From the NCBI RefSeq assembly GCF_003234965.1, contig NZ_QKVK01000012.1:1-64000 (forward strand): DNA of 64,000 nt, written 5' to 3'. Position 1 is the stretch's first letter. Every line of letters begins with the position of its first letter. Of this stretch, positions 1 through 64,000 are shown piece by piece. The DNA is from Aestuariivirga litoralis (lineage in GTDB: Bacteria > Pseudomonadota > Alphaproteobacteria > Rhizobiales > Aestuariivirgaceae). The position numbers were made by a program, and so were the translations under genes. The notes under the pieces are model-generated. The model had not been told where the DNA came from. It saw nothing but the letters and a program-made list of their open reading frames with translations, and did not search any database.

Positions 1-83
1 AGGCTAACCGGCAGTTCGCCAGCTTGTCGGCTTTCGGCAAAAAGGCCCGCCGCGCCGCAGCGCCGCGTCCCTCAGTGAGGGGG

Positions 84-113
84 TGTATATGGCGGCGCAC
101 CCTGAACTGTCAA
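84..113 (-). promoter_or_regulatory. Strong sigma-70-type promoter reading left out of the window
   Basis: On the minus strand a perfect -35 (TTGACA, plus-strand 108-113) is followed after 18 bases by TATACA (84-89). A GC-rich stretch and the small palindrome CCCTCAGTGAGGG (69-81) lie just downstream. This architecture resembles promoters of stable RNA operons in alphaproteobacteria, so an rRNA or tRNA gene may lie beyond base 1, but that is inference. No convincing gene is seen in the rest of 1-372. Confidence 0.5.
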
Positions 114-372
114 CAGCGGAAAACGCGAAAATGTCAGAAAACTGATAAGTGACTGATTTGTAATGTTCATCAGGTCGTCATGGCGGCCTGAAAGCGAGCG
201 TTTGAAGCACCTGGAGCGTGGGCAAACCCGTCCAGATGGTCAAAAACCTGTCACGCCGCGGGGAACGGACCCCTCTCCGCAGCCATTGATCCTTCCGCCT
301 CGCCTTCGCAGGTGCACTCCCCATGGACGGCGCCGGGCCCCCCCTGTAAATGTAGGACAATTGGAGGATCCC

Positions 373-2175
373 ATGGCAGACACCCCGCAGAAGCCGCTCA
401 AGTACCGTTCCCAGGCCTGGTTCGACAACCCGGCCAATGCCGACATGACGGCGCTCTATCTCGAGCGCTACCTGAACTTCGGCCTGACCCGCTCCGAGCT
501 TCAGGGCGGCAAGCCGATCATCGGCATTGCCCAGACCGGCTCCGATCTCTCCCCCTGCAACCGCGCCCATGTCGACCTGGTGAAGCGCGTGCGCGACGGC
601 ATCTACGAGGCGGGCGGCATTCCGCTGGAATTCCCCGTCCACCCCATCCAGGAGACGGGCAAGCGCCCCACCGCCTCGCTTGACCGGAACCTCTCCTATC
701 TCTCCCTCGTCGAGGTGCTCTACGGCTATCCGCTCGATGGCGTGGTGCTGACCATCGGCTGCGACAAGACCACCCCCGCCTGCCTCATGGCCGCGGCGAC
801 CGTCGACATCCCGGCCATCGCCCTCTCGTCGGGCCCCATGCTGAACGGCTGGTACAAGGGCCAGCGCACCGGCTCCGGCACCATCGTCTGGATGGCGCGC
901 GAGAAGCTGGCCACCGGCGAGCTCGATTACGAAGGCTTCGTCGAACTCGTCGCCACCTCGGCGCCGTCCACCGGCTTCTGCAACACCATGGGCACGGCAA
1001 CGACCATGAACTCGCTGGCGGAAGCGCTGGGCATGTCGCTTCCCGGCAATGCCGCCATTCCGGCCCCCTATCGCGAGCGCGGCCAGATGGCCTATGCCAC
1101 CGGCCGCCGCATCGTCGACATGGTCAAGGAAGACCTGACGCCCTCGAAGATCATGACGCGCAAGGCCTTCGAGAACGCCATCGCCGTCAACACCGCCATC
1201 GGCGGCTCGACCAATGCGCCGAACCACCTCAACGCCATCGCGGCACATCTCGGCATCGAGCTCACCGTGGCCGACTGGGAGAAGCACGGCTATGACCTGC
1301 CGCTGCTCGTCAACCTGCAGCCCGCCGGCGAATATCTCGGCGAGGACTATCACCGCGCCGGCGGTGTTCCCGCCGTGGTGGCCGAGCTCATCGCCAATGG
1401 CAAGATCCACGAAGACTGCATCACCGCCAATGGCAAGACCATCGGGGAAAACTGCAAGGGCCAGTTCAGCTGGGACCGCGCGGTGATCCGCGAATTCGGC
1501 AAGCCGATGAAGGAGCACGCGGGCTTCAAGCGCCTCTCGGGCAACCTCTTCGACAACGCCATCATGAAGACCTCCGTGATCTCGGAGGAGTTCCGCCAGC
1601 GCTATCTCTCGAACCCCAAGGACCCCAATGCCTTCGTGGCCAAGGCCATCGTCTTCGACGGCCCGGAGGACTATCACGCGCATATCGACGATCCGAAGCT
1701 CAGTATCGACGAGAACACCATCCTGTTCATCCGCGGCGTCGGCCCGCTGGGTTATCCCGGTGCGGCGGAGGTCGTGAACATGCGCGCCCCCAACTACCTG
1801 CTCGAGAAGGGCATCCGCTCGCTCCCCTGCGTGGGTGACGGCCGCCAGTCCGGCACCTCGGGCTCGCCCTCGATCCTCAACGCCTCGCCGGAAGCGGCAG
1901 CGGGCGGTGGCCTCGCCATCCTGAAGAATGGCGACATGGTGCGGATCGACCTCAACAAGGGCACCTGCGACATGCTGGTGTCCAACGAGGAACTCGAGAA
2001 GCGCCGCGCCGAACTCGAGAAGGCCGGCGGCTACAAGGTGCCGCCGAGCCAGACGCCCTGGCAGGAAATCTTCCGCAAGGAAGTGGGCCAACTCGCCGAA
2101 GGCATGGTGCTGAAGGGCGCCACCAAGTTCCAGCGCGTCGCCAAGACCATGGGCCTGCCGCGCGACAACCACTAG
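373..2175 (+). CDS. IlvD/Edd-family sugar-acid (pentonate) dehydratase
   Basis: A 600-residue [2Fe-2S] dehydratase of the dihydroxy-acid dehydratase/6-phosphogluconate dehydratase superfamily. The three expected cluster cysteines are visible at C62 (SPCNRAH), C130 (GCDKTTPAC) and C203 (FCNTMGT), and the C-terminal SGTSGSPS segment carries the catalytic serine region. Length and the GCDKTTPAC context resemble L-arabonate/D-xylonate dehydratases more than IlvD proper; the substrate is inferred. The start at 373 is chosen because GGAGGA sits at 363-368; the frame stays open 70 codons further upstream, but that extension has no family-like sequence. An aldose 1-epimerase follows, which suits a non-phosphorylative sugar oxidation pathway. 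Confidence 0.85.
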
Positions 2176-2197
2176 GACGAAAGGCGCCTCCAGCATT

Positions 2198-2312
2198 CCC
2201 CTCCCCCCTGTGGGGAGGGGCAGGGGTGGGGGTGATGCCGCAGAAAAGAGCTTAGCCGCGTCAGCGCCCGCGGAACGACCCCCACCCCTACCCCTCCCCA
2301 CAAGGGGGAGGG
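2198..2312. repeat. Family-1 intergenic palindromic repeat, copy 1
   Basis: About 115 bp with G/C-rich inverted arms: CCCTCCCC/GGGGAGGG near the outside and GGGGTGGGGG versus CCCCCACCCC inside. It can fold into a long hairpin. Close copies occur at 13692-13806 and 50744-50855, always between genes. It separates the dehydratase from the epimerase and ends 20 bp before the epimerase start. Confidence 0.9.
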
Positions 2313-2332
2313 AGAATTTGACGGAGTCTCCG

Positions 2333-3256
2333 ATGCTCACCCTGTCCACCGACCAGATCCGCGCCCGCTTCTCCACCTTGGGCGCCCGACTCGTGGCACT
2401 CGACTTCGCCGGCGCCGACTGCGTGATGGGCGGGGGCACGGAGGCCGATATCCTGGCGGGCGACTGGACCACCGGCGCCGTCGCCGGCCGCATCGCGGGC
2501 CGCATTGCGAACGCCCGCATCAGCATCGACAATACCGAATACCAGCTCGCCAGGAATTTCGGCGAGCACCAGCTCCATGGCGGCCCGGACAATTTCGCCA
2601 TCCGCCACTGGAAGGCGGAAGCAACCGACAAGACCATCACCTTCTCCCTTCACTCTCCCGACGGCGACCAAGGCTATCCAGGCAGCCTCGAAGTCACTGC
2701 GACCTATGCGGTGAGCGGCAACACCCTGTCGCTCGACTTCGAGGCCCGCACCACCAAGCCCACCGTCGTCAACCTCACCAACCACGCCTACTGGAATCTC
2801 TCGGGCGGCGCGCGCGGCGCCTTCGACCACGAGATGCAGATCATGGGCTCGCGCTACCTGCCGCTCAGCGAGCTGCTGCTGCCTTCAGGCGAGCTGCGCG
2901 ACGTCACCGGCAGCCGCTGGGACTTCCGGCAACTGCGCCCGGTCGGCGGGGTCTACGACAATTGCTGGGTCCTCGACGGCCCCCGCGGCACGCTGAAGCA
3001 CGGCCTGACGCTGAAAGACCCCGTCTCAGGCCGCCGCATGGAGGTCTGGACCACCGAGGCCGGCATGCAGATGTACACCGCCGAACACTGGAACCCCGGC
3101 TTTCCCGGCAAGACCGGCCCCCTGAAGCAATACGGCGCCATCGCCATCGAACCGCAGAACCTGCCGGATGCGCCGTCGCACAAGAATTTCCCCAGCGCGG
3201 AGCTACGCCCGGGAGAGGTGTATCGCCACCGCATGGAGTGGCGGTTCTTCGACTAA
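2333..3256 (+). CDS. galM: Aldose 1-epimerase (mutarotase)
   Basis: A 307-residue mutarotase that interconverts alpha and beta anomers of aldoses. Family features are visible: the NLTNHAYWNLSG motif (its histidine is the expected acid) and a C-terminal IAIEPQNLPDAPSH segment containing the conserved glutamate. The start at 2333 (MLTLSTDQIRARF) follows a weak purine-rich stretch. Reading further upstream would translate the repeat, so the longer frame is rejected. Together with the dehydratase it suggests uptake and oxidation of a pentose or hexose. The exact sugar cannot be read from the sequence. Confidence 0.85.
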   Translation: MLTLSTDQIRARFSTLGARLVALDFAGADCVMGGGTEADILAGDWTTGAVAGRIAGRIANARISIDNTEYQLARNFGEHQLHGGPDNFAIRHWKAEATDKTITFSLHSPDGDQGYPGSLEVTATYAVSGNTLSLDFEARTTKPTVVNLTNHAYWNLSGGARGAFDHEMQIMGSRYLPLSELLLPSGELRDVTGSRWDFRQLRPVGGVYDNCWVLDGPRGTLKHGLTLKDPVSGRRMEVWTTEAGMQMYTAEHWNPGFPGKTGPLKQYGAIAIEPQNLPDAPSHKNFPSAELRPGEVYRHRMEWRFFD

Positions 3257-3293
3257 GACCGTCGCCCGTCCCACCGCAGCATCCCATTTGGAA

Positions 3294-3380
3294 CCGTCAT
3301 CCCGGCGAAAGCCGGGACCCCGCTTTGGTTCAGCACGCGCGGTGACAAAAGCGGGGCCCCGGCTTTCGCCGGGATGACGG
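3294..3380. repeat. Family-2 intergenic palindromic repeat, copy 1
   Basis: Inverted arms of the form CCGTCATCCCGGCGAAAGCC and its complement enclose a short variable centre. Full copies are at 3294-3380 and 57009-57091, and a split copy is at 20402-20584. It lies just after the epimerase stop codon and can form a strong hairpin, which may help end or stabilise that transcript. Confidence 0.9.
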
Positions 3381-3407
3381 GCCTAATCAGAGAGATGCGC
3401 AAAACGC

Positions 3408-3430
3408 AAAAAGGCCGGCTCCCGCCGACC
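3408..3430 (-). terminator. Rho-independent terminator downstream of priA
   Basis: Read on the minus strand: GGTCGGC, a GGGA loop, then GCCGGCC (one G-T wobble) followed by five T. Plus-strand arms are 3413-3419 and 3424-3430. It could end the priA transcript or the short transcript proposed at 3408-3458. Confidence 0.55.
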
Positions 3431-3458
3431 AATCATCACAACCCACACTTTCCGAGCA
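3408..3458 (-). ncRNA. Candidate short RNA with its own promoter and terminator
   Basis: On the minus strand a perfect TTGACA (plus 3488-3493) lies 17 bases before TAGGGA (3465-3470). About 50 bases downstream of the predicted start is the terminator at 3408-3430. No open reading frame or start codon with a ribosome site is seen between them. The -10 is weak, so this may instead be an orphaned promoter of a gene that once lay here. Confidence 0.25.
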
Positions 3459-3544
3459 TACCTTTCCCTAGCACATCGAGCGCGCGCTGTCAAGGTTTAT
3501 TTTCCTTATGCGATGTCGGCAGGGCCTTCGCCCAATTCTCTCAC

Positions 3545-3621
3545 TCATCATCGCCGGGCTTGTCCCGGCGATCCCTTTGTATCAGCGCAAAGGATGCCCG
3601 GGACGGGCCCGGGCATGATGA
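3545..3621. repeat. Family-3 intergenic palindromic repeat, copy 1
   Basis: Two short hairpins facing each other: CATCGCCGGGCTTGTCCCGGCGAT-like on the left and GGATGCCCGGG...CCCGGGCATGATGA-like on the right, separated by about 20 bases. Related copies are at 9315, 18131, 20459 (nested), 24834, 29237 and 59824. This one sits just downstream of priA. Confidence 0.9.
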
Positions 3622-3633
3622 GCCTCTCGGCAT

Positions 3634-5802
3634 CTACAGGAAATTATACGGGTCCACATCCACCTGCAGCGAGAGGGACCCCTTGGGCTTCACGTCCTTC
3701 AGCCACAGCCGCAGGAACGCCTGCACGTTCACCTCGCGCGCCGCCTTGATGAGAAACCGGAAGCGGTGCCGCCCGCGCACCATGGCGATCGGCGCGGCCG
3801 CCGGCCCCAGCACGGTGATACCGTCCACCAACGGAGCAATCAGTCCGAGCGAGCGCGCGAAGCGTTCCGTCTCCGCCGCATCGTTTCCCGAAATGATGAT
3901 CGCCGCCAGCCGACCATAGGGCGGAAGTCCCGCATTCTCGCGGATCGCCTTTTCCTGGTTCAGGTAGGAATCGCGATCGCCCTTCTTCAGCGCCTGCATC
4001 AGCGGATGCTCGGGCAAGTAGGTCTGCACCAGGGCGCGGCCCGGCTTGGCGCCGCGCCCGGCGCGCCCCGCCACCTGTGCCATCAGCGCCCAGGTGCGCT
4101 CGCCGCCGCGCGGGTCGGAGGACTCGAGCGCGAGGTCGGCATCGACCACGCCGACCAGCGTCAGGTGCGGGAAGTGGTGCCCCTTGGCGACGAGCTGCGT
4201 GCCGATGACGAGGTTGAACTGCCCCTCCTCCACGTCGCGGATCGCATCGCGCAGCAGAGTCCCGCGTGAGAGATCGCTGGAGAGAATGGCGATGCGCGCC
4301 TCCGGGAAACGCACTGCAGCCTCTTCCGCGAGGCGTTCGACGCCGGGCCCCACCGGCACCATCTTGCCCTCGGTGTGGCAGCTCGGGCAGTCCTTCGGCA
4401 TGGGTTCGAGGTGGCCGCAATGGTGGCACATCAGCTGCCGGCGGAAGCGGTGCTCCACCAGCGAGGCCGCGCAGTTCGGGCATTCCAGCCGGTGGCCGCA
4501 GGCGCGGCACAGGGTGAGCGGCGCATAGCCGCGCCGGTTGAGGAACAGCAGCGCCTGGTCGCCCTGCTCCAGCGTGGTCTTCACCTCGTCGAAGAGCGGC
4601 GGCGAAATCCACGTGCCGGGCTCGGAGGTCACGCGCTTCATGTCGATCAGCCCGATCTCCGGCAGCTCCGGCCGCCCGTGCCGGTCGGTCAGGCGCACCA
4701 CGCCGTAGCGGCCGCGGTCGACATTCACCAGGGTTTCGAGCGAGGGCGTGGCGGAGGAGAGCACCACCGGGAATTTCCCGATTGACCCGTAAAGCACCGC
4801 CATGTCGCGCGCGTGATAGGGAACACCGTCGTCCTGCTTGTAGGCGCTCTCGTGTTCCTCATCGACCACGATCAGCTTCAGCTTCTTCCACGGCAGGAAG
4901 AGCGCGGAGCGCGCGCCGACCACGATCTTCGCCGTGCCGTCCGCCACGCCGCGCCACACCCGCTCGCGCTCGCGCGGGCGCAGGTCCGAATGCCACTGTG
5001 CGGGTTCACAGCCGAAGCGCCGCTCGACGCGTTCGAGGAAGGGCTGGGTGAGCGCGATCTCGGGCAGCAGCAGCAGCACCTGCCCTCCGGCGGCCAGCGC
5101 CGCCGCCATCGCCTCGAAATAGACCTCCGTCTTGCCGGAGCCGGTGACGCCGTCGAGCAGCATCACCTTGTGCTGGCGTTGCGCCACCACGGCGCGCAGC
5201 GCTTCCGCCGCCGCCTGCTGGTCCTTCGAGAGCGCGAAGCCGCCGGCATTGAGGTCGGGCTCCGGGAAGCGCTTCAGCGCCGGCAGCGCCACGGCCTCCA
5301 GCGCGCCGTCCTTTGCCAATGCCTTGATGACGGAAGTGCCCACGCCCGCGGCTTCGGCCAGTTCCGCCGCACGCATGGCGAATCCCTCGCGCGCGATCTC
5401 CAGCACGCGGGCGCGCTGCGGCGTCATCCGTTTCGGAGCCGATTCAGTCGCACGATAGGCGATCTGCTCGCGCGGGCCCTCGAAGGCGCCGGGCGAGCGC
5501 AGCACCATGCGCAGCACGTTGCCCGCAGGTTCGAGGTAATAGGCCGAGAGCCAGTCGATGAAGCGCCGGTGCGTCTCGGGCAAGGGCGGCATGTCGAAGA
5601 CCTCGCCCACGTCGCGCAGCGTCTTGTCGGTGCCCGCCTCGTCCTTCAGCGCCCAGACCACGCCGATCATCTGGCGCGGGCCCAGCGGCACGATGACATA
5701 GCTTCCCGGCTCCAGCGCCATGCCCTCCGGCACCCGGTAGGAATAGGGGCCGTCGAGCGCCAGCGGCAGCAGCACCTCGGCTATGGCGGAATCGCGGGTC
5801 AT
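3634..5802 (-). CDS. priA: Primosomal protein N', replication-restart helicase PriA
   Basis: A 722-residue superfamily-2 3'-5' DNA helicase that recognises stalled forks and reloads the replisome. Visible elements in order are an N-terminal DNA-binding domain (about 1-110), Walker A GVTGSGKT at 218-225, DEEH at 314-317, and eight zinc-binding cysteines (C432, C435, C441, C444, C459, C462, C472, C475) in the second helicase half, all as in PriA. Full length for the family. It is divergent from pabB with a 54-bp gap, so both promoters must lie there. Its 3' side holds two repeats and a terminator. Confidence 0.97.
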   Translation of the reverse strand: MTRDSAIAEVLLPLALDGPYSYRVPEGMALEPGSYVIVPLGPRQMIGVVWALKDEAGTDKTLRDVGEVFDMPPLPETHRRFIDWLSAYYLEPAGNVLRMVLRSPGAFEGPREQIAYRATESAPKRMTPQRARVLEIAREGFAMRAAELAEAAGVGTSVIKALAKDGALEAVALPALKRFPEPDLNAGGFALSKDQQAAAEALRAVVAQRQHKVMLLDGVTGSGKTEVYFEAMAAALAAGGQVLLLLPEIALTQPFLERVERRFGCEPAQWHSDLRPRERERVWRGVADGTAKIVVGARSALFLPWKKLKLIVVDEEHESAYKQDDGVPYHARDMAVLYGSIGKFPVVLSSATPSLETLVNVDRGRYGVVRLTDRHGRPELPEIGLIDMKRVTSEPGTWISPPLFDEVKTTLEQGDQALLFLNRRGYAPLTLCRACGHRLECPNCAASLVEHRFRRQLMCHHCGHLEPMPKDCPSCHTEGKMVPVGPGVERLAEEAAVRFPEARIAILSSDLSRGTLLRDAIRDVEEGQFNLVIGTQLVAKGHHFPHLTLVGVVDADLALESSDPRGGERTWALMAQVAGRAGRGAKPGRALVQTYLPEHPLMQALKKGDRDSYLNQEKAIRENAGLPPYGRLAAIIISGNDAAETERFARSLGLIAPLVDGITVLGPAAAPIAMVRGRHRFRFLIKAAREVNVQAFLRLWLKDVKPKGSLSLQVDVDPYNFL

Positions 5803-5856
5803 TGAGTCTGAAATAGACTTGGGGGCGGCCCCCTTCCACCCTTATATGCTGGCCCC

Positions 5857-7197
5857 ATGAGGGAACCCCATGTCCGAGAGATCATCTGCCTCGAGCCGTC
5901 GGCGCTCGCCCTGCGGCTGAAGGGCCAGCGCCATGTGACGCTGCTCGAAAGCGTCATGCGCTCGGAGCATCTGGGGCGCTATTCCTTCCTCGCCTGCAAC
6001 CCGGCGGCCAGCCTCGAGGTCAATGCCAGGGGCACCTTCCTCAACGGCGTGCCCACGAAGAAGAGCCCGCTCACCCTCATCGACCGCATCGTCTCCGAGA
6101 ATCGCCAGCGCCACGTCACCGGCCTGCCGCCCTTCCAGGGCGGGCTGGCGGGGTACATCTCCTATGATTATGGCCGCCGCCTCGAACCACACGCGCGGAT
6201 TCCGGACTTTGCCCCGATCTGCCCGGACCTCATCCTGCATCACTTCGACTGCGTGGCCGCCTTCGACCACATGCAGGAGCGCGCCTGGATCATTTCCGAA
6301 ACACCCGCGCGCGCCGACGAGATGGAGGAGCTGCTGCGCCACCGCCCCAAGGTGACGGGCGGCCATGCCATCGAGGGCTGGCAGTCGAACTTCACGCGCG
6401 AGGACTACGAAAAGGCCATCGCGCGCACGGTGGACTACATTCTGGCGGGCGACATCTTCCAGGCCAACATCACGCAGATGTTTTCAGCCCCGATCCCGGC
6501 AGGCTTCGATCCCCTGGGCTTCTACCGCGTGCTGCGGCAGAAGAACCCCGCCACCTTCGCGGCCTACATGGATTACGGCTCGATCCAGATCGCGTCCTCT
6601 TCGCCGGAGCGCCTGCTGCGTTACGACGGCACCACCGTCGAGGCCCGCCCCATCAAGGGTACGCGCCGCCGCGATGCCGATCCGGTGCGCGATGCGAACC
6701 TGATCGCCGACCTCACCTCCTCGCGCAAGGACCGCGCGGAGAACGTGATGATCGTCGACCTGCTGCGCAACGATCTCTCCCGCGTCTCGAAGCCCGGCAC
6801 GGTGAAGGTACCGGTGCTCTGCGGGCTCGAGACCTATGCCAATGTCCATCACCTCGTGTCGGTCATCACGTCCGAGCTGAAGGACCGCCACGGCATCGGC
6901 GACCTGATCGGCGCCACCTTCCCCGGCGGCTCGATCACCGGCGCGCCGAAGATCCGCGCCATGGAGATCATCGCCGAGATCGAGCAGGCGCCCCGCGGCG
7001 TCTATTGCGGCACCATCGGCTATATCGGCTTCAATGGCCGCACCGACCTGAACATCGCCATCCGCACCGCGCAGTTTTCGAACGGCATCGCCCGCGTGCA
7101 AGGCGGCGGCGGCATCACGGCAAGGTCGAACCCGGCGGCGGAATACGAAGAGAGCCTCACCAAGATCAAGCGGATCATGGAGGCCTTCAGGCCATGA
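5857..7197 (+). CDS. pabB: Aminodeoxychorismate synthase component I
   Basis: A 446-residue chorismate-using enzyme that, with PabA, aminates chorismate to 4-amino-4-deoxychorismate for folate. The diagnostic PIKGT motif at 265-269 has lysine 267; PabB proteins use this lysine, whereas TrpE has PIAGT, so anthranilate synthase is rejected. The C-terminal GGSITGAPK and GGGGITARSNP motifs of the chorismate-binding fold are intact. The stop codon overlaps the pabA start (ATGA), and pabA overlaps pabC the same way, giving a tight three-gene operon. Confidence 0.93.
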   Translation: MREPHVREIICLEPSALALRLKGQRHVTLLESVMRSEHLGRYSFLACNPAASLEVNARGTFLNGVPTKKSPLTLIDRIVSENRQRHVTGLPPFQGGLAGYISYDYGRRLEPHARIPDFAPICPDLILHHFDCVAAFDHMQERAWIISETPARADEMEELLRHRPKVTGGHAIEGWQSNFTREDYEKAIARTVDYILAGDIFQANITQMFSAPIPAGFDPLGFYRVLRQKNPATFAAYMDYGSIQIASSSPERLLRYDGTTVEARPIKGTRRRDADPVRDANLIADLTSSRKDRAENVMIVDLLRNDLSRVSKPGTVKVPVLCGLETYANVHHLVSVITSELKDRHGIGDLIGATFPGGSITGAPKIRAMEIIAEIEQAPRGVYCGTIGYIGFNGRTDLNIAIRTAQFSNGIARVQGGGGITARSNPAAEYEESLTKIKRIMEAFRP

Positions 7198-7757
7198 TCC
7201 TCATCGTCGACAACTATGACTCCTTCGTCCACAACGTAGCGCGCTATTTCGAGGAGCTGGGCCAGACGACGCGCGTGGTGCGCAACGACGAGGTGACGCC
7301 GGAGGATCTCGCCGCAGCGAAGGCCATCGTCATCTCACCCGGCCCCTGCTCACCCACCGAGGCGGGCCAATCGATGGCGATCATGCAGGAGTATTCGGGC
7401 AAGCGCCCCATCCTCGGCATCTGCCTCGGCCACCAGGTGATGGGTGCGGTCTTCGGCGGGCTCGTGACGCGCGCCAAGCGCCCGATGCATGGCGACTCCT
7501 CCGAGATCAACCATGACGGCAAGGGCCTCTTCGAGGGCCTGCCGCAGCGTTTCAGTGCCGGGCGCTATCATTCGCTCATCGTGGAGCTCGAGGGCCGCGA
7601 CACGCCTCTCGTCGTGACGGCGAAAAGCGACGAGGGCGAGATCATGGGCCTGCGCCATGCCAGCCACCCGACTTATGGGGTACAGTTCCACCCCGAATCG
7701 ATCCTCACCGAGGGCGGCTACGACATGCTGCGGAACTTCCTGAAGGCGGTGGAATGA
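7194..7757 (+). CDS. pabA: Aminodeoxychorismate synthase glutaminase component II
   Basis: A 187-residue class I glutamine amidotransferase that supplies ammonia to PabB. The triad is visible: nucleophile C77 in GICLGHQ, H166 and E168 in FHPES; the oxyanion segment SPGPCSP is at 48-54. Starts on ATGA overlapping the pabB stop, so it is probably translated by coupling. TrpG is the close alternative, but the partner PabB has the PabB-specific lysine and pabC follows. A shared PabA/TrpG glutaminase is possible in genomes with one copy. Confidence 0.9.
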   Translation: MILIVDNYDSFVHNVARYFEELGQTTRVVRNDEVTPEDLAAAKAIVISPGPCSPTEAGQSMAIMQEYSGKRPILGICLGHQVMGAVFGGLVTRAKRPMHGDSSEINHDGKGLFEGLPQRFSAGRYHSLIVELEGRDTPLVVTAKSDEGEIMGLRHASHPTYGVQFHPESILTEGGYDMLRNFLKAVE

Positions 7758-8620
7758 GCCGCACCTGGTTCAACGGCGCCCTCACCGAGGGCCCGCTGGC
7801 GGTTGAGCGCGGCGAGCGCGGCCTGTTGCTGGGCGACGGCCTCTTCGAGACGATCCTTGTCCTCAACCGCACGCCGCTGTGGGGCAACATGCATTTCGCA
7901 AGGCTCGAGGCAGCGGCGCATGAGCTGGGCATCGGCTTCGACCGCGACGGGCTGGACGATGCGGTGGCGGAGATCCTCGCCGGCATTCCGAAGCTTCACC
8001 ACGTGCTGCGCGTCACCCTCACCCGTGGCACGGCGGCGCGGGGGCTGGCGGCGGTGGGCGGCTCCTCGAGCCTCCTCCTGATGCTCGATGCCTTCGACCC
8101 GAACATGATGCTGAAGCCGGTGGCGCTGTCATCGACCGCGATCCGCCGCAACCCGCAATCCCTCTCCTGCCGGTTGAAGACCCTCTCCTATATCGACAAC
8201 ATCGCAGCCGCCCGCGAGGCGGCGAGCCACGGCGTCGAGGACGCGCTGATGCTCAACACCTGGGGCAACGTCGCCTGCACGACCATCGCCAACATCTTCC
8301 TGCTCAAGGGCAAGAGCCTCGTCACGCCGTCCCGCGACCAGGGCATCCTGACCGGCGTCACCCGCCAGACGCTGCTCCACTCGGCCGCCCACCTGGGCCT
8401 CAAGCCCGAGGAGCGGGTGGTGAAGCCCGCCGAACTGAAGGAGGCGGACGCCGTCTTCCTGACCAACAGCCTGCGCTTCCTGCGCCCCGTCACGGCGCTG
8501 GACCGGGAGCCCCTGCCGCAGGCCGATCTCTCCGCCCTCGTCCAGTCGCTCTGCGAGGCGGCGCGCCTGCAATGCGGCCACGACCCCCGCATGGTTGATT
8601 TGGGCAAGGCCGGGCGGTAA
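7754..8620 (+). CDS. pabC: Aminodeoxychorismate lyase (aminotransferase class IV fold)
   Basis: A 288-residue PLP enzyme of fold type IV, expected to cleave aminodeoxychorismate to p-aminobenzoate and pyruvate. The PLP lysine is K142 in [11 protein letters not shown], and [10 protein letters not shown] near the C-terminus matches the class IV pattern. It could in principle be a branched-chain or D-amino-acid aminotransferase, but the ATGA overlap with pabA makes PabC the best reading. A transaldolase-like gene follows after 29 bp and may be co-transcribed. Confidence 0.88.
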
Positions 8621-8649
8621 GGCTCGGCCCAGCAAAAAGGACCCTGCCC

Positions 8650-9300
8650 ATGAAATTCTTTGCCGATACCGCCGAAGTGAAGGACATCAAGGAGCTCAAC
8701 GATCTGGGCCTGCTCGATGGCGTCACCACCAACCCCTCGCTGATCGCCAAGTCCGGCCGCAACTTCAAGGACGTGATCGCCGAGATCTGCTCGATCGTCG
8801 AAGGCCCGGTCTCGGCCGAGGTCGTCTCGCTCGACTATGACGGCATGATGCGCGAGGCCGCAGACCTGCGGAAGATCGCCAACAACGTGACCATCAAGGT
8901 GCCGCTGACCCTCGACGGCCTCAAGGCCTGCAAGGCGCTGACATCCGATGGCTGCATGGTGAACGTCACGCTGTGCTTCTCGGCCATCCAGGCGCTGCTC
9001 GCCGCCAAGGCCGGCGCCACCTTCATCTCGCCCTTCATCGGCAGGCTCGACGACATCCATCTGGACGGCACCGACCTCATCGCCGAGATCCGCCAGATCT
9101 ATGACAATTACGCCTATGACACCGAGATCCTCGCCGCCTCGGTGAGGACGGCCCTGCACGTGAAGCAGGTGGCCCTCATCGGCGCCGACGTCGCCACCTG
9201 CCCGCCCGCCGTCATCAAGGGCCTGGTCAAGCACCCGCTCACCGACAAGGGCATCGAGCAGTTCCTGGCGGACTGGAAGAAGACCGGGCAGTCGCTCTGA
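8650..9300 (+). CDS. fsa: Transaldolase / fructose-6-phosphate aldolase-like protein
   Basis: A 216-residue short transaldolase-family TIM barrel. It begins [10 protein letters not shown] and has [10 protein letters not shown] near 23-32. The Schiff-base lysine is K83 in TIKVPLT, and NVTLCFS follows as in the family. Short enzymes of this group act as true transaldolases in many bacteria and as fructose-6-phosphate aldolases in others, so the exact activity is open. AAGGA lies about 10 bases before the start. It follows pabC closely and may share its transcript. Confidence 0.88.
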
Positions 9301-9314
9301 CGCACTCCAGACAC

Positions 9315-9390
9315 ATCATGCCCGGGCTTGTCCCGGGCATCCTTTGTGCGGCCCCGAAAAGGATGCGCGGGTCAGGCCCGCGCATGATGA
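9315..9390. repeat. Family-3 intergenic palindromic repeat, copy 2
   Basis: Left hairpin ATCATGCCCGGGC...CCCGGGCAT and right hairpin ATGCGCGGG...CCCGCGCATGATGA, arranged tail to tail, filling most of the gap between the transaldolase-like gene and zapE. Confidence 0.9.
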
Positions 9391-9421
9391 GGCTGGGGTG
9401 TGAGGCGGAGGGCGGTGCGTA

Positions 9422-10504
9422 ATGGCCGCCATCCTCGCTGAATACGACCGCCGCCGCGACGCTGGCCTCATCAGGCCCGATGCCGCCCAGCGCGCCGTCG
9501 TGGCGAGGCTCGACCAGCTCGCCACCGAGCTGCAGCAGTCGTCCCCCGCCTCCGGCCTCCTCGCGCGCTTCAAGAAATCCCCGCCCCCGCCCAAGGGCCT
9601 CTATATCTTCGGCGAGGTGGGCCGCGGCAAGACCATGGTGATGGACCTGTTCTACGAGACGGTCCAGACCGCCCCCAAGCGCCGCGTCCACTTCCATGCC
9701 TTCATGCAGGATGTGCACAGGCGCCTGCACGCCGCGCGGCAATCGCACACGCAGGATGCCATCGTCCCCGTGGCCAGGGCACTCGCCAGGGAAGCCCGCC
9801 TGCTCTGCCTCGACGAGATGCAGGTGACCGACATTGCCGATGCCATGATCGTCGGCCGCCTGTTCGAGGGCCTGCTGGCGGCGGGCACGGTGATCGTGAC
9901 GACCTCGAACCTCGCCCCCGACCAGCTTTACCGCAACGGCCTCAACCGCCAGCTCTTCCTGCCCTTCATCGCCCTCATTAGGCAGCGCCTCGACGTCGTC
10001 TCGCTGGAGAGCCCGACGGATTACCGCCTCGGCCGGGTGAAGGCGCACGAGACCTTCCTCACCCCCATCTCGGCCCAGACCGACGCCCGCCTGCAGGACC
10101 TCTGGCAGCGCCTCACCGACACGGAGCGCGGCGAGCCCATGGACATCGACGTGCTGGGCCGCAAGCTGCACGTGCCCCAGGCCGCCCATGGCTGCGCCCG
10201 CTTTTCCTTCGGCGAACTCTGCGAAAAGCCCCTCGGCCCCCCGGATTATCTCGCACTCGCGGAAAACTTCCCCGTCCTCTTCGTCGAGCACATCCCTGAG
10301 TTGAATCCGGATCGCCGCAACGAGGCCAAGCGCTTCGTCCTGCTGATCGACACGCTCTATGACGCCCGGGTCAGGCTGGTGGCCACCTCCGCGCAAGCCC
10401 CGGAGGGCATCTATCCGGCGGGTGATCACGCCTTCGAATTCGGCCGCACCGTGTCGCGTCTCAAGGAGATGCAGTCAGCCTCCTGGTGGGGCAAAAAAAT
10501 CGCC

Positions 10505-10513
<9 letters not shown>
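9422..10513 (+). CDS. zapE: ZapE/AFG1-family cell-division ATPase
   Basis: A 363-residue AFG1-like AAA ATPase. Walker A is GEVGRGKT at 64-71 and Walker B is LLCLDEMQVTD. ZapE in gammaproteobacteria acts at the constricting Z-ring; mitochondrial AFG1 relatives act in respiratory-complex quality control. The start has GGAGGG eight bases upstream. In this position, just before mdh-sucCDAB, it is co-oriented with TCA-cycle genes but separated by a 132-bp control region. The stop codon lies inside a perfect inverted repeat. Confidence 0.92.
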
Positions 10514-11608
<1,095 letters not shown>

Positions 11609-11639
11609 TCTGACGCGCACGTAAAACAGGAACGCGCAC

Positions 11640-12809
11640 ATGAACATCCATGAGTACCAGGCCAAGGAAGTGCTCCGCGGCTTCGGCGTGACGACCGGCA
11701 AGGGCATTCCCGCCTTCACCGTCGATGAAGCCGTGAAGGCCGCGCAGACGCTGGGCGGCCCCGTCTGGGTCGTGAAGTCGCAGATCCACGCCGGCGGCCG
11801 CGGCAAGGGCGGCGGCGTCAAGGTCGTGAAGTCGGTGGACGAGGTGAAGGCCGAGGCCACGCGCATGCTCGGCATGACGCTGGTGACCCACCAGACCGGC
11901 CCCGAGGGCAAGGTGGTGCAGCGCCTCTACATCGAGGAAGGCACCGCGATCGCCCGCGAACTCTATCTCTCGATCCTGGTCGACCGCGAAACCTCGCGCG
12001 TCGCCTTCATCGCCTCGACCGAGGGCGGCATGGACATCGAGAAGGTGGCCCATGACACGCCGGAGAAGATCATCACCGTGCAGGTCGATCCCGCCGCGGG
12101 CTATGCGCCCTATGTCGGCCGCCGCATCGCGTCCGCCCTCAAGCTCAAGGGCGACCAGGTGAAGCAGTGCGTCAAGATGATCGGCCAGCTCTACAAGGCC
12201 TTCGTCGACAAGGACATGAGCCTGCTCGAGATCAACCCGCTCGTCGTCACCAAGGACGGCAACCTGATCTGCCTCGACGCCAAGATCAACTTCGACTCGA
12301 ACGCGCTCGACCGGCACCCCGAGATCAAGGAACTCCGCGACCTGACGGAAGAAGACCCGAAGGAAATCGAAGCTTCCAAGTATGACCTGTCCTATGTGGC
12401 GCTCGATGGTTCGATCGGCTGCATGGTGAATGGCGCCGGCCTCGCCATGGCGACGATGGACATCATCAAGCTCTATGGCGCCGAGCCTGCCAACTTCCTC
12501 GACGTCGGCGGCGGCGCTTCGAAGGAAAAGGTCGCGGCGGCCTTCAAGATCATCACCGCCGACCCGAAGGTGAAGGGCATCCTCGTCAACATCTTCGGCG
12601 GCATCATGAAGTGTGACGTGATCGCCGAGGGCGTCATCGCCGCGGTGAAGGAGGTGGGCCTCAAGGTTCCTCTCGTCGTCCGCCTCGAGGGCACCAACGT
12701 GGACCTCGGCAAGAAGATCATCCGTGAGTCCGGCCTCAACGTCATCCCCGCGGACGACCTCGATGATGCCGCATCCAAGATCGTCAAAGCTGTGAAGGAA
12801 GCGGCCTGA
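11640..12809 (+). CDS. sucC: Succinyl-CoA synthetase beta subunit
   Basis: A 389-residue ATP-grasp subunit of succinyl-CoA ligase, which makes succinate and a nucleoside triphosphate in the TCA cycle. It begins [12 protein letters not shown]; the glycine-rich [10 protein letters not shown] loop is near 50-60 and [10 protein letters not shown], contacting CoA/phosphate, is near 320. AGGA lies upstream of the start. Its stop overlaps the sucD start by one base (TGATG), giving stoichiometric, coupled translation of the two subunits. Confidence 0.97.
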
Positions 12810-13684
12810 TGTCCATTCTCGTCAACAAGAACACCAAGGTCATCTGCCAGGGCATCACCGGCAACAACGGCACCTTCCACACCGAGCAGGCCATTGCCTA
12901 TGGCACGCAGATGGTTGCGGGTGTGACACCGGGCAAGGGCGGCACCAAGCACATCGGGCTTCCCGTCTTCGACACCGTCTGGGACGCGAAGCAGGCCACG
13001 GGTGCGGACGCCTCCGTGATCTACGTGCCGCCGCCCTTCGCGGCGGACGCGATCCTCGAGGCCATCGACGCCGAGATCCCGCTCATCGTCTGCATCACCG
13101 AAGGCATTCCGGTGATGGACATGGTGAAGGTCAAGCGCGCGCTGTCGGGCTCGAAGTCGCGCCTCATCGGGCCGAACTGCCCTGGCGTCCTGACGCCCAA
13201 CGAGTGCAAGATCGGCATCATGCCGGGCAACATCTTCAAGAAGGGCTCGGTGGGCATCGTCTCGCGCTCCGGCACGCTCACCTATGAAGCGGTGTTCCAG
13301 ACCACGCAGGAAGGCCTCGGCCAGACGACCGCGGTGGGCATCGGCGGCGACCCGGTCAAGGGCACCGAGTTCATCGACATGCTGGAAATGTTCCTCGCCG
13401 ACGACGCGACGGAATCGATCATCATGATCGGCGAGATCGGCGGCTCGGCCGAGGAGGACGCGGCGGAGTTCATTGCGAAGTCGAAGAAGAAGAAGCCGAT
13501 GGCCGGCTTCATCGCCGGCCGCACCGCCCCTCCCGGCCGCCGCATGGGCCATGCCGGCGCCATCATCTCCGGCGGCAAGGGCGGGGCCGAGTCCAAGATC
13601 GACGCCATGAAGCGCGCCGGCATCGCCGTCGCGGATTCGCCCGCTTTGCTGGGCAAGACGCTGGTCAAGAAGCTGAAGGGCTGA
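12809..13684 (+). CDS. sucD: Succinyl-CoA synthetase alpha subunit
   Basis: A 291-residue CoA-binding subunit. The phosphorylated histidine is H248 in [23 protein letters not shown] near the N-terminus and [10 protein letters not shown] at 121-130 belong to the CoA-binding domain. Translationally coupled to sucC. A family-1 repeat fills the 213-bp gap before sucA. Confidence 0.97.
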
Positions 13685-13691
13685 CGCACAT

Positions 13692-13806
13692 TTCCCTCCC
13701 CCCTGTGGGGAGGGACTAAGGGTGGGGGTGGTTCCGCGGGTTCGATGGTCGAACATCTCGCTCCGGCATCACCCCCACCCCTACCCCTCCCCACAGGGGG
13801 CAGGGG
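13692..13806. repeat. Family-1 intergenic palindromic repeat, copy 2
   Basis: Same architecture as 2198-2312: CCCTCCCCCC/GGGGAGGG and GGGTGGGGGT versus ACCCCCACCC arms. It lies between sucD and sucA, where a hairpin could uncouple the levels of sucCD and sucAB messages. Confidence 0.9.
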
Positions 13807-13897
13807 AACAAGACGACAAGGCTGAAAGCAGTCTTTCAGCATTGCACGATAGGCTGCCCCGCATCCGCGCGGAGTGCTGCCAAGAGAGGAAAATGGG

Positions 13898-16867
<2,970 letters not shown>

Positions 16868-16880
16868 GGGACAAAAGACG

Positions 16881-18098
16881 ATGGCAAAGGAAATCCGCGT
16901 TCCGGCACTGGGTGAATCGGTCACCGAGGCGACGATTGCGAAGTGGTTCAGGAAGCCGGGCGAGGCCGTGAAGGCGGATGAGCCGCTGGTCGAGCTCGAG
17001 ACGGACAAGGTGACGGTCGAGGTTCCCGCCCCTGCGTCGGGCAAGCTCGCGGCGATCTCCGCCGAGCCCGGCACCACGGTGAATGTCGGCGCGCTCCTCG
17101 GTACCATCGAGGAGGGTGCCGCCGGCTCTGCGCCCGCGAAGGCCGCCGAAGCCCCGAAGAAGGCCGAAGCCGCGCCCGCCGCGAAGGCGGCCGAGCAGAC
17201 GCTCTCGCCCGCCGTCCGCAAGATGGTGGAAGAGAACAAGGTCGATACTTCCGCCGTCGCCGGCACCGGCAAAGACGGCCGCCTCACCAAGGGCGACGTC
17301 ATCGCGCATCTCGAAAAGCCTGCTGCCGAGGCCAAGCCGCTGGTGATCCCGGCCGCTCCGGCACCCGCCGCTCGCGCGCCGTCGGCCCCGGCCGATGCCG
17401 CCCGCGAGGAGCGGGTGAAGATGTCCAGGCTCCGCCTCACCATCGCGCGCCGTCTCAAGGATGCGCAGAACACCGCCGCCATGCTCACCACCTTCAACGA
17501 GGTGGACATGACGGCGACCATGCAGCTCCGCAACCAGTACAAGGAGCTCTTCGAGAAGAAGCATGGCGTGAAGCTCGGCTTCATGAGCTTCTTCGTGAAG
17601 GCCTGCATCCAGGCGCTGAAGGAGATCCCGGCCGTCAATGCCGAGATCGACGGCGACGACATCGTCTACAAGAACTTCTACAACATCGGCGTGGCGGTCG
17701 GCACCGACAAGGGCCTCGTCGTCCCCGTGCTGCGCGACGCGGACCTGCTGTCGCTGGCCGGCATCGAGAAGACCATCGCCGAATACGGCAAGCGCGCGCG
17801 TGACGGCAATCTGCAGATCACCGACATGCAGGGCGGCACCTTCACCATCTCGAATGGTGGCGTCTATGGCTCGCTGATGTCGACGCCGATCCTCAACGCG
17901 CCGCAGTCCGGCATCCTCGGCATGCACAAGATCCAGGAGCGCCCCATGGCCATCAACGGCCAGGTGGTGATCCGCCCGATGATGTACCTCGCCCTCTCCT
18001 ATGACCACCGCATCGTCGACGGCAAGGAAGCCGTCACCTTCCTGGTGCGCATCAAGGAGAACCTCGAGGATCCGCAGCGGATCATCCTGGACCTGTGA
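16881..18098 (+). CDS. sucB: 2-oxoglutarate dehydrogenase E2, dihydrolipoyl succinyltransferase
   Basis: A 405-residue E2 core subunit. The lipoyl domain (about 1-78) has its lysine in ETDKVTVEV (about K43). An Ala/Pro/Lys linker follows, then the peripheral subunit-binding domain (about 110-145, [11 protein letters not shown]) and the catalytic domain, whose active-site histidine lies in [10 protein letters not shown] near the C-terminus. Only one lipoyl domain, as normal for SucB. The natural partner lpd lies one gene downstream, after a repeat and a short-chain dehydrogenase. Confidence 0.97.
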
Positions 18099-18130
18099 TG
18101 AAGACCCGTCGCCCCGCATGGACGCATCCA

Positions 18131-18210
18131 CAAAGGGTGCCCGTGACAGGCGCGGGCATGATGAGTTTAATGTTCATCATGGCCGGGCTTGACCCGGCCA
18201 TCCTTTTCAG
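18131..18210. repeat. Family-3 repeat halves, copy 3 (rearranged)
   Basis: A degenerate right-type hairpin (GTGCCCGTGACAGGCGCGGGC) is followed by ATGATGAG and then a left-type hairpin (CATCATGGCCGGG...CCCGGCCATCC). The order is reversed compared with other copies, as if two elements had recombined. It lies between sucB and the short-chain dehydrogenase. Confidence 0.75.
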
Positions 18211-18222
18211 CAGCATTGCGAC

Positions 18223-18972
18223 ATGACAGACAACATCGCCATCGTCACCGGCGGCAGCCGCGGCATCGGCCGCGCCGCGGCGCTGAAACTGGGCAGGGCG
18301 GGCTACACCGTCGTCGTCAACTACACCGCCAACGAGGCCGCCGCGAACGAGGTGGTGAAGTCCATCACCGCGGCCGGCGGCAGGGCCGTCGCCGTCAAGG
18401 GCGACGTGGCGCTGGAGTCCGACATCCTCGCCCTCTTCGCCGCAGCCGACAGGCTCGGCCCCCTCAAGGTCCTCGTGAACAATGCCGGCGTCATGGACCA
18501 GCAGAACCGGCTGGACGAGATGACCACGGCGCGCATCCGCCGCATCCTCGACATCAACACCTTCGGTGCGATCATCTGCGCCCGCGAGGCGGTGAAGCGC
18601 ATGTCGACGAAGCATGGCGGCACCGGAGGCTCCATCGTCAACATGTCGTCGGCCGCCGCCTATCACGGCGCACCGGGCCTCGGCGTCGAGTATGGTGCCT
18701 CCAAGGGGGCGATCGACGTCCTCACCATCGGGCTCGGCCGCGAGGTCGCCGCCGAGGGCGTGCGCGTCAATGCACTCCGCCCCGGCATCATCGACACCGA
18801 GATCCATGACTCGTCGGGCATCCCCGGCCGCGTGAAGATGATGCGCGACGCGATCCCGATGAAGCGCGAAGGCACGGCGGACGAGGTGGCGGATGCCATC
18901 ATGTGGCTGTGCTCCGAGCAATCTTCCTATGTCACCGGCTCCATCATCCCCGTCGCCGGCGGGCGCTGCTAA
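18223..18972 (+). CDS. Short-chain dehydrogenase/reductase (SDR)
   Basis: A 249-residue classical SDR. The cofactor motif TGGSRGIG is at 9-16, VNNAGV at 85-90, the catalytic serine at about 142-143, Y157 and K161 in YGASKGA, and the family C-terminal [13 protein letters not shown]. The arrangement suggests NAD(P)-dependent oxidation of an alcohol or sugar, similar to glucose-1-dehydrogenase/3-oxoacyl-ACP reductase-like SDRs. The substrate cannot be read. It sits between sucB and lpd, 11 bp before the latter, and may be co-transcribed with it. Confidence 0.85.
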
Positions 18973-18983
18973 GGAACACGAAA

Positions 18984-20372
18984 ATGGCGAACCAGTTCGA
19001 CGTCACCATCATCGGCACCGGCCCCGGGGGCTATGTCTGCGCCATCCGTGCGGCACAGCTCGGTCTCAAGGTCGCGGTGGTGGAGAAGCGCGCCACCCAT
19101 GGCGGCACCTGCCTGAACGTCGGCTGCATCCCCTCCAAGGCGCTGCTGCACGCGTCCGAGCTCTATGCCGAGTCGAAGCACAGCTTCGCCAAGATGGGCA
19201 TCAAGGCCGAGACCGCCATCGACTTTCCGAAGATGATGGGCTTCAAGCAGGAGGCCATCGACGGCAACACCAAGGGCATCGACTTCCTGCTGAAGAAGAA
19301 CAAGGTCACCGTGTTCCGTGGCCACGGCAGGATCGCCGGTCCCGGCAAGGTGACGGTCGGTGACGAGACCATCGAGACCAAGTCCATCATCATCGCCACC
19401 GGCTCGGACGTCGCCAGGCTCAAGGGCATCGACGTCGACGAAAAGCAGATCGTCTCCTCGACCGGCGCCCTCGTGCTGGAGAAGGTTCCCGCCTCGCTTG
19501 CCGTCATCGGCGCCGGCGTCATCGGCCTCGAGCTCGGTTCCGTCTATGCGCGCCTCGGCTCAAAGGTGACGGTGATCGAATATCTCGACCGCATCCTGCC
19601 GGGCATGGACATGGACGTCGCCAAGAACTTCCAGCGCATGCTGCAGAAGCAGGGTTTCAGCTTCCACCTTTCCTCCAAGGTCACCGGTGCGGTGAAGGCC
19701 AAGGACAAGGTGACGCTCACGGTGGAGCCCGCCGCCGGCGGCACGCCCGAGAACATCGAGGCCGAAGTGGTGCTCGTCGCCGTCGGCCGCACGCCCTACA
19801 CCGAAGGCCTCGGCCTCGACGAGGTCGGCGTGAAGCGCGACAATCGTGGCCGCGTCGAGGTCGACGATCATTTCCAGACCAACGTGCCGGGCATCTATGC
19901 CATCGGCGACGTCATCCGCGGCCCCATGCTGGCCCACAAGGCGGAGGACGAGGGCATCGCACTGGCCGAGATCCTCGCCGGACAGGCGGGCCATGTGAAC
20001 TACGGCGTCATTCCCGGCGTGGTCTACACCTCACCGGAAGTCGCCGCGGTGGGCAAGACCGAGGAGGAGCTCAAGGCGGAAGGTGTCGACTACAAGGCCG
20101 GCAAGTTCCTCTTCCTCGCCAATGGCCGCGCCAAGGCCAACCAGACGACGGACGGCTTCGTGAAGGTTCTGGCCGATGCCAGGACGGATCGCGTGCTCGG
20201 CGTCCACATCGTCGGCCCCATGGCGGGCGAGCTGATCCACGAGGCCGCAGTGCTGATGGAGTTCGGCGGCAGTGCCGAAGACCTCGCCCGCACCTGCCAC
20301 GCGCATCCCACCCTGTCGGAAGCCGTGAAGGAAGCGGCCCTCGCGGTGGCGGGCCGGGCGATTCATTCGTAG
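18984..20372 (+). CDS. lpdA: Dihydrolipoyl dehydrogenase (E3)
   Basis: A 462-residue FAD disulphide oxidoreductase that reoxidises lipoyl groups of 2-oxoacid dehydrogenases. The FAD motif GTGPGG is at 11-16 and the redox pair C43/C48 is in GGTCLNVGC. The NAD-binding [10 protein letters not shown] is mid-chain and the interface histidine is in HAHPTLSEA near the end. The start at 18984 has AAGGA nine bases before it; the upstream continuation of the frame lies inside the SDR gene and is rejected. It completes the 2-oxoglutarate dehydrogenase gene set. Confidence 0.96.
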
Positions 20373-20401
20373 TCGCGGCGCGCCGTCACGCTACCTTATG
20401 A

Positions 20402-20584
20402 CCGTCACCCCGGCGAAAGCCGGGGCCCAGCTTTCTGTACGCCTCTCCGCCCTCACCTTGCGCGGACTTGATCCGCGCATCATTTTCACTGCCTGCGAAA
20501 AAGGACGCCCGGGTCAAGCCCGGGCGAAGTGAACTCAGCATGTGTCGACCCAAAGCTGGATCCCGGCCTTCGCCGGGATGACGG
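20402..20584. repeat. Family-2 repeat split by an inserted family-3 repeat
   Basis: The left arm (20402-20434, CCGTCACCCCGGCGAAAGCC...) and right arm (20551-20584) of a family-2 element are separated by about 116 bp instead of the usual short centre. The extra DNA contains a complete family-3 element. Confidence 0.85.
20459..20531. repeat. Family-3 repeat nested inside a family-2 repeat, copy 4
   Basis: GCGCGGACTTGATCCGCGC on the left and GCCCGGGTCAAGCCCGGGC on the right, with the usual spacing. The nesting shows that family-3 elements can move or be inserted. Confidence 0.8.
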
Positions 20585-20608
20585 CAGTTATGGATGGATG
20601 AATGGAAC

Positions 20609-21946
20609 TTACAGCCCCGTCGTCGGCCGCGGGTTCGTTCCGTCGAAGAACCGCGTATAGCGGAAGGGTGACGGGTCCACGCACGTCTTCGCGCCCGTCA
20701 CGATCTCCGCCATCAGCCGTCCCGCGCCCGGGCCCAATCCGAAGCCGTGGCCCGAGAAGCCGGTGCACAGGTGGAAGCCCGGCAGCTTCTCCACCTTCGA
20801 GATGATCGGCACCGCATCCGGCACCGCATCGATCGCCCCGCCCCAGCGCTCGGCGATCTTCATCGGCTTGAAGACGGGATAGTATTCCTTCAGTGCCGCC
20901 GCGGCCTTGTCCAGAACCTCGTTGACCGGTTCAGGATCGAGGATGCGCACCTGCTCGAAGGGCGAGACTTCGTCCAGCGCCCAGCGCCGCTTCAGCTTCG
21001 CTTCCTCGATGAAGCGCTTGCCGAGGCGCAGCCGCAGGCCGCTCCAGTCCAGCATCAGTGCGGGCAGGAATTCGCGGAACAGGCGGAAACTGTCCGGCAC
21101 GATGTCGGCGACCGAGAAGTGGTTGTCCGTCACCGTGTAGCCGCCATCCATGCGCTTCCTGAAGGTGAAGCCGCCGCCGGAGCAGGTGCGCGTCAGCCCC
21201 GTGTCGATGGGCTCCGTGCGCATCACCGAATTGAGCACGGTGAGCTGCGGCAGCTCGATGCCGAGGTTGTGGCAGAAGCGCCGCGACCACGCACCACCCG
21301 CCAGCACCACCGTGTCGCAGGCGATCGCTCCCTTCTCGGTGACGACCGACGAGATACGCCCAGCCTTCGTCTCGAGCCCGCGCACCGCGCAATTGGTGAA
21401 GAGCTTGCCGCCCTTGCGCCGAAAGGCCTCCGCCATCAGCGGCACGGCGACGAAGGGTTCGGCGCGGCCATCGTTCGGCGTATAAAGCGCGCCTTTCCAT
21501 GGCTTCGTGCAGCCGGGCTGCAACTCATTCGCTTCCGCCGCGCCGATCATGCGCGTGGCAAGGCCTGCGGGCCTGGCGTTCTTTTCGTACCAGTCATTCT
21601 TGGCGGCGAGCTGCTTCTCGTCCTCGCAGAGATAGAGGATGCCACAGCGGGTGAAGCCGGTCTGGCCCTCGACGCGCTGGTCCATGCCGTCCCAGATCGC
21701 CATGGAGATCTGGATCAGCGGAATCTCGCGCGGGTCACGCCCCATCTGGCGGCACCAGCCCCAGTTCCGGCTCGACTGCTCGGCGGCGATCTCGCCCTTC
21801 TCCAGCAGCACCACGTCGAGCCCCCGCTCGACGAGCTCGAGCGCGGTGGAAACCCCGGCAACGCCGCCCCCGATGACGCAGACATCGGCCGTCTTCGGCA
21901 GGCGGGAATCGGTTACGACACGTTTGATGGCGGGCACGGCATTCAC
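20609..21946 (-). CDS. FAD-dependent amine/amino-acid oxidoreductase (DAO family)
   Basis: A 445-residue flavoprotein of the D-amino-acid oxidase/sarcosine oxidase beta-subunit superfamily. The FAD Rossmann motif is VCVIGGGVAGVSTALELVERG near 22-42; QSSRNWGWCRQ follows, and a C-terminal GFSGHGFGLGPGAG segment closes the FAD site. It likely oxidises a secondary or primary amine with electrons going to oxygen or an acceptor. The start is GTG with no clear ribosome site. It stands alone, divergent from the secreted protein gene at 22217. The substrate is unknown. Confidence 0.8.
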   Translation of the reverse strand: MNAVPAIKRVVTDSRLPKTADVCVIGGGVAGVSTALELVERGLDVVLLEKGEIAAEQSSRNWGWCRQMGRDPREIPLIQISMAIWDGMDQRVEGQTGFTRCGILYLCEDEKQLAAKNDWYEKNARPAGLATRMIGAAEANELQPGCTKPWKGALYTPNDGRAEPFVAVPLMAEAFRRKGGKLFTNCAVRGLETKAGRISSVVTEKGAIACDTVVLAGGAWSRRFCHNLGIELPQLTVLNSVMRTEPIDTGLTRTCSGGGFTFRKRMDGGYTVTDNHFSVADIVPDSFRLFREFLPALMLDWSGLRLRLGKRFIEEAKLKRRWALDEVSPFEQVRILDPEPVNEVLDKAAAALKEYYPVFKPMKIAERWGGAIDAVPDAVPIISKVEKLPGFHLCTGFSGHGFGLGPGAGRLMAEIVTGAKTCVDPSPFRYTRFFDGTNPRPTTGL

Positions 21947-22110
21947 TCAAGGTTGTGGGACGTGGATACTAGCCAGCGCCGCCGGACCGCGCAAACCACC
22001 GTACCGCCAGATCTGCCTTGCATCAGGCGCAGCAGCGCCGCACCCGCAACCGGGATTTCCGGTCCCGGCCAAACCACAACCCAAACTCGGCTCGGCCAAC
22101 TCATATTCAA

Positions 22111-22134
22111 CTTATTAAATAAGCAATTTTGACT
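22111..22134 (+). promoter_or_regulatory. AT-rich palindrome and -35 box upstream of the secreted-protein gene
   Basis: CTTATTAAATAAG (22111-22123) is a perfect 13-base palindrome in an otherwise GC-rich region, with TTGACT at 22129-22134. A matching -10 is not obvious. The region 21947-22216 lies between divergent genes, so control signals are expected here. Confidence 0.35.
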
Positions 22135-22216
22135 TAGCTCACGGCGGCGGACGGCATGCCATGGGAGGAAGAGGCAGGTGGGAGAGGGGCTTCTCCCCGG
22201 AACACGTGAGGCGACG

Positions 22217-23818
22217 ATGCGCAAGAAGTCATTGATGATCGCGATATCCCTGATGTCCCTGGTGTCGGCGGACCAGGCCATGGCTGGCAACGCAGGTGCG
22301 GCCTTTGTGGGCGGTCTCGTCGGGGGCGCCATCGGCGCCGCGATGAGCAACCGCTCCTACAGCGCGCCGCGTGCCCGGCGCAGCAAGCCGGCCACCTCCC
22401 CCACGCGCAAGAAGCAGGCGCCCCGCGCCGCCGCCGTCGCCGCGGTTCCGTGGATGGCCATGCCCACGCCGTCTGGCGGCATGAGCGTGAGCAATGGCGA
22501 AGGGGTCACGTTCACCTACGGCGAAAAGGGCGAACCGGTGCTGATCGTGCGTCCCAGCACATTCGTGCCGCCCGCCGCCTTGAACAGCGTCGTGCCGCTC
22601 TCCGTCGTGGTTGATGGCCACGCCTTCGCGGTGCTGCAGGCGGATGTGCGGGAAAATGGCCTGCTTGTCGACGACGTTCAGGTGATCGCGCTCGAGCAGC
22701 AGCTGAAACCGGCGCACAAGGCGAGCTTCGCCAGTGCCTTCGCCACCATGGACATCACCCTCTCCGGCTTCACCAAGTCCATCGAGCAGCTCGAGATGAT
22801 GCGCCAGCAGATGATCATCCTCGCCGCCACCAATCCGGAGAAGGCGAAGCTGGTTGCGCAGGGCAATCTCAGCCAGAGCACCACGGTGGTGCAGGTGCAG
22901 GTGAACGGTGCCCAGGCCTCCGGACAACCGCAGCCTGCGGCAGATGAAGCCTCCGCAGCCGCGCCGCAGGCAACCCAGGTCGCGGCCAATGGCACGACTG
23001 TCAGCATCGATGTGGGAGATGCGGATGCCGTGAACCGCCAGATCGGCGAACTCAGCGCCGAGATCGCGATTCTCACCAAGGTCCTCACCGAGCAGAAGGA
23101 CGAACTGACCCGCGCGACCGATGCCGATGACAAGCTGACGCTGGACGAAACCATCGCCGCCATAGCCAGCCACATCGACGAGCTCGAACAGAAGTATGAT
23201 GCGGAGAACGCCCGGTTCGAGGTCTATCTCACCTCGGTCAAACCCAACGACAAGGACCTTTACATGACTGCCCGGAAGGCATCGCAGGTCTTTCCAAAGG
23301 TGCCCTATTACATTCCCGGCACCAGGGAACAGGGCGTCTTCTGGCTCGAGCCCAAGGTCACGAATGTCGGTGAGCTGATGTTCAACTTCAGACTCGTCGA
23401 TCCGGCCGCGGAAAACGAGACGACGCGCGACCTGATCGAGGTGAATCTCGACCAGCTTGAGAACATCCGCAACGCCCTAGTGAAGCTGCGCAAGAATTCG
23501 ACGGTGGCGCATGAGAACAAGATCCGCAAGATCTATGCAAAGCGTGTGATCTGCTTTCCCGTCGAGCAGTGCCCCGCTGAGCACCAGAATGGCGAGAAGG
23601 GCAAGTCGTCCACCGAGGTGGTATTCCTGATCTACGAGGACGGCGCGACGGCAGGCCGACTGCAGCTCAACAAGGGCGCGTTCCAGGATGGCGTGAACTT
23701 CTCCGTCGATAGCGCCCTGCTGCTGCAGGCCTACCTTGCGCATGTCATCAAGGAAGCAAAGCTCGAGTTCAAGTCGGGTACCCAGACCACCAAGGACCTC
23801 GACCAGCTGTTCCAGTAG
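22217..23818 (+). CDS. Secreted/periplasmic coiled-coil protein of unknown function
   Basis: 533 residues, family not recognised. The N-terminus is a signal peptide (MRKKSLMIAISL, hydrophobic to about 18, likely cut after AMA at 23). It is followed by a glycine-zipper-like stretch (GAAFVGGLVGGAIGAAM, 26-42) and a basic Pro/Ala linker. About 95-220 is predicted mixed fold. About 265-350 is strongly heptad-like (QIGELSAEIAILTKVL, DELTRA, IDELEQKYD), suggesting a coiled coil. The C-terminal 180 residues look globular with one cysteine pair (C455, C460). ATG 22217 is preferred over an upstream start because it directly begins the signal peptide and has GAGG upstream. Convergent with xerC, 5 bp apart. 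Confidence 0.75.
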   Translation: MRKKSLMIAISLMSLVSADQAMAGNAGAAFVGGLVGGAIGAAMSNRSYSAPRARRSKPATSPTRKKQAPRAAAVAAVPWMAMPTPSGGMSVSNGEGVTFTYGEKGEPVLIVRPSTFVPPAALNSVVPLSVVVDGHAFAVLQADVRENGLLVDDVQVIALEQQLKPAHKASFASAFATMDITLSGFTKSIEQLEMMRQQMIILAATNPEKAKLVAQGNLSQSTTVVQVQVNGAQASGQPQPAADEASAAAPQATQVAANGTTVSIDVGDADAVNRQIGELSAEIAILTKVLTEQKDELTRATDADDKLTLDETIAAIASHIDELEQKYDAENARFEVYLTSVKPNDKDLYMTARKASQVFPKVPYYIPGTREQGVFWLEPKVTNVGELMFNFRLVDPAAENETTRDLIEVNLDQLENIRNALVKLRKNSTVAHENKIRKIYAKRVICFPVEQCPAEHQNGEKGKSSTEVVFLIYEDGATAGRLQLNKGAFQDGVNFSVDSALLLQAYLAHVIKEAKLEFKSGTQTTKDLDQLFQ

Positions 23819-23823
23819 AGGCG

Positions 23824-24759
23824 TCACGCCCGCGGATGGGCCTTGCGATACTGCTCGAGAAGATGCGCCCGGTTCACCTCGGTGTAGACCTGCGTAGTGG
23901 AGAGGCTGGCATGGCCCAGCAGCTCCTGGATCACGCGCAGGTCGGCGCCATTGGCAAGGAGATGCGTGGCGAAGGAGTGGCGCAGTGCATGGGGTGTTGC
24001 CGTGTCCGGCAGGCCCAGCGCGCCGCGCAGCCGCGCGATCAGCAGCTGGATGTTGCGGGCGTTCAGCGGCCCGCCCTTCTGCCCGCGGAACATCGGCTCA
24101 TTGGGCTTCATCGCAAAGGGGCAGAGCTCGCGGTAGAGCGCCACGGCCTGCCGCGCCGCCGGCAGCAGCGGCACGAGCCGCGTCTTGTTGCCCTTGCCGG
24201 TGATGGTCAGCGTGGGCTGCTCCACCTGCGCCGTGGTGAGCGACAGGGCCTCCGAGATGCGCAGGCCGCAAGCGTAGAGCAGCGTCAGCACCGCCTGGTC
24301 GCGCGCCAGCACCCAGCGCGGGGTTTCGTCACCCGCCAGTGTGTCGGCCTTCGCCAGTTCCTTCGCCTTGTCGGGCGACAGCGGCTTCGGCACCGCATGC
24401 GGCAGCTTGGGCGCGCGGAGCGCGGAGAGGGCGGGGTTGCGGAACAGCCCGGTCTTCTCGGCATGCCGGTAGAATGAACGCAGGCTCGACAATTGCCGCG
24501 CCAGCGTGCGGCTCTCGACGCCATTCATCCGCCGCCTGGCCATGAAGGCGCGGAAATCGGAGACGGTGAGCAGGGCGAGGTCGCGGTTCGACGGCGGCGT
24601 GCCCAGATGGTCGGCGAGGAACCGTGCGAATTGCCCCAGGTCCCGCGCATAGGCCTCCAGCGTCTTCGCCGACATCCGCCGCTCGGACTTGAGGCTCGCC
24701 AGCCACCCCTGCACGGCGGCAGCGGCATCGGGTGCAAGGCTGGTGGCGAAGTCGGACAT
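23824..24759 (-). CDS. xerC: Site-specific tyrosine recombinase XerC
   Basis: A 311-residue tyrosine recombinase expected to resolve chromosome dimers at dif with XerD. A SAM-like core-binding domain (about 12-105) precedes the catalytic domain. Catalytic residues are R167 (GLRISE), K189 (TGKGNK), H257 and R260 (HALRH), H283 (LGHASL) and nucleophile Y292. Length and motif spacing fit Xer housekeeping recombinases rather than phage integrases, and no attachment site or mobile genes flank it. XerC rather than XerD is a judgement from general similarity. Confidence 0.88.
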   Translation of the reverse strand: MSDFATSLAPDAAAAVQGWLASLKSERRMSAKTLEAYARDLGQFARFLADHLGTPPSNRDLALLTVSDFRAFMARRRMNGVESRTLARQLSSLRSFYRHAEKTGLFRNPALSALRAPKLPHAVPKPLSPDKAKELAKADTLAGDETPRWVLARDQAVLTLLYACGLRISEALSLTTAQVEQPTLTITGKGNKTRLVPLLPAARQAVALYRELCPFAMKPNEPMFRGQKGGPLNARNIQLLIARLRGALGLPDTATPHALRHSFATHLLANGADLRVIQELLGHASLSTTQVYTEVNRAHLLEQYRKAHPRA

Positions 24760-24833
24760 GGGGTGGAAGGCTAAGGTCCGGGCATTAGCAAGCTGTTAAC
24801 CCGGCGGAGCCGCGCTGCCGCACACCCACGCAC

Positions 24834-24905
24834 TTTGCCCGCGCCCGGCCCGCGCATCCTTCGTGCGGCGGCAAAAGGGTCGCCGGGTCACGCCCGGCGC
24901 TGGTG
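24834..24905. repeat. Family-3 repeat, copy 5 (degenerate)
   Basis: CGCGCCCGGCCCGCGCATCC on the left and GGTCGCCGGGTCACGCCCGGCGCTGGTGAG on the right match the family-3 layout with mismatches. It occupies the xerC/acetyltransferase gap. Confidence 0.7.
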
Positions 24906-24921
24906 AGAGCCGGAGCGGAGA

Positions 24922-25536
24922 TCACCCTCCGATCAGCGGCACCTGCGGGCTGGCGTGCTTCGGCATCTGCCCCGTCAGCCGCGGATCCGGATGCACTTCC
25001 ACCATCACCGCATAGGGCCGGAAGCCCGAACGCTGGTAGAAGCCGAGTGCGGCCGGGTGGTCGAAGTGGCAGGTGTGCACCCACATGCGGGTGATGGGCT
25101 GGGCCCAGGCGCGCGTCAGCGCCTCGTTCATGAGGAAGCGCCCCGCGCCGCCGCCGACGGCGGAAGGCACGACGCCGAAGAACGACAGCTCGCACTGCCC
25201 GTCTTCCCGGAAGTCGAGTTCGAGAAGCCCAACGTCATGCCCGTCCTTCACCAGCGCGAAGCACTGCACATCTGCGTCACCGATGATGGCGGCGAGTGCC
25301 TCCTCTTCCAGCATCAGGCGGGAGAACCACATGATGTCCTGCCCGATGGCGCGGAACAGGTTGCGGAAGCGGCCGGTGTCGGCGGCGCCCATGCGCGCGA
25401 GCGTGAAGCCCTGCTCGGGCGCGGGCCGCAGCGCCGGCCTCGCCGTCATCTCGAGGCAGGTCACCACATTGGCGAGGTGGCCCGGGGGCAGCGGGTGATA
25501 GCCCACGGGCAGCGGGTCTTTGCGAAGGTCAGCCAT
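24922..25536 (-). CDS. GNAT-family N-acetyltransferase
   Basis: A 204-residue GNAT protein. The fold's acetyl-CoA loop is represented by VVPSAVGGGAGRFLM and the C-terminal HPAALGFYQRSGFRPYAV motif is typical. The N-terminal 45 residues precede the domain. The acceptor is unknown; proteins, antibiotics or small amines are all possible. The ribosome site is weak. It is transcribed leftward towards xerC with a repeat between them. Confidence 0.8.
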   Translation of the reverse strand: MADLRKDPLPVGYHPLPPGHLANVVTCLEMTARPALRPAPEQGFTLARMGAADTGRFRNLFRAIGQDIMWFSRLMLEEEALAAIIGDADVQCFALVKDGHDVGLLELDFREDGQCELSFFGVVPSAVGGGAGRFLMNEALTRAWAQPITRMWVHTCHFDHPAALGFYQRSGFRPYAVMVEVHPDPRLTGQMPKHASPQVPLIGG

Positions 25537-25560
25537 GGCCGATCAATAGGAGCGAAAGCC

Positions 25561-25854
25561 CTAGCGCCGCAAGCGCTTCAGGTTGGCCTTCACGCGCTTT
25601 ACAGAGGGGCCCAGCGCTGCCTGCATGAACCGCTCATGCGAACCATCCATCGGCGACACCATCATCTTGAACATTTCGGTCTGCACCGCCACGCAGCCTT
25701 CCACGAAGGCCATCTGCTTCTCGACCACCATCTTGACGAGTTCCGCCTGCGACGACGCGCTGGGCGCGAACATGCCCCACCACAGGCCGGGAAGCCGCCT
25801 GGCGATCACCTCGGCGGAGGACAGGCCCATCTCGAAGGGGGAATGCTGCGTCAT
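25561..25854 (-). CDS. Small helical protein, phasin-like, function unknown
   Basis: 97 residues, largely predicted alpha-helical with a very basic tail (KRVKANLKRLRR) and several methionines in the centre (KMVVEKQMAFVEG, TEMFKMM). Length and composition resemble small phasin-like or nucleoid-like proteins of Rhizobiales, but no diagnostic motif is seen. The start at 25854 has GGAGA six bases upstream (minus strand), which rules out a longer reading through the terminator. It lies between the acetyltransferase and mmsA on the same strand. Confidence 0.65.
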   Translation of the reverse strand: MTQHSPFEMGLSSAEVIARRLPGLWWGMFAPSASSQAELVKMVVEKQMAFVEGCVAVQTEMFKMMVSPMDGSHERFMQAALGPSVKRVKANLKRLRR

Positions 25855-25873
25855 CTCGTCTCCAACAGGAAAA

Positions 25874-25895
25874 GGGCCCCGGAGTTCCGGGGCCC
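25874..25895 (-). terminator. Rho-independent terminator after mmsA
   Basis: Nine-base perfect stem GGGCCCCGG / CCGGGGCCC with loop AGTT; on the minus strand it is followed by TTTTCC. It lies 9 bp downstream of the mmsA stop codon and separates mmsA from the small gene at 25561. Confidence 0.85.
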
Positions 25896-25903
25896 CTGTT
25901 TCT

Positions 25904-27403
<1,500 letters not shown>

Positions 27404-27577
27404 GAAGGCCTCCTGCCAGTCTGAATGGGTGGCGCAACCTAGAAGCCGGGCGCCCCCTCAGCAAGGGTCAGCCCTGCAACCGCGGTGATGCCAGGGCGAG
27501 TTTTGCTGCACCCGCGAAGAGCCATGCGTAAACCGCATGGATCATTCATTGGATTTTTACTGCACTGCACCATATTC

Positions 27578-27600
27578 TTAATTTCGCCGGACGAAATTAA
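27578..27600. promoter_or_regulatory. Perfect 9-bp inverted repeat upstream of an acetyltransferase
   Basis: TTAATTTCG and CGAAATTAA flank CCGGA. It lies 23 bp before the start at 27623, in an AT-rich island of the gap, and looks like an operator; a TGCACTGCA palindrome (27561-27569) lies just upstream. Confidence 0.45.
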
Positions 27601-27622
27601 GTTCAGGCAGGACTCGAAGCCG

Positions 27623-28228
27623 ATGCACCGCCACCTTCAGAAATATCGCATCCGCAAGCTCTGGCCGATCGAGACGGAGAGCTTCCGCCGGCACTTGCTG
27701 AGGCTCGACCCCGAGACCCGGCAATTCCGCTTCGGCACCCCCGTCAACGACAACTTCCTCAACGCCTATGCCGACACCGCCCGCCGCATCGGCACGGTGA
27801 TCTATGGCGCCTTCGTCGGGCCGGAGATGTATGCCTCCGCCGAGCTCCGCTCGCTCCATGCCGTGGGTGACGAGATGGCGGAAGCCGCCTTCGTGGTCGA
27901 GACCGCGCACCGCCACCATGGGCTGGGCTCGGTGCTGATGGACCGCATCATCACCGCCGCCCAGAACCGCGCCATCCACCAGCTGCACATGATCTGCGCC
28001 CGCGAGAACCAGCCCATGCAGCGCCTGGGCGAGAAGTTCGGCGCGCATTTCAAGATCGACCATGGCGAGGCCCTGGGCGAGATCGAGGCGCCCGCCCCCA
28101 CGCCCGTCTCGCTCCTCGACGAGGCGATGCATGACACCAGTGATTTCGTGACCGCCGTCTTCGACTGGTCGCCTATCGCGTCAGCGCCACAGCCGGAACC
28201 CAGGCGTATCCGTCGTCATCGAGGATGA
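27623..28228 (+). CDS. GNAT-family N-acetyltransferase
   Basis: A 201-residue GNAT protein. The VVETAHRHHGLGSVLMDRIITAA segment (about 90-112) is the acetyl-CoA loop and helix; MICARENQPMQRLGEKFGA follows as expected. The start at 27623 (MHRHLQKYRIRKL) is preferred because an upstream extension would run through the AT-rich control region. The substrate is unknown. Its last 56 bp overlap, tail to tail, the end of the glyoxalase-like gene on the other strand. Confidence 0.78.
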   Translation: MHRHLQKYRIRKLWPIETESFRRHLLRLDPETRQFRFGTPVNDNFLNAYADTARRIGTVIYGAFVGPEMYASAELRSLHAVGDEMAEAAFVVETAHRHHGLGSVLMDRIITAAQNRAIHQLHMICARENQPMQRLGEKFGAHFKIDHGEALGEIEAPAPTPVSLLDEAMHDTSDFVTAVFDWSPIASAPQPEPRRIRRHRG

Positions 28229-28616
28229 TGCATTCGCGCAGGCCGTGCGGCTTGTCGATGCTGCCTGCCAGCACCGTGAAGCCCAGCTCCCGCGCCCTCG
28301 CCTCGGCCACGTCCGGGTCGCAGCCATAGAGCCTCAGCTCCACCCCAGCCCCGCGCGCCTCGAGCCCGGCGACGATGCCTGACAGCGGATTGTCGCGATA
28401 GGCGTGGTCGGCGTGGAACATGAAGTCCTGGCCGTTCCAGCGCAGCGCCGCGAAATCCGCGTCGTCATAGAAGCTGGTGGCGCCCAGCACCTCGGTTGCA
28501 AAGCCGACGGCGCGTGCCACGTCGGTGACCAGCAGGTTGAAGCCGATGCCGCGCAGGGCCCGGCCATAATCCGCGGCGGAAACGGGTGGTGTCTTGTCGG
28601 CAGGTCGCTTCTTCAT
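28173..28616 (-). CDS. VOC-superfamily (glyoxalase-like) protein
   Basis: A 147-residue protein of the vicinal-oxygen-chelate fold, seen from the repeated beta-alpha-beta-beta-beta pattern: GIGFNLLVTDVARAVGFATEVL, then YDDADFAALRWNGQDFMFHAD, and RECIILDDDGYAWVPAV at the end. Members are lyases, dioxygenases or resistance proteins; no specific activity can be assigned. It overlaps the upstream small gene by four bases (ATGA), so the two are a coupled pair. Confidence 0.7.
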   Translation of the reverse strand: MKKRPADKTPPVSAADYGRALRGIGFNLLVTDVARAVGFATEVLGATSFYDDADFAALRWNGQDFMFHADHAYRDNPLSGIVAGLEARGAGVELRLYGCDPDVAEARARELGFTVLAGSIDKPHGLRECIILDDDGYAWVPAVALTR

Positions 28617-28981
28617 GAAGCGATGTGAACACTCGCCCGCTCGGCATGCAAGTTCCACATCACGGCGCAGGCGGGAATCCGCTTCGGGTCGGCAATGCCG
28701 TGGCGCTTCATGGCGATGAGGAACACCACCGCGGCATCGGCCACCGCCTCGGACAGGTCGGCCGCGGGCAGCCCCTCGTCCAGCAGTTCCATGAGGTGCA
28801 GTGCGGCAGCCTCGCTCAGCTCGGCCGCCTCGAGCGCGGTCAGCTCCTCGGCGGCCTGCCAGCTCTGGGCCAGGTCGTCGTCATCCATCTCGGCCACGAG
28901 ACTGGCGCCGATGGCAAAGGCCAGCCGCCCCGCCTGGGGCCGGTAGCCGGGAGACACGAGAGTGAAGGACTCGTCCGACAT
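28613..28981 (-). CDS. Conserved small protein of unknown function
   Basis: 122 residues, acidic, rich in alanine, leucine and glutamate (ELTALEAAELSEAAALHLMELLDEG), probably all-helical. No family motif is recognised. The start at 28981 (MSDESFTLV) has GAGGT upstream. It is translationally coupled to the VOC protein, which suggests related roles. Confidence 0.6.
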   Translation of the reverse strand: MSDESFTLVSPGYRPQAGRLAFAIGASLVAEMDDDDLAQSWQAAEELTALEAAELSEAAALHLMELLDEGLPAADLSEAVADAAVVFLIAMKRHGIADPKRIPACAVMWNLHAERASVHIAS

Positions 28982-29069
28982 GGAACACCTCACGCAACAA
29001 ACCGGACGCCATCCTGCGCTCGATGCCTTTTCGGATGGTTAACCGGCCTTGTGCGGGGCTGGTCACATT

Positions 29070-29207
29070 TTAGGGAAGCGGCGCGCCCGGCAGCGCCGGC
29101 TCCTTCACGCCCCTGGTGGTGAAGAAGCAGCTATAGCTCCCCTCGGCATGGGCGCCCACCGCATAGGGGTCGAAGCTTACGGTGATCGCCGCGAGGCAGG
29201 GTTTCAT
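29070..29207 (-). pseudogene. Possible remnant of a DUF3298-type (RsiV-like) protein C-terminus
   Basis: A 45-codon frame containing FDPYAVGAHAEGSY, which resembles the conserved C-terminal motif of DUF3298/RsiV-like domains. The domain's upstream part is missing: an in-frame stop lies six codons before the ATG and a family-3 repeat begins about 30 bp upstream. I read it as the stump of a gene lost by a repeat-associated rearrangement. A genuine 45-residue peptide is possible but the ribosome site is poor. Confidence 0.3.
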
Positions 29208-29236
29208 GTCACGTCGTCTCCGTCACGCATCCATTC

Positions 29237-29312
29237 ATCATGCCCGGGCTTGTCCCGGGCATCCTTTCCGCGGCCCCAAGAAGATCGCCGGGACAAGCCC
29301 GGCGATGATGAG
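29237..29312. repeat. Family-3 repeat, copy 6
   Basis: CATCATGCCCGGGC...GCCCGGGCAT on the left and ATCGCCGGGAC...GCCCGGCGATGATG on the right, about 20 bp apart. It lies between the gene remnant and the sugar kinase. Confidence 0.9.
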
Positions 29313-29339
29313 GGAGAGAGCGCAGGCACGCAGTGCCAC

Positions 29340-30740
29340 TCACCTCGTCCCATAGGCCTTCCTCCGCCACGCTGCCTGGTATTCCGCAAGGCCTGCGACT
29401 TCCGCCGCCGTCACCTCGGCCATCCGGATGGCGATCGTCGGCAGCGTCCCGTCCTCGATCATGGCCAGTGCCGCCGCACCCGCCGTGGTGCCGTCGCGCA
29501 GGGTGGAGGCCTTCACCCTCTGTGCCGGCCTCAGCTGCGCCAGCACGGCGAGCAGCACCGGGTTCTGCGAGAATGGCCCATCGACGATGATGTCGTCCTT
29601 CGAGGTGATGGCATCAAGCTGCTCCGACACCATCAGCGCGCAATAAAGCGCGGCGAGCGAGGCGCGCTCCTCAGCGCTTTCCGCCGCCGGCCCCGTCACA
29701 TGTCCCTTGCCGAGCGAGTCGGGCACCGGCCCGCTGGTCATGGTGAAGGACGGCACGGCGCAAGTCCCGCGTGCCACCAGCGCCGCAACACAGGCAAGGC
29801 TTGCCGCCTCCGCCGGGGCGCCATTGGCGACCGCCGCGAATTCCATGCCGCCGAAGAAGCGGCTGCAGCAGACATTGCGGCCCAGCACGTCGGTATTGGT
29901 GTTGGTGTCGCGTGCGGGGTCCAGCACGTCGACGCTGGTCGAGGGATCGAAGCTGATGCTCCAGGTTCCGGTGGACACCAGCGTGAAGCGGTCAAGCCCC
30001 GCGCAGACATAGCGCATGAAATTGGCCGTCGAGTCATGCACGCCGCCGAGCACGCGGCCCTCGCCGCGAAAGCTTGGGCCCCGGAACTCCTCCTTCAGCG
30101 TGCCGATCGTCTCCCATGCCCTGGCGCGCGGCGCATAGAGCCGGTCCCAGCCCAGCTGCTTCGCGGTACTGGACGGCGCCTGCGCACGGATGTCGAGCAG
30201 ATGCGTCTGGCAGGCCATCGAGGAAATCTCGGTCACCGCGACACCGCTGAGGCGAAAGCCGACATACTGGATCCACGGCAGCAGCGTCTTCACCCTGGCA
30301 AACGCATCCGGCCAGGCCCGCTGCTGCCAGTAAAGCTGCAGCCCGTGGGTCAGCGCGATGGGCAGCAGCGGGCACAGCGCCTCGTCGAAGCCCGGCATGA
30401 TCTTCTCGTATTCGGCCACGATCTCCGCCGGGGGCTCGCTCGTGTAGTCCATCACGGGGAGCGCCAGATCGCCCTGCGCATCGAGGCAGGCCATGGCCGC
30501 GCCATGCGCCGTGGGCACGATCGCGTCGATGGGCAGCATGGCGTCGAGCTCCGGCAGGGCGCTCCGGCACAGCGCCACCATCGGCTCCGGGTCGATGTGC
30601 CTGTAGGGCGGTGCGGGCAGGTGCAGGCTTGGCGCCTTGCGCTCGGCCAGCAACTCGCCATGCTTTGAAAACAGCGCGATCTTGGTGTTGGTATAACCCA
30701 CGTCCACCACCGCGATGCCGCGCAACCCGTCCTGCCCCAT
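29340..30740 (-). CDS. FGGY-family carbohydrate kinase
   Basis: A 466-residue sugar kinase of the FGGY family. The N-terminal phosphate loop is VVDVGYTNTKIALF, GVHDSTANF and STGTWSIS form the mid-chain substrate/ATP region, and DGPFSQNPVLLAVLA the C-terminal adenosine region. Overall pattern is nearest to L-fuculose/L-rhamnulose kinases, but the substrate is inferred. The start at 30740 has GGAACGG upstream. It is divergent from the aldolase operon at 30874, whose product would be a matching class II aldolase, so the three genes may form one catabolic unit. Confidence 0.82.
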   Translation of the reverse strand: MGQDGLRGIAVVDVGYTNTKIALFSKHGELLAERKAPSLHLPAPPYRHIDPEPMVALCRSALPELDAMLPIDAIVPTAHGAAMACLDAQGDLALPVMDYTSEPPAEIVAEYEKIMPGFDEALCPLLPIALTHGLQLYWQQRAWPDAFARVKTLLPWIQYVGFRLSGVAVTEISSMACQTHLLDIRAQAPSSTAKQLGWDRLYAPRARAWETIGTLKEEFRGPSFRGEGRVLGGVHDSTANFMRYVCAGLDRFTLVSTGTWSISFDPSTSVDVLDPARDTNTNTDVLGRNVCCSRFFGGMEFAAVANGAPAEAASLACVAALVARGTCAVPSFTMTSGPVPDSLGKGHVTGPAAESAEERASLAALYCALMVSEQLDAITSKDDIIVDGPFSQNPVLLAVLAQLRPAQRVKASTLRDGTTAGAAALAMIEDGTLPTIAIRMAEVTAAEVAGLAEYQAAWRRKAYGTR

Positions 30741-30873
30741 GCCGCCCGTTCCAATTCTTTTGCGGCACTCTCTCGCATTCGCTGCATGGGCGTCAATCAC
30801 CTCCGGCTCTTGTCCGCCACGGCGGGCCCGGTCTATAGCCGCTCACCTGACCTTCAATCCGGGAACCCCTCAC

Positions 30874-31632
30874 ATGGCCAAGCTCAAGTACCTCGATCTC
30901 CGCGAAGCAGTGATCGACACCTGCCTCAGGATGAACGAGGAGGGGATCAACCAGGGCACCTCCGGCAATGTGAGCGTGCGCACCCCCGAGGGCTTCCTGA
31001 TCACCGCGTCCGGAATCCCCTATGCCCGGATGAAGCCGGAGCACATCGTCGAGATGGACCTCGACGGCGGCTATGTCGGCGAATACCTGCCCTCCACCGA
31101 ATGGCGCATGCACCTCGACATCTTCAAGCACCGGGCGGAAGCCGGCGCCATCGTCCACACCCATTCGATCTACGCGACCGCGCTGGCCTGCCTGAGGAAG
31201 GACATTCCGCCCTTCCACTACATGATCGGCATTGCCGGCGGCACCGACATCCGCTGCTCGGACTATGCCGAGTTCGGCACGCCGGAGCTTTCCGCCGCCA
31301 TGCTCAAGGCGCTGAAGGACCGCTCCGCCTGCCTTCTCGGCAACCATGGCCAGATCGCCTTCGGCCCCAATCTCGAAAAGGCCCTGTGGCGCGCCGGCGA
31401 GGTGGAGACCATCGCCCACCAGTACTGGGCCGCCCTCCAGGTCGGCAAGCCGGTGATCCTCAGGTCGAACCAGATGAATACCGTGCTGGCGCGCATGAAG
31501 ACCTATGGTAAGCAGGCAGGCGAGTTCAAGAAGACCGACGCACCCTCGGTCACCGGTCTGGTCCGCCGCGACGTGCCGAAGAAGGCCGCGCCGAAAACCA
31601 GCGGAGCAAAGAAGGGCACGAAGAAGAAGTGA
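30874..31632 (+). CDS. Class II aldolase/adducin-family protein (fuculose-phosphate aldolase-like)
   Basis: A 252-residue zinc aldolase of the L-fuculose/L-ribulose phosphate group. Metal-binding histidines are in VHTHSIYATALA, with a further one in GNHGQIAFG; NQGTSGNVSVR forms the substrate phosphate loop. It ends in an unusual lysine-rich tail (KKAAPKTSGAKKGTKKK) absent from the core family. The start at 30874 (MAKLKYLDLREAV) is chosen as the first residues of the domain. Its stop overlaps the GTG start of the next gene. Confidence 0.85.
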   Translation: MAKLKYLDLREAVIDTCLRMNEEGINQGTSGNVSVRTPEGFLITASGIPYARMKPEHIVEMDLDGGYVGEYLPSTEWRMHLDIFKHRAEAGAIVHTHSIYATALACLRKDIPPFHYMIGIAGGTDIRCSDYAEFGTPELSAAMLKALKDRSACLLGNHGQIAFGPNLEKALWRAGEVETIAHQYWAALQVGKPVILRSNQMNTVLARMKTYGKQAGEFKKTDAPSVTGLVRRDVPKKAAPKTSGAKKGTKKK

Positions 31633-32951
31633 TCGCAGGCGTCTCCCCGCTCGTTTCCGAACTGAAGGCCCGCGCCGAGGCGGGGAGAACCGTCACCATC
31701 GGCCTCGCCGGCTGCGGCCAGATGGGCACCGACATCATGGTGCAGCTGAACCGCATGCCGGGGCTCCGCCTCGGTGCGGTGGCCGAGATGCGCCCGCCCC
31801 AGGCCCGCGCCGCCGCCGCCATGGCGGGCTTTCCGGAGGACCGCACGGTCTATGCCGAAACGCCCGCCGCCATCGATGCGGCAATCGAGTCGGGCCACAT
31901 CGCCATCACGTCTGATCCTGCCGTGCTGGCCAGGTCCGGCCGCATCGACGTGGTGATCGACGCCACCGGCAATCCCAACACCGGCACGCAGTTCGCGCTC
32001 GAATCCATCGCCAGCGGCAAGCACGTCGTCATGCTCAATGTCGAGGCCGACATCACCATCGGCCGCCACCTGCACGAGGCGGCGAAGCGCGCCGGCGTCG
32101 TCTATACCGGTGCCGCGGGAGACGAGCCCGCCGCCACGCTGGAGCTGATCGGCTTCGCCCAGTCGATCGGGCTCGAAGTGGTCTGTGCCGGCAAGGGCAA
32201 GAACAATCCGCTGAAATGGGACGCGGTGCCCGCCGACTACGAGGCGGAGGCCAGGGCCCGCAACATGAATGCCCGCATGCTGGTCGAGTTCGTCGACGGC
32301 TCCAAGACCATGGTGGAGATGGTGGCCATCGCCAACTGCACCGGCCTCGTGCCCGACGTGCCCGGCATGCACGGCCCCGCCGCCACGCGTGAGGAACTGG
32401 CCTCGGTGCTGATCCCGAAGGAACATGGCGGCGTGCTGTCGAAGAAGGGCTGTGTCGACTATTCCATCGGCAAGGGCGTTGCCCCCGGCGTCTTCTGCAT
32501 CGTCACCACCGATCACCCGCGCCTGCAGGAGCGCCTGATCGACCTCAAGGTCGGCAAGGGCCCCTATTTCGCGCTGACGCGCCCCTATCACCTCACCAGC
32601 ATGGAGGTGCCGCTCTCCGCCGCCCGCGCCGTGCTCCACGGCCAGGCCGACATGGTGCCGCTCGAACAGCCCGTGGCCGAATGCGTGACGGTGGCCAAGC
32701 GTGACCTGGCGGTGGGCGAGATCCTCGGCCGCATCGGCGAAACGGACTATCGCGCCTGGGCCATGACCCATGCGGAGGCCCGCAATGCCAATGCCGTGCC
32801 GCTGGGCCTGGCGCAGGGGGCGAAGGTGCTGAAGCCCATCAAGGCCGGCGACCGCCTCACCTACGACAATTGCGCACCCGACGAGAGCCTGCTGGTCACC
32901 CAGATCCGCCGCCGCATGGACCAGTCCGACACCCGTCTCCACGCCCTCTGA
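31629..32951 (+). CDS. NAD(P)-dependent oxidoreductase with C-terminal SAF domain
   Basis: 440 residues. The N-terminal Rossmann domain (GLAGCGQMGTD, 25-35) is homoserine-dehydrogenase-like; DVVIDATGNPNTG and VVMLNVEADITIG follow. The last ~70 residues (about 360-425) look like an SAF domain, as seen in related sugar-acid or tetronate catabolic oxidoreductases. Start is GTG overlapping the aldolase stop (GTGA). With the aldolase and kinase it suggests breakdown of a rare deoxy sugar or sugar acid. Precise activity unknown. Confidence 0.75.
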   Translation: MIAGVSPLVSELKARAEAGRTVTIGLAGCGQMGTDIMVQLNRMPGLRLGAVAEMRPPQARAAAAMAGFPEDRTVYAETPAAIDAAIESGHIAITSDPAVLARSGRIDVVIDATGNPNTGTQFALESIASGKHVVMLNVEADITIGRHLHEAAKRAGVVYTGAAGDEPAATLELIGFAQSIGLEVVCAGKGKNNPLKWDAVPADYEAEARARNMNARMLVEFVDGSKTMVEMVAIANCTGLVPDVPGMHGPAATREELASVLIPKEHGGVLSKKGCVDYSIGKGVAPGVFCIVTTDHPRLQERLIDLKVGKGPYFALTRPYHLTSMEVPLSAARAVLHGQADMVPLEQPVAECVTVAKRDLAVGEILGRIGETDYRAWAMTHAEARNANAVPLGLAQGAKVLKPIKAGDRLTYDNCAPDESLLVTQIRRRMDQSDTRLHAL

Positions 32952-32972
32952 TCACCCTGCGTAAACTCAACC

Positions 32973-33000
32973 TTGACAATACACTAGGTATAACCACCTA
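32973..33000 (+). promoter_or_regulatory. Putative promoter/operator before the quinoprotein operon
   Basis: TTGACA at 32973-32978 is followed by an AT-rich stretch with TAGGT (32986-32990) and ACCTA (32996-33000) as a small inverted repeat. A consensus -10 at ideal spacing is not seen, so control by an activator or repressor bound to the inverted repeat is plausible. Confidence 0.35.
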
Positions 33001-33026
33001 ATGCAGGCCTCACCGGAGGCCGGCGC

Positions 33027-34556
33027 GTGCGCAGACAGAGAAGTCCCTACGCCTTCGGGTCACGCCGCCACAAGGTCGAGACCGGCCTCAACACCTACAC
33101 CCAGGACGAGCTCGCCCGCCTGACGGAGCGCTTTGCCGGAACCCTCATGCTGTCCGGCCAGCCGGGCTACAACGACGCCCGCATGGGCTTCATGCACACC
33201 TACCAGAGCTATCCGCAGGTCATCGCCAACTGCGTGTCGCAGAGCGACGTGGTGGCGGCACTGCATTTCGCAAGGCAGGCCCGGCTTTCGGTGGTGTGCC
33301 GCTCGGGCGGGCATTCGACGGCCGGCTTCTCGGTCAACGACCAGCTCGTCATCGACACCAGCGGCGTCAACCACGTGCTGATCGACCGCGAGGCCCAGAC
33401 GGCCCGGGTTGGGCCCGGCACCTGCTTCCGCAAGTTCAACCTGATGCTGGACGAGGCCGGCCTGCACGTGCCGGGCGGCGGCTGCGAGACCGTTTGCGTG
33501 GCGGGTTACATGCAGGGCGGCGGCTATGGCTTCACCTCCCGCCTCTTCGGCATGAACTGCGACAATGTCGAGGCGGTGACCATGGTGCTGGCCGATGGCC
33601 GCGTGGTGCGCGCGAGGGCCGGCGACCAGCACCACGAGGATCTCTACTGGGCGGTGCGCGGCGGCACCGGCAACCAGTTCGGCGTTCTGGTCGAAATCGA
33701 ATACCGGTTGCGGCCGCTGGACCGGCTCTTCGGCTTCGGCCTGCGCTTCCCGCTCGCCAATGAGCGGGAGGTGGCCACCGCCTGCCGGGCGCTCGCCACC
33801 CTGCAGCAGCACTATTGCGATGGCGGCGCACCGAAGATCGGACTGCAGGCGCTGATGATGTATCTGCCGACCGCCGAACACCCGGACGGCCAGGTCCCCG
33901 GCCTCAACATCCGCGGCCTCTATGACGGCTCCATGGCCGAGGCCCGGGCGGCGCTCGGCCCCCTGCTCGCGCATGTCGAGAACGAGGCCGCGCAGGTCGA
34001 GATCTGGAAGAGCGGGCACTACCTCCACCTCAACGAGATCCTGCTGCAGACCGTGCACCCGCCCGGCAACGACATGCCCAGCGTGTCGATGAACACCAAG
34101 CCGCTGGCCGACGGCCGCATCATCGCCGAGCACCACGGGCCGGAGCGCTGGCACGACATCGTCAGCCATTTCCTCAAGGCGCCGGACAAGACCACCTTCA
34201 TCGCCCTCGAATGCTATGGCGGCGCCATCAACGAGAAGGCGCCGGACTTCAACGCCTTCGTCCACCGCCGCGCCAGCCTCAACATGTTTTCCTGGAGCTT
34301 CTGGACCTTCGAGGCCAACCGTGACCATGCCGTTGCCTGGCTCGAGGAGTTCGGCCACATCGCCGGCGCCATGGGCAACGGCGCGCGCTACCAGAACTAT
34401 CCGCGCCGCGGCAACGCCGGCTTCCGCGAGCAGTATTTCGGCGCCAACCTGGCGCGGCTGATGGCCATCAAGATGAAATACGACCCGCACAATCTCTTCG
34501 ACTTTGAACAGGGCCTCCTGCACCAGGATGCCCCGCCGCAGGAGGCCTCCCCATGA
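33027..34556 (+). CDS. Berberine-bridge-type FAD-linked oxidoreductase
   Basis: A 509-residue PCMH/berberine-bridge-family flavoenzyme. H96 in RSGGHS is the histidine that carries covalent FAD in this family. The GGGC (C153) preceding YMQGGGYG suits a second cysteinyl FAD link, so FAD is probably bicovalent. The C-terminal YDPHNLFDFEQ motif is typical. GTG start with GGAGG eight bases upstream. It opens the quinoprotein operon and overlaps the LodA-like gene by four bases (ATGA). Such enzymes oxidise sugars, amines or alkaloids; it may feed or modify the quinoprotein's substrate or have an independent role. Confidence 0.8.
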   Translation: MRRQRSPYAFGSRRHKVETGLNTYTQDELARLTERFAGTLMLSGQPGYNDARMGFMHTYQSYPQVIANCVSQSDVVAALHFARQARLSVVCRSGGHSTAGFSVNDQLVIDTSGVNHVLIDREAQTARVGPGTCFRKFNLMLDEAGLHVPGGGCETVCVAGYMQGGGYGFTSRLFGMNCDNVEAVTMVLADGRVVRARAGDQHHEDLYWAVRGGTGNQFGVLVEIEYRLRPLDRLFGFGLRFPLANEREVATACRALATLQQHYCDGGAPKIGLQALMMYLPTAEHPDGQVPGLNIRGLYDGSMAEARAALGPLLAHVENEAAQVEIWKSGHYLHLNEILLQTVHPPGNDMPSVSMNTKPLADGRIIAEHHGPERWHDIVSHFLKAPDKTTFIALECYGGAINEKAPDFNAFVHRRASLNMFSWSFWTFEANRDHAVAWLEEFGHIAGAMGNGARYQNYPRRGNAGFREQYFGANLARLMAIKMKYDPHNLFDFEQGLLHQDAPPQEASP

Positions 34557-36412
34557 GCGATCCGCAAAAGCCCTGCGCCTGCAGCACCGCGGCCGACCAG
34601 CCCTGCGCGCCATGGTGCGGCCGCCCGCCCGGCCAGGGCAGGGTGGTCGGCCTCTACTTCGACCCGCCCATGGCCATTGCCCGGGTCGGCTCGTCGCCAG
34701 AGCCGATGGACGCCTATGACTGGACCTTCGACAAGAACCCGCATCGCGGTGTCCAGACCAAGATCCGCGCCACCCGGTCGCTGCAACTCGAATCCGGGCG
34801 CGGCGATGGCCACTGGCCGCACCGCCTGGTCATCAAGGAACCGGGTGAAATCGCCTTCAAGGACGCCAGGGGAAGGATCCGCCCCGTTGCTCCCTTCTTC
34901 GAACTCTGGGCCAGGGTCCAGGACGATGACGGCAGCATCCTCGCCGTGCCGGTGACGCGGGCCTTCCTCGAGGCCCGCAAGGCCAGCCTGCGTGACCTGG
35001 TGTTCACCGTCGATGCGGCGAACCGCAAGGCGCAGTCGCGCACCAAGCTCGCCTCCTGCGCCGCCGTCGCCCATGTCGTCTTCGCCGGGGACTCCTTCAA
35101 GCGCCACAGCCTCGATGCCATCAGCCCGCGCAGCTATGGCGAGGTGCCGCTGGTGCGCCCCGATGCGCCGCTGCCGCTGGGCCATGTGCAGACCTTCCTG
35201 CCCAACGGCGAGGGCTGGAGCTGCCACACGCGGCTCGACCAGGTGCGGCTGCGCTTCACGCCGGGCTCCGGCGCCACCTTCGGCCCGCCCGATGCCACCA
35301 CCGCCATGGCCTCGCCGCGCCCGCCGGGCGACTTCGAGCCCGCACTCACCGAATATGGCCGCAACCATGCGATGACACGGCCGGAAAACCGCATCCTCAC
35401 GCCGGGCACCGCATGGTCCGGCTTCAACTTCCGCACCGGCAACACGCCCAAGTGGCCCACACCGCAGGACAGCTATGACGGCTCGCGCGAAGGGGCGGGC
35501 GGCAGCTGGGGCACCATCGACAACACCTGCGACCTGATCATCCAGGCGGCCCTCACCATCGACGGGCGGGTGCTGCGGGCCAAGGCGCGCTCCTTCGCCG
35601 GGCCGCCGGACTTCGCCCCCGACCGGCGGCCGATGTATTCGATCCGCGACGAACTCGACGACCGCGAACTGCCGCCGCCCGAGCCCCACCCCGAGACGAC
35701 GCCGGAAGAGATCCTCGACCTGTTCCGCCGCATCTTCGAGACGGCGAGCCTCGTCAACCTCGACCAGCGCCGCTCCTGGGCGCTGGCCGGCAATGCCGGC
35801 ATTCTCGGCGCTGCCGGGCCGGACGAGCCGGACTGGGACCATGGCCTGTCGCCCCGCCTCGGCCCCAAGACCATGCGCGCCGACGATGCGCCCTATGCCG
35901 AACTGACGCCCGACTATACGCCCGGCCAGGACGACACGCGGGTTTCCACCTCCGGGCCCAACGACCGGCTGCCCTATACCCAGGTGGTGCAGCAGGTACA
36001 TGCCCGCATGGCCGAGAGCATGGTGCTGCGCGAGTTCCTGGCGCGGCGGCCGGACCGGGTGCGGCGCATCGTGCGCCCGCCCTTCGCGCGGGTGGCGGAC
36101 CTTCCGGCCCGCGTCGGCGTGCAGAAGCCCGCCGCCGTGCCGGTGGGCAAGTGGGACAAGCCGGAGTCCGAGGGCGGCACGCCCCGGCGCGCCAGCCCCG
36201 ACGACCCGCCGCGCTACCGCGACCCGCGCAACGTCATGGACATCACCTATGACATGCGCATGCCGCCCTTCATGCGCCATTCGATGGGCGTGCCGCTCAG
36301 CATCACAAGGCGCCACTACGACCTGCTGATGGCCTATCTCGACAAGCTCGAAACCGACAAGAGCTGGCGCGACGCCGCGCTCGTCGCCGAGGGGGGCCCG
36401 CACCATGGCTGA
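34553..36412 (+). CDS. LodA-like quinoprotein, N-terminal half (split protein, alpha part)
   Basis: 619 residues with the N-terminal architecture of LodA/GoxA-family cysteine tryptophylquinone oxidases. Near residue 33 LYFDPPMAIARVGSSPEP corresponds to the family opening. Around 325-375 GGSWGTIDNTCDLII and SFAGPPDFAPDR, followed by IRDELDDRE, correspond to the LodA segment that ends in a PPDFAPG-like turn. The characteristic C-terminal half (the part that bears the quinone) is missing here and is found in the next gene. It overlaps its neighbours by 4 and 8 bases, so the parts are made together. This assignment is my own motif reading and needs a profile search. Confidence 0.6.
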   Translation: MSDPQKPCACSTAADQPCAPWCGRPPGQGRVVGLYFDPPMAIARVGSSPEPMDAYDWTFDKNPHRGVQTKIRATRSLQLESGRGDGHWPHRLVIKEPGEIAFKDARGRIRPVAPFFELWARVQDDDGSILAVPVTRAFLEARKASLRDLVFTVDAANRKAQSRTKLASCAAVAHVVFAGDSFKRHSLDAISPRSYGEVPLVRPDAPLPLGHVQTFLPNGEGWSCHTRLDQVRLRFTPGSGATFGPPDATTAMASPRPPGDFEPALTEYGRNHAMTRPENRILTPGTAWSGFNFRTGNTPKWPTPQDSYDGSREGAGGSWGTIDNTCDLIIQAALTIDGRVLRAKARSFAGPPDFAPDRRPMYSIRDELDDRELPPPEPHPETTPEEILDLFRRIFETASLVNLDQRRSWALAGNAGILGAAGPDEPDWDHGLSPRLGPKTMRADDAPYAELTPDYTPGQDDTRVSTSGPNDRLPYTQVVQQVHARMAESMVLREFLARRPDRVRRIVRPPFARVADLPARVGVQKPAAVPVGKWDKPESEGGTPRRASPDDPPRYRDPRNVMDITYDMRMPPFMRHSMGVPLSITRRHYDLLMAYLDKLETDKSWRDAALVAEGGPHHG

Positions 36413-38174
36413 CGCGCCGAAGAAGCTGAACCACGCGCCCGACCCGCGCTACCCGCAGCCGGTGCTCGGCAACCCCGCCTCCAGCCTGATGGAGTCGGGT
36501 GTGGGCAACTGCTACCCCGGCCTCGAATTCGACCTGCGCCAGCTCGACGTGCGCTTCTTCCCCGGCCTCACCTTCGAGTTCCTCGGCATCGAGCCGTCGG
36601 GGCCGGACGGCACGCAGGGCGTCCACCTCGTCAATGCCGAGGTCGAGAGCGATCCGATCTTCGCGCGGTCCGAGCTCTGGCTCGACGCGCTGAAGAAGCA
36701 GCTCAACGGTGCCGCCGGTGCCGCGCTGGGCAGCGGCACCTGGTACCTGCATTCGATCGAGCAGCATGGCCGGCGCATCGACCTCTATGACTTCAACGTC
36801 TTCCAGAATGCCACGCTGATGACGCCCTACGAGGGCGAAACCTGCTGGTGGGTGATCCGCGGCATCGAGGCGGATGCGGACCTGACCATCGCCCTCACCC
36901 AGCGCGATCCCACCGGCCAGCCCACCGGCAACCCGGTGGTGCTGCAGGGGAGGCGCCGGCGCTTCCTCGACGAGGACGGCGTGTTCCCGGACGTCTACCG
37001 TGCGGGCGAGCTCACCGCCTCGATGTGCAGCCCGTGGACGCATGACTTCCGCGACTGTGCCTGCCAGTACTGGGCCTCCAACCACCCGGACGTGGTGCTG
37101 GGCCCGGTGGTTGGCCCGGTGGGCGAGGCCGGCACCTCGCAGGACGATGCCGCGCAGGGCGTCACCTTCCTCGACTGGCTGCGCCGGCGCGGGCCGTGGC
37201 GCGATGTCTCCGCCCCCGCCACGCTGGAGCAGGCGCGGCCCGACGACTACGACCCCTTCGAGATCAACCTGCGCTGGGAGGAACTGTCCTTCGTGCTGCA
37301 GGGGGTGGAGACCGAGTCAAAGCCCGACACGCTGCCGATGGCGGGCCTGCGCCAGTCCTACCCCACCACGGCCAAGGCCATCGAGGATCTCGAGACCGAC
37401 CTTGCCCCGCGCGAATTCACCCTCGCCATGAGCTATCTCTACGCCCTCTTCTCGCTGCGCGCCCCCGACGAGCCGACGGCGGAGGAGCAGCGCCAGTGGC
37501 CGAGCCTGGTCGAGGACCTGCGCGCCGTGCGCCAGTTCATCCTGTCGGTGGCGCTGAGCGAGATGACCCACATGCGCTGGGTCAACCAGATCCTGTGGAC
37601 GCTGTCGGCCTCCGGCCATTACCCGCCGGGGCGGCGCTACCAGCCGGTCGTCCGCCCGCTGCCCGAAGCGATGCGCACCGGCGCCACCAGCCTGAGGCCT
37701 GCAAGCCTCGAGGTGCTGCAGCAGTTCGTCGACATCGAACGGCCCGCCAACCAGCTCGACCGCGAATATGCCGGCCTCGTCGATCACCTGCGGGAGACGC
37801 CCGGCGAATTCCCCGATGGCCTCTATGAACTCGCCGTGCGCATCGACAGCGACGGGCTGCAGCACTTCCAGAAGTTCCGCGACGCCGCCGCGATCCTGTC
37901 GCGCTACCACCTCAAGCCCGAACTCTTCCTGCGCCAGATGATCCTCGCCGGCCCCGGTGACGGGAGCGTGGCGCGGGCGCTGCAGCTCCTCGCCGGCATC
38001 GTCGCCGCCACGCACGACGGCTACCGCGCCGAGGCGGCGGATGACATGCCGGGCGCCGAGGCCAGCCTGTTGCGCGCGCGCGCCGCCATGCGCGACTTCC
38101 AGGCGGAGGCGGAGGCGCTGGCCCGCCTCGGCATCGGCATACCCTTCTTCGCCGCCTGGCCGGGAGACGCCTGA
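36405..38174 (+). CDS. LodA-like C-terminal domain fused to a ferritin-like domain
   Basis: 589 residues in two parts. About 20-240 resembles the LodA-family C-terminal domain: GVGNCYPGLEFD (C36) for the family's cysteine region and AGELTASMCSPWTHDFRDC (W211, C208, C218) for the tryptophan region. Candidate quinone-forming residues are C36 or a nearby cysteine and W211; I cannot fix the pair by eye. About 325-500 looks like a four-helix ferritin-like di-iron domain: E337, E386 and H389 (SEMTH), E445, H487. Fusion of the two is unusual. The gene overlaps the LodA-N gene (8 bp) and the radical SAM gene (1 bp). Confidence 0.6.
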   Translation: MADAPKKLNHAPDPRYPQPVLGNPASSLMESGVGNCYPGLEFDLRQLDVRFFPGLTFEFLGIEPSGPDGTQGVHLVNAEVESDPIFARSELWLDALKKQLNGAAGAALGSGTWYLHSIEQHGRRIDLYDFNVFQNATLMTPYEGETCWWVIRGIEADADLTIALTQRDPTGQPTGNPVVLQGRRRRFLDEDGVFPDVYRAGELTASMCSPWTHDFRDCACQYWASNHPDVVLGPVVGPVGEAGTSQDDAAQGVTFLDWLRRRGPWRDVSAPATLEQARPDDYDPFEINLRWEELSFVLQGVETESKPDTLPMAGLRQSYPTTAKAIEDLETDLAPREFTLAMSYLYALFSLRAPDEPTAEEQRQWPSLVEDLRAVRQFILSVALSEMTHMRWVNQILWTLSASGHYPPGRRYQPVVRPLPEAMRTGATSLRPASLEVLQQFVDIERPANQLDREYAGLVDHLRETPGEFPDGLYELAVRIDSDGLQHFQKFRDAAAILSRYHLKPELFLRQMILAGPGDGSVARALQLLAGIVAATHDGYRAEAADDMPGAEASLLRARAAMRDFQAEAEALARLGIGIPFFAAWPGDA

Positions 38175-39514
38175 TGGCCCGGGATGCCGGCCACCCGGCG
38201 CTGGAGGCGATGCAGGCCGCCCGGCCGCGCAGCCGGCACGCCCACCTCGCCGGCGACGTGGCGCTGGTCGCCGAGACGGCGGGCCTCTACCGCCTCGATG
38301 ACGCACAGGCCGCCACGCTGGCGGAAGGCCTGATGAGCGGCGATGCGTCCACCACGGCGGCGCTGCAGCGCCTCGGGCTCGACGCGCCGCCCAGCCTCCC
38401 GCCGGCGGCCGACCTCACCCGCCCGGTGCGCGCCCTGGCACTCACCGTGTCGCAGACCTGCAATCTCGCCTGCACCTATTGCTATGCCGCGGGCGGCAGC
38501 TTCGGCGGGCCGGATACCCGCATGGGCTGGGACGTGGCGCGCCGCGCCATCGACGCGCTCATCGCCGCCACGCCGCCCGGCGGCGCGGTCAAGATCGCCT
38601 TCATGGGTGGCGAACCGGCGATTGCGCGTGATCTCATCCGCCAGGCCGTGGACCATGCGCGCCGCAGGGCTGCCGCCCGCGCCGTGTCGGTCGGCTTCTC
38701 CACCACCACCAATGCGACGCTGGTCACGGCCGAGGATGCGGCGTTCCTCGCCGCACACCGCTTCGCCGTCACCGTCAGCATCGATGGCGCGCGGGCCGCC
38801 AATGACCGGCTGCGCCCGGCGCGCGGCGGGGCGGGCAGCTTCGACCGCGTGGCCCAGGGGGTCGCCCATCTGGCCCGCCATGCCGGCCGCATCGCGCTCT
38901 CGGCGCGGGTCACCGCCACGCCGCACAACCTCGACCTGGCGGAAACCATGACAGCGCTCGGGGCGATGGGCTTCACCTCCGTCGGCGTGTCGCCGATGAT
39001 CGCCTCGCCCACCGGCCAGGGCGCACTGGCGGCTGCCGACTTCGAAACCCTGCTGGCGCAGATGATGGCCTGCGGCGAAGCCTGGATGGCAGCCACCCTC
39101 GAGGGCGGCCACCATCCCTTCGCCAACCTCGCCACCGCGCTCACCGAACTGCATCGCGGCCAGCCGCGCAGCCATGGCTGCGGCGCGGCACGGGATTACC
39201 TGGCGCTGGACGCGGCCGGAAACTATTCCGCCTGCCACCGCTTCGTGAACGATGATGCCGGCGCCATGGGTTCGCTGGGCAACGGCATCGACCATGGCCG
39301 CCGCCGGTCCTTCCTTGCGGCGCGGGCGGTGGAAGCCCAGGCGCCCTGCGCCACGTGCTGGGCGCGGCGGCTCTGCGGTGGCGGCTGCCACCATGAGGTG
39401 ATCAACGCCGGCCGCCCCGCCTGCGACTATGTGCGCGGCTGGCTGCACTATGCCCTCACCGCCTATTCCCGCCTCGCCACGGCCCGGCCCGACTGGTTCG
39501 ACGGCCGTGCCTGA
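38174..39514 (+). CDS. Radical SAM/SPASM protein-modifying enzyme (QhpD/AnSME-like)
   Basis: 446 residues. The [4Fe-4S] cluster motif is C96, C100, C103 (CNLACTYCYA), with the GGEP motif at about 145-148. The C-terminal SPASM domain has C336, C354, C392, C395, C401, C405 and C417 for two auxiliary clusters, as in enzymes that crosslink or oxidise protein side chains. The first ~70 residues (HAHLAGDVALVAETAGLYRL) resemble a peptide-recognition (PqqD/RRE-like) element. Overlaps with both neighbours imply that its substrate is a cluster protein. QhpD makes thioether links in the quinohemoprotein amine dehydrogenase, which is the closest known analogy. Confidence 0.82.
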   Translation: MARDAGHPALEAMQAARPRSRHAHLAGDVALVAETAGLYRLDDAQAATLAEGLMSGDASTTAALQRLGLDAPPSLPPAADLTRPVRALALTVSQTCNLACTYCYAAGGSFGGPDTRMGWDVARRAIDALIAATPPGGAVKIAFMGGEPAIARDLIRQAVDHARRRAAARAVSVGFSTTTNATLVTAEDAAFLAAHRFAVTVSIDGARAANDRLRPARGGAGSFDRVAQGVAHLARHAGRIALSARVTATPHNLDLAETMTALGAMGFTSVGVSPMIASPTGQGALAAADFETLLAQMMACGEAWMAATLEGGHHPFANLATALTELHRGQPRSHGCGAARDYLALDAAGNYSACHRFVNDDAGAMGSLGNGIDHGRRRSFLAARAVEAQAPCATCWARRLCGGGCHHEVINAGRPACDYVRGWLHYALTAYSRLATARPDWFDGRA

Positions 39515-40883
39515 CACCGACGTTGCGGTGATCGGCGGCGGCCCGGCCGGCGTGGCGGCGGCCCTGTCGCTGCGCGAGGCCGGCCTTGCCGTCACACTCG
39601 TCGACCCCGGCCGCGGGCCCGTCCCGCGCATCGAGAGCCTTGCCGCCAACGGCATTGCCCTCGCCCGGTCCTGCGGCATGGCCGGTGCCCTCGATGCCGC
39701 GGGCCTGGGCCGGGCAGCGGCCATGCATCTCCACTGGCGCGGCAGGCCGGAGACGCGCCCCTTCGCGGCGGACGGCCCCCTCCTGCTGGACCGCAGCCGC
39801 TTCCATGCCGCGCTGCGCCGCCTGCTGCCGCCCGCAAGCCTGCGCGCGGCGCGCGTGACGGCCATCGCGGATGGAGGAGAGCACGTCCTCCTTGCCACCA
39901 GCACGGGCGCCATGGCCGCTCGCTTCGTCATCGATGCCCGCGGCCGCGCCGGGCTGAAGGCCCGTCCGCAGGGCACGCCCGTCATGGCGGCCCTGGCCTT
40001 CGGCGGCAGGGGGGCGCCGCCGTCCGGCCAGCCCGCCATGCTGCTCGAGGCCCTGGCCGAGGGCTGGCTCTGGGCCGCGCTGCTGCCGCATGGCGAGGTG
40101 AACGGGGCATTGTTCCTGCCCGCGGCAAGGCTCGCCGGCGGCACGGCGGCGACGCGTGCCCGGTGCCTTGCCGATCACCTTCGCCCCTCGGCGCTCGGCC
40201 TGCCGGCCGCGTTGCGGGCCGGGCCCGTGTCGGCTTCGATGCTGGTGGCGGTGGCGGATCCCTTTCTCTCGCCCCGGGTGCTGCGGGTCGGCGATGCCGC
40301 CCTCGCCAATGATCCGCTGGCCTCGCACGGCATTGTCCATGCCCTGCGCAGCGGGGTTCAGGCTGCCGCCGCGGCGGCGACACTGCTTGATCCGGCGGGC
40401 GATGCCGGCGCCGCGCGGAGCTTCATCCGCGACCGTCACCGGATGGCCGCCAGCTCCGCCCGCGATGCCACGCGCCGCTCGCTCGCCGATCAGGCACGCT
40501 TCGCCACGGGCTTCTGGTCCGCCATGGCCTCCGCTGAAGCCGCCGGTTCACCTGCGCCACCACCCTGGCCGGCCCTCACGCGGCCCCTCGCCCTGGCCCC
40601 CCTGGTACGCAGCGCCGTGCTGGAACATGGCCGCATAGCCTGGGCCGATGCGCTGTGGCTGCCCCGCAGTGCCCAGGCCGTGCCGCGGCTGGGGCCGTTT
40701 CCCGCTGGTGCGCTGGCGCGGCTCCTGTCACCACCCGCGGCGGTCACCGTGCTGTCTGAAAGGCTGGCGCGGATTGCCGGCGAAGGCCAGGCCCAGGCCA
40801 TCCTGCGCCTGCTGCTGGAGGAGGGAGCCCTGGGCAATGCCGCGCCGGCTCAGCCGGGGGTGACGGCAGGCAGCAATGCCTGA
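39507..40883 (+). CDS. LodB/QhpG-like FAD-dependent monooxygenase
   Basis: 458 residues of the tryptophan-halogenase/geranylgeranyl-reductase-like flavoprotein group. The Rossmann motif VAVIGGGPAGVAAALSLREAG lies at the N-terminus; LLLDRSRFHAALRRLLPP and RVGDAALANDPLASHGI follow as in that group. LodB and QhpG are the flavoproteins required to finish quinone cofactors in LodA- and QHNDH-type enzymes. GTG 39507, overlapping the radical SAM stop by eight bases, begins almost at the Rossmann fold; in-frame ATGs at 39429 and 39450 would add an unlikely tail inside the previous gene. Its last 34 bp overlap the opposite-strand cyclase gene. Confidence 0.72.
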   Translation: MPDTDVAVIGGGPAGVAAALSLREAGLAVTLVDPGRGPVPRIESLAANGIALARSCGMAGALDAAGLGRAAAMHLHWRGRPETRPFAADGPLLLDRSRFHAALRRLLPPASLRAARVTAIADGGEHVLLATSTGAMAARFVIDARGRAGLKARPQGTPVMAALAFGGRGAPPSGQPAMLLEALAEGWLWAALLPHGEVNGALFLPAARLAGGTAATRARCLADHLRPSALGLPAALRAGPVSASMLVAVADPFLSPRVLRVGDAALANDPLASHGIVHALRSGVQAAAAAATLLDPAGDAGAARSFIRDRHRMAASSARDATRRSLADQARFATGFWSAMASAEAAGSPAPPPWPALTRPLALAPLVRSAVLEHGRIAWADALWLPRSAQAVPRLGPFPAGALARLLSPPAAVTVLSERLARIAGEGQAQAILRLLLEEGALGNAAPAQPGVTAGSNA

Positions 40884-43800
40884 CAGCGCATCAGGTCCCA
40901 GCCTTCATCCTGCGAGGTGAGCTTGCGCCGCGCCGCCGCCAGCCGCGCCAGCGTCTCGGCCGAAGGATCGGCTTCGGCCATGTCGCAGGCAATGCGCAGC
41001 GCCAGCATGCGGGCCCCCATCTTCTCCGCAACCTGCAGGGCCGCCGCCAGCGCGTCGCGCGCTGCGCCCTCCTCGCCGCTGGCCCGCAGGATCTGGGCCC
41101 GCAGCCGCATCAGCTCGGGCTCGAGGAAGGTTTCCCTGGTGCGGTTCTGCACCGCCTCCGACTGCTGCAGGGCCGCGTCGGCCTCGGCCGGGCTGCCACT
41201 CCTGAGGTAGAGCTGCGCCAGCACGATGCCGATCACCTGCTGATAGTTGTAGGGGTTCATCCGCCGGAAATCGGCAAGCTTCTGGTTCAGCGCCGCATAT
41301 TCGGCCGCCGCGGGCGGTGCTTCCCGCATCAGCAGCTGCACGCCCATGACGAAGAAGCCGCCGGCCGAACGCATGACGCCGAGGTCGTGGCGCCGCCCCA
41401 GCTCGGCGCATTCCTGCGCCGCCGCAAGGCACTGCTGCCAGTCGCCGGCCACCAGCAGCAGCATCGAGCGGAAGATCAGCGCCTGCGCCAGCGAATGATG
41501 GTGGCGGATGCGGCGCGAATGGCTGACCGAGAATTCGCTGGCCGCCAGCCCGCCCACCGGGTCGCCCGAGATCCACAGCGCATAGGACAGGAAGGCCGAG
41601 CTGATCTCGGCATGATCATAGCCATGGCTGTGGGCCAGCGGCAGGTGTTGCGCCTCGTCATAGCTGTCGAGTGCCTCCTGCAGGGCAAGGGCGGCTTCCG
41701 CCAGCGCGCCGGTATGCAGCGCCACCACGCCCATGCCGCGCCGCCCGATCATGCGGAAGGTCCGGTCCTGCGCCTGCTCCGCCTTGGCATGCAGCAAGCC
41801 TGCCCACTTGCCGGCGGCGGCATATTCGGCCCGCACCAGGGCGTGGGTGTAGAGGCCGGTCAGGGCGATCAGCTCGCTCCGCGTCTCGCGCAGCTTCTGC
41901 GCCAGCTCAAGAACCTCGCGGCCCAGCCGCCCCGCCTCTTCCGAGGCAATGCCCAGCCGCGCCCGGCTGATCGATGACTGCGCGATCAGCACCCGCAGCC
42001 GCAGCGGATCGGTTTTCTCCCCCTCCCCCATCCGCTCGATCGACATCTCCGCCTGGCGCAGGAAATGCGTGGCTTCCATCAGGGCCGAACGCTGCAGCGC
42101 CTGCTCGCCCGCGGCCACCGCCAGCGGCGCCGCGCTGGCGTGGTCGCCACCCTCATGGGCATGCCAGGCAAGGTGCCCCGGGCGCTGGCGGGCGAGGTCG
42201 GCATGCGATCTGGTCAGTGCCGCGAAGGCACTGCGGTGCAGGCCCTCGCGGGCTGACTTCACCAGCCGCTCATAGGCAACCTCGCGGTAGAGGCTGTGGC
42301 TGAAGCGCACGCTGGCCGCGGCACTGCCGCCGCGGCGCTCGATGATGCGCGCCCGCGCCAGTTCCGCCAGGGCCGGGCCAAGGTCCGCCGCCGTCATCCC
42401 CAGCGTTGCGGCCAGCACGCGCTCCTCGGTGGGCTCGTCGAACACCGACAGGGCGGCGGTCACCTTGCGGCCCGATGGCAATGCGTCGAGCCGCGCCGAG
42501 ATGCTTTCGTAGATCGAATCCGGAACCTCGAACTCCTGTCCGGGCTGCGCCACCGTCCAGTCATGGGCCCAGCGCGCCAGCGCCTCCAGCATCAGCGGGT
42601 TGCCGGCACTGCGCGTGACGATCGCCTCGTTGATGGCCTCGGGCAGGTCGCGCCCCGCCAGGTGATGCGCCAGCACCCGCCGCGCCGCATCCTCGGTGAC
42701 GGGCGACAGCGGCACCTGCAGCGGCCCGCTCTCGGCACGCCACACCGGGTCCTCGGCCTCGCGTGAGGTGGCCAGCAGCATCACCGGCGTCTCGCAGGCA
42801 GTGTCGGCGCAGGCGGCCAGAAGTTCACGCGTCGTGGCATCGGCCCAGTGCACGTCCTCCACCACCACAAGGAGGGCGGCGGCCTCGCTCTGCATCAGGA
42901 AGCGGGCGAGGGTGGAGAGCAGCAGGCGGCGGTCGAGCTGCGTGGCGGTCACGCCGCCGGGCACCACGCCGCCAAGCCCCATCAGCACCGCGACCGCGCT
43001 GCGCTCGGCCGGCGTTGCCCAGGCGAACAACCGCTCCAGCTGCTCGAAGCGCACCTTCACCGCGCTGTCCGCCGCGGTGCCCAGCAGCGTGTCCAGAAGG
43101 TCGATCACCGGGCGCAGCGGCACGTTTGCGGAGAGCGCCATGCAGGACAGCCGCTTCACCTGGGCGCCGGCGCCGCGGAGCTCTGCTGCGAACTGCGCCA
43201 CCAGCGTCGACTTGCCGATGCCCGCCTCGCCCGACAGCAGCACCATGGCGGGCTGCGGCGGCCGCGCCGCGCGCCAGGCTTCGGCAAGCCGCCCGCGTTC
43301 CGCCTCATGTGCACTGGGAATGGCGGGGTCGATGCTGCGCGGTGGGCCGGGGGGCACGCCCTGCGGCAGGGCCAGCGCCACGGGCACCTTCTGGCCAAAG
43401 CCCTTCAGCGCCGCCTCCGGAAGCGCGTCGAAGGCGAATGCCGCGGCGGCCAGCGCGCGCGTCGCCTCGTCGACCACCACGCCGCCGGGCGGCGCCGTGG
43501 CCTGCAGCCGGGCGGCACGGTTGATCACCGGCCCCACCATCTGCGGCTCGCCGCCGGCATAATCCGGGCCGAAGCCGACGATGGCCTTGCCGCTGGCAAT
43601 CCCCACGCGCGCCTCGAGGTCGATCGTCTCGCCGCTGGCCAGGCGGTGCTGAAGCCCGCGCAGCCTTGCGAGCACGGCATGGGCGGCGCCGATGGCGCGC
43701 TCGGCACTTGCGGTCTGTGCCGTGGGAAAGCCGAACAGCATCACCACCCCGTCGCCCTGCACCGAGGCGATGAAGCCGCCATGCTGCCGGGCGGCGTCAC

Positions 43801-44143
43801 GCGCCGCCGCATGGTAGCGCTGGAGCAGGCCACGCATGTCGTCGGGGTCGAGCCGCTGGGTGAGTTCGGTATAGCCGACAAGGTCGCTGAACAGCACGGT
43901 GATGCGGCGGAACTCCGGCTCGGGCAGCGCCGTGCCGCTCTCGCGGTCGGCGGCGCTGCGCCCCGCCTTGAGGCGCTCCAGCAGCTTCTTGCGTTGTCCC
44001 AGCGTCAGGCCCAGATCGCGCAGGTCGCCATCCTCCAGCGACCACAGGAGGGTGGCGTCAACGTCCTCGGCAGCGAAACGCGGCGCCAGTTCTCCCAAGC
44101 CGACAGACTCGAGAACCGTCCGCACCTCCTCGTCTGGCCCCAC
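40850..44143 (-). CDS. SAM domain-class III nucleotide cyclase-NTPase-TPR signalling protein
   Basis: 1097 residues. In order: a sterile-alpha-motif-like domain (about 5-60, LESVGLGELAPRFAAEDV), a class III cyclase catalytic domain (about 75-260) with metal aspartates D87 (FSDLVGYT) and D131 (QGDGVVMLFG), a STAND/AAA-type NTPase with Walker A GEAGIGKS at 305-312, and a long helical C-terminal region resembling TPR repeats. Such proteins couple an unknown cue to cyclic nucleotide synthesis. GTG 44143 is chosen because GGAG sits eight bases before it; a TTG at 44209 is the only longer option. Convergent with and overlapping the quinoprotein operon. Confidence 0.83.
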   Translation of the reverse strand: MGPDEEVRTVLESVGLGELAPRFAAEDVDATLLWSLEDGDLRDLGLTLGQRKKLLERLKAGRSAADRESGTALPEPEFRRITVLFSDLVGYTELTQRLDPDDMRGLLQRYHAAARDAARQHGGFIASVQGDGVVMLFGFPTAQTASAERAIGAAHAVLARLRGLQHRLASGETIDLEARVGIASGKAIVGFGPDYAGGEPQMVGPVINRAARLQATAPPGGVVVDEATRALAAAAFAFDALPEAALKGFGQKVPVALALPQGVPPGPPRSIDPAIPSAHEAERGRLAEAWRAARPPQPAMVLLSGEAGIGKSTLVAQFAAELRGAGAQVKRLSCMALSANVPLRPVIDLLDTLLGTAADSAVKVRFEQLERLFAWATPAERSAVAVLMGLGGVVPGGVTATQLDRRLLLSTLARFLMQSEAAALLVVVEDVHWADATTRELLAACADTACETPVMLLATSREAEDPVWRAESGPLQVPLSPVTEDAARRVLAHHLAGRDLPEAINEAIVTRSAGNPLMLEALARWAHDWTVAQPGQEFEVPDSIYESISARLDALPSGRKVTAALSVFDEPTEERVLAATLGMTAADLGPALAELARARIIERRGGSAAASVRFSHSLYREVAYERLVKSAREGLHRSAFAALTRSHADLARQRPGHLAWHAHEGGDHASAAPLAVAAGEQALQRSALMEATHFLRQAEMSIERMGEGEKTDPLRLRVLIAQSSISRARLGIASEEAGRLGREVLELAQKLRETRSELIALTGLYTHALVRAEYAAAGKWAGLLHAKAEQAQDRTFRMIGRRGMGVVALHTGALAEAALALQEALDSYDEAQHLPLAHSHGYDHAEISSAFLSYALWISGDPVGGLAASEFSVSHSRRIRHHHSLAQALIFRSMLLLVAGDWQQCLAAAQECAELGRRHDLGVMRSAGGFFVMGVQLLMREAPPAAAEYAALNQKLADFRRMNPYNYQQVIGIVLAQLYLRSGSPAEADAALQQSEAVQNRTRETFLEPELMRLRAQILRASGEEGAARDALAAALQVAEKMGARMLALRIACDMAEADPSAETLARLAAARRKLTSQDEGWDLMRCQALLPAVTPG

Positions 44144-44263
44144 CCGACCAACTCCGTTTGTGCAACCAGAACGGCAGATTAGCCGGATTGCCGCCGAAGG
44201 GAAGGACAATGGCTGTCATGACGCAACGTCATTTTTACCTGCATGCTGCAGCGCAATACATTG

Positions 44264-44356
44264 TTTGCACTGCGAAAATCGTCATCGACCACCTGCGCGG
44301 CGTTGACTCGTCCGCAATTCCCCTGCACTTTTGCAATTTCAAAATCACAAATGCAA
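44264..44356 (+). promoter_or_regulatory. Control region with two TGCA-type palindromes before the sugar operon
   Basis: TTTGCACTGCGAAA (44264-44277) closely matches the palindrome before mdh. A second inverted repeat, TTGCAATTT (44331-44339) and AAATGCAA (44349-44356), lies 36 bp before the permease start. TTGACT at 44303-44308 is a possible -35. The 248-bp gap is shared with the divergent cyclase gene. Likely bound by a carbon-source regulator; the SorC protein encoded in the operon would normally bind close by. Confidence 0.45.
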
Positions 44357-44391
44357 TCGCCCGCAACGCCGGGCCATGGGAGCCGTCCTGA

Positions 44392-45318
44392 ATGCCTGCC
44401 GATTCCGCCAGCCTCGACCTGCGCGAGACGGATCGCCGTCCCTGGCTGCCGCACTGGCTGACCTCCGAAAGCCCCTTCCCCTGGCTCTTCCCCGCCGCGG
44501 CGCTGATGGTGGTCTTCGGCATCTATCCGCTGCTCTATGCGGTGACGCTGTCGCTCTACAAGAAGAACGCCGCCACCCGGAAGATGGTCTTCGACCCCAC
44601 CCATAACTGGACCAAGATCCTCGGCGACGAGCGCGTCTGGAACGCCATCTACAACACCTTCCTCTACACGGGGATCGCACTCCTCTTCCAGCTGGTGCTG
44701 GGCATGCTGATCGCGCTCCTCCTCGATTCGGACCGCAAGGGCTACGGCGTGCTGCGCGCCATGATGACGCTGCCTCTCGTCATCCCGCCGGCCGTCACCG
44801 GCATGATGTTCCTTCTCATGCTCAACGGCTCCTTCGGCGTGCTGAGCCGCGGGCTCATCGCGCTGGGCATTTTCCCGGTCGGCTTCTCGATCCTCGGCAC
44901 GGCCAACACCGCGATGGCCGGCGTGCTGCTGGCCGAGATCTGGCAGTGGACGCCCTTCATGGTGCTCATCATGCTGGCGGGCCTGCGCTCGCTCCCCAAG
45001 GAGCCCTTCGAGGCCGCGGCCATCGATGGCGCCAATGCCTTCCAGGCCTTCTTCAAGCTCACGCTGCCGATGATGTCGAAGGTCATCGCCATCGCGGTGC
45101 TGATCCGCGGCATCGACCTGTTCCGCGCCTTCGACTACATCAAGGTGATGACCGATTCCGGCCCCGGCACGGCGACCGAGACGCTCACCTCCTATGCCGG
45201 CCGCATCTATTTCGGCAATGCCGACTTCCCCTATGCCTCCACCGTGGCGCTGCTGACGCTGGTCATCGTCATCGTCGCCTCCACCCTCTTCATGCAGATC
45301 TTCAGGGTGAAACTCTGA
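44392..45318 (+). CDS. Sugar ABC transporter permease (MalF/UgpA type)
   Basis: 308 residues, inner-membrane subunit with about six predicted membrane segments (for example WLFPAAALMVVFGIYPLL and VIPPAVTGMMFLLML). The ATPase-contact EAA loop is visible as EAAAIDGANAFQAFFKLTLP. GGGAG ten bases upstream supports the start. The stop overlaps the second permease by one base (TGATG). With 45318, 46271 and 50899 it forms an importer of the carbohydrate-uptake-1 type, probably for a polyol or sugar. Confidence 0.9.
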   Translation: MPADSASLDLRETDRRPWLPHWLTSESPFPWLFPAAALMVVFGIYPLLYAVTLSLYKKNAATRKMVFDPTHNWTKILGDERVWNAIYNTFLYTGIALLFQLVLGMLIALLLDSDRKGYGVLRAMMTLPLVIPPAVTGMMFLLMLNGSFGVLSRGLIALGIFPVGFSILGTANTAMAGVLLAEIWQWTPFMVLIMLAGLRSLPKEPFEAAAIDGANAFQAFFKLTLPMMSKVIAIAVLIRGIDLFRAFDYIKVMTDSGPGTATETLTSYAGRIYFGNADFPYASTVALLTLVIVIVASTLFMQIFRVKL

Positions 45319-46226
45319 TGGAAACCTCGCGTCCCCTCCAGATCCTGCGCGACGTCACCGCCGTCCTGGTGGTCGGCCTCTTCATGTTCCCCATCTTCTG
45401 GTGGGCGTTGACCTCGATCAAGCCGAGCTCGGCGATCTTCGACAAGGACCGCGTCAACTTCTTCGACTTCGTGCCGACCTTCATCAACTACGGCGTGACG
45501 CTGCTCGGCATGTCGCGCTCGGAAATGGCCATCGACCAGGGCATCGGCATGGGTGTCGGCGGCGGCGGCGCCTATGATTCGCGCCAGTCGATCATGGAAT
45601 CGATCATCGTGTCGTTGGGCGCCACCACCATCACGATGATCGTCGCGGTGTTTGCGGCCTATGCCATCTCGCGCATGATGTTCAAGGGCCGCAACCACTA
45701 TCTCAACTGGGTGCTGGGCCAGCGCTTCATGCCGCCCATCGCGATTCTCGTGCCGCTGGTGACGATCTACAAGACGGCGGGCCTGCGCGACACCGACAAC
45801 CTCGCCATGGGCTATTTCGGCCTCATGATGATCTACGCGCTGATGAACCTGCCCATTGCCGTGCTCCTCATGAAGTCCTTCCTCGACGACGTGCCGAAGG
45901 ACGTGGACGAGGCGGCGATGATCGACGGCGCCACGCGCTTCCAGACCTTCCGCAAGGTGGTGCTGCCCATGGTCAAGGGCGGCATCGCGGCGTCTGCCGT
46001 CCTCGTCTTCATCTTCAGCTGGACCGAATTCCTGCTGTCGCTTTTCCTCACGACGGAGATCCGCACCGTGCCGGTGAAGATCCAGACCTTCGTGACCTCG
46101 ACGGGCAATGAATGGGGCTTCATCGCGGCGCTGGGCACGGCGGCGATCATCCCGAGCTTCATCTTCATCCTGCTCGTTCAAAAGAATCTGGTGCGCGGCC
46201 TCACGCTTGGCTCCCTGAAAGAGTGA
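45318..46226 (+). CDS. Sugar ABC transporter permease (MalG/UgpE type)
   Basis: 302 residues, the second permease of the pair. The EAA loop is DEAAMIDGATRFQTFRKVVLP near the C-terminal third; several hydrophobic segments precede it. A glycine-rich insertion (GIGMGVGGGGAYDSR) around 75-90, between the first membrane segments, is longer than usual. Start on the overlapping ATG; translation is coupled to the first permease. Confidence 0.9.
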   Translation: METSRPLQILRDVTAVLVVGLFMFPIFWWALTSIKPSSAIFDKDRVNFFDFVPTFINYGVTLLGMSRSEMAIDQGIGMGVGGGGAYDSRQSIMESIIVSLGATTITMIVAVFAAYAISRMMFKGRNHYLNWVLGQRFMPPIAILVPLVTIYKTAGLRDTDNLAMGYFGLMMIYALMNLPIAVLLMKSFLDDVPKDVDEAAMIDGATRFQTFRKVVLPMVKGGIAASAVLVFIFSWTEFLLSLFLTTEIRTVPVKIQTFVTSTGNEWGFIAALGTAAIIPSFIFILLVQKNLVRGLTLGSLKE

Positions 46227-46270
46227 AGCAGCGCGCGAGAACCTAAGGCTCAACCCATGGGAGGATCACA

Positions 46271-47791
46271 ATGAGCTTCAAAGACTACGACAAGAAGACG
46301 TTCATCGCCGATGTGGCGCGCGACTTTGCCGCCCGCCGCATCTCGAAGCGCGACTTCATGAAGAAGATGGCGCTTGCCGGCGTCGGCTTCTCGGCCTTCT
46401 CGGCCGGCCTTCTCGGCAACCAGCGCGGCTTCCGCGGCAACCTCGGCCTGATCGGCACCGAGGCCATGGCGCAGGACGCCTCGACCACGCAGTGGCTGAA
46501 GGACGTGGGCTCCAAGTTCAAGGGCACCAAGATCCGCTACACCTCGGAAGCCACACCGCCCACCGTCGTGCTCGACCAGATCAAGAAGGAATTCACCGAG
46601 CCGACCGGCATCGAGGTCGAGGTCGAGATCGTTCCGCTCGAGCAGGTTCTCGCCAAGGCCACGCAGGACGTGCAGGGCCAGCTCGGCACCTACGACCTCT
46701 ACTACCTCGACCAGTCCTGGGTGGCGACCTTCGCGCAGGACACCATCGATCCGATGCAGTACTACAAGGACAAGCCGGATCTCGCCATGCCGGGCTTCGA
46801 CTGGGACGACTTCTCGAAGCCGCTGGTCGAAGGCCTCGCCATGTATGACGGCAAGATGGTCGGCATTCCCTTCGACATCCCGATCTTCATGCTGATGTAC
46901 AGGAAGGACATCCTCGAGAAGCACGGCATCGCGGTGCCGACGACGGTGGACGAGTTCACTGCCGCCATCAAGAAGATCACCGAGGCCGAGAAGGCCAACG
47001 GCATGTACGGCACCGGCCTCCAGGCCAAGTCCGGCCACTATTCGCTGAACTGCGACTGGACCCAGATGGTGTGGAACGCCGGCGGCTCGATCTTCGGCGC
47101 CGACAAGAAGTTCAAGGGCAACGACGCGGCCGGCATCGAAGGCCTCGCGCTGTACCAGGAATGGGCCAAGAACGCCCCGCCCGAGTCGCTCAACTCCACC
47201 TGGGACGGCCAGTTCCAGATGATGGCGTCCGGCCAGTGCGCCCTCGTCCAGTCCTGGGACGAGTTCTTCCCCGGCCTCGACGGCAAGGACTCCAAGGTCC
47301 AGGGCCTGTGGATGCCGGCGAAGCCGCTCATCGGCAAGGACCTGCGTCCGAAGTCGGAAGTGGGCTTCGGCGAAGTGCCGAACCGGGCCCACCAGGGCGG
47401 CTCGGTGCTGGGCCTGTCGAAGTACTCCAAGAACGTCGATGCGGCCTGGGTCTTCATGCAGTGGGCCTGCTCGAAGGACGTGATGACGCGCTGCACGCTG
47501 ATCGGCGGCTTCGCCCCGATGCGCCTGTCGTCCTTCACCGATCCGCGCGTCAACGAGAAGGCCGTCGTGGGCCCCGGCACCACGCGCCATCTCGAGATGG
47601 TCAAGTGGATCATCGACAACGACATGGCCTCCGAACCCGACATGCCGCTGTGGGCTGGCTTCTCGAACAACGAAATCCCGGTCAACCTCGGCAAGCTGCT
47701 CACCGGCCAGGACTTCGGCGGCGACCCGAAGAAGTGCATGGACACGATCGCCGCGGCGATCGATGCCGCCGTGGCCGACGCCGGCCTCTAA
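46271..47791 (+). CDS. ABC transporter substrate-binding protein, Tat-type signal
   Basis: A 506-residue periplasmic solute-binding protein (family 1 type). The N-terminus is a twin-arginine-like signal (ISKRDFMKKMALAG) followed by a hydrophobic stretch and a cut site near AMAQD (about 60). The mature part has the two-lobe architecture; TRHLEMVKWIIDND and SVLGLSKYSKNVDAAW are near the C-terminal hinge. It binds the operon's substrate, which is unknown. GGGAGGA precedes the start. A strong terminator directly follows the gene, so it is likely made in excess of the downstream enzymes. Confidence 0.9.
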   Translation: MSFKDYDKKTFIADVARDFAARRISKRDFMKKMALAGVGFSAFSAGLLGNQRGFRGNLGLIGTEAMAQDASTTQWLKDVGSKFKGTKIRYTSEATPPTVVLDQIKKEFTEPTGIEVEVEIVPLEQVLAKATQDVQGQLGTYDLYYLDQSWVATFAQDTIDPMQYYKDKPDLAMPGFDWDDFSKPLVEGLAMYDGKMVGIPFDIPIFMLMYRKDILEKHGIAVPTTVDEFTAAIKKITEAEKANGMYGTGLQAKSGHYSLNCDWTQMVWNAGGSIFGADKKFKGNDAAGIEGLALYQEWAKNAPPESLNSTWDGQFQMMASGQCALVQSWDEFFPGLDGKDSKVQGLWMPAKPLIGKDLRPKSEVGFGEVPNRAHQGGSVLGLSKYSKNVDAAWVFMQWACSKDVMTRCTLIGGFAPMRLSSFTDPRVNEKAVVGPGTTRHLEMVKWIIDNDMASEPDMPLWAGFSNNEIPVNLGKLLTGQDFGGDPKKCMDTIAAAIDAAVADAGL

Positions 47792-47802
47792 GCAACCCGA
47801 CG

Positions 47803-47832
47803 CGGAGGCGGCACAGCGCCGCCTCCGTTTTT
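47803..47832 (+). terminator. Terminator/attenuator after the binding-protein gene
   Basis: A perfect 10-base stem CGGAGGCGGC / GCCGCCTCCG (47803-47812 and 47818-47827), loop ACAGC, then five T. It sits inside the operon, 12 bp after the binding-protein stop, and would let only part of the transcripts continue into the catabolic genes. Confidence 0.9.
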
Positions 47833-47858
47833 GATCCCTGAGAGAAGCATCCCGTCCC

Positions 47859-49385
47859 ATGCGCCCCGATCTCGTCATCGGCATCGACAGCTCGACCACG
47901 GCCACCAAGGCCATTGCCTTCGATGCCAGGGGCCGCATCGTCGCGGAAGGCCGCGCGCCCATTCCGCTCTCCAACCCGCATCCTGGCTGGTTCGAGCAGG
48001 AGGTCAGCGACTGGACCGGCGCGCTGATCAAGGCGCTGAAGCAGCTCGCAAAGAAGATCGACATGAAGCGGGTGGCGGGCCTCGCCATCTCCAACCAGCG
48101 CGAAAGCTTCGCGCAGTTCGATTCGAAGGGCAAGGCGCTCCGCCCCGGCACGTTGTGGCTCGATGAGCGCGCGCAGACAGAAGTGAAGGACATCGTCGCC
48201 GAACTGGGCGCCGACACGGTCCACCACATTTCCGGCAAGCCCGCCGACGTCACCCCCTGCCTCTATCGCTGCCGCTGGCTCTCCACCCACATGCCGAAGG
48301 TCTGGGCGAAGACGGCCCACACGGCAGAGGTCCATGGCGTCCTCACGCATTTCCTCACCGGCACATGGGCCACCTCTACGGCCTCGGCCGACCCGATGGG
48401 CCTGCTCGATGTCCAGTCCTATGACTGGTCGGACGTGCTGCTGAAGGCCGCCCGTCTGCGCCGCGACCAGATGCCGACGCTCCATCGCCCCGGCGACGTC
48501 ATGGGCACGGTCACCGCGGAGGCCGCGAAGCTCACCGGCCTCAAGGCCGGCACGCCGGTCATCGCCGGTGGCGGCGACGGCCAGTGCGCCGGCACCGGCG
48601 CCAACACCTTCCTCAGCGGCCGCGCCTATGTGAACCTCGGCACCGCCGCGGTCTCCGGCAGCTACGGCAGGCATTACGCCGCGCACCGCGCCTTCCGCAC
48701 CATGATGGCGGTGGGCGAGGAAGGCTTCTCCTTCGAAACGGCCATCCGCACCGGCACCTTCCTCGTCAACTGGATGGTGGAGCGCCTGTTCAACGTGAAC
48801 CCGGGCAAGGACCCCGCCATCTTCAAGGCGCTGGAGAAGGAGGCGGCCGCCTCACCCATCGGCGCGCATGGCCTCGTGCTCGTGCCCTACTGGTCCGGCG
48901 TGATGACGCCCTACTGGGACTCAGCCGCGCGCGGCGTCATCGCCGGCCTCTCGGGCAATCATTCGCGCGGCGATGTCTATCGCGCACTGCTTGAAGGTGT
49001 CGCCCTCGAACAGGCGATGATGACCAACCAGGTGGCGGACGCCACCACACCCATCACCCATTTCGCCGCCGTGGGCGGCGGCTCGCGTTCCGATCTCTGG
49101 TGCCAGATCCTGGCGGACGCCTCGAACCGCGAGGTGAAGCGCCTCGAAACGGCCGAAGCCTCGGCGCTGGGTGCGGCCATGGCCGCCGCCAAGGGTGCCG
49201 GCTGGTACAAATCCGTGCCGCAGGCCTCCGCCGCCATGTCGGGCAAGCCATCCAAGACCTTCCGTCCACGGAAGAAGGATTCGGAGCGCTACCAGGAGCT
49301 TCTCGGCATCTATGCCGAGCTCTGGCCGAAGCTTTCCGACTGGAACCAGAAACTCGTCGATTTCTCACGAAGTGCAGGCAAATGA
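47859..49385 (+). CDS. FGGY-family carbohydrate kinase (xylulokinase-like)
   Basis: A 508-residue sugar kinase with both FGGY domains: IGIDSSTTATKAIAFDARG at the N-terminus (ATP loop), LAISNQRESFAQFD near 75-90, and GGGSRSDLWCQILAD near 407-421. The similarity is to xylulo- and related kinases; a second FGGY kinase occurs later in the operon, so the two probably act on different intermediates or isomers. Its stop overlaps the next start (ATGA). Confidence 0.88.
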   Translation: MRPDLVIGIDSSTTATKAIAFDARGRIVAEGRAPIPLSNPHPGWFEQEVSDWTGALIKALKQLAKKIDMKRVAGLAISNQRESFAQFDSKGKALRPGTLWLDERAQTEVKDIVAELGADTVHHISGKPADVTPCLYRCRWLSTHMPKVWAKTAHTAEVHGVLTHFLTGTWATSTASADPMGLLDVQSYDWSDVLLKAARLRRDQMPTLHRPGDVMGTVTAEAAKLTGLKAGTPVIAGGGDGQCAGTGANTFLSGRAYVNLGTAAVSGSYGRHYAAHRAFRTMMAVGEEGFSFETAIRTGTFLVNWMVERLFNVNPGKDPAIFKALEKEAAASPIGAHGLVLVPYWSGVMTPYWDSAARGVIAGLSGNHSRGDVYRALLEGVALEQAMMTNQVADATTPITHFAAVGGGSRSDLWCQILADASNREVKRLETAEASALGAAMAAAKGAGWYKSVPQASAAMSGKPSKTFRPRKKDSERYQELLGIYAELWPKLSDWNQKLVDFSRSAGK

Positions 49386-50701
49386 CCGACTGGAACGAAC
49401 TGATCAGCGATGTGGTGGCGGGCAACTGGAAGGACCCCACCACCGGCAAGACCGCCACCGTCCCCTTCGAGGTGATCCGCATCGAGGACGACCTCGACGG
49501 CGGCGAGGCCGACGTGCTCGCACCCCTGAAGCTCGGCAAGCGCATTGCCGTCGTATCGGACGTCAACACCCATGAGGCGATGGGCAAGCGCGTCGCCAAG
49601 CACCTGAAGGGCTTGGGCACCATCGAGGAGCTGGTGCTGCCGGGGGACACCCATTGCGACGAGCCCACCATCGCCATGGTGCAGGAGAAGACGCGCCATG
49701 CCGATGCGCTCGTGGCCGTGGGCTCCGGCGCGCTGTCCGACACCTGCAAGTTCGCCACCTTCAAGGACGGCCGGAAATACGCCACCTTCGGCACCGCCGC
49801 CTCGATGAACGGCTATGCGGCCTCCACCGCCTCGGTGACGCTCGCCAACGGCTACAAGACCTCGCTCCCCGCCCATGCCCCGCGCGGCATCTTCCTCGAT
49901 CTCAAGGTCTCCGCCGCCGCCCCGCACTGGCTCTCCGCCGCGGGCCTCGGCGACTCGCTCTGCCGCCCCACGGCACAGGTCGAATGGTGGGCCTCGCACC
50001 GCCTCTTCGACACCTTCTATTCGAGCGTGCCCTACACCCTCATCGGCGGCGACGAGCCGCGCATGATCGAGACGGCGGCAGGCCTGAAGAGCCATGACAT
50101 CGCCGCCAACGGCCACCTGCACCGCGTGCTCACGCTGTGCGGCCTCGGCGTCTGCTTCACTGGCGTGTCGCACCACGGCTCCATGGGCGAGCACCAGGTC
50201 TCGCACTGGATCGACATGTTCGCGGGCGACAAGCACCCGGGCTCGACGCATGGCCAGCAGGTCGGCGTCGCTTCCCTCGCCATCGCGCGCCTCCACCACG
50301 AGCTTCTGGCCCTCGACACCCCGCCCCTCATCAAGGCGACGCATATCGAGGAGAAGGAATTCATCGCCCGCTATGGCGAAGCCATCGGCCGCATGTGCTA
50401 TGCCGAGGCCAGGAAGAAGAGCTTCGACCGTGCGGGGGCCGAGGCCTTCAACCGCAAGCTCAGCGAGATGTGGCCGCAACTCCGCGAGGAACTGCGCCCC
50501 ATGCTCATGGACCCCGCCAAGATGAAGGCGACGCTTGCCGCCGCCGGTGGCCCCACAACGGCGACCGAGCTCGGGCTGGACCGCAAGGTCTGGCGCGATG
50601 CCATGAAATTCGCCCGCGACGTCCGCAACCGCTGGTCCTTCCTCGACCTCGCGGACGACGCCGGCCTGCTCGACGATTTCCTCGCCCGCGACGAACAATA
50701 G
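49382..50701 (+). CDS. sn-Glycerol-1-phosphate dehydrogenase-like protein (AraM/EgsA family)
   Basis: 439 residues of the iron-containing-alcohol-dehydrogenase/dehydroquinate synthase-like fold. VAVGSGALSDTCKFAT forms the cofactor loop, and histidine-rich stretches (GVSHHGSMGEHQVSHW, ARLHHELL) supply metal ligands. Bacterial relatives reduce dihydroxyacetone phosphate to sn-glycerol 1-phosphate or oxidise related phosphorylated polyols. The C-terminal ~80 residues are longer than in archaeal enzymes. Co-occurrence with a GpsA-like dehydrogenase in the same operon is unusual. Confidence 0.78.
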   Translation: MTDWNELISDVVAGNWKDPTTGKTATVPFEVIRIEDDLDGGEADVLAPLKLGKRIAVVSDVNTHEAMGKRVAKHLKGLGTIEELVLPGDTHCDEPTIAMVQEKTRHADALVAVGSGALSDTCKFATFKDGRKYATFGTAASMNGYAASTASVTLANGYKTSLPAHAPRGIFLDLKVSAAAPHWLSAAGLGDSLCRPTAQVEWWASHRLFDTFYSSVPYTLIGGDEPRMIETAAGLKSHDIAANGHLHRVLTLCGLGVCFTGVSHHGSMGEHQVSHWIDMFAGDKHPGSTHGQQVGVASLAIARLHHELLALDTPPLIKATHIEEKEFIARYGEAIGRMCYAEARKKSFDRAGAEAFNRKLSEMWPQLREELRPMLMDPAKMKATLAAAGGPTTATELGLDRKVWRDAMKFARDVRNRWSFLDLADDAGLLDDFLARDEQ

Positions 50702-50743
50702 GACAGAGAAATCGTGACGCGATCAGCTGAAATTCCATTTCAT

Positions 50744-50855
50744 TTCCCTCCCCCTTGTGGGGAGGGACTAAGGGTGGGGGTACCGCGAGTCCGCTGCTTG
50801 AGATCGAGCCTGCGGCACGCCCCCCACCCCTACCCCTCCCCACAAGGGGGAGGGG
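50744..50855. repeat. Family-1 intergenic palindromic repeat, copy 3
   Basis: Same layout as 2198-2312 (CCCTCCCCCTTGTGGGGAGGG ... CCCCTCCCCACAAGGGGGAGGG, each arm under 23 bases). It lies inside the operon between the dehydrogenase and the ATPase gene. Confidence 0.9.
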
Positions 50856-50898
50856 ACCGCAGCATGCATGCATTTGAAAGCGCGAGGCCTCGGGCAAA

Positions 50899-51947
<1,049 letters not shown>

Positions 51948-51951
<4 letters not shown>

Positions 51952-53003
51952 GCACCATCACCATCCTCGGCGCGGGCGTCATGGGCTCCGCCATGTGCCT
52001 CCCCGCGCGGGACTGCGGCCATGCCGTCCGCCTCGTCGGCACGCATCTCGACACCGAGATCATCGACAGCGTGAAGGCGACGGGCCGCCATCTCAAGCTC
52101 AACGTCAGGCTCCCCGACGGCGTCACGGGCTACCAGCACGATGAATTCGCCAAGGCCCTGGGCACCGACACCGATCTCCTCCTCCTCGGCATCAGCTCGG
52201 CCGGCGTGGCCTGGGCCATCGACCGCCTGTGCGAAACGCTGAAGGCGCCGGTGCCTGTGGTCATGATCACCAAGGGCATGCATCCGGAGGAGTCTCGCCT
52301 CACCGCCTTGCCTGACCGCGTGGCATCCGAAGTGAAGCGCCGCACCGGCCTCGATTTGCGCCTCGCCGCCATCGGCGGCCCCTGCATCGCGGGCGAGCTC
52401 GCGGTCCGGCGGCAGACCGGCACCGTCATCACCGCGCATGACCTTCCCTTCGCGCAGAGCCTCTGCGACATGCTGGAGACGGATTACTATCACCCCCGCC
52501 TTTCAGGCGATGTCATCGGTGTCGAGATCTGTGCGGCCTTCAAGAATTTCTTCGCCATCGGCGTCGGCTGGGCGGCGGGCCATCTGGAGAAGATGGCGGC
52601 CACCGAGAACCGCGCCTTCAACCACAATGCCGCCGCCATCATCTTCGACCAGGCGATCCGCGAATTGATGGTGCTGGTCCGCGCCCATGGCGGCACGGAA
52701 CAGAGCGTGTGGGGCATGCCCGGCGCGGGCGATCTCTACGTTACGGCCCAGGCCGGCCGCAACTCGCGCCTCGGCAACAATCTCGGCCGCGGCCTCACAT
52801 ACCGCCAGACCAAGGACGGCCCGATGAAGGGCGACACCATCGAGGGTGCCGAGCTCGGCGTCACCGTGGCGAAGACGCTCCGCGCCATGATGAAGGCCGG
52901 CACGCTCGACGCGAAGGCGCTGCCCCTCACCAACGCCCTGCTCGACGCGCTGACCAACGACTCCGCCCTCGACATTCCCTGGGCCCAGTTCCACCGCATG
53001 TGA
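51948..53003 (+). CDS. GpsA-like NAD(P)-dependent glycerol-3-phosphate dehydrogenase
   Basis: 351 residues. The Rossmann loop is ILGAGVMGSA, and the catalytic lysine region is EICAAFKNFFAIGVGWAAG, as in GpsA-type glycerol-3-phosphate dehydrogenases. GAGDLYVTAQAGRNSRLG matches the C-terminal helical domain. GTG start coupled to the ATPase gene. In this operon it is more likely a catabolic dehydrogenase for a phosphorylated polyol than the biosynthetic GpsA; that is inference. Confidence 0.85.
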
Positions 53004-53007
53004 GGCG

Positions 53008-54006
53008 ATGATGGGCGAGGGCGACACACGCAATGTCTTGCCGGACCTGGTGCCGACGCTTGCCATCGACCCCGAGGAGCAGTTCGCCACCCGCGCCGCC
53101 TGGCTCTACTTCGTCGCAGGCCTCACCCAGGCGCAGATCGGCAAGAAGCTCGGCCTCAACCGCACGCGCGTGAACCGGCTCCTCGCGCAGGCGCGCGACC
53201 AGGGCCTCGTCCAGATCAACATCACCGGCCGGCTGGCCTCCTGCGTCGAGCTCGAGGAGAAGCTGAAGAGCCGCTACGGGCTCGAGGACGCGACGGTGGT
53301 CCCCACCCCGCCCAACCAGGAGCTGATCCCGCAGGTCATCGCCACCGCCGCGGCTGCGGCCTTGTCGTCGCGGCTCAAGGACGGCATGTCGGTTGGCGTC
53401 GGCTGGGGCCGCACGCTCAGGCTCTCCATCCAGTCCGTGCCGCGCCGCCAGCTGGGCCGCCTCTCCGTCGTCTCGCTGCTCGGTGGTCTCACCCGCGGCT
53501 CTGCCATGAACCCGCATGAGACGGCCTCGCACCTGGCCGATCTCGTCGGCGCGCAATGCTATTACGTCGCCGCCCCTGCCCTCACCGATACGCAGTCGAC
53601 GCGCGACCTCCTCATGGCGCAGCCCATGCTGCACGAGATCTTCGAGCGCGGCGCGAAGGTCGATCTCGCCTTCCTCTCGGTCGGTGAATTGACACCCACC
53701 TGCACCATGACCCGCGTCGGGCTCGTGTCGCGCGCCGATGTCGATTCGCTCACGCAGGCCGGCGCGGTGGGCGACATCTCGGCGCACTGGATCGACCGCG
53801 AGGGCCGCATCGTCGACCATGAGTTGAACAAGCGCGTTGTCGCCCTTTCGCCAGAAAAACTGAAGCAGATTCCCTGCGTCATGATCGCCTCGGGCGGCAA
53901 GACCAAGGCGCAAGGCTTGCGGGGCGTGCTCAAGGGTGGCATGTGCGACGTCATCATCACGGACGAGCAGACGGCTCAGTCCATCCTCGCCATGGAAACA
54001 GAATGA
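53008..54006 (+). CDS. SorC/DeoR-type sugar-binding transcriptional regulator
   Basis: 332 residues. A helix-turn-helix (LTQAQIGKKLGLNRTRVNRLL, about 39-60) precedes a SorC-type sugar-phosphate-binding domain (about 85-330, SVGVGWGRTL and SVVSLLGGLTRG). EryD, the erythritol regulator of Brucella, belongs to the same family. It presumably senses a pathway intermediate and controls the operon at 44-57 kb. Encoded within the operon; its stop overlaps the kinase start (ATGA). Confidence 0.88.
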   Translation: MMGEGDTRNVLPDLVPTLAIDPEEQFATRAAWLYFVAGLTQAQIGKKLGLNRTRVNRLLAQARDQGLVQINITGRLASCVELEEKLKSRYGLEDATVVPTPPNQELIPQVIATAAAAALSSRLKDGMSVGVGWGRTLRLSIQSVPRRQLGRLSVVSLLGGLTRGSAMNPHETASHLADLVGAQCYYVAAPALTDTQSTRDLLMAQPMLHEIFERGAKVDLAFLSVGELTPTCTMTRVGLVSRADVDSLTQAGAVGDISAHWIDREGRIVDHELNKRVVALSPEKLKQIPCVMIASGGKTKAQGLRGVLKGGMCDVIITDEQTAQSILAMETE

Positions 54007-55268
54007 CGGACGTCGTCCTCGGCATCGACATCGGCACCTCGGGCGTACGCATTGCCGCCACCGACGAGGCGAACAGCCTCAAGGCGATGGCCACCGCGCC
54101 CATCGTGGCGCCCCTCACAGATTTCGGCCGCGCCTGGCAGGACCCGCAGATCTGGTGGGACGCCACCCTCGCCGCCTTCGCCGCCCTGAAGCGCGATGGC
54201 TTGCATGTGCGTGCGATCTCGATCGACGGCACCTCGGGCACCATCCTCGCGATCAATCCCGACGGCTCACCTGCAAGCCTCGGCTCCATGTACAACGACG
54301 TCTGCGACAAGGAGATGCTCGCGAAGATCGCCGCCGTAGCACCCCGCGAGACGGCAGCCCTCGGCTCGACCTCGCCCCTGGCCCGCGCCATGGAACTCAC
54401 CGGCAAGGGTAACCGCATCATCCACCAGGCCGACTGGATTCTCGGCAAGCTCTCGGGCCGCTACGACGTCACCGACGAGAACAACGCGCTCAAGTCCGGC
54501 TACGACCCCGTCACCCGCTATTGGCCACACTGGATCACGAGGACGGGCTTCGATACCCGCCTCTTCCCCACCGTCGTGCCCGCCGGCACCAAGATCGGCA
54601 ACATCACCTGGGAGATGGCCGCGGAGCTCGGCCTGCCCGAAAACACCGCCATCGTCGCCGGCACCACCGACGGCTGCGCCGCCTTCCTCGCGTCCGGTGC
54701 CTCGGCGCCCGGCGACGGCGTCACCTCGCTCGGCACCACGCTGACGCTGAAGCTGCTCTCGGAGACTCCCGTCTTCGCCCCCGACTTCGGCATCTACAGC
54801 CACCGCATCGGCGACCAGTGGCTGGCGGGTGGTGCGTCCAACACCGGCGGTGCCGCCATCGGCACATACTTCTCGAAGGACGACATCGCGCGCTTGACGC
54901 CGCTGCTCCAGCCGGACCATCCCACCGGCCTCGACTATTACCCGCTGCCCAAGCCCGGCGAGCGCTTCCCCGTCAATGACCCCAATTTCCAGCCGCGCCT
55001 GACACCGCGCCCGGCGGATGACCGCATCTTCTTCCAGGGCATTCTCGAAGGCATCGCCCGCATCGAGGCGGAGGCCTATGCCAAGCTCGGCGCCCTCGGG
55101 GCCTCGAAACTGAAGAGCATCCGCACTGCCGGCGGCGGCTCCGCCAATGCCGCCTGGACGGCGATGCGCCTGAAGGCCCTCGGCGTGCCCGAGAAACCTT
55201 CCCTCAGCGAACACGCCGCCGTCGGCACGGCCCGCCTGGCATGGCGAGGCATCGGCCATGCGAATTAG
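54003..55268 (+). CDS. Second FGGY-family carbohydrate kinase
   Basis: 421 residues, shorter than most FGGY kinases. LGIDIGTSGVRIAA is the N-terminal loop, ISIDGTSGTILAI near 65-77, GTTDGCAAF and SLGTTLTLKLL the mid-chain contacts, AGGGSANAAWTAMRLKA the C-terminal loop. Coupled to the regulator upstream and overlapping the HAD gene by 11 bases. It may phosphorylate a different isomer or intermediate than the kinase at 47859. Confidence 0.85.
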   Translation: MTDVVLGIDIGTSGVRIAATDEANSLKAMATAPIVAPLTDFGRAWQDPQIWWDATLAAFAALKRDGLHVRAISIDGTSGTILAINPDGSPASLGSMYNDVCDKEMLAKIAAVAPRETAALGSTSPLARAMELTGKGNRIIHQADWILGKLSGRYDVTDENNALKSGYDPVTRYWPHWITRTGFDTRLFPTVVPAGTKIGNITWEMAAELGLPENTAIVAGTTDGCAAFLASGASAPGDGVTSLGTTLTLKLLSETPVFAPDFGIYSHRIGDQWLAGGASNTGGAAIGTYFSKDDIARLTPLLQPDHPTGLDYYPLPKPGERFPVNDPNFQPRLTPRPADDRIFFQGILEGIARIEAEAYAKLGALGASKLKSIRTAGGGSANAAWTAMRLKALGVPEKPSLSEHAAVGTARLAWRGIGHAN

Positions 55269-56022
55269 TGGTTTGCACGAAATCGCATCCCGCTTCGACG
55301 GCATGCTGATCGACCAGTTCGGCGTCATCCATGACGGCCAGACGCTCTATCCCGGCACCACGCGGGTGCTCAGCGAACTGCACAGGCTCGGCATCCCCGT
55401 CGCGGTGATGACCAATTCGGGAAAGCGCGCGGAGGCCAATCGCCAGCGCCTCGTCAAGATGGGCGTGCCGCGCGAGCATTTCGTCGATGCCATCAGCTCC
55501 GGCGAGGTCGCCTTCTCCAGCCTCACCGCGAGACGCGCCTTCCTCATCGGCAAGGACGGCGAGGACTATGGCTTCGACGGTATCCAGTTCGTCAACGACC
55601 CGCGCGAGGCCGAAGTGATCCTCATCCTCGGCTCCAACGCGCCAACGACCTCGCTCGAGGACTATCGCAAGCTGCTCACCGGCCTCACGCTGCCCGCCAT
55701 CTGCTGCAACCCCGACAAGCTGATGCTCACGCCGCAGGGCCTCATGCCCGCCCCCGGCGCCATCGCGTCGCTTTACGAGGAGATGGGAGGCTCGGTCACC
55801 TGGATCGGCAAGCCCTACCCGCAAATCTACAGGGACGCCGCGCGCCTCATCGGCAACCCGCAGCGCATCCTCTGCATCGGCGACAGTGCCGAGCATGACG
55901 TGGCGGGTGGCCGCGCCGCGGGCTTTTCAACGCTTCTCGTGCTGCAGGGCGTGTCGGCAGGCCACGACCCGGCAACGCTCTCTCCCCAACCCGATTACGT
56001 GATGGACGCCTTCCAATGGTAG
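55258..56022 (+). CDS. HAD-superfamily phosphatase (NagD/IIA type)
   Basis: 254 residues. The nucleophile aspartate lies in MLIDQFGVIHDG (DXXG variant of the first HAD motif), TNSGKRAEAN is motif II, K of GKPYPQIY motif III, and GDSAEHDVAGGRAAG motif IV. NagD-type enzymes remove phosphate from nucleotides or small sugar phosphates; within this operon a phosphorylated polyol is the likely target. Overlaps both neighbours (11 and 7 bp). Confidence 0.88.
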   Translation: MRISGLHEIASRFDGMLIDQFGVIHDGQTLYPGTTRVLSELHRLGIPVAVMTNSGKRAEANRQRLVKMGVPREHFVDAISSGEVAFSSLTARRAFLIGKDGEDYGFDGIQFVNDPREAEVILILGSNAPTTSLEDYRKLLTGLTLPAICCNPDKLMLTPQGLMPAPGAIASLYEEMGGSVTWIGKPYPQIYRDAARLIGNPQRILCIGDSAEHDVAGGRAAGFSTLLVLQGVSAGHDPATLSPQPDYVMDAFQW

Positions 56023-56996
56023 AACTCGACCGCCTCCGCCAACTTTCCGCAAAGGTCGGCAGCGACCCGCTGCTGGTGCAGGCCGCCGGCGGCAACACCT
56101 CGCTCAAGGACGGGGGTGTGATGTGGATCAAGGCCTCGGGCACCTGGCTGAAGGACGCCGCCGCGCGCGACATCTTCGTGCCGCTCGACCATGCCGCCAT
56201 CATGCAGGGCCTCGCCGGCAATGACCCGGCCTGCGAATCCTGCACCGCCTTCGTGCGCACCGACCTGAACAGCACCGGCCTCCGCCCCTCGATCGAGACC
56301 ACCGTGCATGCGCTGATGCCGCAGCGCGTGGTGGTGCATGTCCATTGCGTCAACACCATCGCCTGGGCCATCCGTGCCGATGCCGAGCAGCGCCTTGCCG
56401 AGAGGTTGAAGGGTTTCGACTGGGCCTTCATTCCCTACGCCCGCCCCGGCCTGCCGCTTGCAGGTGCGATCCAAGCGCGCATGCGGCCGGGCGTCGACGT
56501 GCTCGTCCTCGGCAACCACGGCCTCGCCGTCGCGGCGGATACCGTGGAAGAGGCGGAAGCCCTGCTCGACAAGGTGGTCACCGCCGTCACCCGTCCCGTC
56601 CGCGCCGCCGCGAAGGTGGACCGCGTCGCATTGGAAAAGCTCAGCGCCGGCACGTCCTACAGGCCCGCCGAAATGGACGAGACCCACGCGCTGGCCACCG
56701 ATCCGCTGGCCTTGAAGCGCGGCCAGCACAAGGTCTTCTATCCCGACCACGTGGTCTTCCTCGGCGTCGGCGTCGCCACCAGCTTCGACGGCAACCCGCC
56801 CCTCGTCGCCATTCCCGGCCTCGGCGTCCTGATCCGCGATGACGCCAAGCCCGCGATCGAACCCATGGGCCGCTGCCTCGCCGACGTCATGCGCCGGGTG
56901 GCGGAGGATGACCCGCTCGTGGCGCTGACGGAGGATGACGTCGACCGCCTGGTGAACTGGGATGCGGAGAAATACCGCCAGACGCTGAAGGTGTGA
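56016..56996 (+). CDS. Class II aldolase/adducin-family protein
   Basis: 326 residues, longer than simple fuculose-phosphate aldolases. AGGNTSLKDG (about 24-33) is the phosphate loop, HVHCVNTIAWA (about 108-118) and LGNHGLAV supply metal histidines. A C-terminal extension of ~120 residues is of unknown role. It is the last gene of the operon and would split the phosphorylated intermediate. A family-2 repeat follows. Confidence 0.85.
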   Translation: MVELDRLRQLSAKVGSDPLLVQAAGGNTSLKDGGVMWIKASGTWLKDAAARDIFVPLDHAAIMQGLAGNDPACESCTAFVRTDLNSTGLRPSIETTVHALMPQRVVVHVHCVNTIAWAIRADAEQRLAERLKGFDWAFIPYARPGLPLAGAIQARMRPGVDVLVLGNHGLAVAADTVEEAEALLDKVVTAVTRPVRAAAKVDRVALEKLSAGTSYRPAEMDETHALATDPLALKRGQHKVFYPDHVVFLGVGVATSFDGNPPLVAIPGLGVLIRDDAKPAIEPMGRCLADVMRRVAEDDPLVALTEDDVDRLVNWDAEKYRQTLKV

Positions 56997-57008
56997 GTTC
57001 CACAGTTT

Positions 57009-57091
57009 CGTCACCCCGGCGAAAGCCGGGGCCCCGCTTTGGATGCCGGAGCGGGTAGAAAGCGGGGTCCCGGCTTTCGCCGGGATGACGG
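57009..57091. repeat. Family-2 intergenic palindromic repeat, copy 3
   Basis: CGTCACCCCGGCGAAAGCCG and its complement enclose a short centre. It lies between the ends of the sugar operon and iolB (convergent genes) and may act as a bidirectional terminator. Confidence 0.9.
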
Positions 57092-57111
57092 ATGTTTGGT
57101 GAAAGTGCGGC

Positions 57112-57909
57112 CTAAGCCTTCAGCAGCCACGCATGCTCCGGCGCGTTGTGGAACTTCCACGTCCGCTTCGGCCCGGCCATCACGTTCAGGTAATAGAGGT
57201 CATAGCCATGCGTGGTGGCGCAGGGGTGATAGCCTCTGGGCACCAGCGTCACGTCGCCGTCCTCCACCGCCATCGCCTCGTCGAGCGAGCGGTCATCGGT
57301 ATAGACGCGCTGGAAGGCGAAGCCCTGCGGCGGGTTGAGGCGGTGGTAGTAGGTCTCCTCGAGCAATGACTCGTGAGGGAGATTGTCCTGGTCGTGCTTG
57401 TGCGGCGGATAGGACGACGTGCAGCCGCCCGGCGTGATGACCTCGACGACGAGGAGGCCCTCGGCCGGGTCCCATTCGGGAATGATGTTGGTGACGTGCC
57501 GCGTGTTCGAGCCCTTGCCGCGCGTCTCCTGGTGCAGGCCCTCAGGGGGAATGACGCGGGCCGGAAACTTGCCGCCCTCGCCCGGTGCCGTGCACACCGC
57601 CAGTGTCACGTCATTCTCCGCCGTCACCTTCCACGGCTCGCCGGCGGGGATATAGACCGACCAGGGCTTGCCCTCGAAGGGCGAGTTGCGCTCGCCCAGC
57701 ACGCCGAAGTCCTTGGCGCCGACGAAGACGTGGCCCTTGCCGCCGATGAACACGAGGCACAACTCGCGCCCCTCTTCGCCGCCGCCGGCCACTTCGCCCG
57801 GCTTCAGCTTCCAGATGTCGAAGCCCACATGCGTCCAGCCCGCACTCTCCGGAGTCACATGCACGATGCGGCCATTGTCCGTCGTCGGGTGGATCTTCAG
57901 CTTCGACAT
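57112..57909 (-). CDS. iolB: 5-Deoxy-glucuronate isomerase
   Basis: A 265-residue bicupin isomerase that turns 5-deoxy-D-glucuronate into 2-deoxy-5-keto-gluconate in myo-inositol breakdown. Family signs: YPPHKHDQDNLPHESLLEETYYHR (metal histidines and glutamate) and a C-terminal GYHPCATTHGYDLYYLNVMAG. The start at 57909 has GAGGAGG upstream. It is the third gene of the iolC-iolD-iolB set, 10 bp after iolD. Confidence 0.95.
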   Translation of the reverse strand: MSKLKIHPTTDNGRIVHVTPESAGWTHVGFDIWKLKPGEVAGGGEEGRELCLVFIGGKGHVFVGAKDFGVLGERNSPFEGKPWSVYIPAGEPWKVTAENDVTLAVCTAPGEGGKFPARVIPPEGLHQETRGKGSNTRHVTNIIPEWDPAEGLLVVEVITPGGCTSSYPPHKHDQDNLPHESLLEETYYHRLNPPQGFAFQRVYTDDRSLDEAMAVEDGDVTLVPRGYHPCATTHGYDLYYLNVMAGPKRTWKFHNAPEHAWLLKA

Positions 57910-57919
57910 CCCTGCCTCC

Positions 57920-59773
57920 TCAGTCGCCCACGCGCTGCTTCGCGAGGGCCGCTTCATAGTTCCTGCGCGCCTCGTTCACCTGAGGCCGCACGGATACTTC
58001 CGGTACCGCCACTTCCCACCAATGTCCACCGGCATCGGTGGTCATCATCGGGTCGGTGTCGATGACGATCACGCTCGTCCGCGGCGCCGATTTGGCCTCC
58101 ACCAGCGCGGCTTCGAGCTCCGCCAGCGATTTTGCCTTCACCGCAATCGCCCCCATGCTCTTCGCATGCATCACGAAGTCGATCTGCGGGCTCTCCTCCT
58201 GGAAGGTGTTGTAGTCGTAGAGATTGTTGAAGCGCTCAGCCCCGCAGGCATGCTGCAGGCGGTTGATGCAGCCGAAGCCGCGGTTGTCGAGCAGCACCAC
58301 GGTGATCTTCACCCCCATCATCACCGATGTGGCGAGCTCCGAATTCATCATCATGTAGCTGCCGTCACCCAGCATGACCACGACCTCGCGGTCGGGCTGC
58401 GCCAGCTTCATGCCGATGCCGCCGGCGATCTCGTAGCCCATGCAGGAGAAGCCATATTCGAGGTGGTAGGAGGAGGGATAGCTCGCCTGCCACAGCTTGT
58501 GGAGTTCCCCCGGCAATCCGCCCGAGGCCCCCATCAGCGACACCTCCCGGCCCAGTGCCCGCTGCACGGCCCCGATCACCTGCGCGTCCGACGGCCGCTC
58601 GGCATTGCTGGGTGCCGTGTAGCTATCGGCCACCGCCATCCAGTCCCTGAAGCCCGCCTGCGCATCCGCCGTCCACGCTTTCGGCGCGGCCCAGCCACCG
58701 AGATCGGCGGAAAGTTCTTCCAGCCCCACGCGTGCATCCGCCACGAGCGGCAGCGCGCGATGCTTGGTCGCGTCGAAGACCTGCGTGTTGAGCCCGATGA
58801 TGGTCTTCTCCGGATTCTGGAACAGCGCCCAGGAGCCTGTGGTGAAATCCTGCAGCCGCGTGCCCACGGCCAGCACCACGTCCGCCTGCTCGCACAGCCG
58901 GTTCGCCGCGGCGGTGCCGGTGACGCCCACGGCCCCCATGTTGAGGGGATCGGTGAAGGGCAGCGAGGACTTGCCGCCTTGCGTCTCCATCACCGGAATG
59001 CCGTGTTTCGCCGCGAAGGCTGCGAGTGTCGCCGAGGCTTCGGAGAAGAGGACACCGCCGCCCGCGATGATGACCGGCTTCTTCGCCGCACGCAGCGCCG
59101 TCACGGCCGCCGCGAGCTCGTTCTCGTCCGGCCGCACCCGGCGCTGCGCCCACACGCGACGCGCGAAGAAGCTCTCGGGATAATCATAGGCCTCGGCCTG
59201 CACGTCCTGCGCGAAGGACAGCGTCACCGGCCCGCATTCGGCCGGGTCCGTCAGCACCACCATGGCGCGGTTCAGCGCGGGGATCAGCTGCTCGGGCCGC
59301 AGGATGCGGTCGAAATAGCGCGACACCGGCTTGAAGCAGTCATTGACCGACACCGTGCCGTCGCCGAAATCCTCCGCCTGCTGAAGAACCGGGTCCGGCC
59401 TGCGGCTGGCGAAGATGTCGCCGGGGATCAGGAGGAGCGGAATGCGGTCGACATGGGCCACCGCCGCCGCCGTCACCATGTTGATGGCGCCGGGGCCGAT
59501 GGATGTGGTGCAGGCCATCATGCGCCGCCGCCGCATCGCCTTGGCATAGGCGATCGCCGCATGCGCCATCGACTGCTCGTTCTGGCCACGATAGGTCGGA
59601 AGCTTGTCGCGCACATGCCACAGCGCCTCGCCCATGCCGGCGACGTTGCCGTGGCCGAAGATCGCCCACATGCCGGCGAAGATGGGAACTTCCACGCCAT
59701 CGACGACGCTCATCTGCGCCGTCATGAATTTCACCAGCGCCTGGGCGGCGGTGAGGCGGATTGTCTTGCTCAT
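57920..59773 (-). CDS. iolD: 3D-(3,5/4)-trihydroxycyclohexane-1,2-dione hydrolase
   Basis: A 617-residue thiamine-diphosphate enzyme that opens the inosose ring product. The cofactor-activating glutamate is E66 in GQNEQ and the thiamine motif begins GDG at 469-471 (GDGSYMMMNSE). Length and motif spacing are typical. AGGAG before the start. It lies between iolC (repeat in the gap) and iolB. Confidence 0.96.
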   Translation of the reverse strand: MSKTIRLTAAQALVKFMTAQMSVVDGVEVPIFAGMWAIFGHGNVAGMGEALWHVRDKLPTYRGQNEQSMAHAAIAYAKAMRRRRMMACTTSIGPGAINMVTAAAVAHVDRIPLLLIPGDIFASRRPDPVLQQAEDFGDGTVSVNDCFKPVSRYFDRILRPEQLIPALNRAMVVLTDPAECGPVTLSFAQDVQAEAYDYPESFFARRVWAQRRVRPDENELAAAVTALRAAKKPVIIAGGGVLFSEASATLAAFAAKHGIPVMETQGGKSSLPFTDPLNMGAVGVTGTAAANRLCEQADVVLAVGTRLQDFTTGSWALFQNPEKTIIGLNTQVFDATKHRALPLVADARVGLEELSADLGGWAAPKAWTADAQAGFRDWMAVADSYTAPSNAERPSDAQVIGAVQRALGREVSLMGASGGLPGELHKLWQASYPSSYHLEYGFSCMGYEIAGGIGMKLAQPDREVVVMLGDGSYMMMNSELATSVMMGVKITVVLLDNRGFGCINRLQHACGAERFNNLYDYNTFQEESPQIDFVMHAKSMGAIAVKAKSLAELEAALVEAKSAPRTSVIVIDTDPMMTTDAGGHWWEVAVPEVSVRPQVNEARRNYEAALAKQRVGD

Positions 59774-59823
59774 GGGTGGCTCCTGCTCACTGATTGTTCC
59801 GGGGGTTCATCACTCCCACGCCC

Positions 59824-59897
59824 ATCATGGCCGGGCTTGTCCCGGCCATCCTTTCGCGGCGGTGAAAAGGATGCGCGGGTCAAGCCCGCGCATGATG
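59824..59897. repeat. Family-3 repeat, copy 7, inside the iol operon
   Basis: CATCATGGCCGGGC...GCCCGGCCATCC-like left hairpin and GGATGCGCGGG...CCCGCGCATGATG right hairpin, in the iolC/iolD gap. Confidence 0.9.
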
Positions 59898-59915
59898 AAG
59901 CTATGTTTCATGGTC

Positions 59916-61838
59916 TCACGCCGCCTTCCGCGCCGCGTCCCAGATGTCCACCAGCGCCTGGAAGCGCTGCGCCATGTCGGCCACTGCCTGATCATCCGTC
60001 ATCTCGCCGCGCAACCATCTCTGCGCCGCGTTGCTGAAGATCGTGCGGCCCACGGCAAACCCCTTCACGACGGGCTGCCCCGCCACTGCCGCGAAGCCCT
60101 TGGCGAGCTCCTCTTCCGGCGCGTCGAGGCCCAGCAGCACCACGCCGCGGCACCACGGGTCGTTCTTCGCGATCACCGCGGCAATGTTCTCCCACGCCTT
60201 CGCACTCGCCTGCGGCTCCAGCTTCCACCAGTCGGGCTTGATGCCGAGTGCATAGAGCTCCTTCATCGCGCGCGCGATGGTCATGTCGTCCAGCGACCCG
60301 TGCTTGCCGGCGATGATCTCCACCAGCAATTCGCGCCCCACCTTGCGGGCAGCCTCATAGAGTGTCCGCAGCTTCTGTGCCTGCTCGTCCTTCAGTGCCT
60401 GCGGGTCGTCCGGGTGATAGAAGGCGAGGCACTTGATGGTGTGCGTCACCGGCCAGTCGACCAGCCTTGCGCCGACGTCCTGCGTGAACTCGAAGCGCAG
60501 GGGACGCGAGCCCGGCTGCTCCAGCGGGCGGCCGATCCACAGGCCCAGCTTCGCCGCATCGAACATCGCCTCGCGGCCGTAGACGTCGTCGAGCAGCGTG
60601 CCGAAGCCCGGCCTGCCCTTGGAGACGCGGCCAATGGCCTGCATGGCAAGCCGCTTGAAGTCGTTGAGGCGGGCGCGGGGTGCTCCCGCATCATCCGCCA
60701 TCTTCTCCATCTGCATGCGGTGGTCGATGGCGAAGGCGAGCAGCTGTTCCGGCTGCTGGCGCCGGGTTGTCGCCCAGTGCACGTGGTTGATCGCCTCGTC
60801 CTTCCGGAGCGCGCGGTGCTCGCTGCCATGCTTCAGGAAGAACTGCAGCTCCTCCCAGGTCGGGATTTCAGGCGAGCACAGCAGGCGGGACACCGCGAAG
60901 GCCCCGCAGGCATTGGCCCATGTAGCGCTCGTCGCATAATCCTCGCCCCGGAGCCAGCCGCGCAGGAAGCCGGACATGAAGCTGTCGCCCGCGCCCAGCA
61001 CGTTATAGACCTCGATGGGGAAGCCCTTGCCCACGATGCCCTTGTCGAGCGCATCCGGAATGGCGTCCGGATAGACCACGCAGCCCATCGGCCCGCGCTT
61101 CAGCACGATCACCGCCTTCGAGAGCGAACGGATGATGCGCAGCGCCTCCAGCGTGTCTTCCGAGCCCGCCGCGATATGCACCTCTTCCTCGGTGCCCACG
61201 ATCAGGTCGCAGTCGGGCAGGATCGACTTCATGTGATCGGACACCTTGTCCGACTTGATGTAGCGCTCCTCGCCCGCACCAAGCCCCGCGAGGCCCCACA
61301 GGTTCGGCCGGTAGTCGATGTCGAGGATCACCTTTGCGCCATGGGCCCGCGCGATGCGCATCGCCTTCCTCTGTGCGGCATCGGTATGCGGCTTGGCGAA
61401 ATGCGTGCCGGTGACCAGCACGGACGCGGAGGACTTCACGAAGTCCTCGTCGATGTCGGCCTCGGAAAGAGCCGAGTCGGCGCAGTTGTCGCGGTAGAAG
61501 ATCAGCGGGAAGGTCTTGTCGTTCTCGACCGACAGCAGCACCAGCGAGGTGAGCCGCTCGGGGTCGGTCGCGATCCCGTCGAGGGCCACGCCCTCGCGCG
61601 CCATCTGCTCCTTCACGTAGCGCCCCATCTGCTCGTCGCCCACCCGGGTGATGAGGCCGGACTTGAGGCCAAGTCGCGCCGTGCCGATGGCGATGTTGGA
61701 GGGGCAGCCGCCAACCGACTTGGCGAAGGAGGCGATGTCCTCCAGCCTCGACCCGATCTGCTGGCCATAGAGGTCCACCGAGCACCGCCCGATGGTGATG
61801 ACGTCCAACCGCTTGCCCCGGTCCGAACCCGCTGACAT
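59916..61838 (-). CDS. iolC: 5-Dehydro-2-deoxygluconokinase fused to a DUF2090/aldolase-like domain
   Basis: 640 residues, about twice a PfkB kinase. About 1-330 is the PfkB-type sugar kinase (GGCPSNIAIG, DIDYRPNLWG, and NVLGAGDSFMSGFLRG with the catalytic aspartate). About 340-640 is a TIM-barrel-like DUF2090 domain, which in inositol operons is thought to act as the following aldolase (IolJ-like). The fusion is common in Rhizobiales. CGGAG precedes the start. First gene of the leftward operon. Confidence 0.93.
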   Translation of the reverse strand: MSAGSDRGKRLDVITIGRCSVDLYGQQIGSRLEDIASFAKSVGGCPSNIAIGTARLGLKSGLITRVGDEQMGRYVKEQMAREGVALDGIATDPERLTSLVLLSVENDKTFPLIFYRDNCADSALSEADIDEDFVKSSASVLVTGTHFAKPHTDAAQRKAMRIARAHGAKVILDIDYRPNLWGLAGLGAGEERYIKSDKVSDHMKSILPDCDLIVGTEEEVHIAAGSEDTLEALRIIRSLSKAVIVLKRGPMGCVVYPDAIPDALDKGIVGKGFPIEVYNVLGAGDSFMSGFLRGWLRGEDYATSATWANACGAFAVSRLLCSPEIPTWEELQFFLKHGSEHRALRKDEAINHVHWATTRRQQPEQLLAFAIDHRMQMEKMADDAGAPRARLNDFKRLAMQAIGRVSKGRPGFGTLLDDVYGREAMFDAAKLGLWIGRPLEQPGSRPLRFEFTQDVGARLVDWPVTHTIKCLAFYHPDDPQALKDEQAQKLRTLYEAARKVGRELLVEIIAGKHGSLDDMTIARAMKELYALGIKPDWWKLEPQASAKAWENIAAVIAKNDPWCRGVVLLGLDAPEEELAKGFAAVAGQPVVKGFAVGRTIFSNAAQRWLRGEMTDDQAVADMAQRFQALVDIWDAARKAA

Positions 61839-61875
61839 GTCGCACTCCGATTTCTGACTGCTCGCTTGACAATAC

Positions 61876-61919
61876 GAAACAACAATTCCAAAATGAAGTC
61901 AATTCGGAATGTTTGTTCT
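61876..61919. promoter_or_regulatory. Two IolR-like operators between divergent iol operons
   Basis: The published IolR site in Sinorhizobium is GGAA-N6-TTCC. Here GAAACAACAATTCC (61876-61889) and GGAATGTTTGTTCT (61906-61919) each match in seven of eight fixed positions, with centres 30 bp apart (about three helical turns). TTGACA at 61866-61871 is a candidate -35 for iolG. They lie in the 245-bp gap between iolC and iolG. Confidence 0.6.
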
Positions 61920-62083
61920 AATTTTGGCGGTGGGACGGGGCTGCGAAATAATGTTGCGCATCGTCGTTCGGATGCACGTCATCCGCCTCTGGACAACAAC
62001 CGAAAAGCAACGGCATGCAACCGAACAACATGCTTTCCGGCATCCGCCGACAACACGAATCGACCGTTCCAAGGGAGGACTGA

Positions 62084-63073
62084 ATGCTACGTTTTGGAGT
62101 TCTGGGCGCCGGCCGCATCGGCAAGGTCCATGCCCGCACCATCGCCGCCTCGGGCAAGGCCAGGGTGGCCTACATCGCCGACGCCATGCCCAAGGCCGCC
62201 GAGGAACTGGCCGCCGAGGTGGGCGCGAAGGTCGCCGCGGTCGATGACATCATCAGGGCCGGTGACGTCGAGGCGATCCTGATCGCCACCCCCACCCCCT
62301 TCCATGCCGAGCAGATCGAGGCCGCCTCGAATGCCGGCAAGGCCATCCTGTGCGAGAAGCCGGTGAGCCTTTCCGTCGCCCGCATCGAGGACTGCCTGAA
62401 GACGGTGGCGAAGAACAAGTCCACCCTGATGATCGGCTTCAACCGCCGCTTCGACCCCAACTTCGCGTCCCTCGAAAAGCGCCTGCGCGCCGGCGCCATC
62501 GGCAACATCGAGATGGCCACCATCATCAGCCGCGACCCGGCCCCGCCGCCCGCCTCCTATGTGAAGAGCTCCGGCGGCATCTTCCGCGACATGATGATCC
62601 ATGACCTCGACCTCGCCCGATTCCTGGTTGGCGAGGAGTTCGTCACGGTGCAGGCCCTCGGCGCGGCGCTTGTCGACAAGGCCATCGGTGAGGAAGGCGA
62701 TTGCGACACGGCGGCGGTGCAGATGCAGACGGCGTCGGGCAAGATCGCCGTCATCACCAATTCGCGCCGCGCATCATATGGTTACGACCAGAGGATCGAG
62801 GTGCACGGGTCGAAGGGCATGCTGCGCGCCGGCAACATCCACAACACCACCGTGGAAGTGGCCACGGCGGAGGGCTTCAACGCCGACCCGATCCAGCACT
62901 TCTTCACCGAGCGCTATGGCCAGGCCTATGCCAACGAGGTCCTCACCTTCATCGACGCCGTCACCAACGGCACGCCGGTGAAGCCCTCGGGCCATGATGG
63001 CCTCCAGGCCCAGAAGCTGGCAGATGCGGCGACTGAATCGTGGAAGACCGGCAAGCCCGTGAAAGTGGGCTAA
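62084..63073 (+). CDS. iolG: Inositol 2-dehydrogenase
   Basis: A 329-residue Gfo/Idh/MocA-type dehydrogenase that oxidises myo-inositol to 2-inosose. The N-terminal loop is GAGRIG, CEKPVSL carries the conserved lysine, and IHDLDLARFL has the catalytic aspartate/histidine region. GGGAGGA precedes the start. It is divergent from iolC and shares the control region. Confidence 0.95.
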   Translation: MLRFGVLGAGRIGKVHARTIAASGKARVAYIADAMPKAAEELAAEVGAKVAAVDDIIRAGDVEAILIATPTPFHAEQIEAASNAGKAILCEKPVSLSVARIEDCLKTVAKNKSTLMIGFNRRFDPNFASLEKRLRAGAIGNIEMATIISRDPAPPPASYVKSSGGIFRDMMIHDLDLARFLVGEEFVTVQALGAALVDKAIGEEGDCDTAAVQMQTASGKIAVITNSRRASYGYDQRIEVHGSKGMLRAGNIHNTTVEVATAEGFNADPIQHFFTERYGQAYANEVLTFIDAVTNGTPVKPSGHDGLQAQKLADAATESWKTGKPVKVG

Positions 63074-63077
63074 CCCC

Positions 63078-63908
63078 ATGAATATCGAGAGCCTCAGGCA
63101 CCTCTCCATGGACGGCAAGACCGCCGTCGTCACCGGCTCCACGCAAGGGCTGGGTGAAGCCATCGCCCATCTCTTCGCCGACCGCGGCGTCAGCCAGATG
63201 GTCATCACCGGCCGCAACGCCGAGCGCGGGGCCCGGGTGAAGGCCGCCCTCGAGGCGAAGGGGGTGAAGACCGTCTTCGTGCCTGCCGACCTCGTGAAGC
63301 TCGACGAGGTGCGACAGGTCATCGCCGCCTGCGACGCCGCCTTCGGCCGCATCGATGCCCTCGTCAACGCCGCCGCACTCACCGACCGCGGCACCATCTG
63401 GGACACCTCGGAAGCCCGCTACGACGAGCTCTTCGATGCCAATGTCAAGGCGCCCTTCTTCCTCATGCAGGACGCACTCCACCTGATGAAGAAATCGAGG
63501 ACCAGCGGCACCATCGTCAACATCCTCTCGATGTCGGGCCATGGCGGGCAGGACTTCCTGACGGCCTATTCGACCACCAAGGGCGCGCTGGCGGTGATGA
63601 CGAAGAACGTCGCCTATTCGGTGATGAAGTACCGGATCCGCGTCAACGGCCTCAACATCGGCTGGATGGACACGCCCGGCGAGGACCGCATCATGAAGAC
63701 CTATCACGATGCCGCACCCGGCTGGCTCAAGGAAGCCGAAGCCGGCCGCCCCTTCGGCCGCCTGCTCAAGCCCGCGGAAGTCGCCCGCGCCTGCGCCTAC
63801 CTCTCGAGCGAGGAGTCCGGCCTCATGACCGGCTCCATCATCGACTTTGACCAGCAGGTGATGGGTGCCGGCAACAGCCCCTCCGACCCGCCCGACGCCA
63901 CGTGGTGA
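63078..63908 (+). CDS. Short-chain dehydrogenase/reductase (SDR)
   Basis: 276 residues. TGSTQGLGEA (about 19-28) is the cofactor loop, VNAAAL replaces the usual NNAG, and Y164 with K168 (YSTTKGA) is the catalytic pair. It follows iolG by 4 bp and is probably co-transcribed, so it may oxidise another inositol isomer or a pathway polyol. Terminator downstream. Confidence 0.85.
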   Translation: MNIESLRHLSMDGKTAVVTGSTQGLGEAIAHLFADRGVSQMVITGRNAERGARVKAALEAKGVKTVFVPADLVKLDEVRQVIAACDAAFGRIDALVNAAALTDRGTIWDTSEARYDELFDANVKAPFFLMQDALHLMKKSRTSGTIVNILSMSGHGGQDFLTAYSTTKGALAVMTKNVAYSVMKYRIRVNGLNIGWMDTPGEDRIMKTYHDAAPGWLKEAEAGRPFGRLLKPAEVARACAYLSSEESGLMTGSIIDFDQQVMGAGNSPSDPPDATW

Positions 63909-63929
63909 CCCCCACCGCATGACGCCCTG

Positions 63930-63956
63930 ACGGCCGCCCGCAAGGCGGCCGTTTCG
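63930..63956 (+). terminator. Rho-independent terminator after the iolG operon
   Basis: Nine-base perfect stem ACGGCCGCC / GGCGGCCGT (63930-63938, 63944-63952), loop CGCAA, then TTTCG. Beyond it, to the end of the window, no gene is seen. Confidence 0.75.
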
Positions 63957-64000
63957 CATGTTGCATGTTGTTCCAGCGTTGTTGAGCGATGCAAAAAGCG

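Follow-up and report, generated by a model that had tools for sequence, protein, structure and literature searches.

Two-subunit LodA relative encoded in a conserved run of genes

The window, a 64,000-nucleotide stretch of Aestuariivirga litoralis DNA (contig NZ_QKVK01000012.1, positions 1 to 64,000), probably encodes a two-subunit cysteine tryptophylquinone (CTQ) oxidase that has the architecture of LodA, is matured in the way of quinohemoprotein amine dehydrogenase (QHNDH), and carries a di-iron domain that probably handles peroxide or imine. This reading is based on sequence, gene order, homology, and residue patterns, and from these we infer the chemistry of each step, the sequence in which the steps occur, and what the di-iron domain does.

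Five genes on the forward strand form a tight run. They encode, in this order, an FAD-linked oxidoreductase (33027..34556; FAD_binding_4 and BBE, Pfam 100.2 and 47.7 bits), the 619-aa N-terminal or scaffold subunit LodN (34553..36412), the 589-aa catalytic subunit LodC-fer with a predicted CTQ site and a C-terminal ferritin-like domain (36405..38174), a QhpD-like radical SAM/SPASM enzyme (38174..39514), and a QhpG-class flavin monooxygenase (about 39507..40883, with a GTG start at 39507 proposed from the sequence). The stop of the FAD protein gene overlaps the start of the LodN gene, and the LodN and LodC-fer genes overlap each other. The convergent gene on the reverse strand (40850..44209) encodes a protein with SAM-domain, nucleotide cyclase, AAA, and TPR regions by Pfam, a possible regulator that also adjoins the single-chain loci L042-L044.

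This gene order was kept, up to contig ends, in 13 orthologous loci from named genomes. Matches were obtained there for the FAD protein in 12 of the 13, for LodN in 13 (including L005, in which it is frameshifted, and L010, in which only its last 60 residues were matched), for the radical SAM protein in 10, for the flavoprotein in 9, and for the cyclase protein in 7. The FAD protein is an accessory to this subfamily; no match to it was found in the six plasmid loci L036-L041. The sugar-type genes upstream (29340-32951) were unmatched in the 13 orthologous loci and lie outside the cassette. A megablast search of E. coli genomes gave no match. The two halves are encoded by two genes in the window and in all 13 orthologous loci, and in 7 more distant loci the radical SAM gene sits between the LodN and LodC halves. 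These results show that the split of LodA is real, in agreement with the earlier note, which had interpreted the locus as a LodA relative made of two subunits, the C-terminal half being fused to a ferritin-like di-iron domain.

Relationship of LodN and LodC to LodA

LodN was aligned by hhalign with canonical LodA (probability 96.5) and with single-chain radical-SAM-type LodA (probability 99.6), and it gave a structural match to LodA/GoxA that includes the N-terminal fold of LodA. A profile check of both proteins, proposed in the earlier note, gave a PF12902 match above cut-off for the ferritin-like domain (48.7 versus 22.3 bits), but the scores for Pfam LodA_N in LodN (15.6 bits, cut-off 26.3) and Pfam LodA_C in LodC (16.5 bits, cut-off 25) were below theirs. 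PDB sequence searches with LodN and LodC, both single-sequence and profile, returned chance matches only and no LodA; the LodN model had no Foldseek match at E ≤ 0.001, and the search of the host genome gave no LodA_N match. The predicted structures were of low quality (mean pLDDT 52.1 and 64.8), and since the catalytic segment of LodC was modeled at pLDDT < 50, the bonds predicted below are without geometric support. By homology, as seen in the hhalign and structural matches, gene 34553 encodes the N-terminal portion of a quinoprotein of the LodA/GoxA kind, and gene 36405 is identified as the LodA catalytic segment followed by a C-terminal PF12902 ferritin-like domain. The same division into an N-terminal and a C-terminal half had been recognized earlier from the letters of the DNA.

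Predicted CTQ site in LodC

Canonical LodA was aligned with LodA chain 3weu, and residues were counted from the numbering shown in the alignment. The motif PWQADFFNC contains D512 as its Asp and C516 as its Cys, and W581 is the second Trp of YWWP; the count agrees with the naming of C516 and W581 as the CTQ residues of LodA (PMC4417212). The LodC version of the PWQADFFNC motif is CSPWTHDFRDCACQYWASNHPD. Because LodA C516 and W581 align on C218 and W223, the CTQ should be located between Cys218 and Trp223 of LodC, with D214, on which D512 aligns, as the conserved Asp. From LodA numbering and comparison with QhpC, the site reads C208-x5-D214-x3-C218-x-C220-x2-W223-x5-D229 (37026..37091, forward strand), in which thioethers are predicted for C208-D214 and C220-D229. 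Upstream, C36-Y-PG-L-E41 (36510..36527, forward strand) is the counterpart of the QhpC Cys7...PGWE16 crosslink site and appears to be optional, with Cys found in 29 of 33 relatives. The cysteine of GVGNCYPGLE, to which attention had been drawn earlier, is this C36 and is replaced in the other 4; C36 as the cofactor Cys, with W211 of SMCSPW as the Trp, was ruled out by the LodA numbering. A pairing of C208 with D217 was also ruled out, as position 217 is non-acidic in L063/L076 and L071 whereas D214 is found in 34 of 34 copies.

QhpC contains the crosslinks Cys7-Glu16, Cys27-Asp33, and Cys41-Asp49 and the CTQ Cys37-Trp43 (PMC8172795). Three QhpC genes from QHNDH loci, all of which match PF08992, have the arrangement C-x5-D-x3-C-x3-C-x-W-x5-D. 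C208-D214 in LodC is spaced as Cys27-Asp33 and W223-D229 as Trp43-Asp49, and the PGLE41 segment corresponds to PGWE16. A pattern derived from the QhpC crosslinks, with both spacings allowed, matched LodC-type and QhpC frames only, among 87 partly overlapping sequences, and had zero matches in 20 shuffles of 1,335,168 residues. When QhpC and LodC were compared by hhalign, the same residues were aligned at a probability of 0.3 and E 0.22, which is not significant; QhpC and canonical LodA gave E 0.0019 over 17 columns only, and no PF08992 (QH-AmDH_gamma) match to the LodC segment was found up to E 10. The leader-like motif P-x-N-x-x-A precedes PGxE in all 3 QhpC and in 25 of 33 radical-SAM-type copies; among the canonical copies scored, 1 of 11 has it. 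Its exact form is absent from the window LodC, and we take it as a hint only.

Co-occurrence of the extra cysteines and the radical SAM gene

C208, D214, C218, C220, W223, and D229 were present in all 34 radical-SAM-type copies, and the extra cysteines C208 and C220 in none of the 16 ordinary LodA copies, a pattern that divides two clades with many closely related loci, so that 34 versus 16 does not represent 50 independent events. The 16 ordinary copies comprise 14 loci and the second copies in L037 and L076, with L050, which has no CTQ region, excluded; L074, with LodN and a cut radical SAM gene but no LodC, entered no count. Trp at +5 and Asp at +11 from the CTQ Cys were found in 2 of the 16 (L077 and L078) without the extra cysteines, and this Asp at the 229 position counts against the crosslink reading. 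By tblastn, the radical SAM gene was detected in 31 of 34 Cys-type loci; the sequence of the remaining three (L005, L009, and L010) stops inside LodC or 0.7 kb beyond it. None of the 15 ordinary LodA loci, which include two on contigs of 4.4 and 6.1 kb, gave a hit. Loci with both features span Pseudomonadota, Cyanobacteriota, and Actinomycetota. Other arrangements of the radical-SAM-linked type exist as well: in some loci the subunits are separate and the ferritin-like protein has a gene of its own, and in others there is a single chain. Alignments A1 and A2 left out L005 and L010 and so contained 12 of 14 sequences, A3 contained 9 of 13 canonical loci (without L046, L048, L050, and L055), and A5 contained 12 of 20 fused-type LodC. 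The earlier account of a two-subunit, di-iron LodA relative stands, but it had missed the radical SAM and QhpG-class genes, the QhpC-like cysteines, and these other architectures.

Maturation enzymes

Two proteins of the operon are related to QhpD and QhpG, which build the CTQ of QHNDH; the Cys-Asp thioethers of QhpC are made by QhpD. The radical SAM protein, a predicted maker of Cys-Asp/Glu thioethers in LodC, has CX3CX2C at 96-103 and a later Cys set. It scored 296.2 bits against TIGR03906 (QhpD), not passing the cut-off of 453, and 257.3 bits against PapB. TIGR03906 was the best model, followed by the PapB thioether maturase, for all five radical SAM proteins tested (the window and four relatives), with every score below its cut-off. 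In a tree of 34 rows, which covers the LodC-linked type and QhpD alone and leaves out the fragments L058 and L074, the 30 rows of the LodC-linked type were separated from the 4 QhpD with support of 100/100. No other QhpD-like gene above 25 bits was found in the host genome, which argues that the enzyme does not serve a QHNDH elsewhere.

The window flavoprotein, a predicted Trp hydroxylase, passed the QhpG model NF049967 (269.7 bits, cut-off 240) and scored far below the cut-offs of 400 for GoxB (90.5 bits) and LodB (54.3 bits). The QhpG model was also passed by the flavoproteins of L066, L070, and L071; those of L038, L039, and L041 were below the cut-off. Flavoproteins beside such genes are now named tryptophan 7-halogenase, and the L066 protein is one that passes the QhpG model.

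Ferritin-like domain

The PF12902 domain occupies about residues 322-574 of LodC-fer (37368..38126, forward strand), and its predicted di-iron ligands are E337, E386, H389, E445, D483, and H487. E337, E386, H389, E445, and H487, the set picked out in the earlier note, were found in 34 of 35 rows, the remaining row being truncated; at position 483, 21 rows have an acidic residue and 13 have Gln. Judged from these residues, the domain has a full di-iron ligand set. Among the 34 Cys-type loci, a ferritin-like partner was fused in 21 and encoded by a separate gene in 11, as detected with a profile built from 8 of the proteins that it then matched. No ferritin-like gene was present within the 16 kb examined at L071, which is of the radical-SAM type, and one adjoins the ordinary LodA gene in each of L056 and L057, two loci that lack a radical SAM gene.

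VioB, an enzyme acting on the imine that an amino acid oxidase produces, contains PF12902 as well. The match to the VioB model of NCBIfam was marginal (E 0.07), and a search of the open-licence literature for RebD with non-heme iron found nothing. The fused di-iron domain probably acts downstream of the CTQ site, on peroxide or imine. This role is the weakest link of the scheme and is favored over maturation because PF12902 partners accompany LodA-type oxidases with and without the radical SAM enzyme.

Discussion

In the proposed mechanism, LodN would be the scaffold half and LodC-fer the catalytic half of the CTQ enzyme. The QhpD-like radical SAM enzyme would act in the cytoplasm, binding the N-terminal region of LodC and joining Cys208 to Asp214 and Cys220 to Asp229 by thioethers, with a further Cys36-Glu41 thioether where Cys36 exists. 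The QhpG-class flavoprotein would then hydroxylate Trp223, and CTQ would form as the hydroxylated Trp223 couples to Cys218; Asp214 would serve as acid/base in the active site. Once mature, the LodN/LodC pair would oxidize a primary amine or amino acid. Since no CxxCH haem site was found in the nine neighboring proteins checked, those of the operon included, oxygen is the likely electron acceptor, yielding hydrogen peroxide and imine, and the di-iron domain would then act on one of these products.

Other explanations were weighed against this mechanism. The earlier note proposed that the di-iron domain may supply oxygen chemistry or iron for maturation; in this view it would carry out the first hydroxylation step on the CTQ Trp or provide iron to the radical SAM enzyme. 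In LodA/GoxA, the first hydroxyl is thought to arise autocatalytically (PMC7876137, Discussion), so that an enzyme dedicated to this step would close a gap. Fusion places the domain on the same chain as the Trp, and the ferritin-like genes of L056 and L057 lie beside ordinary LodA. However, a QhpG-class enzyme is already encoded in the operon, and QhpG by itself introduces both oxygen atoms into Trp (PMC7876137, Discussion); moreover, a single-use maturase need not stay a permanent part of the enzyme, and the L071 cassette does without a ferritin-like gene in the region examined. We therefore regard a maturation role as unlikely.

It is also improbable that the enzyme is an ordinary LodA-type oxidase that is merely split, with another substrate for the radical SAM enzyme and a structural role, as a disulfide or metal site, for C208 and C220. 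D214, C218, and PGxE are also found in ordinary LodA, for which a radical SAM enzyme is unnecessary, but the distribution of the radical SAM gene over three phyla of Cys-type loci and its absence from ordinary ones argue against this, as does the location of both extra cysteines at QhpC donor positions. The QHNDH-like maturases and motif, together with the FAD protein in nearly all orthologous loci, would suit a dehydrogenase that passes electrons on, as in QHNDH, to the di-iron centre or the neighboring FAD protein. We give this little credence: the proteins checked have no CxxCH haem site, the FAD protein is absent from the plasmid loci, and LodA and GoxA are oxidases (PMC4417212). The two-subunit oxidase matured in the way of QHNDH is supported by the relation to LodA, the aligned CTQ residues, the maturase models, the co-occurrence, the QhpC motif, the lone QhpD-like gene of the host, and the ferritin-like partner. 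It is weakened by the non-significant QhpC-LodC alignment, the shortfalls in Pfam, PDB, and Foldseek searches, the missed QhpD cut-off, the non-independence within clades, the low pLDDT, and the three sub-cut-off flavoproteins.

We tentatively suggest, at slightly below an even chance, that the operon represents a third class of CTQ enzyme bridging LodA and QHNDH, with radical-SAM crosslinks at QhpC-like sites, a QhpG-class oxygenase, an ancestor shared by the two known CTQ families, and a di-iron domain acting on the product of the quinone site. If so, amine oxidation and a second oxidation would take place in one complex. The makers of tryptophylquinone cofactors have been described as divergent strategies that evolved convergently (PMC7876137, Discussion). 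The operon may join two enzyme families, LodA and QHNDH, that are regarded as separate inventions; a LodA-type enzyme with QhpC-like sites and QhpD/QhpG-like makers would favor descent of both CTQ families from one ancestor over convergence. It would also widen the range of radical SAM thioether formation to include subunits of 280-620 residues and aid re-annotation of the flavoproteins named tryptophan 7-halogenase. The role of the thioethers, the source of the first Trp oxygen, and the purpose of the recurring ferritin-like partner become testable. No description of a radical-SAM-linked, split, or PF12902-fused LodA was found in open-licence papers, with subscription papers and preprints outside the scope of the search, and the earlier note likewise knew of no described example. 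The term radical SAM is absent from the text of PMC4417212.

Comparison with known systems

The operon resembles QHNDH in encoding relatives of QhpD and QhpG, and its predicted crosslink and CTQ residues follow the QhpC order at almost identical spacing. In contrast, QHNDH has a diheme alpha subunit, of which none was found among the nine neighboring proteins, and carries CTQ in a gamma subunit of ~9 kDa, whereas here the predicted site lies in a 589-aa subunit with a LodA-type scaffold. The linker from PGxE to the CTQ is 11 residues in QhpC and 130-177 residues here, where measured.

LodA, a CTQ-dependent L-lysine 6-oxidase, and GoxA, a glycine oxidase, have the N-terminal fold, the PGxE motif, and the PW..D...C motif in common with the window proteins, with equivalents of D512, C516, and W581. 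They differ in consisting of one chain rather than two, in the separation of C516 from W581 (65 residues; 5 for the equivalents here), in lacking C208, C220, and a radical SAM maturase, and in using a LodB/GoxB-class rather than a QhpG-class flavoprotein. The distance from PGxE to PW is ~100 residues longer here than in LodA/GoxA.

Fusion with half of a quinoprotein sets the domain here apart from the known PF12902 proteins (Caulobacter CC_0557, structure 3hl1; by NCBIfam, also the C-terminal part of VioB). LodA-like proteins that carry a catalase (pfam00199) or an iron-containing redox domain (pfam14518), and a fungal lodA with a neighboring PF12902 gene, show the same link between an oxidase and an iron- or peroxide-handling protein (PMC4417212). 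Those fusions are N-terminal and on single chains, and the fungal PF12902 protein is encoded by a separate gene, in contrast to LodC-fer.

Ordinary LodA copies and variant cassettes

In three of the genomes compared with the window, a second, ordinary LodA-type gene lies several kb or less from the radical-SAM-type cassette (locus L037, 17056 onward; L076, starting near 2600 and running down; L068, 1-394; coordinates are those within each locus). The ordinary LodA copies of loci L077 and L078 carry Trp at +5 and Asp at +11 from the CTQ Cys, lack both extra Cys residues (equivalents of LodC C208 and C220), and are not accompanied by a radical SAM gene. These copies are possible intermediates.

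The cassette on a plasmid of Nostoc sp. UHCC 0302 (L039) contains two ferritin-like domains, because PF12902 is also present at the N terminus of its LodN-type gene (5977-7611; 136.6 bits). Divergent ferritin-like genes of ~910 aa were detected in L069 (3751-6498) and L070 (3872-6601); the former also matched YCF48/BNR repeats and a FlgD Ig-like domain. On an Azospirillum argentinense plasmid (L074), what is left of the cassette (6998-10504) is LodN plus a radical SAM gene of reduced length, immediately followed by an IS3-family transposase, and no LodC was found in this locus.

Flavoproteins and neighboring genes

The flavoproteins of L066, L067, L068, and L069 are annotated in their records as tryptophan 7-halogenase; that of L066, the only one of these scored, was above the cut-off of the QhpG model. 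In the window, the FGGY kinase, class II aldolase, and DRL-type oxidoreductase genes adjoining the operon (29340-32951) do not share its conservation. Close to the cassettes, a C25-type cysteine peptidase and a serine protease are encoded in L041 (11809-13353 and 4912-5886) and L067 (2427-3950 and 1295-2257), and a weak match to a C25-type cysteine peptidase was observed in L066 (3477-5045). Quinohemoprotein amine dehydrogenase also requires a protease, QhpE.
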